A DNA stretch of 64,000 bases from Fragilaria crotonensis (lineage: Eukaryota > Bacillariophyta > Fragilariophyceae > Fragilariales > Fragilariaceae): positions 21,387-85,386 of the forward strand of contig JAKSYS010000219.1 in NCBI GenBank assembly GCA_022925895.1, read 5' to 3'. Below, piece after piece: positions 1 to 64,000 of the stretch. The number at the start of each line of letters is the position of its first letter. Position 1 is the first letter of the stretch. The notes beneath the pieces were generated by a model. The model searched no databases and had not been told where the DNA came from. It saw only the letters and a list, made by a program, of their open reading frames with translations. Both the position numbers and the translations under genes were made by a program.

Positions 1-13
1 GTACCCGACTGAT

Positions 14-281
14 TTGAACTCAGCGTACAGCCTGCTCGTGAACTATCGCACGCCTACAAACACGAGGCCCAGGAACAGCACCGGAAACGACAACGCTAAC
101 AGTCAGCGAACAAGTCAGACCTCCCCGGCGGCCGAAGAAAGCGCAATGACATTCGCCCAACAGAGCACTCCGGCGGCCGGAAGCCAGGGAGGCCATAACA
201 GCGCCCAGTCATCGACGGACCCCGACCGTAACCCCAGCTCCAAACTCCTCCGCCGTCTCAGTTAACACCGGCACTACGCTC
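14..281 (+). pseudogene. C-terminal part of copia Gag
   Basis: The frame opening at 14 reads SAYSLLVNYRTPTNTRPRN and then a Ser/Gln/Pro-rich low-complexity stretch, stopping at 265. The LLVNY stretch followed by a polar linker fits the end of a copia Gag just before the protease. The pol frame (frame 3) is also open upstream of its annotated start, back to at least base 180, so Gag and Pol were probably one continuous frame that has since shifted by one base. No zinc knuckle is visible inside the window. Most of Gag lies off the left edge. Product identity is inferred from position and from short sequence similarity only. Confidence 0.45.
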
Positions 282-3200
282 GTGCAGTACGCCGTAATGA
301 TGGCGCAGTCCAACGCCCAGTCCATTGACCCTAACTGGGTGCTCCTTGACTCCCAGTCCACCATCTCCGTGTTTCGGAACAAAAGCATGCTACACAACAT
401 TCGCCGGAGCCCACACGTCCTCCGAGCCATCACGAACGGGGGCTACCAGGATTCGCACATGATTGGGGATTTCCCGAACCTTGGCCCAGTGTGGTATAAT
501 AAGGACTCCATTGCGAACATCCTCTCACTATCGGAAGTTAGGCGAGTGTGCACGGTGACTATGGACACGTCCAAGGAGCCCGCCATGAATGTCCACCGCA
601 AGGACGGCACGATCATGAGTTTCATCGAACACCCCTCGGGTTTGTATGTGTACAATGGTAATGATGTGACTAGCGATGCTGTTAATGCGTACACGTTACT
701 CAATACTGTGGCCGAACACAAAAAGATGTTCTCCCAACGTCAAATCGCGGCCGCCGACGCCGCCCGTGCTTTGTACAGAAAAATCGGACGCCCCGACGAA
801 TCCGAATTCCAGTCCATCCTGCGCGGGAATTTCATCCGGAACTGCCCAGTCACACCGGATGACGCAAGCCGTGCGCTGCTCATCTACGGACCCGACGTCG
901 CGGTGTTGAAAGGCAAGATGACACGCTCCCGCGCATCCCCACGTGCGCCAACGTTCGAGGCCATCCCCATCCCGGCTCCAATCCTGGAGCATCAACGCAA
1001 CGTTACTTTGTGCGTGGATTTTTTCTTTGTCCAGGGTATTGGCTTTCTGCACACCATTTCACGTGGGATCGGTTTCCGCACGGTCGCACCTATCGTGGAC
1101 CGTTCACACAAGACTATTTTAAAAGAACTTTCCACCGTCATCAGCGTTTACCAGGCTCGGGGTCTCGTTGTTCGGGACATTCATGCCGATAACGAATTCG
1201 AGTGTATTCGCAATGACGTCCGACCAGTTGCCCTCAACATCATCCCTTCGGACAGTCACGTTGGAGAAGTAGAGCGCTCTATCCGCACTATCAAGGATCG
1301 TCTTCGATCGGCGGTCCACGGCCTTCCGTTTAAGCGTTATCCAAAACTAATGATTCGGCATCTGGTATCCGACGCCGTCCGGTGTCTCAACCAATTTCCT
1401 CGCAAGAACGGTGTCTCTGACACCATGAGTCCCGCTACCATTGTGGTCGGCACCGGCACGCCCGATTTCACAGCCATGCGCATTGAGTTTGGGGCATATG
1501 CACAAGTATTCGAGGAGTTTGATCCCACCAACACCCCGCGTGCGCGTTCGCTGGGCGCCATCGCCCTTACCCCCACGGGGAACGCTCAGGGGGACTACTA
1601 CTTTATGTCGCTTGCTACGGGTGCACGCATCTCGCGCCACCGTTGGACCGAACTTCCGATCCCCGACACCGCCATTGCCCGCGTCGAAGCCCTCGCCATC
1701 GCCGACGGTCAACCCCTCATTCAAGCCACCGGTTTTGTGGTTGAGTGGCGTCCTGACCATCCTATCGACGACGATGCGTACGATTTCGATTTCCACCCAT
1801 TCCCTGACCACGCGGCTGACGATAATCTTGACGTTGATTTTGACCCCATCGATGCCGACGAGCTCGCTGCCCTCGCCGCCCCTGCACACGATCCTGCCCC
1901 GCTACCGCCGGTCCCGGATCAAGGAGCGGTCATGACCGTCGATGTCAACGAGTATGTAGAAGAACCAGAGGAACCTGCCGACGACGCAGAAGATGAGGAC
2001 GACGCAGAAGACGAGGACTACACCGGAGACTACACCGATGATGCAGACGAGGACCAGGACCAGGACGATGACCCTGTCGAAGCATACGACCCGAACGAAG
2101 CGAACGATGGTGATGTCGTAGATCGCGAAATCAGGGGAGAACAACTTTTGGAACCCATCGAGGAGCAGCCTACGGTGCAAGAACAAGAGCCAGAACCAAT
2201 CGAAACACTCGAACCCCATGTAAATCAAGGAGCGGAAGAGATGGCTGAGGCCCAAGGTGCCATGGGCATTCCAAATCCCACGAGTCACCCGTACAACCTA
2301 CGTCATCGGGGCACATCATCGACCGATTTCCGAGTCGCCATCGACGAACCTCACAACAGCAAGTCCTACTTTCCCCCACGCCACCAGATGCATCAGGTCG
2401 GCCACATCAAGATTAGAGACCCTCACCGTTTTGCTTTCGATTACGTGTTCGCACACATGAGTGCCCTCCTCTTCACACAGATGAGTGCGAAAGCTGCGAT
2501 CAAGAAACACGGGAAAGCTGCCGAAGCCGCCCTCATGAGAGAATTTGGGCAACTGGAAGACTTGGACGTATACGAGCCAGTCCATGCAAGGACTCTAACA
2601 AAGGAACAACGAAAGGGTGCCCTGAGGGCCCTTCCTCTCGTCGCGGAAAAGCGCTGCGGGACGTTGAAAGGCAGGACTGTAGCGGACGGTCGACAACAGC
2701 GCAATTTATATGACAAGTCCGAAACGGCGTCCCCCACTGTCTCAAACGACGGTCTAACACTCACTATTGTTGAGGACGCCTATGAGGGCAGAGACGTTGG
2801 AACCGCGGATGTTGCAGGCGCCTACTTAAAGGCTTACATGAAAGATTTCGTGATCATGAAGTTCACTGGAGAGATGGTTGATATCCTTTGCAAGATGAAT
2901 CCCAAGTACATTGAATACGTGGTGTTGGAGGCGGGTGTACGAACTCTTTACGTGCGTCTCATAAAGGCCATCTATGGATGCGTGCAATCCGCACTTCTCT
3001 GGTATGAGCTTTTAGCGAGACCTTGCAGAAGATGGGTTTCGTGTTGAACCCGTACGATCGGTGCGTCGCGAACTGCGACATCAATGGTAAACAATGCACC
3101 ATAGCCTGGTACGTGGACGATACCAAGATATCGCACGTGGATCCGGAGGTTGTGACCATGATAATTAACAAATTGGAGGCTGCGTTTGGGAAAATGACTG

Positions 3201-4110
3201 TGACTAGAGGCTCATCGCACGTGTTCCTTGGGATGAATATTGAGTACAACAAATCCGAACGAACAGCTAAAATCACAATGAAAGACTATTTGAAAGAAGC
3301 CATCATCGAATCGGGCCTGGCGATCAACAAGACAGCATCCACACCAGCGAGCAAGGAGTTATTTGAGGTGGACGACGCTTCCCCTGCGTTACCGAAGCGG
3401 TACGGAGACGTTTTCACAGCGTCGTGGCTAAACTATTGTACGTCTCCATACGGGCACGAATGGACCTTCTTTTGTCCACCAGTTTCCTCACCACCAGAGT
3501 GTCACGAAGCACACGACAAGACATGGGCAAGTTGAAGAGACTATTGGAGTATATTAACGGTACTATCGATCTGGAGTACACTGTCGGCGCGGACGACCTG
3601 GGACGCATGCGCACCTGGGTTGACGCCGCGTACGCCGTGCATGCTGACATGCGTAGCCATACCGGAGGGGTCATTTCTTTCGGAAGGGGCGGCATAGCGT
3701 GCAAGTCGAGCAAACAAAAGCTTAACACCAAAAGTTCCACTGAAGCAGAGTTCGTGGGTGCGAGCGACTACCTCCCGAACACCATCTGGGTGAAAATGTT
3801 CATGGAAGCGCAAGGATATAAAATCAACGAAAACATTCTTGAGCAGGACAACGAGAGCGCCATAAAGCTGGAAAAGAACGGACGCATTTCTGCGGGGCCA
3901 AAATCCAGACACATTCACATTCGATACTTCTGGTTGAAGGATCGGCTGAAATCTGAGGACATCTCCGTCCGGCACTGTCCAACGTTGCAAATGCTGGCGG
4001 ATTTTTTTCACCAAGCCTCTACAAGGAAACCTTTTCCGACGTTTTCGCGACGTTGTACTTGGACGTTGCCACACCGACACCCTCGCCTCCGTCAACGATG
4101 GGTCGTTTGA
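282..4110 (+). pseudogene. copia Pol polyprotein: protease, integrase, RT, RNase H (frameshifted)
   Basis: The first frame (282-3047, 921 codons) starts with a protease motif LLDSQST near residue 22. Next come a GAG-pre-integrase-like stretch at about residues 150-215 and an integrase core with LCVDFFF, HADNEF and VGEVERS as the D, D and E regions. A very acidic linker covers about residues 490-690. The RT then begins, with TADVAGAYLKAYM and IKAIYGC. At about 3030 the coding moves to another frame (3023-3535), which holds the RT active site YVDD at 3110-3121. Near 3430 it moves again (3424-4110), giving RNase H with TKSSTEAEF and SRHIHIRYFWL. The start codon given is not ATG and the frame is open upstream. 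The enzyme would copy element RNA and insert the DNA copy, but the two internal shifts make it non-functional as read. Confidence 0.85.
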
Positions 4111-4310
4111 GGAGCGTGTTGGAAGTATGCAATCTGACCCAATCGCTACCGTCGACTCGAGTAACGGTACGGTGGCAAGGGCGAATGAAGAAAAAGAGAT
4201 CCATGCACACACTCACGTCACATGGGCTGACGTAGTAAAAAGAAAGCGCGTCACGAGAGCAATCAAACCAAATCATATGAGTTTCAAGGGTCGCATTCTC
4301 TTGAAATAAT

Positions 4311-5454
4311 CCAGTTAGTAAGCATCAGAGTTTGATTGACTCTTCACGCTTGTTATCAATAGTTTGAACACGCTGCGTTTTCACCATCGCGTTGGGTTTA
4401 GGGCCTGTATCGCGTCGCAGTAGGGTTTCACTCTACAACACATAGAGTTACACCATTGCTTGGAGCTTGGAGTACAAACATACTCTGAGAACTGAGAAGT
4501 ATGTACTTCGCGGTACGGAGTACTTGTACCCTAATTAAAAAGCGCTCTTTGAGAAGCGTTTCGCATGTGGTGCCAACAACAAGTTCACAAGATGAACCTG
4601 CATCACATTCATATCTTCCCATGTCACTTCCTCAAAATGTTAAACCAAGGTGGTCCGTGCGCTCCTCTCGCGACAAATAGCCTCAGGAAGTTTATCATCA
4701 CTCTCAGACCCGAGACATGCTCGTACTTGTAAAGCCTAAAAGCAGTTCGGTTGCCAATACTACCTCATGCAAGATCTCGGAGTGCTCTCCAACACGCAAG
4801 CGCAAGGTGCCAGGCGGCTGTCTGGATGTCGCCACGTTCGCCACACAGTATCCAAAGGTAACCTTCGAACAGGTGGGCGCAAGCATCAAGAAGGGAATCG
4901 ATACGTCCGAGCTCGCGAATCAACTCGCCTCGGTCTAGTTGGCATAGTCGAAGGCTTCCCGTATTGATCTTGATAAGGGGTAGCCTGCTCGGCGAAGTCC
5001 ACTATCAGTGCAACGACACGCGGCAGATGATCAGTACGATACGCAACCGTGTCGAACGGCTTGATTCCAACAAGTTGCCTCGCCAGCTTCCATAGCATCG
5101 TCTGCATACCAACAGAACCACTCAAGAGCTTAGTCGTCCATCGCCGACTCCCAACTGCGTAACGACGCCATGCAGAAACGACAACGCATCATTGACGGTC
5201 AAATTCTTTGCTTCCCATCGCCAGTGTTCCGGCCTGTTCAAATGTGGTATCTCTTTGTTACTCAAATGCTGTCGTATCGTGATCTTGTGACGTGTGTCAA
5301 CTTCATCTCAAATCTGCCTGTTTTGTACTGTGGAGTATTCAGTAGTCGTACTTGGTCGGTCTACATGGAGTAAACGATAGGTGACCATTTAGTCGATATG
5401 CTAACTTCACGCCAACACTGAAGAGTCGATTTGTAAAGAAGTTTAGATAAGATG
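4311..5454. other. Intergenic region; possible 3' LTR remnant and unassigned short ORFs
   Basis: The stretch 4351-4440 begins TGTTATC and ends ACAACA, giving the TG...CA ends of an LTR with a TGTT/AACA terminal inversion. It is only 90 bp long, I see no target duplication, and there is no 5' copy to compare. A plus-strand ORF at 4717-4938 (73 codons) has no recognisable domain. On the minus strand, 4886-5125 reads SGSVGMQTMLWKLARQLVG and continues in plausible protein-like composition, so it could be a gene fragment. Around 4466-4520 there is a small cluster of GTAC palindromes. Nothing here is assigned with confidence. Confidence 0.3.
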
Positions 5455-6300
5455 TTATGACGAAAGCAGTTTAACTCGATGATAAATGCTGCCCTGCAGT
5501 TGTTGAACAATTAGCAGGTGCTCTGCTCGCTCCTTTGATCGGGGTGCCACAACCATATCCAATGCCTTTGTAAGTGCGTCGGCGACGTTGATCAGCATTT
5601 GAGGCCTTGGTTGCGACTGAGGCATCAAGACGACAGAGCTTACAGCTTGGAGTGCAACACATGCTGCCGATTGAACGGCAACCGAGCCTGAGTGCATTCT
5701 CATCGTTGCAAGAATCTGAAGCATTGTTTCCATATTTCTATCATCTTGCAGGTCGCTGCCGTTTCGCACGAAAAGTCTTCCAAGTGAGTTACAACAAACT
5801 TCTTGCAGGCATGCATGCTCGGGAAAGGCTTTCATTGCCTTGACGATGGTGGCAACACCATCAGCCGAACGGATAACAACACGATAGAAGGCATCGTCAG
5901 CGAACTCAGCGAGCATTGCGCACTCGTAGTAAGGGATGTCCGCTTCGGATACCGTCGCGGCTCGGGAAGCATCGTCGCATTTCTTGTTCAAATTAGACAC
6001 CAGCTCTTTCGCTCCCTTGGCGTTTGATCTCATCGACTTCATAACAATTGCTTTGTGTTTGAATTGCATCGTCTTGTGTGGTACTGCCGTAATCTTTCTG
6101 ATATTCCAACAGGCAGTTTTAGTTGTCGAACTACTACGCTCGTGAGAACATGTGGTGCTTGATGACTGTGCAGTTGACGAGCCGAAGGTTACGCCATTTG
6201 GCATTGAAGGGGTCAGCTTGCAAGTCATTTCGTTCAAGTTGTTGTGCCTATGAATTGAAGGTGATGTATGTATGGATCTCCGCAAGCCGATGGCGCTCAA
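5455..6300 (-). CDS. ARM-like helical repeat protein, hypothetical
   Basis: An intact 281-codon frame. Its C-terminal two thirds is built from about 40-residue helical units with the spacing of armadillo repeats, for example ADGVATIVKAMKAFPEHACL followed by QEVCCNSLGRLFV, and AVQSAACVALQAVSSV. Such repeats form protein-binding superhelices, and the partner here is unknown. The first 90 residues are Ser/Thr-rich and look unlike the rest, so the true start may be an internal Met, for example at MQFKHKAI or MKSMRSNAK. No enzyme motif or signal peptide is visible. The nearest neighbours are mobile elements on both sides, so it may be an isolated or truncated copy of a larger gene. Confidence 0.55.
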   Translation of the reverse strand: MSAIGLRRSIHTSPSIHRHNNLNEMTCKLTPSMPNGVTFGSSTAQSSSTTCSHERSSSTTKTACWNIRKITAVPHKTMQFKHKAIVMKSMRSNAKGAKELVSNLNKKCDDASRAATVSEADIPYYECAMLAEFADDAFYRVVIRSADGVATIVKAMKAFPEHACLQEVCCNSLGRLFVRNGSDLQDDRNMETMLQILATMRMHSGSVAVQSAACVALQAVSSVVLMPQSQPRPQMLINVADALTKALDMVVAPRSKERAEHLLIVQQLQGSIYHRVKLLSS

Positions 6301-7220
6301 TTATATGTCATTCAGCGCTTTCTGATATTAATGCGATGCACGAGCCGGTTTCCAAAGTAAGTTCGCAATTGTTGCGACGTTGGAGTGTTCGGTTTTGTTG
6401 CAAACTGCGACATTTTAGCGCGCGGATCAATGGGTGATTTTAAGATGGACATTTAGCGGTCATTCGACACGCGTTGTACTTATAAAACAAGGAATACTGG
6501 ATTTCCTTATCTCGAAGACATCGATCCAGTTAGGAAGACTTTCACGTAAATTACTATAAAATTAGAAAGAAATCTAAGCTAATGTCCTAGGCGTGTTTCG
6601 TAACATGCATATGTGCTAATTGCCTGACAGTATGTCGTAGAGCGAAGGGAAATGAATCGTGGGATTCGAAAAGCTAGGATGCATTCTACGCCGAAAATGA
6701 CCCCGAGAATTTCCAGAAAGACTCAAATGGTCAGATGTCATCATGAGAATCCTTAGATAGACTATATAATGTAAGATATATGATATATTTAATTAATTGC
6801 CCGTACGATACATACGACACAAAAATGAATTGTTCGGAGTTCGGATGACGAGGATCTCAAATAGCTCACCGTCAGGTTTGGGGGGCATTCGGTGCTGTCG
6901 ACTTTACTCATTACAAGATTAGACCGGGAGTCGCAGGTATAAAATCCATCGATTTTACATGCTGCCTCCCGTACATATGACATACATATGTAATAAAGAA
7001 GGATCGACACTTGGGACTGTTAAGTAAAATCCCCTTTAGACGGATAAACATGCGGGGAAACGGCCAAATGCCGCGGATGAATGACCCCATATGACTGTAT
7101 CAATAAATAGGCGTCCTCAGCTGGCACGTAACAGGACACACTCGATGTTTTTCCATGTGCGTTGGCAGTTTTCCCAATTATACACATGTTTAAAACATTG
7201 ATTTCCGGGTTGCACGCAGT
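6301..7220. other. AT-rich intergenic region, no gene seen
   Basis: Short ORFs at 6789-7010 and 7020-7349 on the minus strand have no domain features and low-quality composition. I see no RNA gene, terminal repeat or tandem array in this interval. Confidence 0.4.
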
Positions 7221-7228
7221 GTGGCCAT

Positions 7229-7551
7229 CATCAAAGACGGGAATGTCTGAAAATATCAAACCCATTGATGGATGCCCACGTGAACCCCTACGCTCATGGA
7301 AGTACAAGTACCAGCCCAAACCAACCCTGAACACGCACGCTCTACGCAAACCTACCCAAACGCACCCAAACCCAGTTGTCAGTACCAGGTAAAGGAGTAG
7401 ATGGTTCTACTACCGGTAGCAAACATCTACTGGTTTTTTTGCTATGATTGTTGGCCCACCCAGACCCACTCATGAAATCCTGAGCTCACCCAAAACCCAC
7501 CCTCAACCCAATGGGTTTGGGTGGGCCGTGAGTTTGAAATTCCCATCTCTG
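7229..7551. mobile_element. hAT-like non-autonomous element with 8-bp target duplication
   Basis: GTGGCCAT occurs directly at 7221-7228 and again at 7552-7559. Between them, the right end read on the minus strand starts CAGAGATGGGAATTTC. The left end starts CATCAAAGACGGGAATGTC, which matches apart from three extra bases and a few changes. An 8-bp duplication with CAG-type ends is the signature of hAT transposons. The 323-bp interior has no transposase. It contains CCCACCC/GGGTGGG-rich segments and a hairpin AGTAGATG...CATCTACT at about 7396-7433. A related end sequence occurs at 21235. The duplication is seen directly; assignment to hAT is inference. Confidence 0.6.
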
Positions 7552-7834
7552 GTGGCCATAGACTTGTTTTCGACATCGTCACACACAGAGACCGTTTTGA
7601 ATGTGCTACGTTTTTGAACATTGCGAGACAAGAGTCACCCTAATGTGACGTCAAAAAGAGAAGTGAATGTGCTGTTCGTGCCGTAATGTTATTAAAAATT
7701 GTAGACCGATCCATACTTTACCGTCAAATCCGTTATTAGCTGTCTTGTCGTTGTTGTTACTATCGCTATGATGATTGACAATCTTCCAATAGTTTAAGGT
7801 GCTGATATGTCCTTTCTCCTGACAACTTTTGGTG

Positions 7835-7930
7835 GCCATCTAAGGGTGCCAAAACCAAGTCGGCTCTTGGATATGAAAAACCAATTATCTTTGATATGAG
7901 AATTTTTTGTTCATAATTTTTACCTAAAAT
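7835..7930 (+). repeat. Left terminal inverted repeat of the composite transposon
   Basis: The first 20 bases match the complement of the right end without a mismatch, then the match continues with a gap through the GATATGAGAATTTTTT segment. It is immediately preceded by GTG. Confidence 0.7.
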
Positions 7931-7990
7931 ATAGGTAAAAACTTAGGACTAAAGAGCTTGTACATCATGTGTATGAAGCGGGTTTCCTCG

Positions 7991-8203
7991 TATTCCTGAA
8001 CTCTGAAATTTATGTTTCCTGAACTTTTTCATCTCTTGCATAGGAGCTCATACTTTGCATTCCTGAGCTCCAAAATTTCAATTCCTGAATTTCACTGACT
8101 CATTTTTACTAACACTCGGGTGGGATTCCTGAACTCTTGGACTCTAAATATATGAACTATACCACTTCTTCATTTGTGATCATGAATTTCAATTCCTGAA
8201 TTA
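7991..8203 (+). repeat. Left subterminal repeats (ATTCCTGAAC-type)
   Basis: Six copies of ATTCCTGAAC or close variants begin near 7992, 8015, 8059, 8081, 8125 and 8192. Clustered short subterminal repeats are typical transposase-binding sites in CACTA-group elements. The same motif recurs, mostly inverted, inside the right end. Confidence 0.65.
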
Positions 8204-8414
8204 GATATTCGAAAAGAAGAAGTTTGCTGTGTAGTGTGTATGAAGTAATCACCTCAGTAGTTCTGAGCTGACATTGTTCATATAATAGATGTTATTGTCG
8301 CTCATTTTAACTTTTGTTGGAGATTAGTTTTAATTGTGCCTATTCGTGTGGCTTTGATGAACCATTCTACTATTCATTACTAAGTGTCTGATCTATTCTA
8401 AACTGCCTCCACTT

Positions 8415-9640
8415 TCAATTCACTGTAGACAAGTTCAGGAGCAAGATGACTGGAGTAGTTATCATCCTCCTCATCAGAGTCCTCGTCAAATACATCAATG
8501 CACTTGTGTGGGCGTTTCTTACCCTTGTCATCAAATTGTTTCCTGACCCCCCCCGGCCAGACTCCTTTTTCCTTCTGGACAGAAACATTTTAAGTAGTTC
8601 CTGGTTGAATGTTGGGGTGGTTGATTTCTTTCTATCATTCTTGATGGCCATGTATAATTCATCGTATTTCCTCATTCCCACCTGTGACCAACCACAGCCT
8701 CCCCCCATTATCATGAGCACCCTTGTTCCTGGAGAATGTGTAAAGTGGTGGCTGCCGAACATGGTATTGCAAAGATTGGTCAGAAGTTAGGATGTGGTTT
8801 TTTCATTTCATTTAGTATCATAGTGTAACTTACGGGTAGGTTGTTGTTGTCCTCATCAGTCCATGTACCAATTCGCTGTTTCCAACAAGTGATAACAAAA
8901 CAAGTCAGTTTCTTGTTGTTTGTTCTGTGACAAACCATTCGGATAAACTTACCATTTTCTCTGTCTTAACTAATTCCGCGAACCACCTCTTCCCATAGTT
9001 GATCAGGCACAGCAAAATGAATGCTTCATCACTTATGGACAGGATTTTCTTGCTCCATACTTTTCTGTCAGTTGTTGCACAGTGGTTCTCCATGTTGATA
9101 GTGTTATTCCACTTGCTGCTGCCGACAATGCATGGGGCATAGGTGTCTATGATTTGGGCATAGTAGCAGATATTATCCCTCATCTTGAGGAGGTAACTGG
9201 TTTCTTCCTCGCTTCCACTGTATAGGCTGTGTTCATACGTTCCTAAATTGGAAGTGAATCCTCTGGATGCAAGGTGTTTGATGTTGAATGCAAGTGAGTG
9301 TGAGTATGCTCGGGCTTTGGCAAAGTACACTCACTTCAATTCCTCACCTTTGAATTTCGTTTGCATGTTTTTTATTGCATTGTTCGAAGATCAGTGTGTG
9401 TTTTACAACTATTCTCCGCATCCCAAGCCACCAGTTTTCGGTTCCTCGAATGTTTGTGTGCTTCATGATAAAGCCACAAAGTGTTTTCTCATCTTCACTG
9501 AAATGAGAATGATAGTCTTTTTGATAGAACTTCCAAATAGAGAACACGTGTTTTTTGATGCAAGTCTTGATCACACTGATTTGATTCTCTTCTGTATTTT
9601 CCGTCATGCTCATGTCCACTATGCTGCTTAGCCCTGGAAC
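8415..9640 (-). pseudogene. Transposon accessory protein of unknown function, multi-exon
   Basis: Three minus-strand open pieces (9344-9619, 8905-9330, 8415-8762) join through plausible short GT-AG introns. One donor follows ANEIQR near 9365, with an acceptor near 9280. A second donor follows KTEKM near 8952, with acceptor GGAAACAG near 8878. A third donor, GTAAGTTAC, lies near 8836, with acceptor GTTCGGCAG near 8750. Joined, the protein contains KVWSKKILSISDEAFILLCL and then GTWTDEDNNNLP, followed by GWSQVGMRKYDEL and FNQELLKMFL. I associate this order with an undescribed protein family found in diatom mobile elements. It has no catalytic motif I recognise. The 5' end is uncertain and the exon boundaries are inferred, so it may be intact rather than a pseudogene. 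Confidence 0.5.
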
Positions 9641-9866
9641 CGATGATGTTAGTTGGCTGTCACTTGATTTCCGACTTTAATAGTTGAAGGTAGGGATGGT
9701 GGATTTCCGTATGCATGCTTCTGTCCTAGTTTTGCATCCATTTTCCGTGGCACTTCTTCCTCCTCCTCCTCCTCGTTGTCACTTTGAATCAGATCATTGG
9801 GATCTGTGGTCACTGTTTCACGCCTCTTATGAAGTCTCTCCTTTGTTTCCTAGAGCTGGGCTTTAA

Positions 9867-10260
9867 GGCAGTCATGCCTGCTGCTGTTTGGTGTGCCATT
9901 GATGCCATGGTTGTATTTGTGGTGCTTCCTTGTTGTGTGAAAACTTTCCGATTGTGCGCCAAATTTTGAACACTGAAAATCCTGTTTGTGGGATAGTCTT
10001 TTTGCCACCATTTGAATTTCATACCAAGTACCGAGTTGGTATGTAGGTTCTACACATTCATGCAGGGTTTTCAAATTTTGAATTCATACCACACCCCTTC
10101 ATTCTTTACATACACCAAAATGTACCGAAAGTAAATGTACAATTTGAATGCACGCTTTCCGAACTTCTGTTTAGTGAATCTGTGTCCTGTCAATTTCAAC
10201 ACCTCATTTTCACTTCACTCGTCCTCTTCAAAACCCTTTCTTCAAAACCTTCTCTTCAAA
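9867..10260. other. Spacer between divergent transposon genes
   Basis: The interval between the minus-strand accessory gene and the plus-strand transposase start contains no convincing ORF. It contains CTTCAAAACC repeated three times near 10225-10260, just upstream of the transposase ATG, and probably holds promoter elements for both genes. Confidence 0.35.
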
Positions 10261-13215
10261 ATGTTGTCCTCGTCTGCTTCCTCAAAGGCACCCCTGCTCT
10301 TCTGTCAAAACCCCTTCTGCCTGAATTTCAACAAGAAACCCTTTTCCAATCAAGCAGCATATACACAGCATATTGATAGAAACATCGGGTGTTATAATTT
10401 CATTGTGAAGAAATCACACCATGCAGCAACACATGGGGCTTCTGCTTCACACCGTCGCCGTCTTCATGAGGATGGGAATATCACATGCACAAGTAACAAG
10501 AGGCCTGCCCTTTAAGGCGACATATGGTGAATGATCCCCACATGGATTTTGATGGCACAGACAACCTTCTGCAGTTTCCGGCTGGCAATGGTGTGGAAGT
10601 TGAAAGCACTTCTTGTGAGGACATCGAGGACTGCAACAAAAGTGATGATTTGTCCATGTTAAGTGATGACCCAAACATTCTTACCTGTACGAATTCTGCA
10701 CTTGATGAAGATGTGGAAGCCCCATCATTTCGTTCAAACTTCATGTATACTACCGATCAGAAGTGGACTGTTTCTCTCCTCAAAATCCTGGACCATGCCA
10801 ATGCACCCGACTACACTTTTGGTCAAGTCCTGGAGGGGCACGCTCTGCATCTGCTGATAATTATTCTTACAACCCAGTGGGTGGACTCTCGCGTGCCAAA
10901 AATGTTGATGCCCTGATCAACTCAGTTCGTAATGGGAAAAGACTGCTTCCCTTTGTACGAAGAGTGGATGTACATCATGGCTCTCCATCAGATGTGATTT
11001 GTTTTGACTTCGCTTCACAGTTGCTAAGTTTGCTGCAAAATCCAAGCATTATGACTGCAGAAAACCTTGCCATCGATATCAATGATCCCTGAAGCCCTAC
11101 CACAAATTGAAAGGCAGCAATGTTTTGGGTGAGGCACTGTCCGGGAGTGTCTATCGCAAGGCGTATGATCGATTAATCACAGATCCTCAGAAGCAATTGT
11201 TTGTTCCAATCATCCAATGGATTGATCGTACCTCTGTAACAGGGAATGATCGCTTTTCACTTAAACCCTACATGTTCACTCCAGCCATTTTTACAGAAAA
11301 ATTCAGAAGGAGTATCAAGGCATGGGGCTATCATGGCTTTCTCCCAAAGAGGAAGTCCTCATCAGCTCAGAAGCAGACACTTCGTATGGGCGATGCCATT
11401 CGTATCTATCATAAGGAGCTGGATGCTGTATTGGAGACCTTTCGAAATGTTCACCACAACTGTGTGGTGTTCATTTGCCAATTGGTCCAAAGGGTAGAAT
11501 CTGTGTCGACATTGTCACATGTGTGTTGTTCATCATTCAAGATATGCAAGAAGGAGATATGCTGTGTGGTCGGTATGGTGTTCACACCAGTGGAATCCAA
11601 CGCCCTCATCGGTGCTGTGATGTCAATTATGATGATCTGAAGAACTGTGATGTCCATTGCAAATACCTGGTAGCCTCGGATATGGGTTTCATTGCCAGGA
11701 GTAATGATGATGATCTCAGGAAACGATGGTCTCAACATAAACTTGAAAATGCATTTGAACACATTGCCTTTGCTGACCCTGAGCGTGGAATCTTTGGGGC
11801 CACTCCTGTGGAGACAATGCATGCATTTCGGAAAGGTGTCATCGAAAGTAACAAAACTTATATTGGACAGTCTTCCAGCATCCAAGAAGGCTGCCTTTGA
11901 TGACCTTGCAATAGCATTTCACAAGTCTCATCGCCAAACCTACCGAAAGGAGTATCCATCAACAGATTTCAGCAATGGGGTAACAAATTTGACAAAGATA
12001 ACTGCATCAGAACGCGTTGGCCTCGTTTTTTTTGTTTGTCATCCTCTTCCAATATGAAGCAGGATGGCAAATGATCCAAACATGTCTTGAGAAAAGAACA
12101 ACTAAGAAGGTTCCTGAGGTCCTTGAAGTACTTGAATCTCTCCTTTGTTTCGATGCTTGGCTAAACCAGAGTCATTACTGGGAGACTACAAATCCAGCAC
12201 ATGTTGCAAATGAAATGAAGAAACATCAGGATTCCATTCGCAATTTCATGGATATGTGCAAACAGTCCATTCCCTTGAAAGTTGAGGGAAAGGAGGATGA
12301 CAAGAAAAAGGGTAAGAAAAAGGGGAACCATCATAAGGAAGGAAGGACAGAAAAGCAATGCCGAGGATGCATGGAAGTTTCCGAAATTCCATGAGTTGTT
12401 ACACATTGTGGATGATATGTCTCGGTTTGGCTCTCCAGTGAACTTTTGTGCACAGCGTCCAGAATCACTTCTAATTCCTGCTGCAAAGCACCCTGGGAGA
12501 CGGGCACAGAAGCGAATTGAGGGTTCTGCATATGAACTTCAGGCAGCCCAACGTTTAATGTACTCCTTCATGATCGACACCATACACACGCGCATATGGG
12601 AGCAACCAGATGGTGATGCTGATGTACCCGACAGCCACCATGATGATGAAACAACAAGGAATGGAATCTTTCAGAGCACCGGACAAGCAACATTTGGCTG
12701 TGTTTATCGATTCAAATCGAGTAAACAAATTCAGTACAAAATTGAATGGGACACCAGAACTCACCGTGATTTACTTGCTCTTCCCCTGGAGTTGATTGAG
12801 TTTCTTTTTGATTCCTTTAAGGAATCCGACTCAATAACATTTTGTACTGAATACAAACGAGATGTCCACACCTTTCGATGTCATCCCTGCTATCAGTCCG
12901 ATGGTCCCATACATGACTGGATGATAATTGACTTTGGGGAACATGGGAAGTTTCCCCTGTCGTTTGGCTCTTGTAGTTGTTGTTGACTCACCCGCGGATC
13001 CGGACGAGAGATACCAACTGGTTGTTCAATCAACAACAGAAGAAATTAAAGAACACGAGTCAACACTGTTGAGGGAGTGGAAGTGGTCTCCAACATACCA
13101 CCTTGTCTCTGGAAACACTGTCGTGGCCCCTTGTTTTGTTATATCCATCTCACACAACAGTTCCACAGTTCTTGAGACAAAACCATATACAGAGTGGGCA
13201 TCCAAATTCGCTTAG
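10261..13215 (+). pseudogene. CACTA/Plavaka-like transposase, decayed
   Basis: Translation from ATG 10261 begins with a Cys/His zinc-finger-like segment (CLNFNKKPFSNQAAYTQHI, then GC), as in Plavaka-type transposases. After a stop at 10513-10515, homology-like coding passes through all three frames. The pieces are 10524-10860, then frame 2 to 11092, frame 1 from 11107 (VPIIQWIDRTSVTGNDRFSL), frame 3 from about 11470 (ADPERGIFGATPVETMHAFR), frame 1, frame 2 (ESLLCFDAWLNQSHYW), frame 3 from about 12380 (KFHELLHIVDDMSRFGSPVN, GRRAQKRIEGSAYELQAAQR) and finally frame 1 to 13215. Single-base losses explain several shifts, for example at 10850 and 11090. The first Asp of a DDE-type core is plausibly in IQWID. 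Family assignment rests on motif resemblance and on the ends of the element. The number of shifts shows that this copy is dead. Confidence 0.65.
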
Positions 13216-13319
13216 CTAGCTTGTTGCATCAAAGTACCTAAAGGAAACATGTTGCCATCGTCTGTCCGAGCCCTCACAATCTTTGGACCATCACCATCGG
13301 CTCGCTTTCTTGTTTGAAT

Positions 13320-16300
13320 CTACCCAAAGAGTAAAACTTGCCTTCCTGTTGATGTCTGGGCCATCATAAAAAGAGTTGCCTTCCGAAAGCTCACAAACTC
13401 ATTCTTCACAGTTGAGGTTGAGCAGCAATAATCCAAGGCCTCCTTGCAGAGAGGAATTGCAACCACTTCATTTGCATCATACACATACCCACTGTGAATG
13501 GTAACTGCATGTGAACCATTTCCATCGGATTCATTGAGCACAGCCAATACCATTGTGTCCTTCATTTGTTCTTGAAGGAGTTGCCAATCAAACATGTGTG
13601 GTCTCTTCAGAACTTGTCGGGTGATCCATGTAGGCAGCTGAGTTTCAGCAAACTGTCCCACCTTTCGAATGGCATCAACAGTACCTCCTCTTAGGTGACT
13701 TTCACCAAAATGGTTAATGGATTTGGCAGCATTATCAAATCCAATTGCATATAAAGCACTGGCCAATGACTTTGAAACACAAAGATCTTCACCTTCGGAT
13801 TGTACAAAGTGGACCTGGGGTGCTTCAGGAACCTGCAGCTTGGGATATTCATGCAAATGTGATTCTTTGAAATCGCCCACTGGTATGTCAACAAATCCAC
13901 ACCTCATACGCTTGACCTCCTCCAAGAATCCTGTCTTAAATTGTTTCACAAAGTCTTCATCAGTTCGAATGGGCTGTGTTTCTCCATGAAAGATGACCTC
14001 CCAGTAACCAGGGGCCTGTATCTGCTTCATATGTTTACCCCCTGGTGAGTCACTGTTGCTCCTTAAGGACCTTTTCGACTGAGGATCAAACACCCATTGT
14101 GTCTGTGGGGGAACGTATCGCAGCTTATGTACCTTTTAGTATGAATGAGGATGGTTTCCCCTTCAGGAACAGGTACAAATCCATCCGTGTTTCCAACGTT
14201 AATGACATGTTGGATTACCCCTTTGCATAATCGGCATCCTTGATCCAGTCTTTGGAAACAGCAATTTTTTCTTCCTTCTTTTCCAACTTTCCTTCTTTTG
14301 TCTTAACATTGTAAACCAAAAGTGCAACAAAGGTATCTTCACGTGGGTTGTACTTGAGGCCATGCACCATGGCCTCAGTGCCAAATGTCCATTCCAATTC
14401 AAATGCCCTTTTGAATTTCTTCCTTTCCTTCTTCATAAACTTTATTTCTTTCGTGTACTGCTCTCTGTAATCATCCTTTGTCTTTTTCTTCTTACATCCA
14501 TCAATTTTTTTGCATCTCGGCCCGCTTCTTTTCCACATTCTTCATGTGATCTTTGGTAGAGCTCCAACCCCAGTACAAAAATCTGTCCTCCACGAATTTG
14601 TTCATTGCTGCTTCATCCCTAAGAAGCACTGGTCGATCTTCACCGTCATCTCCTTTCTTTCGCCACTTTTTTCTAAATTTCTCAACTTCATTGTCTGATA
14701 CCAATGTTTTGTACCTACTTTCTCCGAAAGGTAATTTCGGGCATTCATCAGGTACATGAATGTCTCCATAACCATACGTACGAGGAGGCCCACCTTTCCA
14801 TACCCTGCTTGCTCGGGGAAGCTTAGCAGGATCATTCCACCAGGCTTCGTTGAGATCAATATCTTCTTCCTGTTGTTCAGGTCCATCAGCAGATCCAGAT
14901 GGTTTGAAATCGGCAACATCCTCCTCTGATGGCAAACTCCGTTCATTGGCATTTGGCAAAACATCCTCCCTGGAAGAAACATCCTCCAACGTAACACTGT
15001 CGTCCTCTGTGGCATTGGATGGTACTGGCACCCAGGGCCACGTGAAAGTCTGAAGTTCCAACTTCAGACTTCCGTAACAGGGATCCATCAAATGATTTGA
15101 ATTCTGACGTTTTGGGACTGTGACGTGTTGAAATTCTGCAATGCGATCAAACAGCAAAAACCACTGTGCTTTCATCGCATGCAAGTAGGAAATGGAAGCC
15201 GAATCATCCCTTTTAAACAGTTTTGTGAATATTCCCTGTGGAAAACAGCAAATGTGCTCCTTCGATTTCACATCAGTTGACATCTGGATTTCCATGCGAT
15301 CGCGTCTAAACATTTCGTTGTACGCTGCAACTCCATCTTGAGTCCCAATGATATCTCGGAGAATTATTGCAATTGCAGCTATAATCCCAATCCCACAGCT
15401 ATGGCCATCTTCTTGCAGGGGAAGAACATCATTATCCAACACCCTCAATGCAGGGAATGTATTGGTGCCCTTCATTTGCCCAAAAAAAGGTTCGTCCGAA
15501 CGGACTGAGCCACTTCATCTTGTTTGGAGTGCTGCTATCATTTGCACTGTTTTTCCTTTGCTCCTGGTAACTGAAGGCAAGGTTCAGGAACCAGACAACA
15601 CCGACATTGTTTGGAATTTTTCTCGTGCCGGAGGGATGAAGACTGCAATAGCGAAAAAAACATGTCCGGAGGCATGATACATCATCCGTGGCAGCCACAA
15701 CGTCTCCAGCATTGAAAACAAATGTTGCCCCCCAATGATCGTTGCTGAGATTCGTAGGAAACACAATCAACCTTTTCTGCAGAAGCCCTGGATAGAACAA
15801 CAGGACTTCCTTCACAACACGATTCATTTGGTCATCATACTTCTGGTAAAGTTCTTCCTTAGAACTTCCATACCTTTTTTTCACAAGGGCAAGACATTCT
15901 GCATGATCGGCTCCATTGGCTACCATCAAGTCGTTTTCGTACTTCTTTGCAGATAGATGACGTTGAAGACGCAAAGCAACCTTGAATTACCTGCATGTCG
16001 TCAAAGACAGGATTGCAACTGATGTGTGATACCTGCCATCCCTCATGAGGAGTGAAGTCATCATTTGCAGCTCACGGGTGGCCATCCAAGTTTTCCCACC
16101 ACTTTTGCTATGATCAAGCCTTTCCTGTGATCCCATTTCTCCAAAACCACGCAACTGGTCAGGCAGAACCAGGTCACCAAATGGTGGTGGAAGAAGGTTG
16201 TTCAAATAGTCCAGACCGGTAAATGCCTCTTCCAGATCTGCATTTGTCAGCAATGCTCCACTTGCAACATCATCTTGAGATCGATTGTTGATGAAGGGTA

Positions 16301-17527
16301 TTGGCACCATACAAATGTTTTTCTGGTGTTGCTACCATCATTCCGTGCACTGACTGTCTCATTGTTGCTCTGCACAATCTCCAAAACATCACTGCTCACG
16401 AGGGAAGGGGAACCACCACTCGATTTTGCGACTATATTGATCTTGCTTTCTTCCTCTGACTCAACAACAGCACGCGGGGAACCATCATTTCTTGTTGCAC
16501 TGATCACATCACTGTTGCTTTCAACAACCTCGACAGCAGCACTGTTAGCAGCACTGTTCAAAAGGGAACCGGAAGAAAGTTTCATCAGAGGGATAATGCA
16601 GTGCTCCTCAGACTCTGGTACAATCCATGCAAATCCACCTGTGGTCTCGTCCATTAAGGTGTCGGCAATTGTCTTGGGAAGAAACTCAATGCCAGTTGTG
16701 TCTTGGAGATTGATTTGACGGAACCCACAGGCTTGGTAGAATTCCTTTGGCTCGTCATGGGGACACTGCAAGTAGATGTCCACACCATGTAGGCTCTCCT
16801 GACATTGTGACAGCTCACGGTGAGACAATAATAAAAAAGTTGAATGCTTGATGAGCATTACTAACATCAGACGTCCAAACCCTTGCCGTCTCCAGGATGT
16901 AAGACCGGATGGCTTCCGTGATTCAGATTCTGCAATCAACAGCCAAAGCACCAACGACGCACCAACTTCATCTCCAATTCCACTTCGAAATGTAATGCAT
17001 GCAATAACAACAGAGTCTTGGCACCCTATGACAGATTTCTTGAAGGGGTCATCTTCTTTCCAAGAGGACGTCCCACAATCATTATTGATGGATCAGAATT
17101 CACAGCACGATCGATAGAGCTCAAATCAGCTTCTGTAGAATTGAATGATGTGCTGTAGAATTGCCTTGCAGCTTCTGTCGCCCACTTAAACCTTGTCGCC
17201 TCAGCTTTGTTTGTTTGGACACGTGTGGGGTACAACGTAACTACCTTGAATTGCCAAATTTCATTGGAGTCCTCTTTCGTTCTGAGTCATAATCTTGGAC
17301 AACGGGAGGTCTTGAAACCAAGAGCTGAACATGTGTAGTGGAAACTCTGAAACAGCACGAGCGGGTGATGATAAAAAGACTCGAACTTGCGATCTGAATT
17401 GTTTATTGACCTTTGTTCCTGGAGGTGGTGTGAATTCATCCATACCATCACGGAACAGGTACGCCTTATCCATAGGGACTCCTCCTTGCTGACGAGAGAC
17501 AGGGGACAGTGATGGAACCTCTGCCAT
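13320..17527 (-). pseudogene. GNAT acetyltransferase / Ulp1-like / cysteine-peptidase-like cargo protein, frameshifted
   Basis: Read on the minus strand from ATG 17527 (MAEVPSLSPV), coding runs through several frames to the stop at 13320. The order is as follows. An N-terminal region of unknown function (17527-17030). A GNAT-like domain (about 16990-16600) with a strand VVIACITFRSG, the acetyl-CoA-binding-type loop RRQGFGRLML and EFYQACGFRQI. A linker. A Ulp1/C48-like domain with NLSNDHWGATFVFN (15760-15720 area) and LPLQEDGHSCGIG (15435-15395 area), supplying His, Gln and Cys candidates. A Lys-rich segment with KKKKTKDDYREQ. A C-terminal domain (14093-13320) with EDLCVSKSLASAL, GSHAVTIHSGYVYDAN and AIPLCKEALDYC, resembling a Cys-His-Asn papain-like fold. 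At least five frame changes and an in-frame stop near 15988 break it. It may originally have been one gene or two. Confidence 0.65.
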
Positions 17528-19440
17528 TTTGTTGGTTGAAATATGAATAATCCTCCAACTGGTGTGCGTGTATACAACTCTTGAGCATGCGAACAGACAA
17601 CTGACAAAAAGAACCAATACCGGTAGATCAATCTGGTTTGATTCACTCAAATCAATGAGAATCTCTCAGATGACCGAATATTGGATTCTAGATGACAGAT
17701 TGCCTTACAAACTCAATCGAAGCACGCACACAAGACGAAGTACTTATTCCCTCAATTAACAACAAAATGAGAAGCACAACACTTGTCGACAAGGATCCTA
17801 ATTATGAAAGGAGAAGAAGAGGAGGATGTGAGATTGAAAGCTGGAAAATACAATCATGTGCAATGACACAACGTCAACAAGAAAGACTGGAGTACAGTAC
17901 CAGCACAATGTTGTACGGAAGCCTCCAAGGTACTGTCGTGGTGCGAACTCGTCCCAGTACTTGACAGTACCATGAGTACAGTACGTAGACAATGGTACAG
18001 GCACAACAGGAGTACCTCAACAAATCAATCAGTTGCTCACAATGATGGAAACGACGATTCAACACAACATTCTTGTGTTGATAGGACAAAACAATCAAAA
18101 ACTCACGAACAAGAACGACAGTTAAGTGCCCTTGTTAGTGGAAAGGAAGAAGAAGCAAAGGGCAAAGGGGACAAGCACAGAATGAAACATTCAATGCGGT
18201 GTTGGGCATGACACCAAGTTGTGACATCGACAACCGTACAGCAGGCACAAGGTAGTATTGTAATAAACCGTAGGCCCACCAAGGTACTGTCATACTCCCA
18301 GTACTTGATAGCAACATGAGTACAGTCGTAGACAACAGTACATGCACAAGGTAGTGTTGTACCGTAGCCTCAAGGTACTGTCGTATTCCCAGTACTTGGC
18401 AGTACCATAAGTACGGTACGTAGACCACGGTACAGGCGCGACGTAGTGTATTACCGTAGCCTCCAAGGTACTGTCGTACTCCCAGTACTTGGCAGCACCC
18501 TAAGTACGGTAGGTAGACGACTGTACAGGCGCGACGTAGTGTATCACCGTAACCTCAAGGTACTGTCGTGCGAACTCGTCCCAGTACTTGACTGCACCCT
18601 GAGCACCGTACGTAGACAACGGTACTGGCACAACGGGAGTACCTCAAAACTCATTCGACCATCACCATGATGGAAACATTCAATCAACACAACAATCAAC
18701 GAAAAAAGCACATTTGCAGTCTTACCACTTAAGACTGCAATGTCTTGTGGGTGGGAAAGGACGAAGAAGGAGCGAAGATGCCAAATAATGGAGCATCAAT
18801 GTGGTGTCGGGCATGACACCAAGTGGTGGAGTGCTCAACGAACGAAGTGTGAGATGTGACACTTCCCGCAAAAAAAATCACGTACGATTCTACTAAAGAC
18901 AATACTGTGGCTGAAAAAGAATTAATTCCTTGTAGAAATATACAGCATGCACTGGTATTGGTGCCAAAGAATTAATCAGTACATACTATCGCCTACAATT
19001 CTACGGTTTGTTGTTGAAAACACAAGATCACGTAGTACGTAGCATAGTGTCATAGGAGTACTCGCATGATACAATACTGTACTAAAAATTATACGCTACC
19101 ACCATACCGTAGTACACAAAACACAGCGCTATAGTAATGAAAGTACCGTACACAGTACCACACTACCATACACACAGACCACGCCGTAGCTACCATACTG
19201 TACACCACCGCACCATACTAAACGTACTGTAGCAGGCACCGAACACCATGCACCATGCACCAGACACGCCCATAGCTACTTGTACAACGTACAATGTACA
19301 GCGTATAACCAACAACGAACCATTGCGCTAGTACGACGGTAGTATCAGCTGACAGCACTGTAAAAACCGCTGTATACTGTACACTGTACGGCACAACCAA
19401 TAGTCCACCCACGATACACCATGCTACTCCAGTATTTCGT
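17528..19440. other. Repeat-rich right arm of the transposon, no gene
   Basis: The region upstream of the cargo gene is dominated by GTAC-containing degenerate repeats, including the 92-bp tandem array, and has no credible ORF. From about 18900 to 19440 it is nearly free of longer ORFs and is rich in GTAC, TACCGTAC and ACAC-type short motifs. Confidence 0.5.
18281..18655. repeat. Tandem repeat, about 92-bp unit, four copies
   Basis: Units begin with AAGGTACTGTC at 18281, 18372, 18465 and 18557, a spacing of 91-93 bp. Each contains CCCAGTACTTG and a later GTAGAC...GGTAC segment. A related, more distant copy starts at 17927. The array lies between the cargo gene and the right terminus of the transposon. 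Confidence 0.8.
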
Positions 19441-19495
19441 ACAAAACACGTACAGTACTCGGTGTTTTATGTGCATCGAAATAATGAAGAAAAAG

Positions 19496-19640
19496 CTCAG
19501 GAATAATACTGCAGTAGTTCAGGAGCAAAAAAATTCTTCATAAAAATGAGGAAACAGCAAATGTCGGAATCCTGAACTAAATAAATAAACCAGAAAAAAC
19601 TTCAGGAATCCTGAACTAAATATGGGAATCCTGAAATTTT
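19496..19640 (-). repeat. Right subterminal repeats
   Basis: TTCAGGA/TCCTGAA motifs occur near 19497, 19517, 19566, 19601 and 19625. The copy at 19601 is a palindrome, TTCAGGAATCCTGAA. They mirror the left subterminal cluster. Confidence 0.65.
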
Positions 19641-19705
19641 TCCAATAAATATGATAAAAATTCTTGTATCAACTATGGTACTTAGTTTTGGCACCCTTAG
19701 ATGGC
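19610..19705 (-). repeat. Right terminal inverted repeat of the composite transposon
   Basis: The complement of 19686-19705 equals the left terminus GCCATCTAAGGGTGCCAAAA. It is followed by GTG at 19706-19708. Confidence 0.7.
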
Positions 19706-19863
19706 GTGAATCTATCAGCACCTACTGGCAATAGATTCTGTGTGGACGGCAGTGACAAGTGCACTGATTTTTATGATGACACGACCAAGAATGACAATGA
19801 CAACAACCCACCAGTCTGTGCATTGCCCAAGCCAATGCCCAAGATAGCCCATCAAGGTTATGA

Positions 19864-20370
19864 ATGAAAGTGGATTTGTCATCTGTCCATGTGAGCATTG
19901 ACGAGTACGATGTCGAAAATGTTGGAACACATGTGACTTAGTGCAGCAACGGTGAGGAAGATGATGTTGATGTCGATGTCGATGTCAATGTCAATGTCAA
20001 TGTCAATGTCAATGTCAATGTCAATGTCAATGTCGATGTCAATGTCGATGTCAATGTCGATGTCAATGTCGATGTCGATGTTGATGTCGATGTTGATGTC
20101 GATGTCGATGTCAATGTCGATGTCAATGTCGATGTCAATGTCGATGTCAATGTCGATGTCAATGTCGATGTCAATGTCAATGTCAATGTCAATGTCGATG
20201 TCAATGTCGATGTCAATGTCAATGTCAATGTCGATGTCAATGTCAATGTCAATGTCAATGTCAATGTCAATGTCGATGTCGATGAGTATGGTGAAGACAA
20301 TGACACTGGCTTAGATGATGATGGCAAAGAGCGATACCACGAAGCTTGTTACAACTCTGTCATTGATTGA
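19864..20370 (+). pseudogene. Acidic Asp/Asn-Val repeat ORF with one internal stop
   Basis: From ATG 19864 a frame reads MKVDLSSVHVSIDEYDVENV, meets TAG at 19939, then continues open. It passes through a long run of alternating Asp/Asn and Val encoded by a hexanucleotide repeat, to an acidic tail (DEYGEDNDTGLDDDGKERYH) and a stop at 20368. The non-repeat flanks are protein-like and share the frame with the repeat, which suggests a former gene of about 168 codons. No function can be assigned. It may equally be a chance frame, because every frame through this repeat is open. Confidence 0.35.
19963..20286. repeat. Hexanucleotide microsatellite (GATGTC/AATGTC)n
   Basis: About 54 tandem copies of a 6-bp unit alternating between GATGTC and AATGTC, with rare GATGTT. 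The unit length keeps all reading frames open on both strands, giving (Met-Ser)n or (Asp/Asn-Val)n on the plus strand and Ser/Leu-Thr runs on the minus strand. Confidence 0.95.
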
Positions 20371-23267
20371 AGAGGATGATGCAGACAATAGAAGCCTTTT
20401 TGACGTCATAACCGGCTTGTACTACATGTACACACATCATCAATTGGGCACCCAAGATGCCAACTTCCTCTGACATCAGGAAGCTTCAGGGATTGGATTT
20501 GAATGAGAAATATATGCTCAGTAATTGATAGTAGTTGATATCAAGGGTTCAGACTATACTAGTAGCTAGATAGCTATCATCAGTTCAGACCATCATAGTA
20601 ATCATGTCAATGGAACAAAACATGCTGAATGCCAGCAGCATTGTATCGGTAGTGTATGATGCACAGTGCCAATAAACTACTACTTGCATCCAAAGCCAAT
20701 GTCTAAGATTACAGTAGAAACAGTGCGTTCACATCTGCGTTTTGATTTCACAGCTTGTTTTTTGGTTAAGATGAGCGGACACACTTGACCTGCAAGCCAG
20801 CCAAAATGAGGGATATAATCAAACCTATCGAATGTGTCAGACTCCGTGCTCCAGGTAATGGAATGGTCAAAGAGCTTGTATATGCATATGTGACACATGG
20901 ATGCGTCTGTTTTCATATGATACTAGAAATGATGCGCAAACAAAAGAAATTAAGGAGGTAGCATTGATGGCTGTTATTAGTGAGGTTGGCGTGCGAGCAG
21001 CAGGGTCCTCAGCCTATGCAACACCTTTTTGACTTGGTTGGAGTATCCAATATTACCAGGTAATATAGGTGCTCAAGCAATACATACTATTAATTGTTGA
21101 TATTTGACCTAAAATTATGTTTATTCATCAGCTACCTGTGAACTGATGCTATCACTAACTGAGACCTGAGAACTAATTAAGAAGGTCATAGCAGCATAAG
21201 CTACTGTCTACCACCTTACAGAGGGCATTTGCACCAGAGATGGGAATACTATTGGGCCCAGCCCACCCTAACCCATCGGGTTAAGGGTGTCCTCAATTCT
21301 AATTCTTCAGCAGGCAAGGTACTGCAACAGCTTGTACACACCTTGCTACCTGCTGGGCATCAAATGTCACACCAAGCTACTCTTGTCAAAGAAGATGCAT
21401 TTCATCCTACTACTGCTGCCTGTTGCTACGTTATGATAAGGACAAACTAACGTAAAGCAGCAACCACGTGAAATCATCTGTTGGTACAAGATGAAATCCT
21501 CAGTTAGCTATCTTTCTAACATGCCTTGCCCACGATGGACAAAGAAAGAAATTCGGGTGCACCTCTTTCCTCTTTTCTGTTTGGCAAGATGTAGACAATG
21601 CATTGACAGGAGCACCCACATTCAAGGATGAAATGGAAACCAGGGATTTTTAGTTCCAAATTGGCACAATTTTCTGGATACCTTTTCTGATCTTTCAAAT
21701 CAAACCTCCATCTGTTTTTGCCATCGCTCCCAACTCCAAACACAACAATACATGAACACATACCAATAAACTATGTTGGTGTTGTTCTTTCATGAGGATG
21801 TCAGCAGGATCTAGAGCAACTGCAGACCTCAGGTGCTGCTAGTTGTTCCAACCACTATTGCTAGGACTAATGACTTTTGCCTGGGCCTATAGTCATAACT
21901 ACTTTGATGCATTCTTGACCTCATGAGAAAAATGTCATGGTCTGGCACCATTAGCTACATGGGTTGGAGAACATTGATTCGTGGTTACCAGCAGCCAGCT
22001 ATCCATATTTGTTCTTAGTGTTGTGTGAGGTTTGTCTAGAAAAACTATAAACACTTCACTTAGTTGTTGTATCCACTCAATGATAAATTGTAATCATCTG
22101 CTGCATTGTTGATTTCAAAAATGAATTTGCAGCCTTTTCATCTCATTGGGTCCTGTTGGAGTATATACCCAGATTTCCAGTGGAAACAACACCGTGTGCA
22201 TCTGCCTGATGGATCATAACTCCTGGAACCATTATTGGCTGATGGCCTCATCCCGAACAAGTGGCAAAACATTGGAAATGTATTCTCCTCATCATGAAAG
22301 GTGCAAATGACAATACAAAATTTGGTATGTACGTGACTTCAAAATGCTGACGGTCACTTCAAAACTTCAAAACATGCAGGCCTTGATTCTCAGACAGCAG
22401 CCATGATGGACAAACTGTTGAGAAACTGTTGAGAAACTGCGAGACCCTCCCAAGTTACAAGTGCACATACTCAGGGGTACAAGGGATGAAACGTGTGGCT
22501 CACAGAGCTTGCCTTGTGAATGTATATGAATCCCAGCATGGGACAATGAACGATTCCTTGTGCAGTGTACTCCATGAGATGAATCTGATACATATCAAAT
22601 ACAAGACTGTCACATCAGGGAAATGAAATTGTTGATCCGGATGTATGGGTGGATATCACCAACGTTGGATGTGCGTTGCCAAAAAATCTGCATCAATTTT
22701 CAGCTGGGACGAGGTGCGCAGATCATTTTGGGAGTCCCTTACCATACACCAATTACACATCTACTATAAGCAAGTCCCACTCAGGAATCAGAACATACGC
22801 GCCGTGCCGGGGCTCCCAAGGAAGAGATCGGACAGGTTATGGCTATCTGTGCCATTCGCTCCTAGCCCTGCCAATCATTGACTGTCTGTAGTTTGCTAGT
22901 TGCAACAGGTATCACGTAGCAGATGGAATGCCGGTGCACTCGGCTATGAACGAATCCATCCGAAGCTGGATATCTTAGTTAAGTTATAGCGAGACCTACT
23001 AGGTACGAGAAAGATGCTTCAGCAGACGGTTGGCGCTGAGTAAAAACCTGCAAGAATTTGCGGGTGAAGAATGAATGAGATACATTCATTGGAACTTTCG
23101 CTTTCCGTTCCAGAGCGAGAGAAGATGAATTCGTCGAGTCTTCACCGCATCAGTAAGCGGTAAAGTTTGCTGGCACGTCAATGCAACATTGACACGCTCA
23201 TATCTAGCAGTAGTACGTAGGTTGGCAACTGAAAGTAAGATATTCGGCAGGTAGCAGCTGTTTCGTC
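20371..23267. other. Long intergenic region without recognisable genes; hAT-like end fragment at 21235
   Basis: All ORFs here are under 90 codons and lack domain features. At 21235 CAGAGATGGGAAT begins a segment that continues CCCACCCTAACCCAT-like to about 21290. This matches the complement of the right end of the element at 7229-7551. No partner end or duplicated ATTTGCAC (the 8 bases before it) was found nearby, so it looks like a truncated or solo end. The remainder looks like decayed non-coding sequence. Confidence 0.4.
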
Positions 23268-24140
23268 TTATGAGAGCGTCACTTCCCAGACTTCTATGTC
23301 GTCCACCGAATAAACTGGATCAAGGTCACGGGAAGGTATCCTCCGTGTTCGCAACCCCTTGGCTGCTGCTAATTGTCTGAACTTTTCTCCTGGATGATAT
23401 TCTGAATAGTACCGATGCTCATATGACAGGATGGCAACAGCGTCGTCTTTCATGAGTTCCACAAGGGCATCGACGAGGGGATCAATCGGGTAGAGTTTGG
23501 GCAAGACGCAGTCGGATACCAATATCACATCGAATCTTTCCTTCATCTTGCCACTTCCCCACCAGTACTCACAAACTTCTAGAACCTTACTGTCAAGTAA
23601 ACCTTCATCATGTCGAGAAGCGTTTTCCAGTTGTTGACATGCATCGATGACATTAGCCTGGGCAAGCGTTACCACATTCTGAATTCCATCCGTGCAAACA
23701 ACTCTTCGGGCTCCCAGCACTGCTGCTGCCAAGCTTGTGACACCAGTCCCTGCCCCCAAGTCAATCACAGACTTTTGCCGCACCTTGAGAGGGTACTTTT
23801 CCAAATACTTGAGTAGCACCATGCTGGCCGGCCACACTGTCGCCCCAGTTCCAAATGTTCCTTCAATTTCACCTCGTTGCACTTGCTTGACAGAAAATTG
23901 TATTCCTTCCAACATGAAAATTGGATAATCTTCTGCCTGAGAGTATCGAGACCTCCACCCGAGACTGGACGATTGCTTCTTGACAAAATCACTCGTGACG
24001 CATCGTTTGGTCTTGGAAGGCGACGCACGTTGATCCAACGCGTCGAAGAATGCTGTCGCAGTGGGATGTGGTCGCCTTCGTTGCAATTGAGTTGTCACCT
24101 CTTGAGCCTCCAACTCGGGTGATGATGCCATCGGTGGCAC
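23268..24140 (-). CDS. METTL21-like protein-lysine methyltransferase
   Basis: A single 290-codon frame with the layout of the Methyltransf_16 (METTL21) family. TGATVWPASMVLLKYLEK precedes motif I VIDLGAGTGVTSLAAAVLGA at about residues 125-144, which binds S-adenosylmethionine. Further on are the acidic motif II VVCTDG, then FDVILVSDCVLPKLYPIDPL in place of the usual D-x-x-Y region, and SYEHRYY. Family members trimethylate lysines on chaperones and translation factors, and the target here cannot be read from sequence. The first 60 residues are a variable basic leader. A second Met four residues in (MASSPE) is an alternative start. It is divergent from the HIR gene across a GTAC-rich promoter region. 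Confidence 0.82.
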   Translation of the reverse strand: MPPMASSPELEAQEVTTQLQRRRPHPTATAFFDALDQRASPSKTKRCVTSDFVKKQSSSLGWRSRYSQAEDYPIFMLEGIQFSVKQVQRGEIEGTFGTGATVWPASMVLLKYLEKYPLKVRQKSVIDLGAGTGVTSLAAAVLGARRVVCTDGIQNVVTLAQANVIDACQQLENASRHDEGLLDSKVLEVCEYWWGSGKMKERFDVILVSDCVLPKLYPIDPLVDALVELMKDDAVAILSYEHRYYSEYHPGEKFRQLAAAKGLRTRRIPSRDLDPVYSVDDIEVWEVTLS

Positions 24141-24229
24141 TTGTCGTGATCGCCCAATTCGAATGCGGTGATACGTTTCCAGTGATAATGGAACGTGCGT
24201 TGTTGTTGTTGCTTTTTGCTTACGGTATG

Positions 24230-24430
24230 GTTCTTGTCTGTCATACCAGTACTGTACGAGGTACTTTGTGAACGACGTGCGTCAATACTCTGCCTGATAC
24301 TGTTATACACCGTACAGTAACGGTACCTGGTGCCTGGTACTGTGTACTGTAGTATCATAGGCGCGAGATCATGCGCGACTCGCCAACTACCGGTACTTGC
24401 GGTACGGTTGTACGGTCATACAGTCGCCAG
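24230..24430. promoter_or_regulatory. GTAC-rich divergent promoter region
   Basis: This stretch between two divergent genes holds roughly ten GTAC palindromes (for example in CCAGTACTGTACGAGGTACT and GGTACTTGCGGTACGGTTGT) where about one would be expected by chance. The same enrichment is seen upstream of several other genes in the window. Confidence 0.4.
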
Positions 24431-24748
24431 TCGCGCCTCCCCAATGACTCAGCCGTGGGAGATCGATCAGATTCTGTCGGTAACCAAAGGCCACTCTCAA
24501 CTCAGACGCAGCCTAGATGACAAATCTTTTAATTCCCACAGAGAAGCTGAACCACAAGGTGTGAGTCTGTGAACAAGTGTAATGTGTACTGTAAGTATGC
24601 CAAGGCAAGGCGAGGTAGATAGTACTATTCTCCAGTACGAGTATATCGAATCTGACAACAGCGAACAGCGGTCTTGTTTCATAATTGAGCTGTTATCAAC
24701 GAGAAATTGCATTCCATTTCCTTCTTACATTCATTCTGATTCGATCCG

Positions 24749-25843
24749 ATGTGCATCCCATGCCTCTTCACTATCTCCACCGCCGAAGTGGGCGTTATTG
24801 AAAGATGGGGAAAGTATTCCCGTTTGGTGCAACCTGGTCTGAACGTCATCATGTGTCCCATGGAACAAATGGTGGGACGCTTGTCCTTTCGCGTGCAGCA
24901 GCTCGATGTTCGGGTTGAGACCAAGACTCTGGATAATGTTTTCTTGACAGCCGTCGTTTCGGTCCAGTATCAGATTCTCAAGGAAAAGGTCTATGATGGT
25001 AAGTTCTGTTGCATTCTACCAGTACCATGCGGAGAGCTGCTTGGGCGCAGAACAGTAAAAGCTGAGACGTGGTTCCACCATCCTTCGAGAATATCTCTAA
25101 AAATTATGAAAACAAGCGGTGAATTACTTCTCACGCCATGTCTCTCTCTCTATGATAGCATTCTACGCTCTTACGAATCCGGCACAGCAAATCACTGCTC
25201 ACGTCTACGACGTGATGCGATCCCAGTTGCCCACCCTTGAACTCGATGCCGTCTTTGAAGCCAAGGAAGACCTAGCCCTGGCCGTCAAGAGTCAGCTCTC
25301 CGAAACCATGAGTGCCTTTGGTTATCAGATCCTTCAGACTCTCATTACTGATCTTGATCCTGATCAACGCGTCAAGAATGCCATGAACGAAATCAACTCG
25401 GCCAAGCGACTCAAGTTTGCAGTGGCTGAACGCGCCGAGGGTGATAAGATTTTGCAAGTCAAATCCGCCGAAGCCGAGGCTGAGGCTAAGTACTTGAGCG
25501 GTGTTGGTGTTGCCAAGCAGCGCAAAGCAATTGTGGACGGGTTGAAGAGCAGTATTGTTGATTTTGCGGGCGGTGTCAAAGGATCGAGTACAAAGGAAGT
25601 TATGGATTTGCTTCTCCTGACACAGGTACGTAGTGCGCTATTCATCTTATCTTGTCTACGGCAAACGAAACTGCTTTTGGCGCTGCGCTCACCGCTCTTG
25701 TTCTCGTTCAACAGTATTTCGATATGATCCGCGACGTTGGCCATGCACCACACTGCAGGACTACCTTTGTCCCCTCCAGCAAGAGTTCTGGAGATGAGGT
25801 TCGCAACGCCATGCTTCAAGCAGAATCTTCCAAATTTGTCTAA
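24749..25843 (+). CDS. Hypersensitive-induced response-like SPFH/band 7 protein
   Basis: Three exons: 24749-24998, 25159-25625 and 25715-25843, joined by GT-AG introns of 160 and 89 bp (donors GTAAGT and GTACGT) to give 281 residues. The protein follows plant HIR proteins closely. It has GVIERWGKYSRLVQPGLNVI, then SFRVQQLDVRVETKTLDNVF, the SPFH core with TLITDLDPDQRVKNAMNEIN, an Ala/Glu-rich coiled coil with SAEAEAEAKYLSGVGVAKQR, and VMDLLLLTQYFDMIRDVG across the second junction. SPFH proteins oligomerise at membranes. Plant HIRs sit at the plasma membrane through N-terminal acylation, and the cysteines in MCIPC could serve for that. The start is the first ATG compatible with the family. Confidence 0.9.
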
Positions 25844-25938
25844 TGTATTGCTGCACCTATGTATAGCGTATCGATTCCCGTCAAAGCCGTGGGTGACGGT
25901 ACTGTTTGCGATATTAATTTCTAGTAGAGAACGTGTGC

Positions 25939-28900
25939 CTATTCTGCATCGTCATCGTCAGAGGAGTCACTATCTCCAATGGACATGACTTCGATGTCAC
26001 TGTCGTCATTTGCGGTCGGTTTACTTAGACCAACGACCGTGCTACCACCAATTTGGATTCTACCATCGAGTTGCTTGGGTGGGAGCACCAGCTTGCTCTT
26101 GGATTCCCAGGAGGCGTACTCCTTCTGAGCCGACCCGTCGTCATCTAGAACACCCATGGAAAAGAGTGTATAGTCCAGAAGGAAGGCATTGGCGTACATG
26201 CGATCAAGCCGATCAAAGTGTCGTTCAGCGTACGGTGTAATGCCGGCGAAGATTTCTGGCACGCCATCCGCAGCCGCCAACGTGTGCACGGGAATAGACG
26301 TTACCACCGCCTGAACGACAAGCATCGCAATGTGCGAATTGCGAGCCCGCGTGTTCCAGTCGCGACAATACTTGAGGATCTGAGTAATCTTCTCCATGCC
26401 CCAGGTTTTGGTGTGTTGTTGAAGTGTCCGTAAGCCACTCTGGCCCTTTTGTACGTCATTCTCGACGATGGCATTCAACACTTTCAGGACTTGCCGCGGC
26501 TTTTCAAGGTCGAGCGCAATATCCAAAGCCTGTTCGTACTCCTTGTACCGCAGATGGTTGGCCAGCCTTTGTTCTAACATAATGTTCTTCTCATCTGCGG
26601 CACGTTTTGTCGCCTCTTCTTGTTTCGTCGTGTCGCCCCAGACCACAATCTGTGAATCAGCACCACCTGAGACTAACTTTTTGCCATCGGCAGACACATC
26701 CAACGCCCACACTTTATCTTGATGTCCATCCATCGTAGCTTCACACTCATTCGTTCGGATGGTCCAGAGCTTGATGAGGCCGTCAGCCCCAGCACTCACT
26801 AATTGAAGTCCTCCGGTCAGAAATCGGACACGAAGTGCACTCGCAATATGACCCTGAAACGTACGAACGCAGCAGTGATCATTCAACGACCACAGTTTGA
26901 TGGTCTTATCGCCACTTGATGTCGCAACGACCCTGTCGTAGGGAGAGAACTGACAGTCCCACACACCTCGTTTGTGCCCCTTCAACGTTGCTACAAGTGA
27001 AAGGTCAGTGGCATTCCAAAGTTTGACCAACTTATCTTGAGATCCGGTGGCGACGAGCGAGTCGTTTGGAGCTACCGTAACGATGTTGATATCTTTTTCA
27101 TGTGCTCGTGCACTGCAAAACGTCTTTAGCTCAATCGCTTCTTTAGTTTCGTCAAGTACAGAAGACCCTGGCAAATTCCATCGCTTCAAAGTTCGATCTT
27201 TGCTAGCTGTAACCACGAACGAACCTGCTCCATTAATGGTTGCCTTTCCTGAAACGTCGTATCGACCAATCTTTCGAGAGAGGCCAGTTGCACCAATGGC
27301 TTCCGTGTGACCGGTTGCAAGGCCGATACACTGACAGGTGGACGCCTGCCAAAGTCGCATCGTTTTGTCTTTCCCACACGTGGCAATGTACCGACCGCAG
27401 GGACTCACATCCACGCATAACACCGTGGCAGTGTGACCATTCAAAATTTCGCATGAAAACGTTCCTAGGTCAAAGAGGCGAACTTGAGCGCTGTTCGTCG
27501 CAACGACAGCACGAGTGCACTCATCATCTCCATTTGGCAGAAGTTTCAAATCCAGGACTTCATCATTGTGGCCTACAATGGTTCGCGTGGACAAAAGTTT
27601 CTGATCTTCCGACAAGGATAAGAACTGAAGATTGTGCTCAGCATCGGCGACAATCAGGTGTGCGTCGCTGACATCATCCTGCGAACGAACGTTCAAAGTG
27701 AGGTCCATGTATCCGCCCTTATCCTCCCCGAACATCTGAGCAGGTGGCTGTTCTGCTATACACTCAAATCCAGAGTGATTGTCGGTGCTCCACCATGCGC
27801 TCCAAATTCGCACTGATCCTTTGCTGCCGGCGGTGGCAACCAAAATGTCGCTCGATTTTGATTTTAAGACCACCATCCCTTCGACCTGCTCGTACAGGGG
27901 CTTGGTGTGAATCCTTTGATGCATCTTTGATGGTCCAGGCGTTGCATCTTTGGATCCCTTTTTCTTGCCTTTTTTCGCCTTCGGGGTGTCCTTGACGGTC
28001 GTCAACTTCCACAGGTTCAGAACTGCGTCACGACCCGCCGAAACAAAGAAGTTGTCGTTATTTGGACTCCAATCCAAGCACGTTACAGACCCCATGTGAT
28101 CCCTTAAAACCATGAGATTCTCATCCTTTTCATCACGTAGATTGTGAATTGCAATCGAGCCATCCTCCCGCCCAATGGCGATAATGAGTTGAGTGACATT
28201 GTGAGATTTCCACGCCAACGACGTGACACTTCGCATCCCACCAGACTCGCCACCCTGGTAGGGTCGAAAGACATGTGTTACGAAGGACCCTCGGACATCC
28301 CAAATCCGAACGGATCCATCGACGGAAGCTGTGGCCACAAAAATGTTGGAGGGATGGAACTTCATCAATGTGACGGGCAGGGTGTGGCCGGATTTAGACC
28401 ATGTTTTCACCTCTGTTGGATGCTTCAGAGAGTATTGGCGAATTAACTGATTGCGAGAGCAAGTGATTATCATCTCATCGTTGGAGGAAAGAGCGTAGGC
28501 AGTGATGGCATCACCATCCATACCTTCGTCGTCGTCGTCTTCCCGAGTTGCAACTGCATCTTGTCGAAGCATCCGAATCTTGGTACCTTTGCGGGCGTCA
28601 ACCAATGCAAGATCGCCATCAACGGGCAGAACTAGAAAAGGCGTAACATCATCATCATCATCACCACCATCCCCATTTGTTAATCCCCTTGCTCGACCGT
28701 GAGCAATCTTTCCTCCAGTGTACGTTGGAACATGGGCGGATGTCACAGACCATGATTTCGACAGAGTCACAGCTGCAATCTGCTTTGCGCCTTCATCATC
28801 CCCTTGATCTTCTTGGTGAACTACATCATCGTCATCAATGTCATCTTCGACAACTTGAACGTACTTAATCTCTGTCATGGTCGATGTAGCTGCGTTGTCT

Positions 28901-29013
28901 GATCGTTGCTGCCAACACAAGGCTTCGTCACGAAATTTTTCAAATGGAGAGCAAACGAGCACACGGGTTTGAGCCTGAGAAAAAGGATTGGCGCTGGAGC
29001 TCACGTCGCGCAT
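25939..29013 (-). CDS. UTP13: UTP13/TBL3-like U3 snoRNP WD40 protein (SSU processome)
   Basis: An intact intronless frame of 1024 codons. WD40 repeats run from about residue 80 to 850, for example HTLPVTLMKFHPSNIFVATA, LNGHTATVLCVDVSPCGRYI and LKGHKRGVWDCQFSPYDRVV, forming two predicted propellers. The C-terminal block EQRLANHLRYKEYEQALDIA through QILKYCRDWNTRARNSHIAM is the Utp13-specific helical domain, and the tail is acidic. In yeast and animals the protein belongs to the UTP-B complex that binds U3 snoRNA and drives 18S rRNA processing in the nucleolus. The Met at 28878 (MTEIKYVQVVEDD) is a more conventional start than 29013. An LTR retrotransposon begins 132 bp upstream of 29013. Confidence 0.9.
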   Translation of the reverse strand: MRDVSSSANPFSQAQTRVLVCSPFEKFRDEALCWQQRSDNAATSTMTEIKYVQVVEDDIDDDDVVHQEDQGDDEGAKQIAAVTLSKSWSVTSAHVPTYTGGKIAHGRARGLTNGDGGDDDDDVTPFLVLPVDGDLALVDARKGTKIRMLRQDAVATREDDDDEGMDGDAITAYALSSNDEMIITCSRNQLIRQYSLKHPTEVKTWSKSGHTLPVTLMKFHPSNIFVATASVDGSVRIWDVRGSFVTHVFRPYQGGESGGMRSVTSLAWKSHNVTQLIIAIGREDGSIAIHNLRDEKDENLMVLRDHMGSVTCLDWSPNNDNFFVSAGRDAVLNLWKLTTVKDTPKAKKGKKKGSKDATPGPSKMHQRIHTKPLYEQVEGMVVLKSKSSDILVATAGSKGSVRIWSAWWSTDNHSGFECIAEQPPAQMFGEDKGGYMDLTLNVRSQDDVSDAHLIVADAEHNLQFLSLSEDQKLLSTRTIVGHNDEVLDLKLLPNGDDECTRAVVATNSAQVRLFDLGTFSCEILNGHTATVLCVDVSPCGRYIATCGKDKTMRLWQASTCQCIGLATGHTEAIGATGLSRKIGRYDVSGKATINGAGSFVVTASKDRTLKRWNLPGSSVLDETKEAIELKTFCSARAHEKDINIVTVAPNDSLVATGSQDKLVKLWNATDLSLVATLKGHKRGVWDCQFSPYDRVVATSSGDKTIKLWSLNDHCCVRTFQGHIASALRVRFLTGGLQLVSAGADGLIKLWTIRTNECEATMDGHQDKVWALDVSADGKKLVSGGADSQIVVWGDTTKQEEATKRAADEKNIMLEQRLANHLRYKEYEQALDIALDLEKPRQVLKVLNAIVENDVQKGQSGLRTLQQHTKTWGMEKITQILKYCRDWNTRARNSHIAMLVVQAVVTSIPVHTLAAADGVPEIFAGITPYAERHFDRLDRMYANAFLLDYTLFSMGVLDDDGSAQKEYASWESKSKLVLPPKQLDGRIQIGGSTVVGLSKPTANDDSDIEVMSIGDSDSSDDDDAE

Positions 29014-29140
29014 CGCCCACCAGTGAAAGAACCGTGATTGGACAGCAGAATCGTGACTGAATAAAGGTCAAGATGTCTACCGCGCGTATGATAGGTTGAT
29101 GGTTCGCGCACTGGGCTCCCTGGGAACTGGGAACTGGGAA

Positions 29141-29145
29141 TGTAC
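29141..29145 (+). other. Target site duplication TGTAC, left copy
   Basis: TGTAC directly precedes the left LTR and recurs at 35133-35137 directly after the right LTR. Confidence 0.85.
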
Positions 29146-30042
29146 TGATAGACTTCCAGTATCGCCCTACATATTTTTACATCTATCCCGATCCCTAACT
29201 GACGCCCGTGTGCACAGTAAAACGTTACATCCGTGCTCCAGTAACCAGTGCGACACTGCACGACTGGAATCAAAACTCTCGTCGATTCAAATCATGTTCA
29301 TCTCATCCCATGAGCATGAACACTCATTTTCAAACGAGACTCAACGCCTCGTATACGGACGACCACACCGCGACACGAAACGACGTCTCCGCGAAACGAG
29401 GAGTGTTCCTTATTGTTCCAAAGGAACACTCCCTTCATTCAGACCTCTCATCTGTTGCCCCTCCTCACTCTTCTCACAATTGTCGAAATAATTCATTTTT
29501 AGTGCCACTTACCTTTTCTGCACATACTGTGAATATCTGCACAATCATGAATGAAATTGACCATGACGAATTTTTACCGCCGGTCGTCAAATTGTCAACC
29601 TCACCATACTGTACATATTTCAGTAGTCAGTACGACGGTACTCACTATTACGACAGCACACAACACGGCAATCAGTACAGCAGTACTTTTTGCACATCAC
29701 TTCCTCTGCCCGGCCATAGTCCGTGCACGTCTGAGTCTATCGTTACCGTACATAACGATAAACTATTAGACAGTGCCCACTATGACCAAAGCGATATTAT
29801 TACTAGTCAGTCCCTCGCACATTTATGTAGCGATAGACCGACAGATAGTATACGTATCGTTGTCTGTAGCGGTAGACAGCATTGTATTGCTGTACCGTTT
29901 ATAGACACACTAAGCAGTAGTCAGTGTCGTACTAGACACTTACCTACTGGGGGCGTACCCCGTAACGGTTACGTCCTGGTTCTTAACCCGAACCTTACGC
30001 CGACCTGCGCGTCGACAGGTTCCGTTAACCCGAACCATATCA
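29146..30042 (+). repeat. 5' LTR
   Basis: 897 bp, TG...CA ended. Compared by eye with the 3' copy it shows seven differences: three short indels in the first 70 bp and four substitutions. It contains a perfect 10-bp hairpin, GGAGTGTTCC at 29400-29409 and GGAACACTCC at 29423-29432. Long open frames pass through it but are chance extensions. Confidence 0.92.
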
Positions 30043-30060
30043 TGGTTGCTCGCCAGGCTT
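30043..30060 (+). other. Candidate primer-binding site
   Basis: TGGTTGCTCGCCAGGCTT follows the LTR without a gap. TGG is the complement of the universal tRNA CCA end. The specific tRNA cannot be named from this window. Confidence 0.45.
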
Positions 30061-30305
30061 CTATCCTGGCCGGTCGCCGGGTTCCCTCCCCGGAAACTCC
30101 GAGCCTATTCAATTTAAATTTGGTGCCTAGCACCGATTTAAATTGCTCTAACCTTTGTTCTTTTCCCTTCCAGCTCAACTTTCATACCAGCAGTACATGT
30201 TCCTACTGCCTGAGAATTGAAATTCTCATTCCTTGTGCTCACTTTTTTTTGCAAAACTTGTCTAACCCAACTCACCCTTCATCCTTCAACTTTGCAACTC
30301 TCACC

Positions 30306-31184
30306 ATGGTCAACCCAGCACTAACCCATTTGCCTCCAACTGAGGCCAACTGCCCACCCTCCCATTGTGTCAAGCCTACGAAACACATGGTGAACTATGT
30401 CGCCGCCGACGGCGATTTTGCAGCTCCTTTTGATGCAGATGCACTCAAAAATGCTGCCCTACCTTTCAAGAAGCATTCCTTTTCCTATGTTGCAACTACT
30501 AACACTTCTTCCATTGCTGAATCTAACACCTACAGGCCCAAGAAGAGCCCCAAGCAAGCTCCAGGCCATTTTCAGCGCACCGCAACGGCCCTGACTCCAG
30601 AGCAAGAGTCCGCCGTCATCTCGCGTTTTCTTGAAACCATCGATCAAGAACGCCTCCAAGACACCGACACCAACAACAGAGTTAACTACGCCTGCGAACT
30701 CTCCTACGAAGCAGGATCTACCGATATGGGTCGCTCCCATTCTCTTTCCATCAAACCAGGCGCCATCAACGACAACGCAGCCGCCAAATTCCAAGACAAT
30801 CAAGACAACAACGCGCGCAATACCTTCGCTTCCACCATCATCCCGCGCCAAGAAGACCTCCAACTTGCCTCCTACGAAAGGCCTATCAAGAACCAACGTG
30901 TCAGATTCAATTTTAACGTCGAAACCATCAAGATCAAGAACAACAATGAAGTCGCGAAATGCGACTCTTTCAAGATTCCGGCGACGAACGCCGAAGACCT
31001 CCACTACGACAAGAGGGGTATCATCCAAACCGCCTTGAAAAGGCTCTCCAATGCATGTCTCAATCAAAATTCCGACGAATACTCGAGGAGAAATCGTCCG
31101 AACAGTGGACTGCATCAAAGAATTAGCGCAGAACGTACGTTTTACTACGCCGTGCAAGCGCGAAGCTCGCAAGAGCGATTCTGA
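30306..31184 (+). CDS. Retrotransposon ORF1, upstream Gag region
   Basis: The first ATG after the 5' LTR (CACCATGG context) opens a frame of 292 codons starting MVNPALTHLPPTEANCPPSH. It is polar, rich in Asn, Ser, Thr and Asp, and has no known domain, as is common for N-terminal Gag regions of plant-type and diatom elements. From about 31051 coding potential continues in another frame that overlaps it, so a frameshift, natural or mutational, probably links the two. The frame is also open upstream into the LTR, but that part has LTR composition and is not counted. Confidence 0.5.
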   Translation: MVNPALTHLPPTEANCPPSHCVKPTKHMVNYVAADGDFAAPFDADALKNAALPFKKHSFSYVATTNTSSIAESNTYRPKKSPKQAPGHFQRTATALTPEQESAVISRFLETIDQERLQDTDTNNRVNYACELSYEAGSTDMGRSHSLSIKPGAINDNAAAKFQDNQDNNARNTFASTIIPRQEDLQLASYERPIKNQRVRFNFNVETIKIKNNNEVAKCDSFKIPATNAEDLHYDKRGIIQTALKRLSNACLNQNSDEYSRRNRPNSGLHQRISAERTFYYAVQARSSQERF

Positions 31185-32559
31185 CGACGACATCACATCA
31201 AGCGAAGCCAGAGCTTCCCACAACATGTCTACTTTCCTTCAGGCACCAAGAATTGGCGGAGAACAAGCAAAAACAGTAATGGCAATAATGGACAAGTTCC
31301 ATGGCCAAAATTGCAAATTCTCCTCTGAGTGCCTCTCCAAGTCTCCAGAACTGCTGAATCCACCTACAAGTACTACAATGATGCAGCTTCCTATGAGATT
31401 GGAAGAACTTCACAGAATTTTCTTCCCAACTTTACCTGAGAAGGTCATTCCATTTGTAAGGCACCATAACAAAGCAGTCATACAGCATGACAGCATCCTT
31501 ATCTTGCCTGTGACCCCTCCGGTTACAACTTCCCATCAAACTGTCAGCACTTCAATTGCTACTCAGAATGATGAGAACACCCCCGTCCACGGTGACGCCA
31601 TCAATGGCCCTGTTCCGCACGACGGAATTGGTCCGATGTCCGAACGCGATCCCGGAATTGAAAATGCCGTTAACCCCAACTTCAACGACGACATTTCCGA
31701 TAACGGCCTTGACATAGGTAACATGTCATGCGGAATCCGATGGAAACGAACGATGACAGAAATTTTCATCAAGACTCCCCCGGACGAGAAATCGAAATTC
31801 CCTACGTCGAATTCCCCTCCCACGCCGCCCTACACAGACAAGACTCCCGCGGACACCACCTACGAATCTGCGGACATGCTGACGACTACGATTCCAGCAC
31901 AGCCACAGACTACGTCCGCCTTCCGCCACCCGCCGGACACCAAGATCTACCGTGACTCAGACATCAAGCACAAGAAAACTACCCAATTCTCAGTCACACT
32001 TCCACAATTTTTGAACAGAAAGCCTGTAGCTTTTGAAAGCTGCAATCCCTTCAGTTTTCTGTCAATTGCTGAGAACTCTCACAAGTTGCATCCCACCACC
32101 GACAGCGCCTCCGATTGCCTACTATCTACGACTGCAGGCATCACCAACTTGATCAAGACAATGTCACACAATCCCCCAGAATACCCATACACAAACAAGA
32201 CACCAGAGACACTCCTTCATGTCATTCCTGGTGAGTCTAGTTCTGTGTGTTCAAACAATGAAAACAAAGAAAAATCTATTACTTGCAACTCACTTACTCC
32301 TCCTGGCCACAGACACAATGATGTGAATGTAGCAACAGAGGATTATTGCAATGTGATAAGATATGAATTGGAAAAACAACAAAGCATTTGCAAACACAAT
32401 GCCCTTGCTGTTCAAACTCCCAGATCATTAATTTTACCCAAAAAATCCGAAAACACAGACATCAACAACAAACGCTCCGTCAACCGAAAATGCACCTCCA
32501 GAAGGAGCAAATGCTCACCAAGAAGTGCACCACCCAATGTTTGCAAACACGCCAACTAA
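31051..32559 (+). CDS. Retrotransposon ORF2, middle region, unknown function
   Basis: A 502-codon frame with Asn/Thr/Pro/Ser-rich, low-complexity composition and no recognisable enzyme motif. It overlaps ORF1 at its start and the Gag frame at its end (32525-32559), so all three pieces may derive from a single long Gag polyprotein. The ATG used (MHVSIKIPTNTRGEI) falls inside the ORF1 coding region, so the true start may come by frameshift. Absence of a D-S/T-G motif argues against a protease here. Confidence 0.4.
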   Translation: MHVSIKIPTNTRGEIVRTVDCIKELAQNVRFTTPCKREARKSDSDDDITSSEARASHNMSTFLQAPRIGGEQAKTVMAIMDKFHGQNCKFSSECLSKSPELLNPPTSTTMMQLPMRLEELHRIFFPTLPEKVIPFVRHHNKAVIQHDSILILPVTPPVTTSHQTVSTSIATQNDENTPVHGDAINGPVPHDGIGPMSERDPGIENAVNPNFNDDISDNGLDIGNMSCGIRWKRTMTEIFIKTPPDEKSKFPTSNSPPTPPYTDKTPADTTYESADMLTTTIPAQPQTTSAFRHPPDTKIYRDSDIKHKKTTQFSVTLPQFLNRKPVAFESCNPFSFLSIAENSHKLHPTTDSASDCLLSTTAGITNLIKTMSHNPPEYPYTNKTPETLLHVIPGESSSVCSNNENKEKSITCNSLTPPGHRHNDVNVATEDYCNVIRYELEKQQSICKHNALAVQTPRSLILPKKSENTDINNKRSVNRKCTSRRSKCSPRSAPPNVCKHAN

Positions 32560-34012
32560 TTGTGAAACATTTTTTGATGACAATGAGCATGAAAACAATG
32601 ATGATGATCTGCCTCAAATTCCCTTAACCTCCCCAGATGCCCTGACATCATCAACCAGAACTGACTTCACATATCCACCGATTGAAGACCTCACAAGGAC
32701 GCTCCTGAAATATGCCAAGATTGCAAACCTTCAGGAACTTAGCTTCCCAACTGACCTTCTCTCACGAAGACGACAATTCAATGCCTTCATGGATAACCTC
32801 CGAATCATATGCAGCATATCACCATGGACACGCCAAGTCTTTGACCTTTGGCCGAGACAAATCAATTACTCTCATCCATGTGTTGGTATTGCAATCTTCA
32901 ATCTGATTTTCACCAACATCTGTGAGCCCTGCCAGACACACATTATTGACTGTTCCCAGATGCCAGAACAGCCATTCTGACTCTAAGACGTCACTGTGCA
33001 CCGCTCACCCAAGATCACATTGAACGCACGCGAATCCTTCTACTCCATCAAGCAAGGACATCAAGAAGTTGCAACATCCTACTTGAATCGCATTCGGACA
33101 TTATCGCGCGACTGTTATCACGCCGGAATCACAAACACCGATGCTGATATAATCAAACGAGCCATTCATGGCGGCAGCAATCACCACTTCTATGCTGCTT
33201 CCTACCAACGCTTTGATGCCGACATCCGTCGAGCAGAATTACATGACAAAGAACTACCAACATTTGCGGAACTTGAGAGCCACTTATTGAATATTGATGA
33301 TTCCTGTGGACTTACTCTCCCTTCCCAAAACCAACACAATTACAACCAACATGCAAATTCTGCACACCAACCTTCATCAAGTCTGCCTTTTCAACATCAA
33401 GGCACAACTTATGATGATCTTCCACCACACCAACACCAAGCCTTCACCAGCTCTTCAATGATGCACCCAAATGCAGCCAAAAACAATAACAGGCCACCAC
33501 ATCAAGAAGTTGAAAATCAAACAAACAATCTGGCCTCTGCACAGCATCCAAGAAGACAAAACAATGACAATGATTGCAGTATTGCAATGCAACAGCCTCA
33601 GCCTTTTCAAAAGCAACATCACAACACAAGACCTCATTTCAGACAAAATTCTTCAAACAATGCAAATCAAAGGCGTCCTCCAGATAATTTCAGCTCACCC
33701 AATGCTGCAAATATTACATGCTACAATTGTGGACAACTTGGCCACTATGCTAATCGATGCATAACCGTCAACAGATCACAAAACAGCAACCATGGAGGAC
33801 TCCAAAACACAAATCCAAACAATGATGAAACCGCACCCCACAACCAACGTGCGCATTACATCACTGATTCAATTCCATCTCAATCACATGCTTTTCACCA
33901 TCAAGCATACATTGCCTCCTGCAATGACCAGGGCAACTTCAACTGCCCAAAACCAGTTACTTCATGGCCTGATATTGACACCCCTGAGCAGATGGCAATC
34001 AACAGAGTATAA
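32525..34012 (+). pseudogene. Gag with capsid-like region and CCHC zinc knuckle, interrupted
   Basis: The first part (32525-32980) contains RRRQFNAFMDNLRIICSISP and resembles the UBN2/retrotransposon Gag capsid N-terminus. Two stops (TGA 32978, TAA 32984) follow, and the same frame reopens with ESFYSIKQGHQEVATSYLNR, a typical Gag helical stretch. Another frame between them reads LRRHCAPLTQDHIERTR, which bridges the gap, so a pair of indels probably disrupted one continuous Gag. The zinc knuckle CYNCGQLGHYANRC lies at 33719-33760. Gag would package element RNA in cytoplasmic particles. The flanks of the knuckle are extremely Gln/Asn/His-rich. Confidence 0.72.
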
Positions 34013-34231
34013 CTCAATGATTTCTAACCATCAGTTCCAATATCTCCATACAGGCCAACAACAAGACACACTACACATCAACTACGCTGAAAACCTTGTG
34101 AATCACATTTCACAGACATTCCCAAAAAAAAAATGCAAGTCTCACCAAAAAAAAACAATCTTCAGATCAAAAGATTCTGTATGTTTCCAAAGCAAATGCT
34201 ACAACATCAGAAATCAACAGAGATTTGATTC

Positions 34232-34239
34232 AAGAGGGG
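34232..34239 (+). other. Polypurine tract
   Basis: AAGAGGGG stands immediately before the 3' LTR, the standard primer position for plus-strand DNA synthesis. Confidence 0.85.
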
Positions 34240-35132
34240 TGATAGACTTCCAGTATCGCCCTACATATTTTACATCTATCGATCCTAACTGTCGCCCGTG
34301 TGCACAGTAAAACGTTACATCCGTGCTCCAGTAACCAGTGCGACACTGCACGACTGGAATCAAAACTCTCGTCGATTCAAATCATGTTCATCTCATCCCA
34401 TGAGCATGAACACTCATTTTCAAACGAGACTCAACGCCTCGTATACGGACGACCACACCGCGACACGAAACGACGTCTCCGAGAAACGAGGAGTGTTCCT
34501 CATTGTTCCAAAGGAACACTCCCTTCATTCAGACCTCTCATCTGTTGCACCTCCTCACTCTTCTCACAATTGTCGAAATAATTCATTTTTAGTGCCACTT
34601 ACCTTTTCTGCACATACTGTGAATATCTGCACAATCATGAATGAAATTGACCATGACGAATTTTTACCGCCGGTCGTCAAATTGTCAACCTCACCATACT
34701 GTACATATTTCAGTAGTCAGTACGACGGTACTCACTATTACGACAGCACACAACACGGCAATCAGTACAGCAGTACTTTTTGCACATCACTTCCTCTGCC
34801 CGGCCATAGTCCGTGCACGTCTGAGTCTATCGTTACCGTACATAACGATAAACTATTAGACAGTGCCCACTATGACCAAAGCGATATTATTACTAGTCAG
34901 TCCCTCGCACATTTATGTAGCGATAGACCGACAGATAGTATACGTATCGTTGTCTGTAGCGGTAGACAGCATTGTATTGCTGTACCGTTTATAGACACAC
35001 TAAGCAGTAGTCAGTGTCGTACTAGACACTTACCTACTGGGGGCGTACCCCGTAACGGTTACGTCCTGGTTCTTAACCCGAACCTTACGCCGACCTGCGC
35101 GTCGACAGGTTCCGTTAACCCGAACCATATCA
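34240..35132 (+). repeat. 3' LTR
   Basis: 893 bp, same ends as the 5' LTR, followed by the TGTAC target duplication at 35133-35137. Confidence 0.92.
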
Positions 35133-35159
35133 TGTACTGGGGCCTGATCCTGATGAGCA

Positions 35160-35875
35160 AACCAACATCTAGCTAGCTAGTACTGGAGTAGTGAAATCAA
35201 ACACTACCGGTACAGTACCATGAAAAACTACCACGACTCGCACGAATGAGATTCCTCGTCGGAGGCCTCGTAGGAAATGTACTACCAGGTACCTACGTTG
35301 TAATCCAGTACACTCTCTACTTTCCACTATGTACTCCCTCGTATTAGCTATTAGCTAGAGTCGTGAGTAGATACATGTATGCATACGTCAACAGCGGGCT
35401 GCCTGGCGCCTTGCGCATGCTGGGGAGCGAGGCGAATCTTGAGCAATTGGTTCGGCGAGAGCCGAGAGCGAGACGTACTATGTAGTACTTGTACCAGGTA
35501 CAGTAGTACCTCTACTCTCCAGTACGTATGTATGCGTGTTGGAGTGCAACGTGCATCTCAGTATTCAATGCAGCGAGAACAGGAGGGAATTGAGAACACC
35601 GGACCGAAGAACAAAGAGGAATACGGAATACGTGATACAGATGTGCGTACGTGATCCTCCGTACATCATATGCAGTATACCACGATATCCTAGTACTACT
35701 ATTGTACTGCCACTGAACGCTGTACTCTAACGTGAGCAGTGGACTGTTCTTATTCAGATGTCATCAATCCCACACACGAATCTCAACTCCCAACTCCCAA
35801 CTCCCAACTCCCAACACATGAGCTTTCCCACAATTTCCATTACAACTCCCTACTCCGGAAACAACAGCAGTAAAC
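35160..35875. promoter_or_regulatory. GTAC-rich upstream region of the TLDc gene with a 7-bp tandem repeat
   Basis: Many GTAC/AGTACT/GGTACC motifs occur between 35175 and 35720. At about 35786-35815 AACTCCC is repeated four to five times, ending 60 bp before the ATG. Before the retrotransposon inserted, this region would have been the shared upstream region of UTP13 and the TLDc gene. No ORF here is convincing. Confidence 0.4.
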
Positions 35876-37381
35876 ATGAGCGACGAGAACGACAATGAGA
35901 AGAAACAAGAAGCGGCTCGAGAGCTCCAATCATCTATTATGAAAAAACGAGCATCTCTGACCGATGCTGAAATAACATTTCTCCGTGCATTGCTACTGGA
36001 CGATACTGTGCCTACAGCTAGCTTGACGCGTGCCTCCAAGAAGCTCAATGATGACATGCTTTTCTCAACTCCATTTGCCGGAACACAAGCTGAGAAACGC
36101 CCATCGAGCGTCAGGCGTACCCAACCCAATCAAATTGGTCTTTGGAGTGCCTTTCGCGACGGTATTCGACCGAAAGCATTGGCACGGAGGGGATCGAGAG
36201 TCACAGATTACGAAACAGAGGAACAAGCACCTGCACCAAAAGAAGTGAGCGATGAAGATTCGATCCAATCCGATGAAGAAGTTCGACCGGAACGCGAAGA
36301 CGACCAATCAGAGAATTCGTCATTGGCAGATGACGACTTACCTCCAGAGCACTATGATGCGTGGGAAGTCCTGAAGGACGAGTACGCCGCGGACTTCGGT
36401 TATGACAACACACCCACTCAAGTACTTACAGCGCAAGACTTGGATGATGACGATAACAACTACTTCACTATCCTCGGAACCTCGGCCGACGACACTCTTG
36501 CACGTCCTCATGTCCTCTCGCCCCCACTTATGGACTCTCTCATGACGTTCTTGCCGGCAGCCATTAAGAACCAAAATTATTGGCTAAAATACTCTCTTGT
36601 TCGCGATGGTGCATCTCTTGCGATACTTCGTCGCTACGTCCGAGGTGCTAGGCGAACAATTCTGGCCATTGAAACAACCGACGGCCATGTCTTTGGATCA
36701 TTCACCAGCACGAATTGGAGGTATCAACGACATGGCTTTTATGGAACCGGAGAGTCGTTCTTGTGGCGTATGCGACACAGTCGCAAAACAAAGTGTTCGT
36801 CCCTGTATGATCAAGCCCAGATGGAAAGTGAGATTGATGTCTACTTTTGCACCCATCAAAATGAGATGATTCAATTGAGTACCGACGAAATGATCGCAGT
36901 CGGCGGAGGTGAAGTGGAAAGTGACACTGACTCCTCTGTCGAAGAACGATCTGATCGGTTTGGGTTCGGCCTTTCGATTGATGATTTCATGCTCCACGGA
37001 ACTTCAAGTCCCTGCGCCACCTACAAAAACCCCTGCCTCGTGGATGGTGGTTCAAAAGATAAACGCTTCCGCATTGCCAATGTGGAGGTGTGGACGTTAA
37101 CTCCATGCGCCACGGTCGATGCCGCGGAGCGCCTCGAAATGTCTCAATTTTGGATTCAGCAGTCGTCTCGCGATATGTCAAGCACCATGTCTCTTCGGTC
37201 CGTGGCGGCAGGATCCCCCCGTCCCTCACGGTCCCCCCGACCGGGATTTCGAAAGGTGGAGGATTTCGATGCTGATGACTTGTCTCAAGAGTCATTCTAT
37301 CGACGTGTTGGTGAAAACGATGAAAGCGAACAGCAACGAGATATATGGCAGTATGCGACAATGATGAATACACACAAGTGA
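35876..37381 (+). CDS. TLDc domain protein
   Basis: A 501-codon intact frame. The C-terminal half is a TLDc domain. It starts with LSPPLMDSLMTFLPAAIKNQ and LKYSLVRDGASLAILRRYV, then has AIETTDGHVFGSFTSTNWRY, GTGESFLWRM, a central spacer, FGFGLSIDDFML and finally IANVEVWTLTP. TLDc proteins such as OXR1, NCOA7 and TLDC2 are linked to oxidative-stress resistance and to binding of the V-ATPase. The N-terminal 190 residues are acidic and disordered, and the extra acidic insert inside the domain (VESDTDSSVEERSDR) is common in stramenopile versions. The ATG (MSDENDNEKK) follows the tandem AACTCCC repeat. No introns are visible. Confidence 0.85.
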   Translation: MSDENDNEKKQEAARELQSSIMKKRASLTDAEITFLRALLLDDTVPTASLTRASKKLNDDMLFSTPFAGTQAEKRPSSVRRTQPNQIGLWSAFRDGIRPKALARRGSRVTDYETEEQAPAPKEVSDEDSIQSDEEVRPEREDDQSENSSLADDDLPPEHYDAWEVLKDEYAADFGYDNTPTQVLTAQDLDDDDNNYFTILGTSADDTLARPHVLSPPLMDSLMTFLPAAIKNQNYWLKYSLVRDGASLAILRRYVRGARRTILAIETTDGHVFGSFTSTNWRYQRHGFYGTGESFLWRMRHSRKTKCSSLYDQAQMESEIDVYFCTHQNEMIQLSTDEMIAVGGGEVESDTDSSVEERSDRFGFGLSIDDFMLHGTSSPCATYKNPCLVDGGSKDKRFRIANVEVWTLTPCATVDAAERLEMSQFWIQQSSRDMSSTMSLRSVAAGSPRPSRSPRPGFRKVEDFDADDLSQESFYRRVGENDESEQQRDIWQYATMMNTHK

Positions 37382-37456
37382 TGAGATCGTGTTCCGTTGA
37401 GTGTTGAACAGTAAACAAATCTATGAAAATATGGCATGTTAATGTGGTTATCCCCT

Positions 37457-37975
37457 TCAATGCGTTTGTCTCATAACGTAGCTACGGCGGCCACGCGATC
37501 TCCAGCGTTGACGTCTCCGATGACGGCAGAAGGGTAAGTATGGGGTCTGGTGGGGGATACAGCGTTTTGTCGCAGAAAGTGCAATTGCTTTTCTGTCTTT
37601 CCCAGTCCACAGACGAATGTATCGATGAACGTCTCGTCGGCAACGTAAAAGATTTCGTCTGATGGACATTTTCGACGCGGATTTGGAGGACCCATTTTGA
37701 TGGAATCGACTACCTTGTTTCGAGCATGATTTGATCCACATCTGTATCCTGTCCAGTACCGCCGCAAGTCGCTCAACATCGGACGATGACTCCGAGCTGT
37801 TGCTGCGGAATTGAACGTCGTCCTTCACCCAATCTGGAAGGAGTTTCCAAAGGAGTCTCGCCAAAATCACAGCCACTGCTGCGGATGTTACAGCAGGCAG
37901 CATTTCATATGCCATTGTTTTGGCAGCCATGAGCTTGGGACCGCCCAACACAAACAGTGCTGGCGGTACTGGCAT
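37457..37975 (-). pseudogene. Internally deleted copy of the neighbouring class 3 lipase gene
   Basis: The first 85 codons (MPVPPALFVLGGPKLMAAKT onwards) match the N-terminus of the lipase at 41162-42898 with few changes. After about residue 85 the sequence jumps to one resembling the stop-codon end and 3' flank of that lipase (compare 37600-37725 with 41065-41165). About 1.5 kb, including the whole catalytic domain, is therefore missing. The remaining tail is out of any lipase frame and rich in Arg. The upstream flank to about 38130 is duplicated as well. No catalytic Ser is present, so this is a relic of a segmental duplication. Confidence 0.75.
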
Positions 37976-38135
37976 TTTTGCTTCAGTATATCGTCGTCAC
38001 ATAGTCACATAACGCGAATGAATCAGCTACAGCAACACAGGAACGATCGTAGTTGGCATGCACGTGATTAGGGCAACTATCTTTCAGACGACGAGGACAA
38101 ATGCAAACCAAGTCCCCATCACACCCGCATATGCC
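37600..38135 (-). repeat. Segmental duplication, deleted copy
   Basis: It matches 42660-43045 (lipase N-terminus, 5' UTR and upstream flank) and 41060-41165 (lipase 3' end). The upstream match includes TTTCAGACGACGAGG and the following AAATGCAAACCAAGTCCC. Confidence 0.75.
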
Positions 38136-38207
38136 GAAGGACCAAACCTCGCATCAAAGAACATGTTCTTGCTGCAAGGCTGGAGTTAACACGCACCCGC
38201 GGAGCGC

Positions 38208-39074
38208 TCATTCCAGTACTTCTGTTTTCTCCGCTGACACCACATAGTCGAATCCAAATTTGATAGGCCCGTTCACTGTGGCGTCGAAAGCCTGCCTGTC
38301 CAACTCATCGAAAACCTCCTTCATTGAACTCACTAAAGCTGGTGTCGGGAATGATGCAAACTTGGAGCGTCCAACATTGATTTGTCTGAGGATCGTGCTG
38401 TATTTATACAGAATCGGAAACTTGTCGGTCTGCTTTAGTTGAAGGTTAGGTGTGCGCATGACTTGTTTCTCGATCCAATCAACAGGATATTCTCTATAAC
38501 AGCGATGACCTGCAAGCAGTATGCATGCATCGCGAACTTGGCGAATCTTGCAAATGACGTTCCCGGGTCCTTCGGCTCTGTCTGGGATAGGTTCCAGACC
38601 CACAATGTAGATCCGGCCTCCAGGTTTCAAAAGATGCGCGAGCTTTGGAATAATCTCATCTTGCCGATAAGGAGAGAATCCATCCATTGCGCCGACCAGG
38701 TAATCCGCTATTATGGTATCGTACTGTGGCTGCGGTAGTTGCAACTCTCCGAACCAGTTTCCAATAATGATATGATTGCCTTCAAGGACGCCTAGCTTCT
38801 GAGCTTCTCGCATGACATTGTGTTGCATCGTTTTATCAGCTGTAATCGCTGTGAAAGAAGTCATCCCCTTCCCCTGCCCCAACGTAGCAATCCATTGCAA
38901 TGAATGCGAGCCAGTTCCTGCATCAAGAACATCGCCAAATGGAATGTCTCCCTGTTGGGCCTCGATGCAATCGAAGAGAACATCACCTTTACCAAATTGC
39001 TTCTCTGCCATATTCGCTGAAGATGATGCTGCGAGTAGAGCCCAGATGTCAAACAAAGCTTTCATAGGCATCAC
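38208..39074 (-). CDS. Class I SAM-dependent methyltransferase
   Basis: An intact 288-codon frame. Motif I is FGDVLDAGTGSHSLQWIA at about residues 46-63, followed by ITADKTMQHNVMREAQKLGV and YDTIIADYLVGAMDGFSPYR. The post-motif KLAHLLKPGGRIYIVGLEPI is typical of Rossmann-fold methyltransferases. The substrate is not evident. The first residues (MMPMKALFDIWALLAASSSA) could be a signal peptide, so secretory or plastid routing is possible, but the stretch is only weakly hydrophobic. A Met-rich start offers two alternative initiation codons three and one residues downstream. The GTAC-rich region at 39100-39245 lies just upstream. Confidence 0.78.
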   Translation of the reverse strand: MMPMKALFDIWALLAASSSANMAEKQFGKGDVLFDCIEAQQGDIPFGDVLDAGTGSHSLQWIATLGQGKGMTSFTAITADKTMQHNVMREAQKLGVLEGNHIIIGNWFGELQLPQPQYDTIIADYLVGAMDGFSPYRQDEIIPKLAHLLKPGGRIYIVGLEPIPDRAEGPGNVICKIRQVRDACILLAGHRCYREYPVDWIEKQVMRTPNLQLKQTDKFPILYKYSTILRQINVGRSKFASFPTPALVSSMKEVFDELDRQAFDATVNGPIKFGFDYVVSAEKTEVLE

Positions 39075-39389
39075 AAATCCGTTTAGTGTTCAGTGACATG
39101 TTCTATTGCATGGTACGGTACCATGGTACTATCCTGTCCTGAACAAATCCTGGTCGGATTTATGATTTTTATTCAATGGATTCGGAGAATGAGTCCGTAC
39201 GAGTAGTACTCCAGTACACGTACACTACCCCGGTTCTAGTACCGTATGCGAGCATTCCAGATTCCTTACCGAGTCAGTCCTCGGTGCTCAGTGCTTTCAT
39301 GTCATTGATCCTTGCCTCCTTTCCGCACTCTCACCTAATCTATGCAACAGATGTGCAGGACGAGGAAAGGCAATGCAAAAGAGAGCCAA

Positions 39390-40345
39390 CAAAACTACTG
39401 AGGTGACAGCAAACAAACCTGGAGATATTTTTATCTTGGACACAATTGGCCCATATGCTACTAAACTACAGTCATGGGACACCCAACTGCCTAGCGGCAG
39501 CACTGGTTCAACTTGAGGATGAAAAACAAGAAAGTCCTAGGATTTCTATGGTACCAGGATTGATGTTATTTCAAAATTCTTGAATAACTCATTCAACAGA
39601 TTGAAGGCATCCAGAAAGCATGTGAATAATGCCAGTCAGTTTGGGGTTTTTGAAAGAGAGAGATTATTGACAAGTTCATGTGGGAGGAACTCAAGAAATG
39701 GTTCAATATAGTATCTGATTTGGGACAATTGAAGAAACAGCTTGGCATATGGTATGACTGGAAAACTGATGACAATGAATACACCTAGTGGCAAGTATGA
39801 CAAAAATTGGAATTGCGTATGGAGTCATTTGTGATGAGTGTTGGAAGGAAATATCAAAGAGGAGGCTGAGACTCCAGGTTATTCAATGAATTTCTGAGTA
39901 AGAACAAGGGAGAACCAGTGAAAAAGACCAGTTAGCTTCTGTTCAATATTGGAAAGGTTGCACCAGATTTGACAAATGCAGATCAAAAATTTGTGCAACA
40001 TTTGTGCAATCCAGGTGAAGAAGACCACTGCTGGTGGAAAGCACCTACAAGATTGCTTGTGGGACTTATCAAGGCAACTATGAAGGTCTCATGCGCAAGA
40101 AAGCAAAGGAATGGAGGCCCAGCCATATCTTTTGCAACTCTGATTATGCAATGAAAAAGATGACAAAAAGAGAGTTTCATCTGGGATACACTCACTTGGT
40201 GGTACTTCAGTAAATTTGGAAAACCAAGACACAACATGTGGTGATGTTGTAAGAATGGAGGCTGAATGGAATCAGTGGTGCAAATGGTGCTACAATCTAA
40301 CCAATGAGGAAGAATGGACTGAGGTGGAGAACAAGGCATAGAAAG
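39390..40345 (+). mobile_element. Degenerate Ty1/copia (CoDi-type) Pol relic
   Basis: Short pieces in changing frames resemble copia Pol. VTANKPGDIFILDTIGPYAT (39399-39460) looks like the start of the integrase core. LGQLKKQLGIWYDWKTDDN (39720-39776) looks like the RT thumb region. NADQKFVQHLCNPGEEDH (39972 on), with WWKAPTRLLVGLIK, lies at the RT-RNase H boundary. NSDYAMKK and SSGIHSLGGTSVNLE (40130-40220) match the RNase H start. Stops and frame changes are frequent and most of the integrase is missing. No LTRs were identified. It is an old, dead copy. Confidence 0.65.
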
Positions 40346-41161
40346 TTACTTTCAAGGAGCAAGAGCAAGATCAAATTGGAAGGACCTTAAGGTCTGACAG
40401 GATTGATGAAAGAAGTCTAAAGTAGTTACAACATTGCAGACTAGGAAAGTAGTATGGGTGTAGAGTTTAGAGTATTGTCAATCTACAACTAGCTGGTGGG
40501 GTATCGTGGTACTTGGCACCGTACTTGTAATACGTAAGTGCAGTAGTGGAGATCAGGAACGTCTCAACGATGCAGGCAACGATATCGCCCAGTGGGGCTC
40601 TCCGTCTTCACTCCGCGTTGTTCCACTTAGTAGTAGTTTCTACTAGGCGGGTGTTGCTAGGGCAGATTGGGACTGGTGGTTGGCGTTTCCAAGACTTGGT
40701 CTCGGTTGATTTTTCCCAAGCACCAACACCAACACACCCGGAGCTTGATTGTTCCTGGGGTGGGCTGGCGGTTAATTGAAGATAAGTTAATCCTATTAGG
40801 AATGCGTTGATCGGCACAACCAGCCTTATTTCTAATTCCGGTTTGGTGCGTCTCCGAGTATGGTCTCGTGTAGGATCCTGCGTGTTTCAATCTCACCTGC
40901 CAACTGATGTTGACCATTGGCCATCCATTTCCTAGGTAGCTGTGGTTTTGATATTTGCTTCTAGTGGATTTGCAGGTAGAGGCAGTCCTTGCCTTTTGGA
41001 GCATGGACTGATTCGGACTGCTGGCAATGTTCTGACTCCTGCTTACTCCGTTGCATTGCAGACGAAGTGACATCGATGTACGTCTCGTCCTTGACGCAAA
41101 AAGATGGCCTCTAATCGGCATATTCGACGCGGCATGTAAAGGACCCATTGATTGGAATCGA
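40346..41161. other. Intergenic region, no gene seen
   Basis: ORFs at 40546-40779 (plus) and 40657-41217 (minus) lack domain features. The right end (41060-41161) is the lipase 3' flank that is also present at 37600-37725. A small GTAC cluster occurs near 40500-40535. Confidence 0.45.
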
Positions 41162-42898
41162 CTAACTTTCAGCCAACGAATCAATCGCAGCCATGTATGA
41201 TGCTGTCGTGTGGTCACCGAGCATTTGGTACCCGTTCATTTCAATCACTCTCAAAGATGGGGTACTTCCGTCAGTTACCAAGCAGTAGTACCGCCGGGAT
41301 CCGACAATAGAAGGATTCTGCAGGTCTTGCTGAGGATTGACGTTCCCTGTCGATTCCAAAAGAAGGACTTTACCAGGAACATACAAATGATCTGGGTCGC
41401 GCATTGCTACCTTATCCCGTGCCGCAGCCAGGGCGTCGGCAAGATCTTGTTCGGACCAGAACGGCTCACCTTTGTCACCCTTTGAAAGCTGCATCAGTAG
41501 AGCTCCAGCAGCTCGAGGGTTCGACGGTGCCAAGTCTTGCGCAACCAAGACTTCGGACGACACTGTTCTTAGGAATTCCAGGAAAACAGTCAAATTAGCT
41601 AGACTGCACCTCGAAATCAGATCGGATTGATGAACAATGGATGTGACGTAGGTAGACGCCCCAATGGCCGAGTCGTAGTCCAAGACTGGCGGAGGTCCAA
41701 ATGCGTAGACATGTAACCGGTCTGCTTGGATCAATTCTGGGTACATAGATCTGAGCATCAAGGCCAACAAGCACCCAGCACTGGCCCCCAAACTGTGGCC
41801 AACAATAACAAGCCGATGATCCCCCCGAACAATCTTTTCTTCGACTATCGGTCGCACTTGCCAGAACAGCCGCCTTGCTGAAATCAGTATCCCCTCGTGA
41901 CATCGTATTTGTGAATCAAGATTCGAAGATCGTCGAAGGAGCGGTCTACCAGGTAAGTGTTTTGAATCGCCGAGGTGTTCATCAAGCTGATTTCCATCTT
42001 GTTCAACACATACGCGTTCGTGACCACTGACTACTTCCACTTCTCCTTCCCATTCGTCGCCGACCCGATCGAATTCTGAGCCAAAACACACTTGATCTAC
42101 CTCGCGAGCTACTACTTCAATTCGAATACTGTTACCAATTCCCTCGCCAGAATCCTCCGCATAGCGATTGGGACCCTCGTAGGATACTGACCTGCCACAC
42201 GCATCAGTTAGCAGTTCTTCCAGAGTAGAGGTTCCTCGAATTCCAAGTATCATGGTCGATTTTGGCTGGTCAGGAGAGACATTTGTTGCTGAGTCATCGG
42301 CTTGCTCTCCGATGGCCACGTAATATCCAACAGATCCCGGCCGGGATGGCAAGACACACGTCTTGAGACCAAAGTGCAAGGTCTCCAATTTCGCTTGCAA
42401 GTCAGCGGCATCATCAATATAGTAAGCCCACGTGGCCAAGTTCGCCATATCTTTCAAGTTTTCAAAGTCAACATCAGCGCTGGCATGGACGAGGTCACCC
42501 TCAACCAACGCCGGCTTATCCCCACCATCCGATGGGTCTGTTTCCTCTTGCCGCAGTAATCTTTGCCTCTGATGCTGCGCCATGAGCTGCCAGTATATCA
42601 AAAATGACGCGTACAAATGTGGTACCGGCCGTTGGAGTTGTTCCGAGCACGCCTCGATCCAAGCCTGTATCCGGTCCAGTACCGCCGCAAGTCGCTCAAC
42701 ATCGGACGATGACTCCGAGCTGTTGTTGCGAAATGAAACGTCTTCCTTCACCCAATCTGGAAGGCGTTTCCATAGGAGTCTCGCCAAAATCGCAGCCACT
42801 GATGCGGATGTTACAGCAGGCAGCATTTCAAATGCCATAGTTTTGGCAGCCATGAGCGTGGGACCACCCAACACAAACAGCGCTGGCGGTACTGGCAT
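41162..42898 (-). CDS. Class 3 (DAG-lipase-like) lipase
   Basis: An intact 578-codon frame. IVGHSLGASAGCLLALML carries the nucleophile elbow GHSLG with Ser at about residue 369. The downstream FGPPPVLDYDSAI and SIVHQSDLISR hold the likely Asp region, and QMLGDHTTASYMAAI the C-terminal His. TMILGIRGTSTLEELLTD is the oxyanion-side strand of Lipase_3 proteins. An acidic insert of about 80 residues (240-320) sits before the lid region, and CHEGILISARRLFW precedes the elbow. Such enzymes hydrolyse acylglycerols, and sn-1 diacylglycerol lipases are the closest described layout. A hydrophobic N-terminal stretch (PAVTSASVAAILARLLW) may anchor it to a membrane. It is divergent from the Mis12-like gene. 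Confidence 0.85.
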   Translation of the reverse strand: MPVPPALFVLGGPTLMAAKTMAFEMLPAVTSASVAAILARLLWKRLPDWVKEDVSFRNNSSESSSDVERLAAVLDRIQAWIEACSEQLQRPVPHLYASFLIYWQLMAQHQRQRLLRQEETDPSDGGDKPALVEGDLVHASADVDFENLKDMANLATWAYYIDDAADLQAKLETLHFGLKTCVLPSRPGSVGYYVAIGEQADDSATNVSPDQPKSTMILGIRGTSTLEELLTDACGRSVSYEGPNRYAEDSGEGIGNSIRIEVVAREVDQVCFGSEFDRVGDEWEGEVEVVSGHERVCVEQDGNQLDEHLGDSKHLPGRPLLRRSSNLDSQIRCHEGILISARRLFWQVRPIVEEKIVRGDHRLVIVGHSLGASAGCLLALMLRSMYPELIQADRLHVYAFGPPPVLDYDSAIGASTYVTSIVHQSDLISRCSLANLTVFLEFLRTVSSEVLVAQDLAPSNPRAAGALLMQLSKGDKGEPFWSEQDLADALAAARDKVAMRDPDHLYVPGKVLLLESTGNVNPQQDLQNPSIVGSRRYYCLVTDGSTPSLRVIEMNGYQMLGDHTTASYMAAIDSLAES

Positions 42899-43079
42899 TT
42901 TTGCTTCAGTATATCGTCGTCACCTAACGCAAATGAATCAGCTACAGTAACACAGGTCGAGAGTAGTTGTTATGCATGTGATAAGTGCAGCAATCTTTCA
43001 GACGACGAGGAAATGCAAACCAAGTCCCATGATACATGCATATACATCCGAGAGTCGAGGAGAAGATTATGATGATTTG

Positions 43080-43520
43080 AGTCGTATTTCATGTTTGTAC
43101 TGTACTGTATGGCACAGTCCTCTCTCACACTACCAACTATGAACATACAAGTACTTGTACAGTACTTGTATTTGTACCAAATGCGAACTTGGAACATTCA
43201 ATTTTTTACAGTATTCATACATACATACACTTGTATCCTGTACCAGGTACTCCGATACTCCAGTACGGCGTACCTGTGGGGTACTGTATCTACGGTAGTT
43301 GTACTTTGGCATCGTACCGAATGGACTGTACATCAGTAACTCTGACATCATACACTCGTACATAGATACATATGATAGTACATAGACGTTCGTAGTTCGA
43401 AGTATTCAAGTTCTGAGTATTGTACATACACTGTATACTGTATACTCAGAGTACAGTCTACTGTCAATGATTCGTTGCACCATGTAGAAATTAATACTCC
43501 CGTACTGTAGTACGAAATAA
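43080..43520. promoter_or_regulatory. GTAC-dense divergent promoter region
   Basis: Roughly eighteen GTAC tetramers in 440 bp, about ten times chance, between the divergent lipase and Mis12-like genes. Examples are CAAGTACTTGTACAGTACTT and CCTGTACCAGGTACTCC. GTATACT-type motifs are also frequent. Confidence 0.45.
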
Positions 43521-43525
43521 ATGAT

Positions 43526-44356
43526 TTGAATTTTCCACACTTAATTGGCGCGGCATTGCAATACATCGAGCAGCGTTGCACCATGAACGATGAATCGACC
43601 GACAACGACACACTTCCCCAGGAAGACAGGGTCTTGTTTGGAACAAAGACATTTGCAATCAGTGATAAACTGATGGATGCTATTGATGCAGCGCTGGTGG
43701 AGGGCGCTTCATCGTTGCCCAGATTGCCAAAAGAAGAAGCTCTGTTGCAAATGCTTCGTAAGGTCTACGTTCGCAACGTCAATCTTCTCGAGGCATACAT
43801 GGCGCGCAACATTTTCTCAATTCAATCGCTGCCTCCATCGAGAAGAAGAAAGGTTGTTGAGGCGTTCGTGACAAATACACTACCTGAAATTCCGGATATT
43901 CCCGACAACAAAGAGAACATCATGACATCTTCGGTCGAGTATCCAACGTCTGATCAGATTCCATCCCAAGAGGAGTTGACAAAGGCCGAACAAGAATTGA
44001 AAGATCTCCGTGTCAAACTTGCTGAGCTCAAGCGTCATCGCACCGAACTCGGCGCGACGATGGAACAACTAGCCATTGCGCGACGCACTATACCTTTAGT
44101 GCCGGCACACGTCCGAGTGCACGACAAGGTGACCAAGCTTTTCAAGGCGAAGGAAACGTTGGAAGACTTGACATCCAAGGCCAAGGAAGTCACCGCAAAG
44201 CTCGACGATGAAAAGAAAAATCGACATGACGAAGATGATGCACCTGCCATTCCCAAGAAACGCAAACTAGGTCTCGTAGAGGCGTACGAGGAAGAAAGCA
44301 CAAACATTACTTTGGAGGGACTCCAAAATATGAAGCAATTCTTAAAGCAACAATAA
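43526..44356 (+). CDS. Coiled-coil protein, possible Mis12/MTW1-like kinetochore subunit
   Basis: An intact frame. The ATG at 43583 (MNDESTDNDT, 257 residues) is preferred because the first 19 residues look like untranslated leader. Early on, VLFGTKTFAISDKLMDAIDA and then VYVRNVNLLEAYMARNIFSI resemble the conserved head of Mis12, where an FGF/TPxxF region is followed by a helix ending in YxLRNIFxIP. Long charged helices follow (EELTKAEQELKDLRVKLAEL and AKETLEDLTSKAKEVTAKLD), predicted coiled coil, then a basic NLS-like PKKRKLG. Mis12 is a scaffold of the MIND complex linking centromere chromatin to Ndc80. The assignment is by pattern only; an unrelated nuclear coiled-coil protein remains possible. 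Confidence 0.5.
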   Translation: MNFPHLIGAALQYIEQRCTMNDESTDNDTLPQEDRVLFGTKTFAISDKLMDAIDAALVEGASSLPRLPKEEALLQMLRKVYVRNVNLLEAYMARNIFSIQSLPPSRRRKVVEAFVTNTLPEIPDIPDNKENIMTSSVEYPTSDQIPSQEELTKAEQELKDLRVKLAELKRHRTELGATMEQLAIARRTIPLVPAHVRVHDKVTKLFKAKETLEDLTSKAKEVTAKLDDEKKNRHDEDDAPAIPKKRKLGLVEAYEEESTNITLEGLQNMKQFLKQQ

Positions 44357-45266
44357 TGACGGATCAGTGCAACGGGTATAGCATAGTGCGCACACCGAAG
44401 TACACTATTGGGGAAAGAATCAATAGGTAGGTGGAATTCTAATTCTTGATCACTTGTTGAATGAGTTTTGTTCAACGGCGTATCACAAGGGAGCAGTCTC
44501 GCAGATAGCCAAGTAGTCATTCCGTTTGTACCTGCTTGCCATAGTCGACAGCACTGTATATCTGTTGATCACTCTGCATTACATCAGTGCATGCGTGTCT
44601 GCATGATGCATGAGCAAAATCCAACACTACGAATCCGGAACCCTCTCGACAACCCGGATCGAAGCCATGGGAATGTTCGCGAGCAGATGCAATCCTCGTG
44701 CTTGCACAATGCACGCTTTGCTTGTACGTGTACTGGTACTTGTACGTGTGGATCAGATACCGACGCTACCGGTATCATATACTCGGAGTATCCTACTGCA
44801 CCACACTCCTGTACTCGTTCCTTGTACTTGTAGCACGTACTACAGTACCAGTAGGTTCTTGCACACGAATGTTTATCTTATTGGAACGACGAAGAAAAGG
44901 CTATTGCAGCCCGAGAGCCCGAGTCACAAATCCTACATTTTTATGTTGATTTTGCGAACTCTCACAAAAAGATTCAGGTCAGTATCTGCGTTCAAGAGTA
45001 CTACAATCGTTTGAGGAACCGAATGCCGCCGCAAAGTTCATTCAATCTCCATCTCGTTAACAAAGCATTCTCTTTCATGATAGTGCTCGAGGGGGTGCCG
45101 TTGTTCCCTGCTCGAAGGGAACGAGGGGCTAGCTGAGCGCCGTTTTCGTTAGGTCGCGATTCTCCATTGATTTAGATGTTGACGTTTACCTGTTTGTTCT
45201 TCATTTCTGACTCAACGTTGTTCGATGCGTTCATAGCTGGCAACTTCACCACCCGAAAATCATACG
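44357..45266. other. Intergenic region upstream of 6PGDH, GTAC cluster
   Basis: No convincing ORF. A GTAC/GTACTTGTAC cluster occupies about 44710-44860. The last 200 bp before the ATG are AT-moderate and probably hold the 6PGDH promoter and leader. Confidence 0.45.
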
Positions 45267-46730
45267 ATGTCTTGCGATGTTGGACTCTGGGGCCTGGCGG
45301 TCATGGGCCAGAACTTTGCTCTCAACATGGCCGAACACGGCTTCAAGGTTGTCGTCGGCAATCGTTCTTACGAAAAAGTGACTGCAACCGTTGCGCGTGC
45401 TAAGGATGAGGGTGATCTCCCCATTGTTGGAGCCAATGGGCCAGAGGAATTCTGTTCCAAACTCAGCAAGCCTCGCAAGATTGTTATTCTTGTTCAAGCC
45501 GGAAATCCTGTGGACGAAACCATTGCCAAGCTGTCCGAATTTTTGGAAGTAGGCGATGTGATTGTCGATGGAGGCAACGAGTGGTTCCCCAACACGATTC
45601 GTCGTGGAGAAGAGCTCGCGAAGAAGGGTATTTTGTTTGTTGGTATGGGCATCTCTGGAGGCGAAGAGGGTGCTAGAAATGGACCATCGCTCATGCCGGG
45701 TGGTCCGAAGGAGGCCTACGATCTTTTGGAACCCATTCTGGTCAAATGCGCAGCGAAAATTGGCACCGAAGCCTGCACCGGGTATGTTGGTCCCATTGGA
45801 TCTGGAAACTATGTTAAGATGGTCCACAATGGTATCGAATATGGTGACATGCAGCTCATTAGTGAGGTTTACGACATCCTAAAACAAGTGGTCGGTTTGT
45901 CGAACGAAGAAATGGCTAAGTTGTTCGAGGAATGGAATAAGAGTGACCTCGAGTCCTTCTTGATTGAAATTACATACAAGATCCTTGCCAAGAAAGACGA
46001 TCTCACCGGTGAGGGTGAAGTCGTCGACTACGTGCTCGACAAGACGGGCATGAAGGGAACAGGTCGCTGGACAGTTCAAGAGGCTGCCGAATTGTCCGTT
46101 GCTGCGCCAACAATTGCAGCCTCTCTCGACGCTCGCTGCATCTCAGGGCGAAAGACTGAGCGCGTTGCTGCGTCGAATGTTCTCGAGGGACCAGCCGAGA
46201 AACCAGCTGTTGACAAGAACCAGGTGATTGCTGATCTTCAGGGCGCGCTCTACTGTGCCAAAGTTATCTCATACGCCCAAGGTATGGGAATCATCAAGGC
46301 CGCCTCCGAGAAGCATAACTGGAACGTTGACCTCTCAGCCTGTGCTCGCATGTGGCGTGGTGGATGCATCATCCGCGCTCAACTGTTGGGCAAGATCCAG
46401 CATGCTCTGGCCCTCGACCGTGAACTTCCTAATCTCTTGGTCGACCCAACCTTTGCGTCGGAAATCAACTCCCGCCAAATGGCTTGGCGCCGCATCGTCA
46501 CTCTGAGCATTGCCTCGGGCATTGCCTGCCCGGCTCTTTCGGCCTCCCTCCAGTACTACGATCAATACCGTCGCGAATCGCTTCCTGCCAATTTGGTGCA
46601 AGCTCAACGTGACTTCTTCGGTGGACACACGTATGAGCGTACTGACAGAAAAGGAACTTTCCATACGGCTTGGACTGCAGCGCACAAGGATCTAGGCGAT
46701 TTGGCTGGTCGTACAGCTGGAGAGCTCTAA
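45267..46730 (+). CDS. gnd: 6-phosphogluconate dehydrogenase, decarboxylating
   Basis: An intact 487-codon frame of the usual length. The NADP-binding Rossmann start is VGLWGLAVMGQNFALNMAEH. The substrate signature is GISGGEEGARNGPSLMPGG at about residues 130-148, followed by GSGNYVKMVHNGIEYGDMQL with the catalytic Lys and the His-Asn pair. The C-terminal domain includes KGTGRWTVQEA, DLSACARMWRGGCIIRAQLL and FGGHTYERTDRKGTFHTAWT. The enzyme converts 6-phosphogluconate to ribulose 5-phosphate and CO2 in the oxidative pentose phosphate pathway, yielding NADPH. No targeting peptide is visible at this start, so it is probably cytosolic. It converges on the lumen-protein gene. Confidence 0.97.
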   Translation: MSCDVGLWGLAVMGQNFALNMAEHGFKVVVGNRSYEKVTATVARAKDEGDLPIVGANGPEEFCSKLSKPRKIVILVQAGNPVDETIAKLSEFLEVGDVIVDGGNEWFPNTIRRGEELAKKGILFVGMGISGGEEGARNGPSLMPGGPKEAYDLLEPILVKCAAKIGTEACTGYVGPIGSGNYVKMVHNGIEYGDMQLISEVYDILKQVVGLSNEEMAKLFEEWNKSDLESFLIEITYKILAKKDDLTGEGEVVDYVLDKTGMKGTGRWTVQEAAELSVAAPTIAASLDARCISGRKTERVAASNVLEGPAEKPAVDKNQVIADLQGALYCAKVISYAQGMGIIKAASEKHNWNVDLSACARMWRGGCIIRAQLLGKIQHALALDRELPNLLVDPTFASEINSRQMAWRRIVTLSIASGIACPALSASLQYYDQYRRESLPANLVQAQRDFFGGHTYERTDRKGTFHTAWTAAHKDLGDLAGRTAGEL

Positions 46731-46879
46731 AGGAATGGCATCTCGTTGTGGAAGTCACTTGTCGTTGTTGGTTAATCATCAACTTTGTATTACTTCTTTC
46801 CATCTAACTGGTCCTACTAGCTCACAGGCAATCTAATCATCTCATGTAAATATCGTAGCGCGCATAAGCGTTGGTACTT

Positions 46880-47632
46880 TCATCGTCCCTTGGTACGTTG
46901 ATTACTGTCAACCATGAATTTTCCTTTCTCATATTCGCCGTTCTCTGCCTCCCACGCTTCGCATTCTTCACTGAACTCGTTCATCTCGCACGGACTGATT
47001 GCACCGAATTGTTGTCCACCAGGATAACTCACAATGCGCAGACTCGAAAAACTGAGCGGCCCGATGCCGTTCTCAAACCCAGACAAGTCTCGTTCCATGG
47101 GAATGGCAGCAATGAATTCAAACGTGACTGTCTTATCGGTCGTCTTGACGCTTTCAATCATGGCGAACTGTCCGGCATCGGAATTGAGATCGGGATTGTT
47201 GGCCAGCACCGAATCGCCGGATTCGCCATCTTGGATGAATCCATAGACGCCCACCTTTTCCAAATCCTTGGGAGGAGTATCCTTCAAATCTGCCTTGACC
47301 GTGACACACAGTCCTCGCAGGCCCTTCATGGCCTTCTCTCCCGGAATCGGTTTGCTGGGAGGGCAGGGTTCGGCAAAATATACTGGATTGGCAAGATCCA
47401 ATTTTGTGGGACCAATGGCGTTGGCGGGGCTATTGTTGTTGTTGAGTAGCAGCAGCGAACCAAGGGCGATGCTAGTCGAGGACGAGAGGAAGGTTCGACG
47501 TGAAGGTGTATCAATCGTAGCATCCAGCGAGGTTTCAATTTGACGACTGCACCGCATGTTACCGGTACCGACCTGAAATGCGGCATTGGTGGAGACTTGC
47601 AAAGAGAGAAAGAAAGTCAATAGAAGGACCAT
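46880..47632 (-). CDS. Predicted thylakoid-lumen protein with complex-plastid targeting, function unknown
   Basis: From the Met at 47632 the protein has 250 residues. It starts with a signal peptide MVLLLTFFLSLQVSTNAAFQ, cleaved plausibly before AAFQ in the manner of diatom plastid presequences that need an aromatic residue after cleavage. A Ser/Thr/Arg transit stretch follows. Then a twin-arginine-type lumen signal reads SRRTFLSSSTSIALGSLLLL and ends with ANA. The mature part (PVYFAEPCPPSKPIPGEKAM, then KADLKDTPPKDLEKVGVYGF and TVTFEFIAAIPMERDLSGFE) belongs to no family I can name. The frame is open upstream to 47779 but that part lacks presequence character. The lumen location is inferred. 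Confidence 0.68.
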   Translation of the reverse strand: MVLLLTFFLSLQVSTNAAFQVGTGNMRCSRQIETSLDATIDTPSRRTFLSSSTSIALGSLLLLNNNNSPANAIGPTKLDLANPVYFAEPCPPSKPIPGEKAMKGLRGLCVTVKADLKDTPPKDLEKVGVYGFIQDGESGDSVLANNPDLNSDAGQFAMIESVKTTDKTVTFEFIAAIPMERDLSGFENGIGPLSFSSLRIVSYPGGQQFGAISPCEMNEFSEECEAWEAENGEYEKGKFMVDSNQRTKGR

Positions 47633-48321
47633 GGTGTTGAAGTGAATTCCAGTTGATGCGCGGTGTATGTGTCGTGTTGTGTATGCGTCGACAATCTCTT
47701 GCATCAGGCTGAGTCCACCCTGGGCACAGGGCACTGGGCCCAAGGCCCAAAGCATGACCTCGGAGTGATGAGGTGTCAAATCTTTAAACTTCGATGAATG
47801 GAATCCTGCAAATCAACTACGAACCTGGATCCATAATCCGTCTGTCCGTGCGTACCAACGTGTGTCACCCACCAACAGGGTGAATGACACATTCCTACCG
47901 TCCGTCTCCACCAGATCCATCACCCAGCAAAATCGTAGAAACACGACCGCCAAACCATCACTCATGCCACGCACCTAAGAGCTGTCCTGCCTGCTGTCGG
48001 TTTGGAATACTTGCACTGTTCAGGGCAAGACGTACGGTAACACGAAACCAAATGGCGATGATAACAACAGCTCTACCACAACCCACAACTGTGTTTGCTG
48101 TTGGTGTTTGATGCAAGCGTGATTGATCATTCAACACATTAGAACGCAACGAAGGCACCTGATGCAGCAGTAGAACGAAGTAGTGAGATCAGATTTGCTT
48201 GTGTCGCCCTCTATTCACTCAGCGAGTATTGCCTTTCAATTCTTGGTACAAGCCACACGCCTCGTACAGTGATATCCAATCCGCAATAACGTAACAGGTT
48301 ACAGCACAACACATTCATACA
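47633..48321. other. Divergent intergenic region
   Basis: No convincing ORF. It separates the lumen-protein gene (minus) from the Lys-rich gene (plus) and should hold both promoters. GTAC enrichment is weak here compared with other upstream regions. Confidence 0.4.
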
Positions 48322-48897
48322 ATGTCGGATAAACCCACAACTGCCACTCCTCCGACCCGCATGTCGTCTCAAATGGAAGCTGTCATGCGTCTCATGACTG
48401 GCAAGGAAGAACGAACGATTGCAGAAAAGATGGCAGACTCCAATCGTCCGACATGGGAACAATACAAGAAAGACAATCAAGACAAGTTGAATCTCAGCGG
48501 TGCCGATCAACAAAAGATGGAAGCGTATCGGAAGGAATTGGATGAACAACGGGAGAAAATGTTAGCGCGGAGGAACACGGCAAACAATAAAGAAGGAGAT
48601 AGGAAGAAAAAGAAAAAGAAGCGAAAGAGTAAGCACGACTCGTCCGAGAGCGATACCAGCGACTGCAGTGAGGATGAACGACGGCGAAGAAAGCATAAGA
48701 AGAGTAAAAAGCGGAAAAAGAAGCATCGGCGTCGTGACGATGACAGTGAGAGCGACTCGTCTTCCTCAGTGAGGAAGAGAGACGACGCAAGAAGCGGAAA
48801 AAGGGCACGAAAAGGACGACGAAGACGAGGAGGTGGATGATCGATATAAACTGAGCAGTTTCTTCACCAAGGGTAATGACAACGACGAGTAGGCAAG
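48322..48897 (+). CDS. Lys/Arg/Ser-rich nuclear-type protein, C-terminus frameshifted
   Basis: The frame from ATG 48322 gives 172 residues and stops at 48840. Residues 14-90 (SQMEAVMRLMTGKEERTIAE and MEAYRKELDEQREKMLARRN) are helical, followed by KKKKKKRKSKHDSSESDTSD-type basic and Ser/Asp tracts typical of nuclear splicing-associated or nucleolar proteins. The stop is reached in an unusual RRRRGGG tail. Another frame across the same bases reads TTQEAEKGHEKDDEDEEVDD and ends RYKLSSFFTKGNDNDE at 48897, which looks like the original acidic end. A third frame supplies SEEERRRKKRKKG in between. One or two indels near 48770-48800 are the simplest reading. Family unknown. Confidence 0.6.
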
Positions 48898-49537
48898 CCT
48901 CGGCTGCGAATTTTACAATCATCGAGCCATCAAGATTCACCCTTCTTACTTTGATCGCGGGCTACGACTAGGCGTCGGATACTCCGTTGCACGACGAACT
49001 TCAGACATATCGCATGGAATTCTTCCCTGGTACCAGTTGCATGGGTATCTGGATCGAAACATAACGCGGGTCTTCCGGCGACGCCGTTGACATTACAAGC
49101 CCAGGATAGGAAGAGGTACGTTTTCTGACTTGGACTCGTTAAAACGCTCTCGCGAAAGCACAATCCCCTGCACTCGACAATTACAGAAGATTACACTTGC
49201 CTATGTGTATCCCTTCTGTTCCTACATGGAATGGGGGAATAGAAAAGCTTGCAACGTTTGCTGAGTGTCTTCGGGCCTGCATAAGGCCCCTTGAAGAGTC
49301 TCTCTATCCCAACATTGCAATATTTAGACTCACTTTTTGTTTCGTTCACTCCAGAAAACGGTCTTGGATGAGCCGAACTGAGACATCAATTGGCGTAGTA
49401 TCATCACGCTTGGCGTGGGAGTGCTCCGAGTGTTCCGTTACTACTATAGCTATAGACTACTTCCTATATTCGTCCAACGTTCTTGTTGCTGTTGTCGCCA
49501 TCGTCATCATTCTGCTTGTAAAAACGATTCCGAATAA
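48898..49537. other. Intergenic region, no gene seen
   Basis: The ORF 49197-49550 (plus) has a hydrophobic C-terminus but overlaps the downstream Cpn10 end and has no family features. Nothing else is supported. Confidence 0.4.
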
Positions 49538-50124
49538 CTACAAGTATTGACCATCATCTCGCTCAAATTCTTCGATTCCGCCTGTCACAATCGCCGCAAT
49601 ATCTTGCGACCTCATGAAGGAAAACTTTTTCCCATCCGACGTTTCCTCGTCCTTGGGGCCGATTCCCCATGGGTTTTTGGCAATCACAATGTCTCCCACC
49701 GACAGATCTGGCATGGGAGCGATCATACCGTTCTCTTCTTCTCGGCCGGGTCCAACGGAAACGACTGAGATGTGAATGTTGCATCGGTTAGGTTAGCAAT
49801 AATTGACAAATAAGGATGGACCATCATCAACATCATTCATGGCACGAACAGTCGACGAGGCATACCTTTACATAAATGTAACTTTGGCAAGTCTTCTTGT
49901 GGCACAAAGAGACCCGATTCGGTCTTGGGACGACCTTGAATTCTCTCTACCAGAACCATGTCATAATGACAAGCGATCTTTTGTGACGACAAGTCTTCCA
50001 ACGTTAGTCTTCCGACACCGGCTCCACCAAAGAATTTTGGTTTCGGATTGCTGGAGAGTGCCAGTGTGTCCGAGACGAGAAGAACAGCAACAACGGTGAA
50101 TGTGATAAATCGAAACAACACCAT
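49538..50124 (-). CDS. Cpn10/GroES-like co-chaperonin with secretory/plastid presequence
   Basis: Two exons, 50124-49866 and 49764-49538, with a 101-bp intron (donor GTATGC, acceptor CTCAG), give 161 residues. The mature part is a GroES fold: YDMVLVERIQGRPKTESGLF for the first strands and the mobile loop, the junction K/VVSVGPGREEENG, then DLSVGDIVIAKNPWG and FSFMRSQDIAAIV. It would cap a Cpn60 ring and assist folding. The leader MVLFRFITFTVVAVLLVSDT followed by LALSSNPKPKFFGG is a signal peptide plus transit-like stretch, which in diatoms suggests the plastid. The upstream Met at 50190 would hide the signal peptide and is rejected. It is divergent from EFTUD2. Confidence 0.83.
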
Positions 50125-50525
50125 GATCAAGAATTGATGATGATTTGAACGAAAACGAGATAATAAACCATCGCTTTCATCGAACTCCATTCATCACACA
50201 TTTCGCACGGAACTGACATCAGACCTCGGACCGTGACCCGCGATGGGAGTTTCTGACAGCCACACAAAGACTGCACTGTAGTACTGTAGAAGGCTGTAGT
50301 AGGATCGTCACATTTTCAGCACCAAAGTGCTCGTCTGTCTGTCTACACAGTCTATTGAAAATCAATTTCACCCCGAGATCATGTTGGCAGTCCAATACAT
50401 TTGCGGTATGATCCGACTACTGGATCGACATGTTGCGGTTGCGGAGACAGCCTTGTCATTTTCCATTCCCTTCGCTGTTGTGAGTCATTCCACTCAAGCG
50501 TGAGTAGCAAGTCGTTACTCCCAGC

Positions 50526-53500
50526 ATGGCCGACGCAGATCAGGATCTCTACGACGAGTTTGGAAACTACATAGGTCCGGACTTGGATTCTGACGACGAT
50601 TCCGATGATGATGACGACGAGGAGGAACAAGCACCCGACGATGCGTCTGATGTGTCGGCCGATCAGGATCAAAAAATGGTGCTCGTCGAAGATGATGAGC
50701 AGGATGGTCAAGCAGATCCAGTGCAAGCCATTGTCTTACACGAAGATAAGGTCCACTATCCGAGTGCGAACCAAGTCTACGGAGATGACGTGCGAACGGC
50801 TGTCCTGGACGAGGACGCCATCGACTTGAATGTACCACTCGTGGAACCGGTTTCCACCAAGACAAATCGAGCCAAAAACACCGAAGCCGATGATTATATA
50901 TACACCGACAACTACTTGACTGCTCTGTTTGGTAACGAAACGACTCGCGTCCGACGTGGATTCGCCTTGGTTGGTCATTTGCATTCGGGCAAGACAACCT
51001 TTGTAGATTTGCTGCTCGAAACGACGAAACGCCACAAGTGGGGAAGTAATAGCAATGGCGAGCAAGACAATGCATCGTCCCAGAATGCACGAGAGGGCCC
51101 CCGGTATGCAGATCAGATGGAAAGCGAACAAGCGCGCCAAATGAGTTTAGTCAGTACACCCATTTCAACAATACTGCCTGATACGAGAGGCAAGTCATAT
51201 CTTGTAACGTTGGTGGATTGTCCTGGGCATGTCAACTTTCATGATGAAAGTGTAGCAGCACTCCGTGCTGTTGATGGAGCTGTAGTTGTGTTGGATGCTA
51301 TCGAGGGTATCATGCTTCACACCGAAATGGTTGTCCGACATGCTGTTTCAGAAGGACTTCCAATCACGTTATTGATAAACAAGGTGGACCGATTGATCGT
51401 GGAGCTAAAACTGCCGCCGCGTGATTGCTATTACAAGTTGCTACACCTGGTGGAGAGTGTGAATGATTTGGTGGCGCAGGCGTCGAACGGTCGCTATCCT
51501 AAGATATCTCCCGATCGCGGTAATGTGGCCTTTGCTAGTGCTCAACATGGTTGGTGTTTCACGTTACAAAGTTTTGCAAATCTCTATCTTGATCACTTGT
51601 GCGAAGATGGCTTGGGCGACAATCTTGGAGCTGACGACTTTGCCAAGCGCCTCTGGGGAAATTCTTATCTGGATCCGGAAACGAGATTGTTTCACAAATC
51701 TGCTCGCAATTGCCAGTCTCCGGGCGTCGAGCGCACGTTCTGTACCTTCGTGTTGGAACCTCTCTATAAATTGTACTCGGCGTGTCTGGCAGAACGAGAA
51801 CAGGACGTGAACAAGCTGCTGCGTAAGGTGGGGGTTTTGCTACGCCGGGACGAATTGCGCGCAAGTGCCAGGACATTGTTGCGAGCAGCCCTTTCGAAAT
51901 TCTTTGAGACAGCAACCAGCGGGTTCGTTGATATGGTGGTGCAACACTTGTAAGTGACTTCTGCTAATTCTCTTTGAGTTTTAGGCGTATGTCTGTGGGA
52001 CTAACCGTCACCCCTTCCCTTTGACAGCCCTTCTCCATCCGCGGCCGCCAAGGGTAAAGTGGCACTGTGTTACAGCGGTCTGCAGGACGGAAAGGTTGCG
52101 CAAGCCATGCTAGAATGCGATTCTCAAGGCCCTCTCATGATGCATGTTGTTAAACTGTACGCTTCGGAGGACGGCCAAAACTTTTCGGCGTTTGGTCGCA
52201 TCTATTCAGGAAGCGTGCGACCGGGGGAACGAGTTCGAGTCTTGGGCGAAGGTTACTCTCCCGAGGATGATGAAGAGGATATGTGCATCGCGACTGTCGG
52301 AGCTGTCGCCATCCCCCGTGGCAGAATACAAACTCTTGTGTCGCGAGCAACAGCTGGAAACTGGGTCTTGTTAGAAGGGATTGAAGCAACCATCTCCAAA
52401 ACAGCCACGATTGCATCAATATCCACGAAGGAGGAGGATGAGGTCCACATCTTTGCGCCGCTCAAGTTTCCGCAAGCAGGTGGTGACTCTGTCATGAAGC
52501 TCGCAATAGAGCCGCTAAATCCTGGCGAATTGCCAAAAATGGTGGAGGGGTTGCGTCGCATCTCCAAGGCGTATCCCATGGCGAAAACCCGTGTTGAAGA
52601 AAGCGGGGAGCATGTTCTGTTTGGAACCGGCGAGCTGTACATGGACTGCATGATGCACGATCTCCGACACGTGTACTCTGATATTGAGGTCAAGGTTTCG
52701 GATCCAATCGTTGGGTTTCGCGAGACTGTGATTGAAACCAGCAGTCTCAAATGCTTTGCCGAGACTGCCAATAAGAGGAACAAGTTGACGTTCATTGCAG
52801 AGCCACTAGACGACGGTCTTGCCGAGATGCTGGAGGCTGGAAAGATTAATCAAGTTGGGACACCCGCAAGCAGGGACGGTTCTTTCAGAAGAAATTTGAT
52901 TGGGATCTTCTTTCTTCTAGGTCTGTGTGGGCATTTGGAGCGTCACCTACCCATGGAACGAACATCCTATTGGATGATACTCTACCTAGTGAGGTTGACA
53001 AGAATCTCTTGAAGACATGCAAGTCTAGCATTGTCCAAGGATTTCAATGGGCGACTCGTGAGGGCCCCCTCTGCGAAGAACCGGTGCGCGGGACGAAGAT
53101 TCGGATTCTGAATGCCTCGCTCGCCGACAAGCCTATTCATAGAGGTGGGGGTCAAATCATTCCTACGGCGCGACGGACGGTGCATTCGGCACTTCTGACT
53201 GCAACGCCACGTCTCATGGAGCCCATCTATCGTCTGCAAATTCAATGTCCTGGAGACATGGTAGACTCAATTCAACCAATTTTGACTAGGCGGCGAGGTC
53301 ATATTGTGCAAGATCGTCCAATCTCGGGGTCAATGTTGTACTCAGTGAAGGGATTCATTCCTGTTTTGGATAGTTTCGGATTCGAAACAGATCTAAGGAC
53401 GTTTACGCAAGGCCAAGCTATGGTTCATGCGGTGTTCGATCACTGGAATGTTGTGCCTGGCGACCCTCTGGATAAGAACATCATTCTACATCCACTGGAA

Positions 53501-53653
53501 CCCAGTCCGCCACCACATTTAGCGAGAGAGCTGCTTATCAAAACTCGACGACGAAAGGGCTTGTCAGAAGATGTTTCTATCAGTAAATTCTTCGATGATG
53601 GTATGAGGGCGCATTTGGTGCAGGATCAACCCATTGATGCCGCGTTGCAGTGA
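50526..53653 (+). CDS. EFTUD2: U5 snRNP GTPase Snu114/EFTUD2 with one frame change
   Basis: Exon 1 is 50526-51949 and exon 2 starts at 52028, after a 78-bp intron (GTAAGT...TTTGACAG) that joins QH to [10 protein letters not shown]. The start [20 protein letters not shown] is the family's conserved beginning. The GTPase motifs are [20 protein letters not shown] and NKVD. EF2-like domains follow, with [15 protein letters not shown]. Near 52855 the frame changes. The first frame goes on as [10 protein letters not shown] and stops, while the next frame reads [20 protein letters not shown] and continues [29 protein letters not shown] and [18 protein letters not shown] to 53653. No intron of normal size fits there. 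The protein helps Brr2 unwind U4/U6 during spliceosome activation. The shift is probably a sequencing indel, given how well both sides are conserved. Confidence 0.93.
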
Positions 53654-54344
53654 AAAGCTGCACCGATGTGGGAATTCGGCGTCGCGCGGTGAGTTTCAAG
53701 GGATTGCTAGCTAGTTAGCGGCCTCCAAGCTGCTAAGTTATTGTGCAAATACCCCTACAAGGCATTTGCGGTATAGATACCTAGCGTTAGGCCTTGAAGC
53801 GATGGAGCGGAGCCGTTGACTCTCGTTTACATCGTCTCGCGAGTTCGTTGATTAGCTCCATGAGCGTTATTGGAGTTAAACCCTAAACTCTCAAGATAAT
53901 GAGCTTTTCTGGTGCAGAGCAGCCTGTGCCCGTGTGGTGTGTAGTACTAGTAGTACGTACTCCAGTTCGGAGAACGAGTGCCGTGGCCTCGAGCTTGGAG
54001 TACAGTACTTGCGTACGGGCACACTGCAATTTGTACTCGGAACTCGGAGTTCTGGTACCGGTACATAGTTGCTGGTAGTTAGTAGTGTGAAGTACAAGTT
54101 GCTAGTATATCCTGCACGATACTCCACGGGCACAGGGGTTAAGTACTAGGTACAGTACGCGTACTGCGAAACAAGGCCGATGGGGGTTGTATCGAGCTCC
54201 AAAAACGAGGTATTCTGTTATTTATATTTGAATTTGACAAAGTGGCTTCACGAGTAACGGCTGGGTATGGCAACGAAGGTTCATGATGTGGTAACAGTGC
54301 CACCTTTTCGCCATTGCAAACTGAGTTTGCGTTCTTAGACGGCC
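53654..54344. other. Intergenic region with a GTAC cluster
   Basis: No gene. GTAC-rich sequence occupies about 53940-54165, upstream of the FHA gene. The interval also contains the EFTUD2 3' flank. Confidence 0.45.
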
Positions 54345-55088
54345 ATGACATCCAACGTTTTCCCCGACTTTCCGCATTCCATAGATAGTGGTGAGTATTT
54401 TGAGATCGATTGCTTTTCAGATTACTCCAATGCATGTTTTTGTGACCCCGTTTCTGACTTTCTCGATCGTAACGATAGAACCCACAGAAAATTGGTCGGT
54501 TGAACATGTCTTGCAATGGCACTTGTTGCAAAGTCACGCATTGACGGATCAAAAACATGCCGAACTGGTTGAATCTCTGCAGCGCCAGTTTGAAGAGCGC
54601 AAACAGGAATTGTGGAGAATCATGGAGTCTGATGAAAACGTCCCATCCGTCTCGTCGTCGAACGTGATGGTTGCCGCTCCATCTAAAGGAGCCAAGGCAT
54701 ATAATGCCGCGATTTCCAAACAACCATTTGCAACCTTGAATACTACTGTCATCAAAAAAGTGCAAGCCATTCATATTCAAGTCACCACAGGTCCACATAC
54801 TGGTATGACTGTGACAGTGCAGCCGAAAGCCAACACTGCTTGCTTAGTTGGCCGATCGGCCGGCAAAAAGTTTCGAGAGAAGGAGTTAGTTTGTCCAAGG
54901 ATAGTGAGGTTTCAACCACCCACGGAAAGTTCGAAATCATATCTGGCAAAGCCTATTTTACGGATGTCGGATCGACGAATGGTACTGTTTGCAAGGATCG
55001 AGCGTTGGCTACAAATGAGGCATTCTTGTTGGAAGAACCTGTGGAATTGATACTTGGTGGATCGACGTTGCGCATTACACTTAGCTAG
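54345..55088 (+). CDS. FHA-domain protein, frame change before the phosphopeptide-binding loops
   Basis: Exon 1 is 54345-54390 (MTSNVFPDFPHSIDS) and an 88-bp intron (GTGAGT...GATAG) leads to exon 2 from 54479 (EPTENWSVEHVLQWHLLQSH). A coiled-coil stretch (ELVESLQRQFEERKQELWRI) is followed by an FHA domain. VGRSAGKKFREK is read in one frame. Then, after a shift near 54885, GVSLSKDSEVSTTHGKFEII, FTDVGSTNGTV and LGGSTLRITLS in the other frame run to 55088. The GRS, SxxH-like and GSTNGT residues that hold phosphothreonine are all present across the two frames. The shift is one base and no intron fits. FHA proteins act in phospho-dependent signalling or DNA repair. The specific role is unknown. 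Confidence 0.75.
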
Positions 55089-55186
55089 GGACGATTCATG
55101 AAAGAGGGCAATATTTTAAGGGAGCACAAAAACATATGAGTCGTCGTCTAATTGTCATTTACGTGAACTGCTATTACGCGTTCCTT

Positions 55187-56733
55187 TTACAACAGAAATC
55201 CATTGAACTTGATCCCGACTCGAATCTTGGCAGCTTGCGCCGCAATCTCTGCGACACCCACGGCCTTGATGGCAGCATCCTCCAAGTCGTCTGCCAACGT
55301 CATATGGAATCCGCATCCCTCAATCAGGGTCTTGGCTTCATTGACATTTGTACCCTGCAGACGAATCACGATAGGCTTCGAGAGACCGATTTCCTTGGCA
55401 GCATTGATGATTCCAGTCGCAATCACGTCACATCTCATGATACCTCCGAAAATGTTGACCAGGATTGCTTGGACGCGAGGGTCCGCGTTGAGAATTTCAA
55501 AGGCTTTTTGAACCTGGGTTGCGTTAGCACCTCCGCCAACGTCCAAAAAGTTTGCTGGGCTGCCACCCTTTAGCTGAATAATGTCCTGGCAGAAGCGACA
55601 GAAGGCAACCAGTGAGTTTCTTCCTCGTCCCCGAAATTAATCTCACATAATGTTTTATCATCTGTTTGCAAGACACACTTACCATGGTGCTCATGGCCAA
55701 ACCAGCTCCATTCACCATACATCCAATGTTTCCGTCCAATCCAATGTAGTTCAGATCATATTTGCTCGCCTCAACTTCTCGCGAATCTTCCTGAGTGATG
55801 TCACGGCGGGCAAAGATCGTGGACTGACGGTATTCGGCATTATCGTCGAAATTGACCTTGGCGTCGCAAACGACAATATCGCCGTCTGGTGTCTCCGCCA
55901 ATGGGTTGATTTCGACTTGCGTGCAATCGCAGGAAACAAACATGTTGTAAAGATTCTTCATCAAAGCGACGGCCTTGTCATGTGGTCCCGTGCCCTCGTC
56001 AAGGCCAAGGTTCTTCGCCATTCGGACGCAGGTATCATGCTGAATGCCCTTAATCAAATCAATTGGTTCCGTAAAGATGACTTCCGGATTGGATGCGGCA
56101 ACGTCTTCAATGGAGGTTCCTCCTCTAGGAGATGCAACCAAAACAGGACCCTGTGAAGCGCGGTCCATGAGGATAGAAAGGTACATTTCTTGCCTCATGT
56201 ACATGCGTTCCATCAAAAACACCTTGTTGCAAATGATTCCGTTGGGTGCTTGCTTGGTGACCAATTCTTGACCGAGCATGGCCGCAGCAAACTCACGGGC
56301 TTGGCCGGGCTTGGTAACCATGTGGACGCCACCCTTGAAGCCGTTCTTGAAGGTACCCAAGCCACGGCCTCCTGATAGAACTTGCGCTTTGATGACGACA
56401 TCCTTAGGAGTGGATCCGGCTGAGGAATTCAAATAAGATGAGCATTTCAGTACGTGAGAACAATCCGAAGAATTATGAAAGAACTTCTACTTGTGGAGAA
56501 CAATACACATAAGGCAAAGAGACAGAAATAATGTTGAACGTACGCTTGGCAAACTCCTTCAAGTAAATATTTTCGGCTTCTTCTGGTGTCGATGCCACAA
56601 ACCCTTTTGGTGTAGCAATGCCGTGAGTGTTCATAATCTCCATCGAAATGTATTCATGGACATTCAAGTTACGGACGGCTCCCAGAGAAGGAGCTGCCGT
56701 TCGACGGGTTGCAATGCGAAGAGAAGAGTACAT
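55187..56733 (-). CDS. SUCLA2: Succinyl-CoA synthetase beta subunit (ATP/GDP-forming), mitochondrial
   Basis: Three exons, 56733-56544, 56419-55683 and 55585-55187, with GT-AG introns of 124 and 97 bp, give 441 residues. The leader MYSSLRIATRRTAAPSLGAV is basic and hydroxylated, a mitochondrial-type presequence, ending just before LNVHEYISMEIMNTHGIATP. The ATP-grasp fold includes KDVVIKAQVLSGGRGLGTF, MYMRQEMYLSILMD, EINPLAETPDGDIVVCDAKV and NIGCMVNGAGLAMSTM. The C-terminal CoA-ligase part has GGSPANFLDVGGGANATQVQ and NIFGGIMRCDVIA. The enzyme makes nucleoside triphosphate from succinyl-CoA in the TCA cycle with an alpha subunit encoded elsewhere. The Met at 56733 is chosen over the frame opening at 56925 for the presequence. 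Confidence 0.95.
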
Positions 56734-57855
56734 TGTCGTTTTCTGTCGTTCGGATGTGCGGCGTTGACTGGCTACAGCGTACCGATGATGTGTGTGGAGC
56801 CTGTTGGCGAGTGCAGTCGCCTTGAGAATCAAGAATGGAATGCCTGCACTTTTGTCAGTTGGTGATGGAAGTTCTTCCTTGTACACATGTGCAGACCGAA
56901 GATTCCCGTAAGGATATGCAAACAATCAGCAGCTGTCACGGTGCTATTGTTTTAGCCGTGACGCGAACCCTCACCGGAAACAATTGTTGTGTGCAGATGG
57001 CTCAACAACGGTCCGCCTTGCGAACCGCAAACAGGTACGAGTACGCCGTCCTAGTAAATGAATATGCATACCTTATGTCCATACACTAATATTACTCTAT
57101 ACTCCAGTACACTCCATACTCCATACTGTACTCCATACTCACTGCGACCATGCTGCATCTTGCATGCTGTGCATGCTCAATATGTCCATATGTCATATGA
57201 AATAATATGAATAAACCTGTACTACGGTAGAGTACCAGGTACTAGTAGACGTGTACACCAATCTCCAATGGAGCACTCGAGTACTTGTATTCGTACCTGG
57301 TACCTGAAGTTGTACCGGTACTGCATTCCGAGGACTGGAATATGGTTTTTCGATTAGTAGTCGCTTCTTTCAGCAACTACGGTAGACCATGCGAACTGTG
57401 AACGGCATACTTTAGCAGGAGGTTCCCTTGTTTGGATTCATTTCAACTCTGTACGTATGTACACTTCCGGACTGGATTCTAGATGATCTCACTTGTAAGG
57501 GTAGCATGGAAGCGCTTATATTCATGGTCGCATACCGTGCAGGTCTCGCGTCTCGTCTCACCCTATTTGTATGACGCAAGTCGCAACTACCATGGAAGGA
57601 ATCCCGAAATCAAATGGTGTAGCGACTTGCAGCGTGCTAGAACGTCCCGATAATATTCAGGTCCGCGAGTAAATGCCTACCTTTCCTCGTCAGCGAAGAA
57701 ATGGTGCGTGGGAAGCGTGGCGTGATAAACGAAATCTTGAAAGGAATACGCTCACAAATTCACAAAATCACAAAGAAAATCAGGAACACCACCACCACCA
57801 TGCGCACCATATCTGCCTTCGATGCCTCTGAATCTCTTATTACCACGTATTCTGC
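56734..57855. other. Intergenic region with a GTAC cluster
   Basis: GTAC motifs are dense from about 57035 to 57325, upstream of SUCLA2. CTCCATACT-type repeats occur near 57095-57140. The ORF 57701-58009 overlaps the next candidate in another frame and is not supported. Confidence 0.4.
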
Positions 57856-58256
57856 GTGGACTCCTCAACGTTGTGCTTGTTATGCCTCAGCTACCTCGCG
57901 GTGTACCGAATCCTACATTTTCGTCAGACAAACATACCAGAGAAAGGGAAATACAGGAGTGACGAGGAGGTTGATGACTGCGTTTTCGAAGCCGTGCAGC
58001 TGGAATTAAAGGTGCTCCCATCCAACTGTTCGTACACCACGCACGCGGAGGTCGACGAAGATGACGCCTTACCCATCGTGGTCAAGTGCGCCGTGACTCG
58101 CCTTCCCGCTGTGACCTTGATGCAGACTGTGCGCCAGACATTGATTGCTGGGGAACACGGCGAAGACAGAGAAAGCGTCGCCTGAACGAGTACATTGGCT
58201 ATGCCGCAGTGTACTACATCTTGTCTCGGGTGGTGCGTCGTAAAATGAAGGTGTAA
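57856..58256 (+). CDS. Hypothetical protein with possible N-terminal signal anchor, frame uncertain
   Basis: The frame 57856-58185 begins MDSSTLCLLCLSYLAVYRIL, a hydrophobic start, followed by an acidic domain (EEVDDCVFEAVQLELKVLPS and HAEVDEDDALPIVVKCAV) and a stop at 58183. A second frame running to TAA 58254-58256 ends with RRLNEYIGYAAVYYILSRVV and RRKMKV, which looks more like a natural C-terminus. A frame change between 58070 and 58180 may therefore be present. I recognise no family. The gene is convergent with the cystatin gene. Confidence 0.35.
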
Positions 58257-58309
58257 TATAGAATTATCAATTTTGGAAGTTACATTTTGCAATGCTGATG
58301 ATCCGGCCC

Positions 58310-59176
58310 TCAATTATTTTCTTCAACCTCCGCGTCGTCGTCAGTATCAGCCGACACGTCGTCTCCAAGGATTTGTTCCTCGTTTGGTTCTTCAGCATCG
58401 ACGTTTGCTTCTTTTGTGTCATCATCTACGTCTCCGGCATCATCGTTTCCTTCTTCAGCATCATCATTTGCGTCTTCAGCATTGTCATTCGAGTCATGAG
58501 CATCCTCGGGATCCTCCTCTTTAGCCGGAGATGGATCCTCAGAGTTGCTATCCTTCTGATTTGCATTGTTTCCCAAAACAGTGGTACCTTCAAACATGAG
58601 GGGTGCCAACTTCACTGCGTTATCTGACTTCTCACAAGTTCGTTCTTGTCCCCATTTAGTTACTGTCATGTCCCCAAAATGATCGTAGATTTCAACGTCA
58701 AATGCCCTTGTGCATTCGTCGCCATCCATGACTTGGAGTGTCAACCTGATATTCATTCCAGCAACAACCTGTGTCAAAAGAATGATTGCAAAGGTGAATT
58801 CTGTGAGACTGGCTGAACATTCCAGCATTCATTTGCCACTCGTAAAAAAACAATCATTCACACATTACAGCATACATAGTCGTACCTGTATTTCTGCGCT
58901 TTCCACTTGCAACGTCACATTAGGAGTCTCGTCCAACACAATTCCAGGGTAAGGCGATTGCAACGCCAGAGCTTCCTTCGTGAATTCGACAGCGCGCACC
59001 ACGAACGGGTCATTCACATCAGCATCATGGTAGGCTCCTATACGCATGCTACGGTGGTATTGTTCATGGTGCTGGTGAGACTCGACCGTTTGCATTGTCA
59101 GGAGAATCAGAAGAACAGAAGCGATAAGGAGGAGCAGGAGAGTAGAAGTGATAGAAGAGGAGAATAGTAATCTCAT
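58310..59176 (-). CDS. Secreted cystatin-like cysteine protease inhibitor with acidic tail
   Basis: Two exons, 59176-58886 and 58768-58310, with a 117-bp intron (GTACGA...TTTGACACAG), give 249 residues. The signal peptide region is MRLLFSSSITSTLLLLLIAS. The domain starts with an N-terminal Gly (RIGAYHDADVNDPFVVRAVE), has a helix region FTKEALALQS, and carries the diagnostic QVVAG loop exactly across the splice junction (AEIQ/VVAGMNIRLTLQV). The strands ECTRAFDVEIYDHFG and TVTKWGQE follow. Cystatins block papain-like proteases by inserting this loop into the active site. About 95 residues of Asp/Glu/Asn-rich repeats (DDAEEGNDDAGDVDDDTKEA) form an unusual tail. The Met at 59176 is chosen because it starts the signal peptide. 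It is divergent from the IRE1-like gene. Confidence 0.78.
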
Positions 59177-59309
59177 ATTTGTCAAGTGTGGAATTGAATG
59201 CAATCGTGTTCTGATGAACCAGTTCCTGTTCTTCACGGCCTCTGTCAATGAGAAATGAGAAGCGGGTCTTGCTTCCTTTGAGGACAGCGCATGTGTGACC
59301 CATTTCCCT

Positions 59310-59690
59310 CGTACAAGTATGATTCCTGCTGGTACGAGGTACAAGTACTTGTATCTGTACACGCTCGCATGTCGCATGTCCATGTCGCATGTGCATTTGA
59401 GGACCTCTGGTACAGCATGCGTGTACAAAGTACTGGTACACTGGTACTAGTTCCTGGTGCTATTTGCTACTATCGTAGAATGCATATAGTTGGTGGCTGG
59501 TGGAAGTCGTCGGAGTTCGACATGCTGAAAATGAAATACGTGTTCTGCACTACGAGTAGACCAGTCTCCAGTACACAGAGGTAAAAGTACCGAGTTTGGA
59601 GAATGAGGTTCGAGTACCAAAGGTACTATCACTGTACACTCCACACTACTGCAGATCGTTGTACCAAAGTACTACACTTGAGAAGTGTGT
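59310..59690. promoter_or_regulatory. GTAC-rich region between the cystatin and IRE1-like genes
   Basis: A run of GTAC motifs (for example GGTACGAGGTACAAGTACTT, GTACAAAGTACTGGTACACT and CAAAGTACTAC) lies between two divergent genes, as at 24.3 kb and 43.3 kb. Confidence 0.4.
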
Positions 59691-59876
59691 ACGATTGGAC
59701 AACTGCTATGAGCGATGACAGACGGGAACCATTGGACGCCATCATCACTTATCTCAGGCACAAACTAGCGACCAACACTCCGTCAGTACCTCTTCTTCCG
59801 ATCTCATACCTACGCAACGCTAATTTTCAATTGGTGTCTTGGAGTGAATGAGTCTCCAGAATCGAAAAAGTATAGA

Positions 59877-62800
59877 ATGAACGCTTCGAGCGACCTTATG
59901 GTTGTAGACGCCGTTGCGGTTCCTCCTCGCCCCAGAAATCGATTGCTCCGAAAGGCTCTCTGGGTCAATACCTGGTTGCTCTTGTCGCTGGCAGTAGTCT
60001 CAAAGCAACTTTCTGCGGCAAAGGCCAGCAATTCAGTCAATATTGATGCGCAAGGCAATCCATTTCCAGAATCACAAGAATTGAGGTCTCTGACGACTAC
60101 GACATTGATCATGGCGTATCGTGGACCACGGAAACCCTCCTAAATGGAGAGATCAACGATGACGACAGTCGAGGAATTATTGTTGTAGCGACCGTGGATG
60201 GAAGTATCGCCGGTCTCACGTCAAACGGGTAAGGTTCTGTGGAAACAATCTGGTATTTGTCTAATGGAGGCAGACCTCCCGGCAAACGACGATTCCACCA
60301 ACAGCACAGACTCTTCCAAAGTACTTAGTCCCCTCGTCTCTACCACAACAACCACTAAATCAAGCTCCCACGATTCTCGAACGGCCGCTGTGCCCTCGGT
60401 TGATGGGTCTTCTTGACGGCCGGTCGTGACAAGGAGCTCACGGCAACGTCCACGCTCAAGGAGTTGGTTGCGCGAGCCCCTTCGTCGACTCCCGAGGTCG
60501 ATTTTACGTCGGATCCCGACAAGCTACCGCAGCAGCCATGGACCGAGACACGGGAGAAATCTTGCGGGTTGTGACGGGGGGCGATGTGGCATCGTCGCAA
60601 GACGAGGGTCCAGACCTTCAAGGGAGGAACATTGTTTGGGTGGGCCGCGTCGATTATTCGATTTCCTTGTTCGATGCCAGAAGTGGCGCTATGGATGTCA
60701 AATTTTCTAGCTCGGAAATCATGGGTGTTCGAGATATGATGGTTGATGATATTGAGGATATTCGCTCGCAACCTCACGCACCTCGCCTGATGCTTCCGAC
60801 GAAGGAGGAGGCCAAGAAACAGTTAGCCATGCTAATCGCGACGCCGAATGGGAACGTTGCGCCCGGAACGCGCACACAGGAGGTATTGACTGGGTGTCTG
60901 ACGAAACTTTGATACTCCTGTTGCTTTTGCGTTGGAGGCGTCGACTGGAACTTCGCTAGGTGTGGATATCTTACCGATGCTCCTTTACCCGATAGCTCGC
61001 CTGAATATGTAGCACGGCAATTGGAACGGCAAATGGATCTGATAAAAGCCTCCGAAGAACCTGAGCAGACAATTGTTGGTGCGCTATCGAGTGGACAGCT
61101 CTTCGCCATGCCGCTTGGGAAACGACTTTCTCAAGCCAAGCTTGTGACATCGATTGGTTTGCCCCATTCGACCGCCCCGGCCTCGTCAGCTGTCGGATCG
61201 AAAGCAATAGGTAGCAAGCTTCCTAATCTTGCAAAGACTCCGGCGACAGGAACCTATTCTCACAAGTCTGACGAACATTCCAAGGTCTCCGCTCTTGCTA
61301 AGAAAACCTGTGGACCAACGAACCCTAATTTCCCTGCATGTTTGGTAGGTGGGATTCACCACAATCATGATTTTGTGTCCAGCTTAGAAGGATCCTTTCT
61401 AGACAGTGATGGGACTGCAGACCAAACAGCAGTGCTACCCTTTCAACAGATGCATTCCATGCAAAGCGACCTCTTGGAGCTACAACAATTTCGCAAGAAT
61501 AAGCGTAATTTCTTCAAGTTAATGGAATCCTGGCTTCCACCCCACGATGGCCCTTCTCTTTGTCTTGGCATTTGACATGGGAAGACGAATCAAGGCAAAG
61601 AAGCGAAAAGAGAAGGAGACTGCGATACAGCCAATGGCATCTCTCGAAAGTACGAGCGCCATCGCTGAAAGCAGTGTCAACGGCGATGGAGTTCGAAATG
61701 TTGGTGTCATTCAAGTCACTGATGACGTTTTGGGCTTCGGAGGTCATGGGACTGTTGTCTACAGAGGGACGTTGGATAGTCGACAAGTAGCCGTCAAGAG
61801 AATGCTGAAGGCCTATCACGCGAGTGCTGACAGAGAGATCTCGCTGCTCATTGAAAGCGATGGGCACCCCAATGTTGTTCGATACTTTCTGAAGGAAGTC
61901 AAAGGAGACTTTGTATATTTGGCTCTAGAATTATGTGATATGTCGTTGCACGATTTGATTGCGGAGCTCAGAAGGCATTCAGTGGAGCCGGTCCTTGCAG
62001 CACCCCAGCTAAGGAAACTGTCCAGGCGACTTTATACCAAATTGCGTGCGGCGTTCGGCACTTGCACTCTCTGAGGATAGTGCATAGGTAAGTAGTACTG
62101 TGCGCGACTTACTCATCCGATCAACGAGCGAACTAACGCCTCGATGTTGTCAACAGGGATCTCAAGCCAGCCAATATCTTGCTGGCTTGGTCAGGACGAA
62201 CGAAAGTCAAAGCTGCTTTCACGCCCGACGGACTCAAAGGCGAAGACGAGTTTATCGTTCGCTACGAGAAAGGAGGCTACATTGCAAAGATATCTGATAT
62301 GGGTCTTGGCAAACAGCTTGCAGGGCAAAGTAGCTTCGGACTGAGTACGTTGGGAGCTGCGTCGATTCAGGGATCGGTGAATGGTTGCGAGTCACGTTTG
62401 GTCGGAGCTGGGCCAGGAAGCGTCGGATGGCAGGCGCCAGAAGTCATGGCGATTCGATGGTCTGCTGAATCGTCGTCTGTCAAGTCTGGTGAAAGTAACT
62501 CTCGTACTGACTCGTTAATGGAAACATCTCCTCTTGATGCCGCGATGTCTTCTCGAACTAGTCGTTCCGTGGACATTTTTTCACTAGGGTGCATTTTCCA
62601 TTGCACCTCGTCCCTGGAACTCATCCGTTTGGAGATTGGTACGAGCGGGAAGTTAACATCATGCGTAACAAGACGTCAACAGAAGAGCTCCTTGACATAT
62701 CACCGGATGCGCACATCTAATTATCGCCATGATTTCCAGGGATGCCACTCAACGACCCACGGCACAAGAGGTTTGCGAGCATCCCTTCTTCTGGAGTCCA

Positions 62801-63410
62801 CGGAAAAAGCTGGCGTTTCTGTGTGACATTTCTGATCGAATCGAAAATGACGCCCAATTGTGGAGCAGGGCAAAAGGTATCTCTCGATTCGCTGCAAATG
62901 TCTTTGCAATAGAGAGAAATGCGGCGCAAGTGGTTGGCACAGCCTGGGATCAACTCGACCCTGATCTGATCAGCAATGTGTCGAAATTTCGTACCTACGA
63001 TCCGTCATCTGTACGAGACTTCCTCCGACTCATCCGCAACAAACATCATCACTATGATGAACTACCGGGACACGTCAAGGTGAGAGTTGGTCCAAATCCA
63101 GACGGCTTACTTTTATACTTCAGGTCTTCCTAGACTCTTGATGCACTGCTTTAGCTTGAGCAAAGAATTCCTTGATGCCGACGATCCCTTGGCGCAGAAG
63201 TACTCGATTCCAACGCCAATTCTTCCTAGGCGGAGACTTGAAGCGAAGGAATTAGCAAACGTAGGCGAGTGCGACGATTTCGACAGGGGCGAATTCCGGA
63301 CCCCGAAGCGAATATTCAGGCTAGCACGGACACCTACACGCACCAAGAACGCAAATATGAAACGTTCGACACTCTCAATGGTGCGGTGCGCGATGACAAT
63401 TTTCTTGTAG
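59877..63410 (+). pseudogene. IRE1: IRE1-like unfolded-protein-response kinase/endoribonuclease, multiple frame changes
   Basis: The coding starts MNASSDLMVVDAV with a signal-anchor segment ALWVNTWLLLSLAVVS. A luminal propeller-like part follows (GIIVVATVDGSIAGLTSN, TGKVLWKQSG, RGRFYVGSRQATAAAMDRDT, IVWVGRVDYSISLFDARSG). Then come a transmembrane stretch (MALLFVLAF) and a basic juxtamembrane region. The kinase has GFGGHGTVVYRG and VAVKRMLKAYH. A 69-bp intron at 62088-62156 splits HR/DLKPANILL. It continues with ISDMGLGKQL, where DMG replaces DFG, and GWQAPEVM. The KEN RNase has KKLAFLCDISDRIE, KFRTYDPSSVRDFLRLIRNK and HHHYDELP, then LPRLLMHCFS. IRE1 senses misfolded ER proteins and cleaves RNA. 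At least seven frame changes occur (near 60080, 60225, 60400, 60880, 61540, 62020, 62610, 62710 and 63120), so it is a decayed copy or an error-rich assembly. Confidence 0.8.
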
Positions 63411-63992
63411 AGAGTACCGAATGTCAAGTTGCCACCGACACAAATCACGTCGTCGACATGGAAAAAGGACAATGGGACGCGACAGCGCCTCTTCTCCCGG
63501 ATGGGGATATCGTTATCTGGGACGGAAGCACGGCCGCGAAGACTTTCAAAAGTCGCGGTTGGTTGCGTGCTGATGACGAATGGATCAGAAGAGGTGATTC
63601 AAATCTGAAGAAGTTAGATGGCAACCTGGCCCGATGCGCTGATGATTCAAAGTTTCGCACACGTTTGTGCAACCATTGGGATAAGAGTTTAGGAACGTTT
63701 TGCCCAATGCAAAACGAAATAAGTGTATTTTGCGCACGGTCCGGTCGAGTTACGTGTCAAAGAAGGCAAAAATCCAGATGGGGAAAGCTTGTTGATGCGA
63801 ATGGCAACAACTCGAACCCTAAGCACTCAGGTGGGGAGGATACGTATAGCCGCTCGATCTATTGAGGCAACAAGGAAGGAAGAAGGAAGTGGAATACGGG
63901 TAAACTGGCACCAGGAAAAGCGAAACCAAAAGCAAATCAGACGCCTGCTAGGAACTACGGGAAAACTGACATGGTATAGAGAGAATTTATAA
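63269..63992 (+). pseudogene. CCCH zinc-finger coding following IRE1, separate gene or C-terminal extension
   Basis: The frame 63269-63865 overlaps the IRE1-like C-terminus and runs GDIVIWDGSTAAKTFKSRGW, then KFRTRLCNHWDKSLGTFCPM. The next frame supplies YFAHGPVELRVKEG and continues to 63992. Together they form a CCCH-type finger (C-x10-C, then a Cys-x3-His in the CIFAH context readable near 63733) followed by a basic tail. Such fingers bind RNA. A frame change near 63725 splits the finger. Whether it belongs to the IRE1 polypeptide or to a following gene cannot be decided, because no stop-plus-new-start arrangement is clear. It ends about 10 bases before the window edge. Confidence 0.5.
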
Positions 63993-64000
63993 TGCTCATG

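Follow-up and report, generated by a model that had tools for sequence, protein, structure and literature searches.

The question raised by this locus is whether the genes enclosed by inverted ends between positions 7835 and 19705 of the window (the whole stretch of 64,000 nucleotides of Fragilaria crotonensis DNA that was analysed) form one mobile element, and whether the large gene among them is a part of that element or a passenger. The original prediction was of a composite transposon, in which a large protein with GNAT, Ulp1-like and papain-like regions had been added as cargo to a CACTA/Plavaka-like transposase.

Limits, ends and transposase of the element

The locus holds a single DNA transposon of 11,867 bp, window 7837-19703; its inverted ends are 24 bp long and its target duplication is 2 bp (Table 1). 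The limits first proposed, 7835-19705, are right when the target duplication (GC outside either end) is counted in, and the inverted ends match as predicted, with one mismatch over 24 bp, and are repeated across the genome. The three genes placed within the unit are all present, the transposase on the plus strand and the large and accessory genes on the minus strand. No copies of another element flank the transposon, and since neither end bears a second element the term composite transposon was rejected. Sequence searches against the PDB with two neighbouring genes of the window gave no match for one and many 6-phosphogluconate dehydrogenases for the other.

Table 1 Features of the transposon, in window coordinates
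Feature	Position	Strand	Basis
Target site duplication, left copy (GC)	7835..7836	.	21 of the 23 copies flanked on both sides show it, exact over 2 bp
Left terminal inverted repeat, CATCTAAGGGTGCCAAAACCAAGT	7837..7860	+	Left end scored against the genome, at least 40 matches including its own
Left subterminal repeats (TTCCTGAA, five times)	7994..8200	.	Motif count
Accessory gene, pieces 8415-8786, 8905-9330 and 9344-9676, ends approximate	8415..9676	-	
Plavaka-like transposase, frame broken in the window copy, both ends approximate	10150..12986	+	PF18759 match
Large accessory gene of about 1,400 codons, limits estimated in part from other copies	13210..17527	-	
Papain-like (C39-like) region, conserved C, H, D	13323..14135	-	Alignment rows
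Ulp1-like region, HW ... P-x-Q-x2-G-x2-C-G	15164..16085	-	Motif
GNAT-like region, R-x2-G-x-G motif (RRQGFG)	16616..17332	-	Motif, sub-cut-off Pfam score
93-bp tandem repeats, 3.7 copies, untranslated right part	18280..18629	.	Other copies have them too
Right subterminal repeats, five TCCTGAA copies, either strand	19518..19635	.	
Right terminal inverted repeat	19680..19703	-	Pairs with left repeat, 24 bp
Target site duplication, right copy (GC)	19704..19705	.	Same duplication count as left copy

Among the copies with both flanks, only C69 and C55 lack a matching 2-bp duplication, and a 3-bp duplication is found in none of the 23; these 23 include C95a and C95b, which share both flanks and are therefore not independent insertions, and C569, which shares its left flank with C769 and is likewise not independent of it. 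The predicted subterminal repeats are also borne out. Counted on either strand, TCCTGAA has five copies in each of two end zones, the first 600 bp and the final 300 bp of the element. The intervening 10,967 bp have three, with one further copy straddling the 600-bp border, and the part of the window that lies outside the element, 52,133 bp, has seven.

The transposase is of the Plavaka type, as had been suggested: the Pfam profile PF18759 (cut-off 26.3 bits) scores 35.9 bits with the window piece, and 40.2 and 40.7 bits with the copies L033 and L011. The frame is open for 765 codons in the first of these (C361) and for 644 in the second (C647). The element has the 5'-CA..TG-3' termini that are usual in most of the wider CMCT clade, and its 2-bp duplication agrees with the 2- or 3-bp target site duplication of Plavaka. 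The L033 transposase has no C..C anywhere and no H.{3,4}H between the second D and the last E, the catalytic D and E residues being at presumed positions; HRCC is found in that interval instead. Because the C(2)C and H(3-4)H pattern is absent, the element is here called Plavaka-like rather than a PlavakaB member.

The large gene and its three regions

The large gene is a single frame, as shown by the overlapping open frames of its copies, and the three regions originally predicted do lie together in that frame. The names given to them fared less well, since GNAT, C48 and papain were not borne out by Pfam in the profile searches of the minus-strand gene that had been suggested as a check. The GNAT-like region reaches at best 16.4 bits with PF13508, below the cut-off of 27, and no Pfam match was found to PF02902 (C48) in the window family or at the diverged loci described below, nor to C39 or papain families in the papain-like region, for which NCBIfam also gave no match. 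Searches of the PDB with the large-gene regions gave no sequence match, up to E 1 in the first searches and E 10 in others.

Other evidence bears on each of the regions. The acetyl-CoA loop of GNAT proteins has the motif R/Q-x2-G-x-G/A, which RRQGFG fits. The RxxGxG motif alone is weak evidence, as it turns up in 7,513 of 50,000 shuffles as well as in 5 of 29 background frames. A distant relative, C312, scores 28.5 bits with PF00583 (cut-off 20.7) and 26.6 with PF13508 (cut-off 27), and its papain-like match follows the GNAT match downstream on the same strand.

The motif HW-x(40,150)-P-x-Q-x2-G-x2-C-G of the Ulp1-like region was found in none of 50,000 shuffles and none of 29 background frames, and a looser form of it in 246 shuffles and again in no background frame. 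In the translated region (L027:4240-5160) HW is at residues 118-119 and PLQEDGHSCG at 222-231, giving His-Trp, Gln and Cys-Gly in catalytic order; an Asp between the two is not obvious on inspection. A thin profile comparison with SENP1/2 scored 16.4, inside the range of 60 shuffles (maximum 21.2, mean 14.2).

In the papain-like region C83, H173 and D184 are invariant in an alignment of three rows, one of them the diverged C259 (47-50% identical), and also in all rows of a five-row alignment; they are the candidate catalytic residues. We describe the protein as having GNAT-like, Ulp1-like and papain-like regions, and treat the three enzyme names as putative.

Against the C548 copy, the transposase and the middle piece of the accessory gene each have a dN/dS of 0.17. 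Compared with the transposase, the large gene is evolving more quickly, with values of 0.64, 0.50 and 0.34 for three overlapping parts. The highest is that of the GNAT-bearing part, and indicates weak selection.

Copies and diverged relatives in the genome

The ends were searched against the whole 62-Mb genome, as proposed with the original prediction, and full-length copies were collected. There are at least 40 scored matches to the first 201 bp and at least 40 to the last 226 bp, those of the element itself included, from 66 (left) and 57 (right) candidates at first look. An 18-bp end with up to three mismatches is found at 79 and 94 places, compared to 18 and 28 for the reversed control. 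Both ends, the accessory gene, the transposase and all three large-gene regions are present in 15 of the 24 copies examined (the window copy, both members of the C95 pair, C569 and C769 being among the 24), and the concern that the cargo might never lie between such ends elsewhere is not borne out. Outside the fifteen are C703, which lacks about half of the Ulp1-like region, and C286, in which no GNAT-like region is present and the 14.6 kb examined contain no right end; the other seven lack other parts. The family has both near-identical full-length copies and internally deleted ones.

Sixteen copies were aligned over the large-gene region, each with 4.1-4.7 kb of sequence. The window copy has no substitutions relative to the column majority, which is partly made by the window copy itself. 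The other copies have 1 to 9 substitutions in eleven cases, 11, 19 and 38 in three, and 272 in C548. Because the closest copies differ by so few substitutions, the family has moved recently. In these closest copies indel columns outnumber substitutions, and the indels are probably assembly errors, as are, probably, the indels that split the frames of the window copy. Introns are unlikely to be the main cause of the split frames, given the excess of indels and the fact that the positions of the breaks vary between copies.

A second set of loci is more diverged. Each of these 46 loci has a papain-like match of no more than 60% identity, and none of them is one of the four copies with shared flanks. 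A transposase match is present at 37 of them, an Ulp1-like match at 35, a GNAT-like match at 29 and an accessory match at 27; the transposase and all three large-gene regions occur together at 27. From coordinates compiled by hand, with one match per region and locus, the matches found contain no violation of order or strand. At four diverged loci, of which C874 is outside the 46, the frame reported for the GNAT-like match and that for the Ulp1-like match have the same length (C449, 1,414 codons; C872, 1,145; C874, 1,132; C2, 1,077). Relatives of the middle piece of the accessory gene at the diverged loci are 38-47% identical, and the prediction of an accessory protein of unknown family stands. 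Three loci (C869, C874 and C589) were left out of the 46 for want of a papain-like match; since C869 and C874 have transposase, GNAT-like and Ulp1-like matches, the papain-like part may be dispensable. Among viral contigs, 74 pattern matches gave no relative.

At diverged loci the same three regions recur next to transposases with order and strand unchanged, which strongly supports the conclusion that the large gene belongs to the transposon and is no passenger. It is thus an old transposon gene, collinear with the transposase elsewhere in the same genome, rather than cargo added to one unit. The alternative, that a single transposon family captured a host gene or fragments of one (transduplication), has some precedent, in that plant DNA transposons are described in parts of PMC13317346 and PMC2528002 as capturing gene pieces, Ulp1 included, and Pfam GNAT and C48 matches do exist elsewhere in this genome. 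However, none of the 44 C48 matches of the genome lies at a diverged locus, dN/dS is below 1, and long frames are shared where identity to the window family is 26-39% in the GNAT-like and Ulp1-like regions. Together with the constant arrangement at the 46 loci, on which passenger capture was set aside, this makes capture highly improbable. It is less far-fetched, though still unlikely, that the domain names are wrong, and that the large gene encodes a transposon protein with a structural or DNA-binding role, whose motifs arose by chance. No region has a significant profile match in the window family, as this would require; set against it are the strict Ulp1-like motif, absent from shuffles and background frames alike, the PF00583 match of C312, upstream of its papain-like match though just under the PF13508 cut-off, and the C, H and D residues kept in C259.

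Possible function and known systems

Our preferred reading, to which we give a probability of about 0.7, is that the element is a recently active, autonomous cut-and-paste Plavaka-like (CMCT) transposon, of which the large gene is an integral part. The inverted ends and the TTCCTGAA repeats would be bound by the transposase, possibly together with the accessory protein, and the element would be excised and reinserted with a 2-bp stagger. The large protein would act on proteins located at the element DNA or within the transposition complex, where its Ulp1-like and papain-like regions might strip SUMO or ubiquitin-like tags and its GNAT-like region might attach acetyl groups, leaving the element unsilenced or the transposase active. 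It may in this way help the element to escape host silencing, or to be tolerated by the host.

A more specific form of this reading is that the protein is the Plavaka-like lineage's own chromatin editor, a single polypeptide which, guided by the element's repeats, would strip SUMO/ubiquitin-like tags and acetylate histones or silencing factors at the element, as an anti-silencing function with an origin separate from VANC and from transposon TET/JBP. We offer this tentatively, and consider it rather doubtful. Somewhat more plausible, though we lean against it, is that the large gene serves transposition itself and that silencing is not involved: the proteases would mature or free the transposase, or remove from the cut site those repair or replication proteins that are marked with SUMO or ubiquitin, with the acetyltransferase tuning the transposase. 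The anatomy of the element is the same as in the preferred reading, and only the function differs. At 37 of the 46 diverged loci the large gene and the transposase are arranged tail to tail, which favours a transposition role, and the authors of PMC2836005, on Ginger, propose that transposon Ulp1 and OTU proteases act in transposition, for example via DNA repair factors. On the other hand, intact 2-bp duplications are present at C108, C390 and C405, from which much of the large gene, or all of it, is missing, a point that is nearly neutral, as proteins of full copies could have been used or the gene lost after insertion.

Transposons that carry a protease or a DNA demethylase are already known. 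The literature searched, in which the broadest query was little informative, contained no standing gene of a Plavaka-like lineage in which an acetyltransferase-like region is joined, in conserved form, to two protease-like ones. If the folds hold, the element would allow one to test directly whether transposons act against silencing via protein tags as well as DNA methylation, in a family represented by many near-identical copies within one small genome.

The closest of the known systems are the fungal Plavaka and PlavakaB elements, which, as described in part of PMC12730594, share the PF18759 transposase, 2-bp target duplications and CATC..GATG termini. The PlavakaB termini are CATCA..TGATG, whereas those of the Fragilaria crotonensis element are CATCT..AGATG, such that four of five bases agree. 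Fungal Plavaka elements also carry genes besides the transposase, these being TET/JBP in some families in place of the GNAT/Ulp1/papain-like protein seen here, and the words Ulp1, protease and acetyltransferase do not appear in the main text of that paper. CACTA elements of grapevine and rice, from a related transposase clade, carry an Ulp1-type region within the element (in five grapevine families), although the sections of PMC2528002 concerned describe ULP alone. In Ginger1 the Ulp1/OTU cysteine protease is a C-terminal domain of the transposase, and the portion of PMC2836005 covering it mentions no acetyltransferase; in oomycete Cryptons a C48 peptidase accompanies a tyrosine recombinase (excerpts of PMC3212892). 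Both use recombinases other than a Plavaka-like transposase.

The Vandal MULEs belong to another transposase superfamily. Their Ulp1-bearing VANC genes (KIU), known in Arabidopsis, have an epigenetic role, and the KIU protein resembles the large protein in having a transposon-encoded Ulp1 region; the word acetyltransferase is absent from PMC13317346. According to parts of PMC5735166, VANC relieves silencing and binds untranslated motifs that are often tandemly repeated; the element described here likewise has an array of tandem repeats in an untranslated part.

Ends, copies and age of the element

The element is bounded by 24-bp inverted repeats with one mismatch between them, and GC lies directly outside both ends as a 2-bp duplication. 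Subterminal TCCTGAA repeats are dense at both ends and scarce elsewhere, a placing that resembles that of the sites bound by CACTA accessory proteins. The assembly (881 contigs, 62.1 Mb) contains at least 40 matches to the element's first 201 bp and at least 40 to its last 226 bp, the window's own included in each case. Allowing up to three mismatches, a search for the 18-bp end gave 79 + 94 occurrences in the genome, compared to 18 + 28 for a reversed control.

Features of the window, with the element and its neighbourhood
Feature	Position	Length	Remarks
DNA transposon	7837-19703	11,867 bp	Inverted ends and flanking duplication
Tandem repeat array	18280-18629		Untranslated part of the element
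Long frames, left of element	150-4110		Resemble copia-type polyprotein pieces by appearance
Hexamer array, right of element	19963-20284		About 54 copies of GATGTC
Two long frames	29199-31184 and 34289-35176		Near-identical starts (LTPVCTVKRYIRAPVT..., LSPVCTVKRYIRAPVT...), suggesting a repeated element; a gag-like frame lies between them

The window's copy was compared with 23 others from fetched genome stretches. In 15 of the 24, the two ends enclose the accessory gene, the transposase and the large gene with its GNAT-like, Ulp1-like and papain-like regions. The remainder include copies lacking about half of the Ulp1-like region (C703; C-numbers denote contigs and the copies on them) or nearly all of the transposase (C713), and larger losses are seen in C108, C390, C569, C769, C405 and the outer C836 element. 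The C286 copy stops before the GNAT-like region, and its right end was not seen within the 14.6 kb fetched.

An exact 2-bp duplication, mostly TA, AT or TG, was found at 21 of the 23 copies having both flanks, a count that includes a nested C836 element and excludes C769 and C286. Among the copies read, two pairs have common flanks and are not independent insertions. The exceptions are C69 and C55; a 3-bp duplication was found at none of the 23. Because of the inverted ends and 2-bp duplications, the transposase would be expected to excise and insert the element with a 2-bp stagger.

Age was estimated by aligning the large-gene region (4.1–4.7 kb in each) of 16 copies. Relative to the column majority, to which it itself contributes, the window copy carries no substitutions. 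Among the other 15, the count is 1 to 9 in eleven and 11, 19 and 38 in three more, with C548 an outlier at 272. The closest copies show more indel columns than substitutions, many of the indels being in homopolymers, and frames are broken at differing positions from copy to copy. We would read these breaks as assembly error over very recent copying, with real frameshifts also possible.

The nested 6.7-kb element on C836 (positions 922-7660 of fetched stretch L039) has both ends and a TA duplication, and retains pieces of the accessory gene but, of the transposase, just the beginning. Exact TIR pairs 6.7–6.9 kb apart are found on at least 13 further contigs (C34, C42, C154, C186, C402, C482, C511, C549, C563, C599, C658, C694, C702), which makes it probable that short non-autonomous elements form a common family in the genome.

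Genes and domains

The transposase matches Plavaka (PF18759) above cut-off in a Pfam profile search, and is open for 765 codons in the C361 copy. The large gene is on the opposite strand, tail to tail with it. The accessory gene is at the left end, with transcription directed away from the transposase, and profile searches assigned it to no family. That the large gene is a single frame is evidenced by the overlap of actual open frames of copies, with no artificial joining: the C647 (516 codons) and C69 (832 codons) frames have 354 residues in common at 98%, those of C69 and C157 (616 codons) have 182 at 92%, and the last C258 frame overlaps that of C157 and then reaches a stop codon. Relative to C548, and after removal of codons near gaps, dN/dS is 0.17 for both the transposase and a piece of the accessory gene; for the large gene, three overlapping parts gave 0.64, 0.50 and 0.34.

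The GNAT-like region contains an RRQGFG motif and scores 16.4 bits against PF13508, below the cut-off of 27. In C312, a distant relative, a GNAT match about 3.3 kb upstream of the papain-like match, on the same strand, is above the PF00583 cut-off and falls just short of that for PF13508. The Ulp1-like region contains the strict Ulp1 catalytic motif, which occurred in none of 50,000 shuffles and none of 29 background frames; it has no profile match, and scores no better than shuffles against a thin SENP1/2 profile. The papain-like region has no match in profile or PDB sequence searches, and its C, H and D are conserved in C259 at 47–50% identity.

Relation to known systems

Fungal PlavakaB elements have 2–3 bp duplications and CATCA..TGATG ends (PMC12730594). 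The window element is here called Plavaka-like and not placed in PlavakaB, on the sequence grounds that its fifth end base differs and that the C(2)C and H(3-4)H motifs were not found in its family's transposase. Some fungal Plavaka families carry TET/JBP as an extra gene; the main text of that paper contains none of the words Ulp1, protease and acetyltransferase (PMC12730594). Nothing relevant on transposons with acetyltransferase and Ulp1 was found in the literature searched, which had most subscription papers outside its reach.

Anti-silencing and direct aid to transposition appear about equally likely as possible roles of the large protein. The Ulp1-bearing VANC genes of Vandal elements counter the silencing of related elements, the Ulp1 part being assigned no role by the authors (PMC13317346). 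The motifs bound by VANC are often tandem repeats in untranslated parts (PMC5735166), and the window element has a comparable array. For Ginger, involvement in transposition and repair is the role that the authors prefer (PMC2836005).

The large gene at diverged loci

The papain-like region matches at 46 diverged loci, taken as those with no more than 60% identity (28–60% over the best stretch). At 37 of these a transposase match is found downstream, on the other strand, with match starts 2.1–2.8 kb apart. Ulp1-like matches sit upstream at 35, on the strand of the papain-like match, and GNAT-like matches still further upstream at 29. The transposase and all three large-gene regions occur together at 27/46, an accessory-gene match likewise at 27/46, and the complete set at 23/46; no violations of order or strand were found among the matches at the 46 loci. 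No transposase match was found at nine (C314, C253, C664, C106b, C150, C317, C687, C312, C55b), some of which may be truncated or too diverged to match. Three loci left out of the count (C869, C874, C589) have GNAT-like and Ulp1-like matches without a papain-like match. Reported frame lengths are equal for the GNAT-like and Ulp1-like matches in C449 (1,414 codons), C872 (1,145), C874 (1,132) and C2 (1,077).

Judged from gene order, the large gene is part of the transposon, and the matches suggest that the diverged families would also move as one unit. The explanation favoured overall, at a probability of about 0.7, is a recently active Plavaka-like transposon with an intrinsic large gene, whose protein may act against silencing or on the transposase; the figure takes into account that the mobility of the diverged families is judged from gene matches. 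In the diverged relatives the accessory gene is on the opposite side of the transposase/large-gene block relative to the window family, and therefore either the block or the accessory gene has turned or moved.

On C1, C30, C33 and C85, relatives of the accessory gene (32–34% identity) lie about 7.3–7.8 kb from Plavaka transposase matches of a second group, with no match to the large gene there; transposons of this kind may generally have the accessory gene as their second gene. A left end on C408, 99% identical to that of the window family, adjoins gene matches of just 41–73% identity, in a block of reverse orientation to that family, reflecting either ends swapped between families or a fragment nearby.
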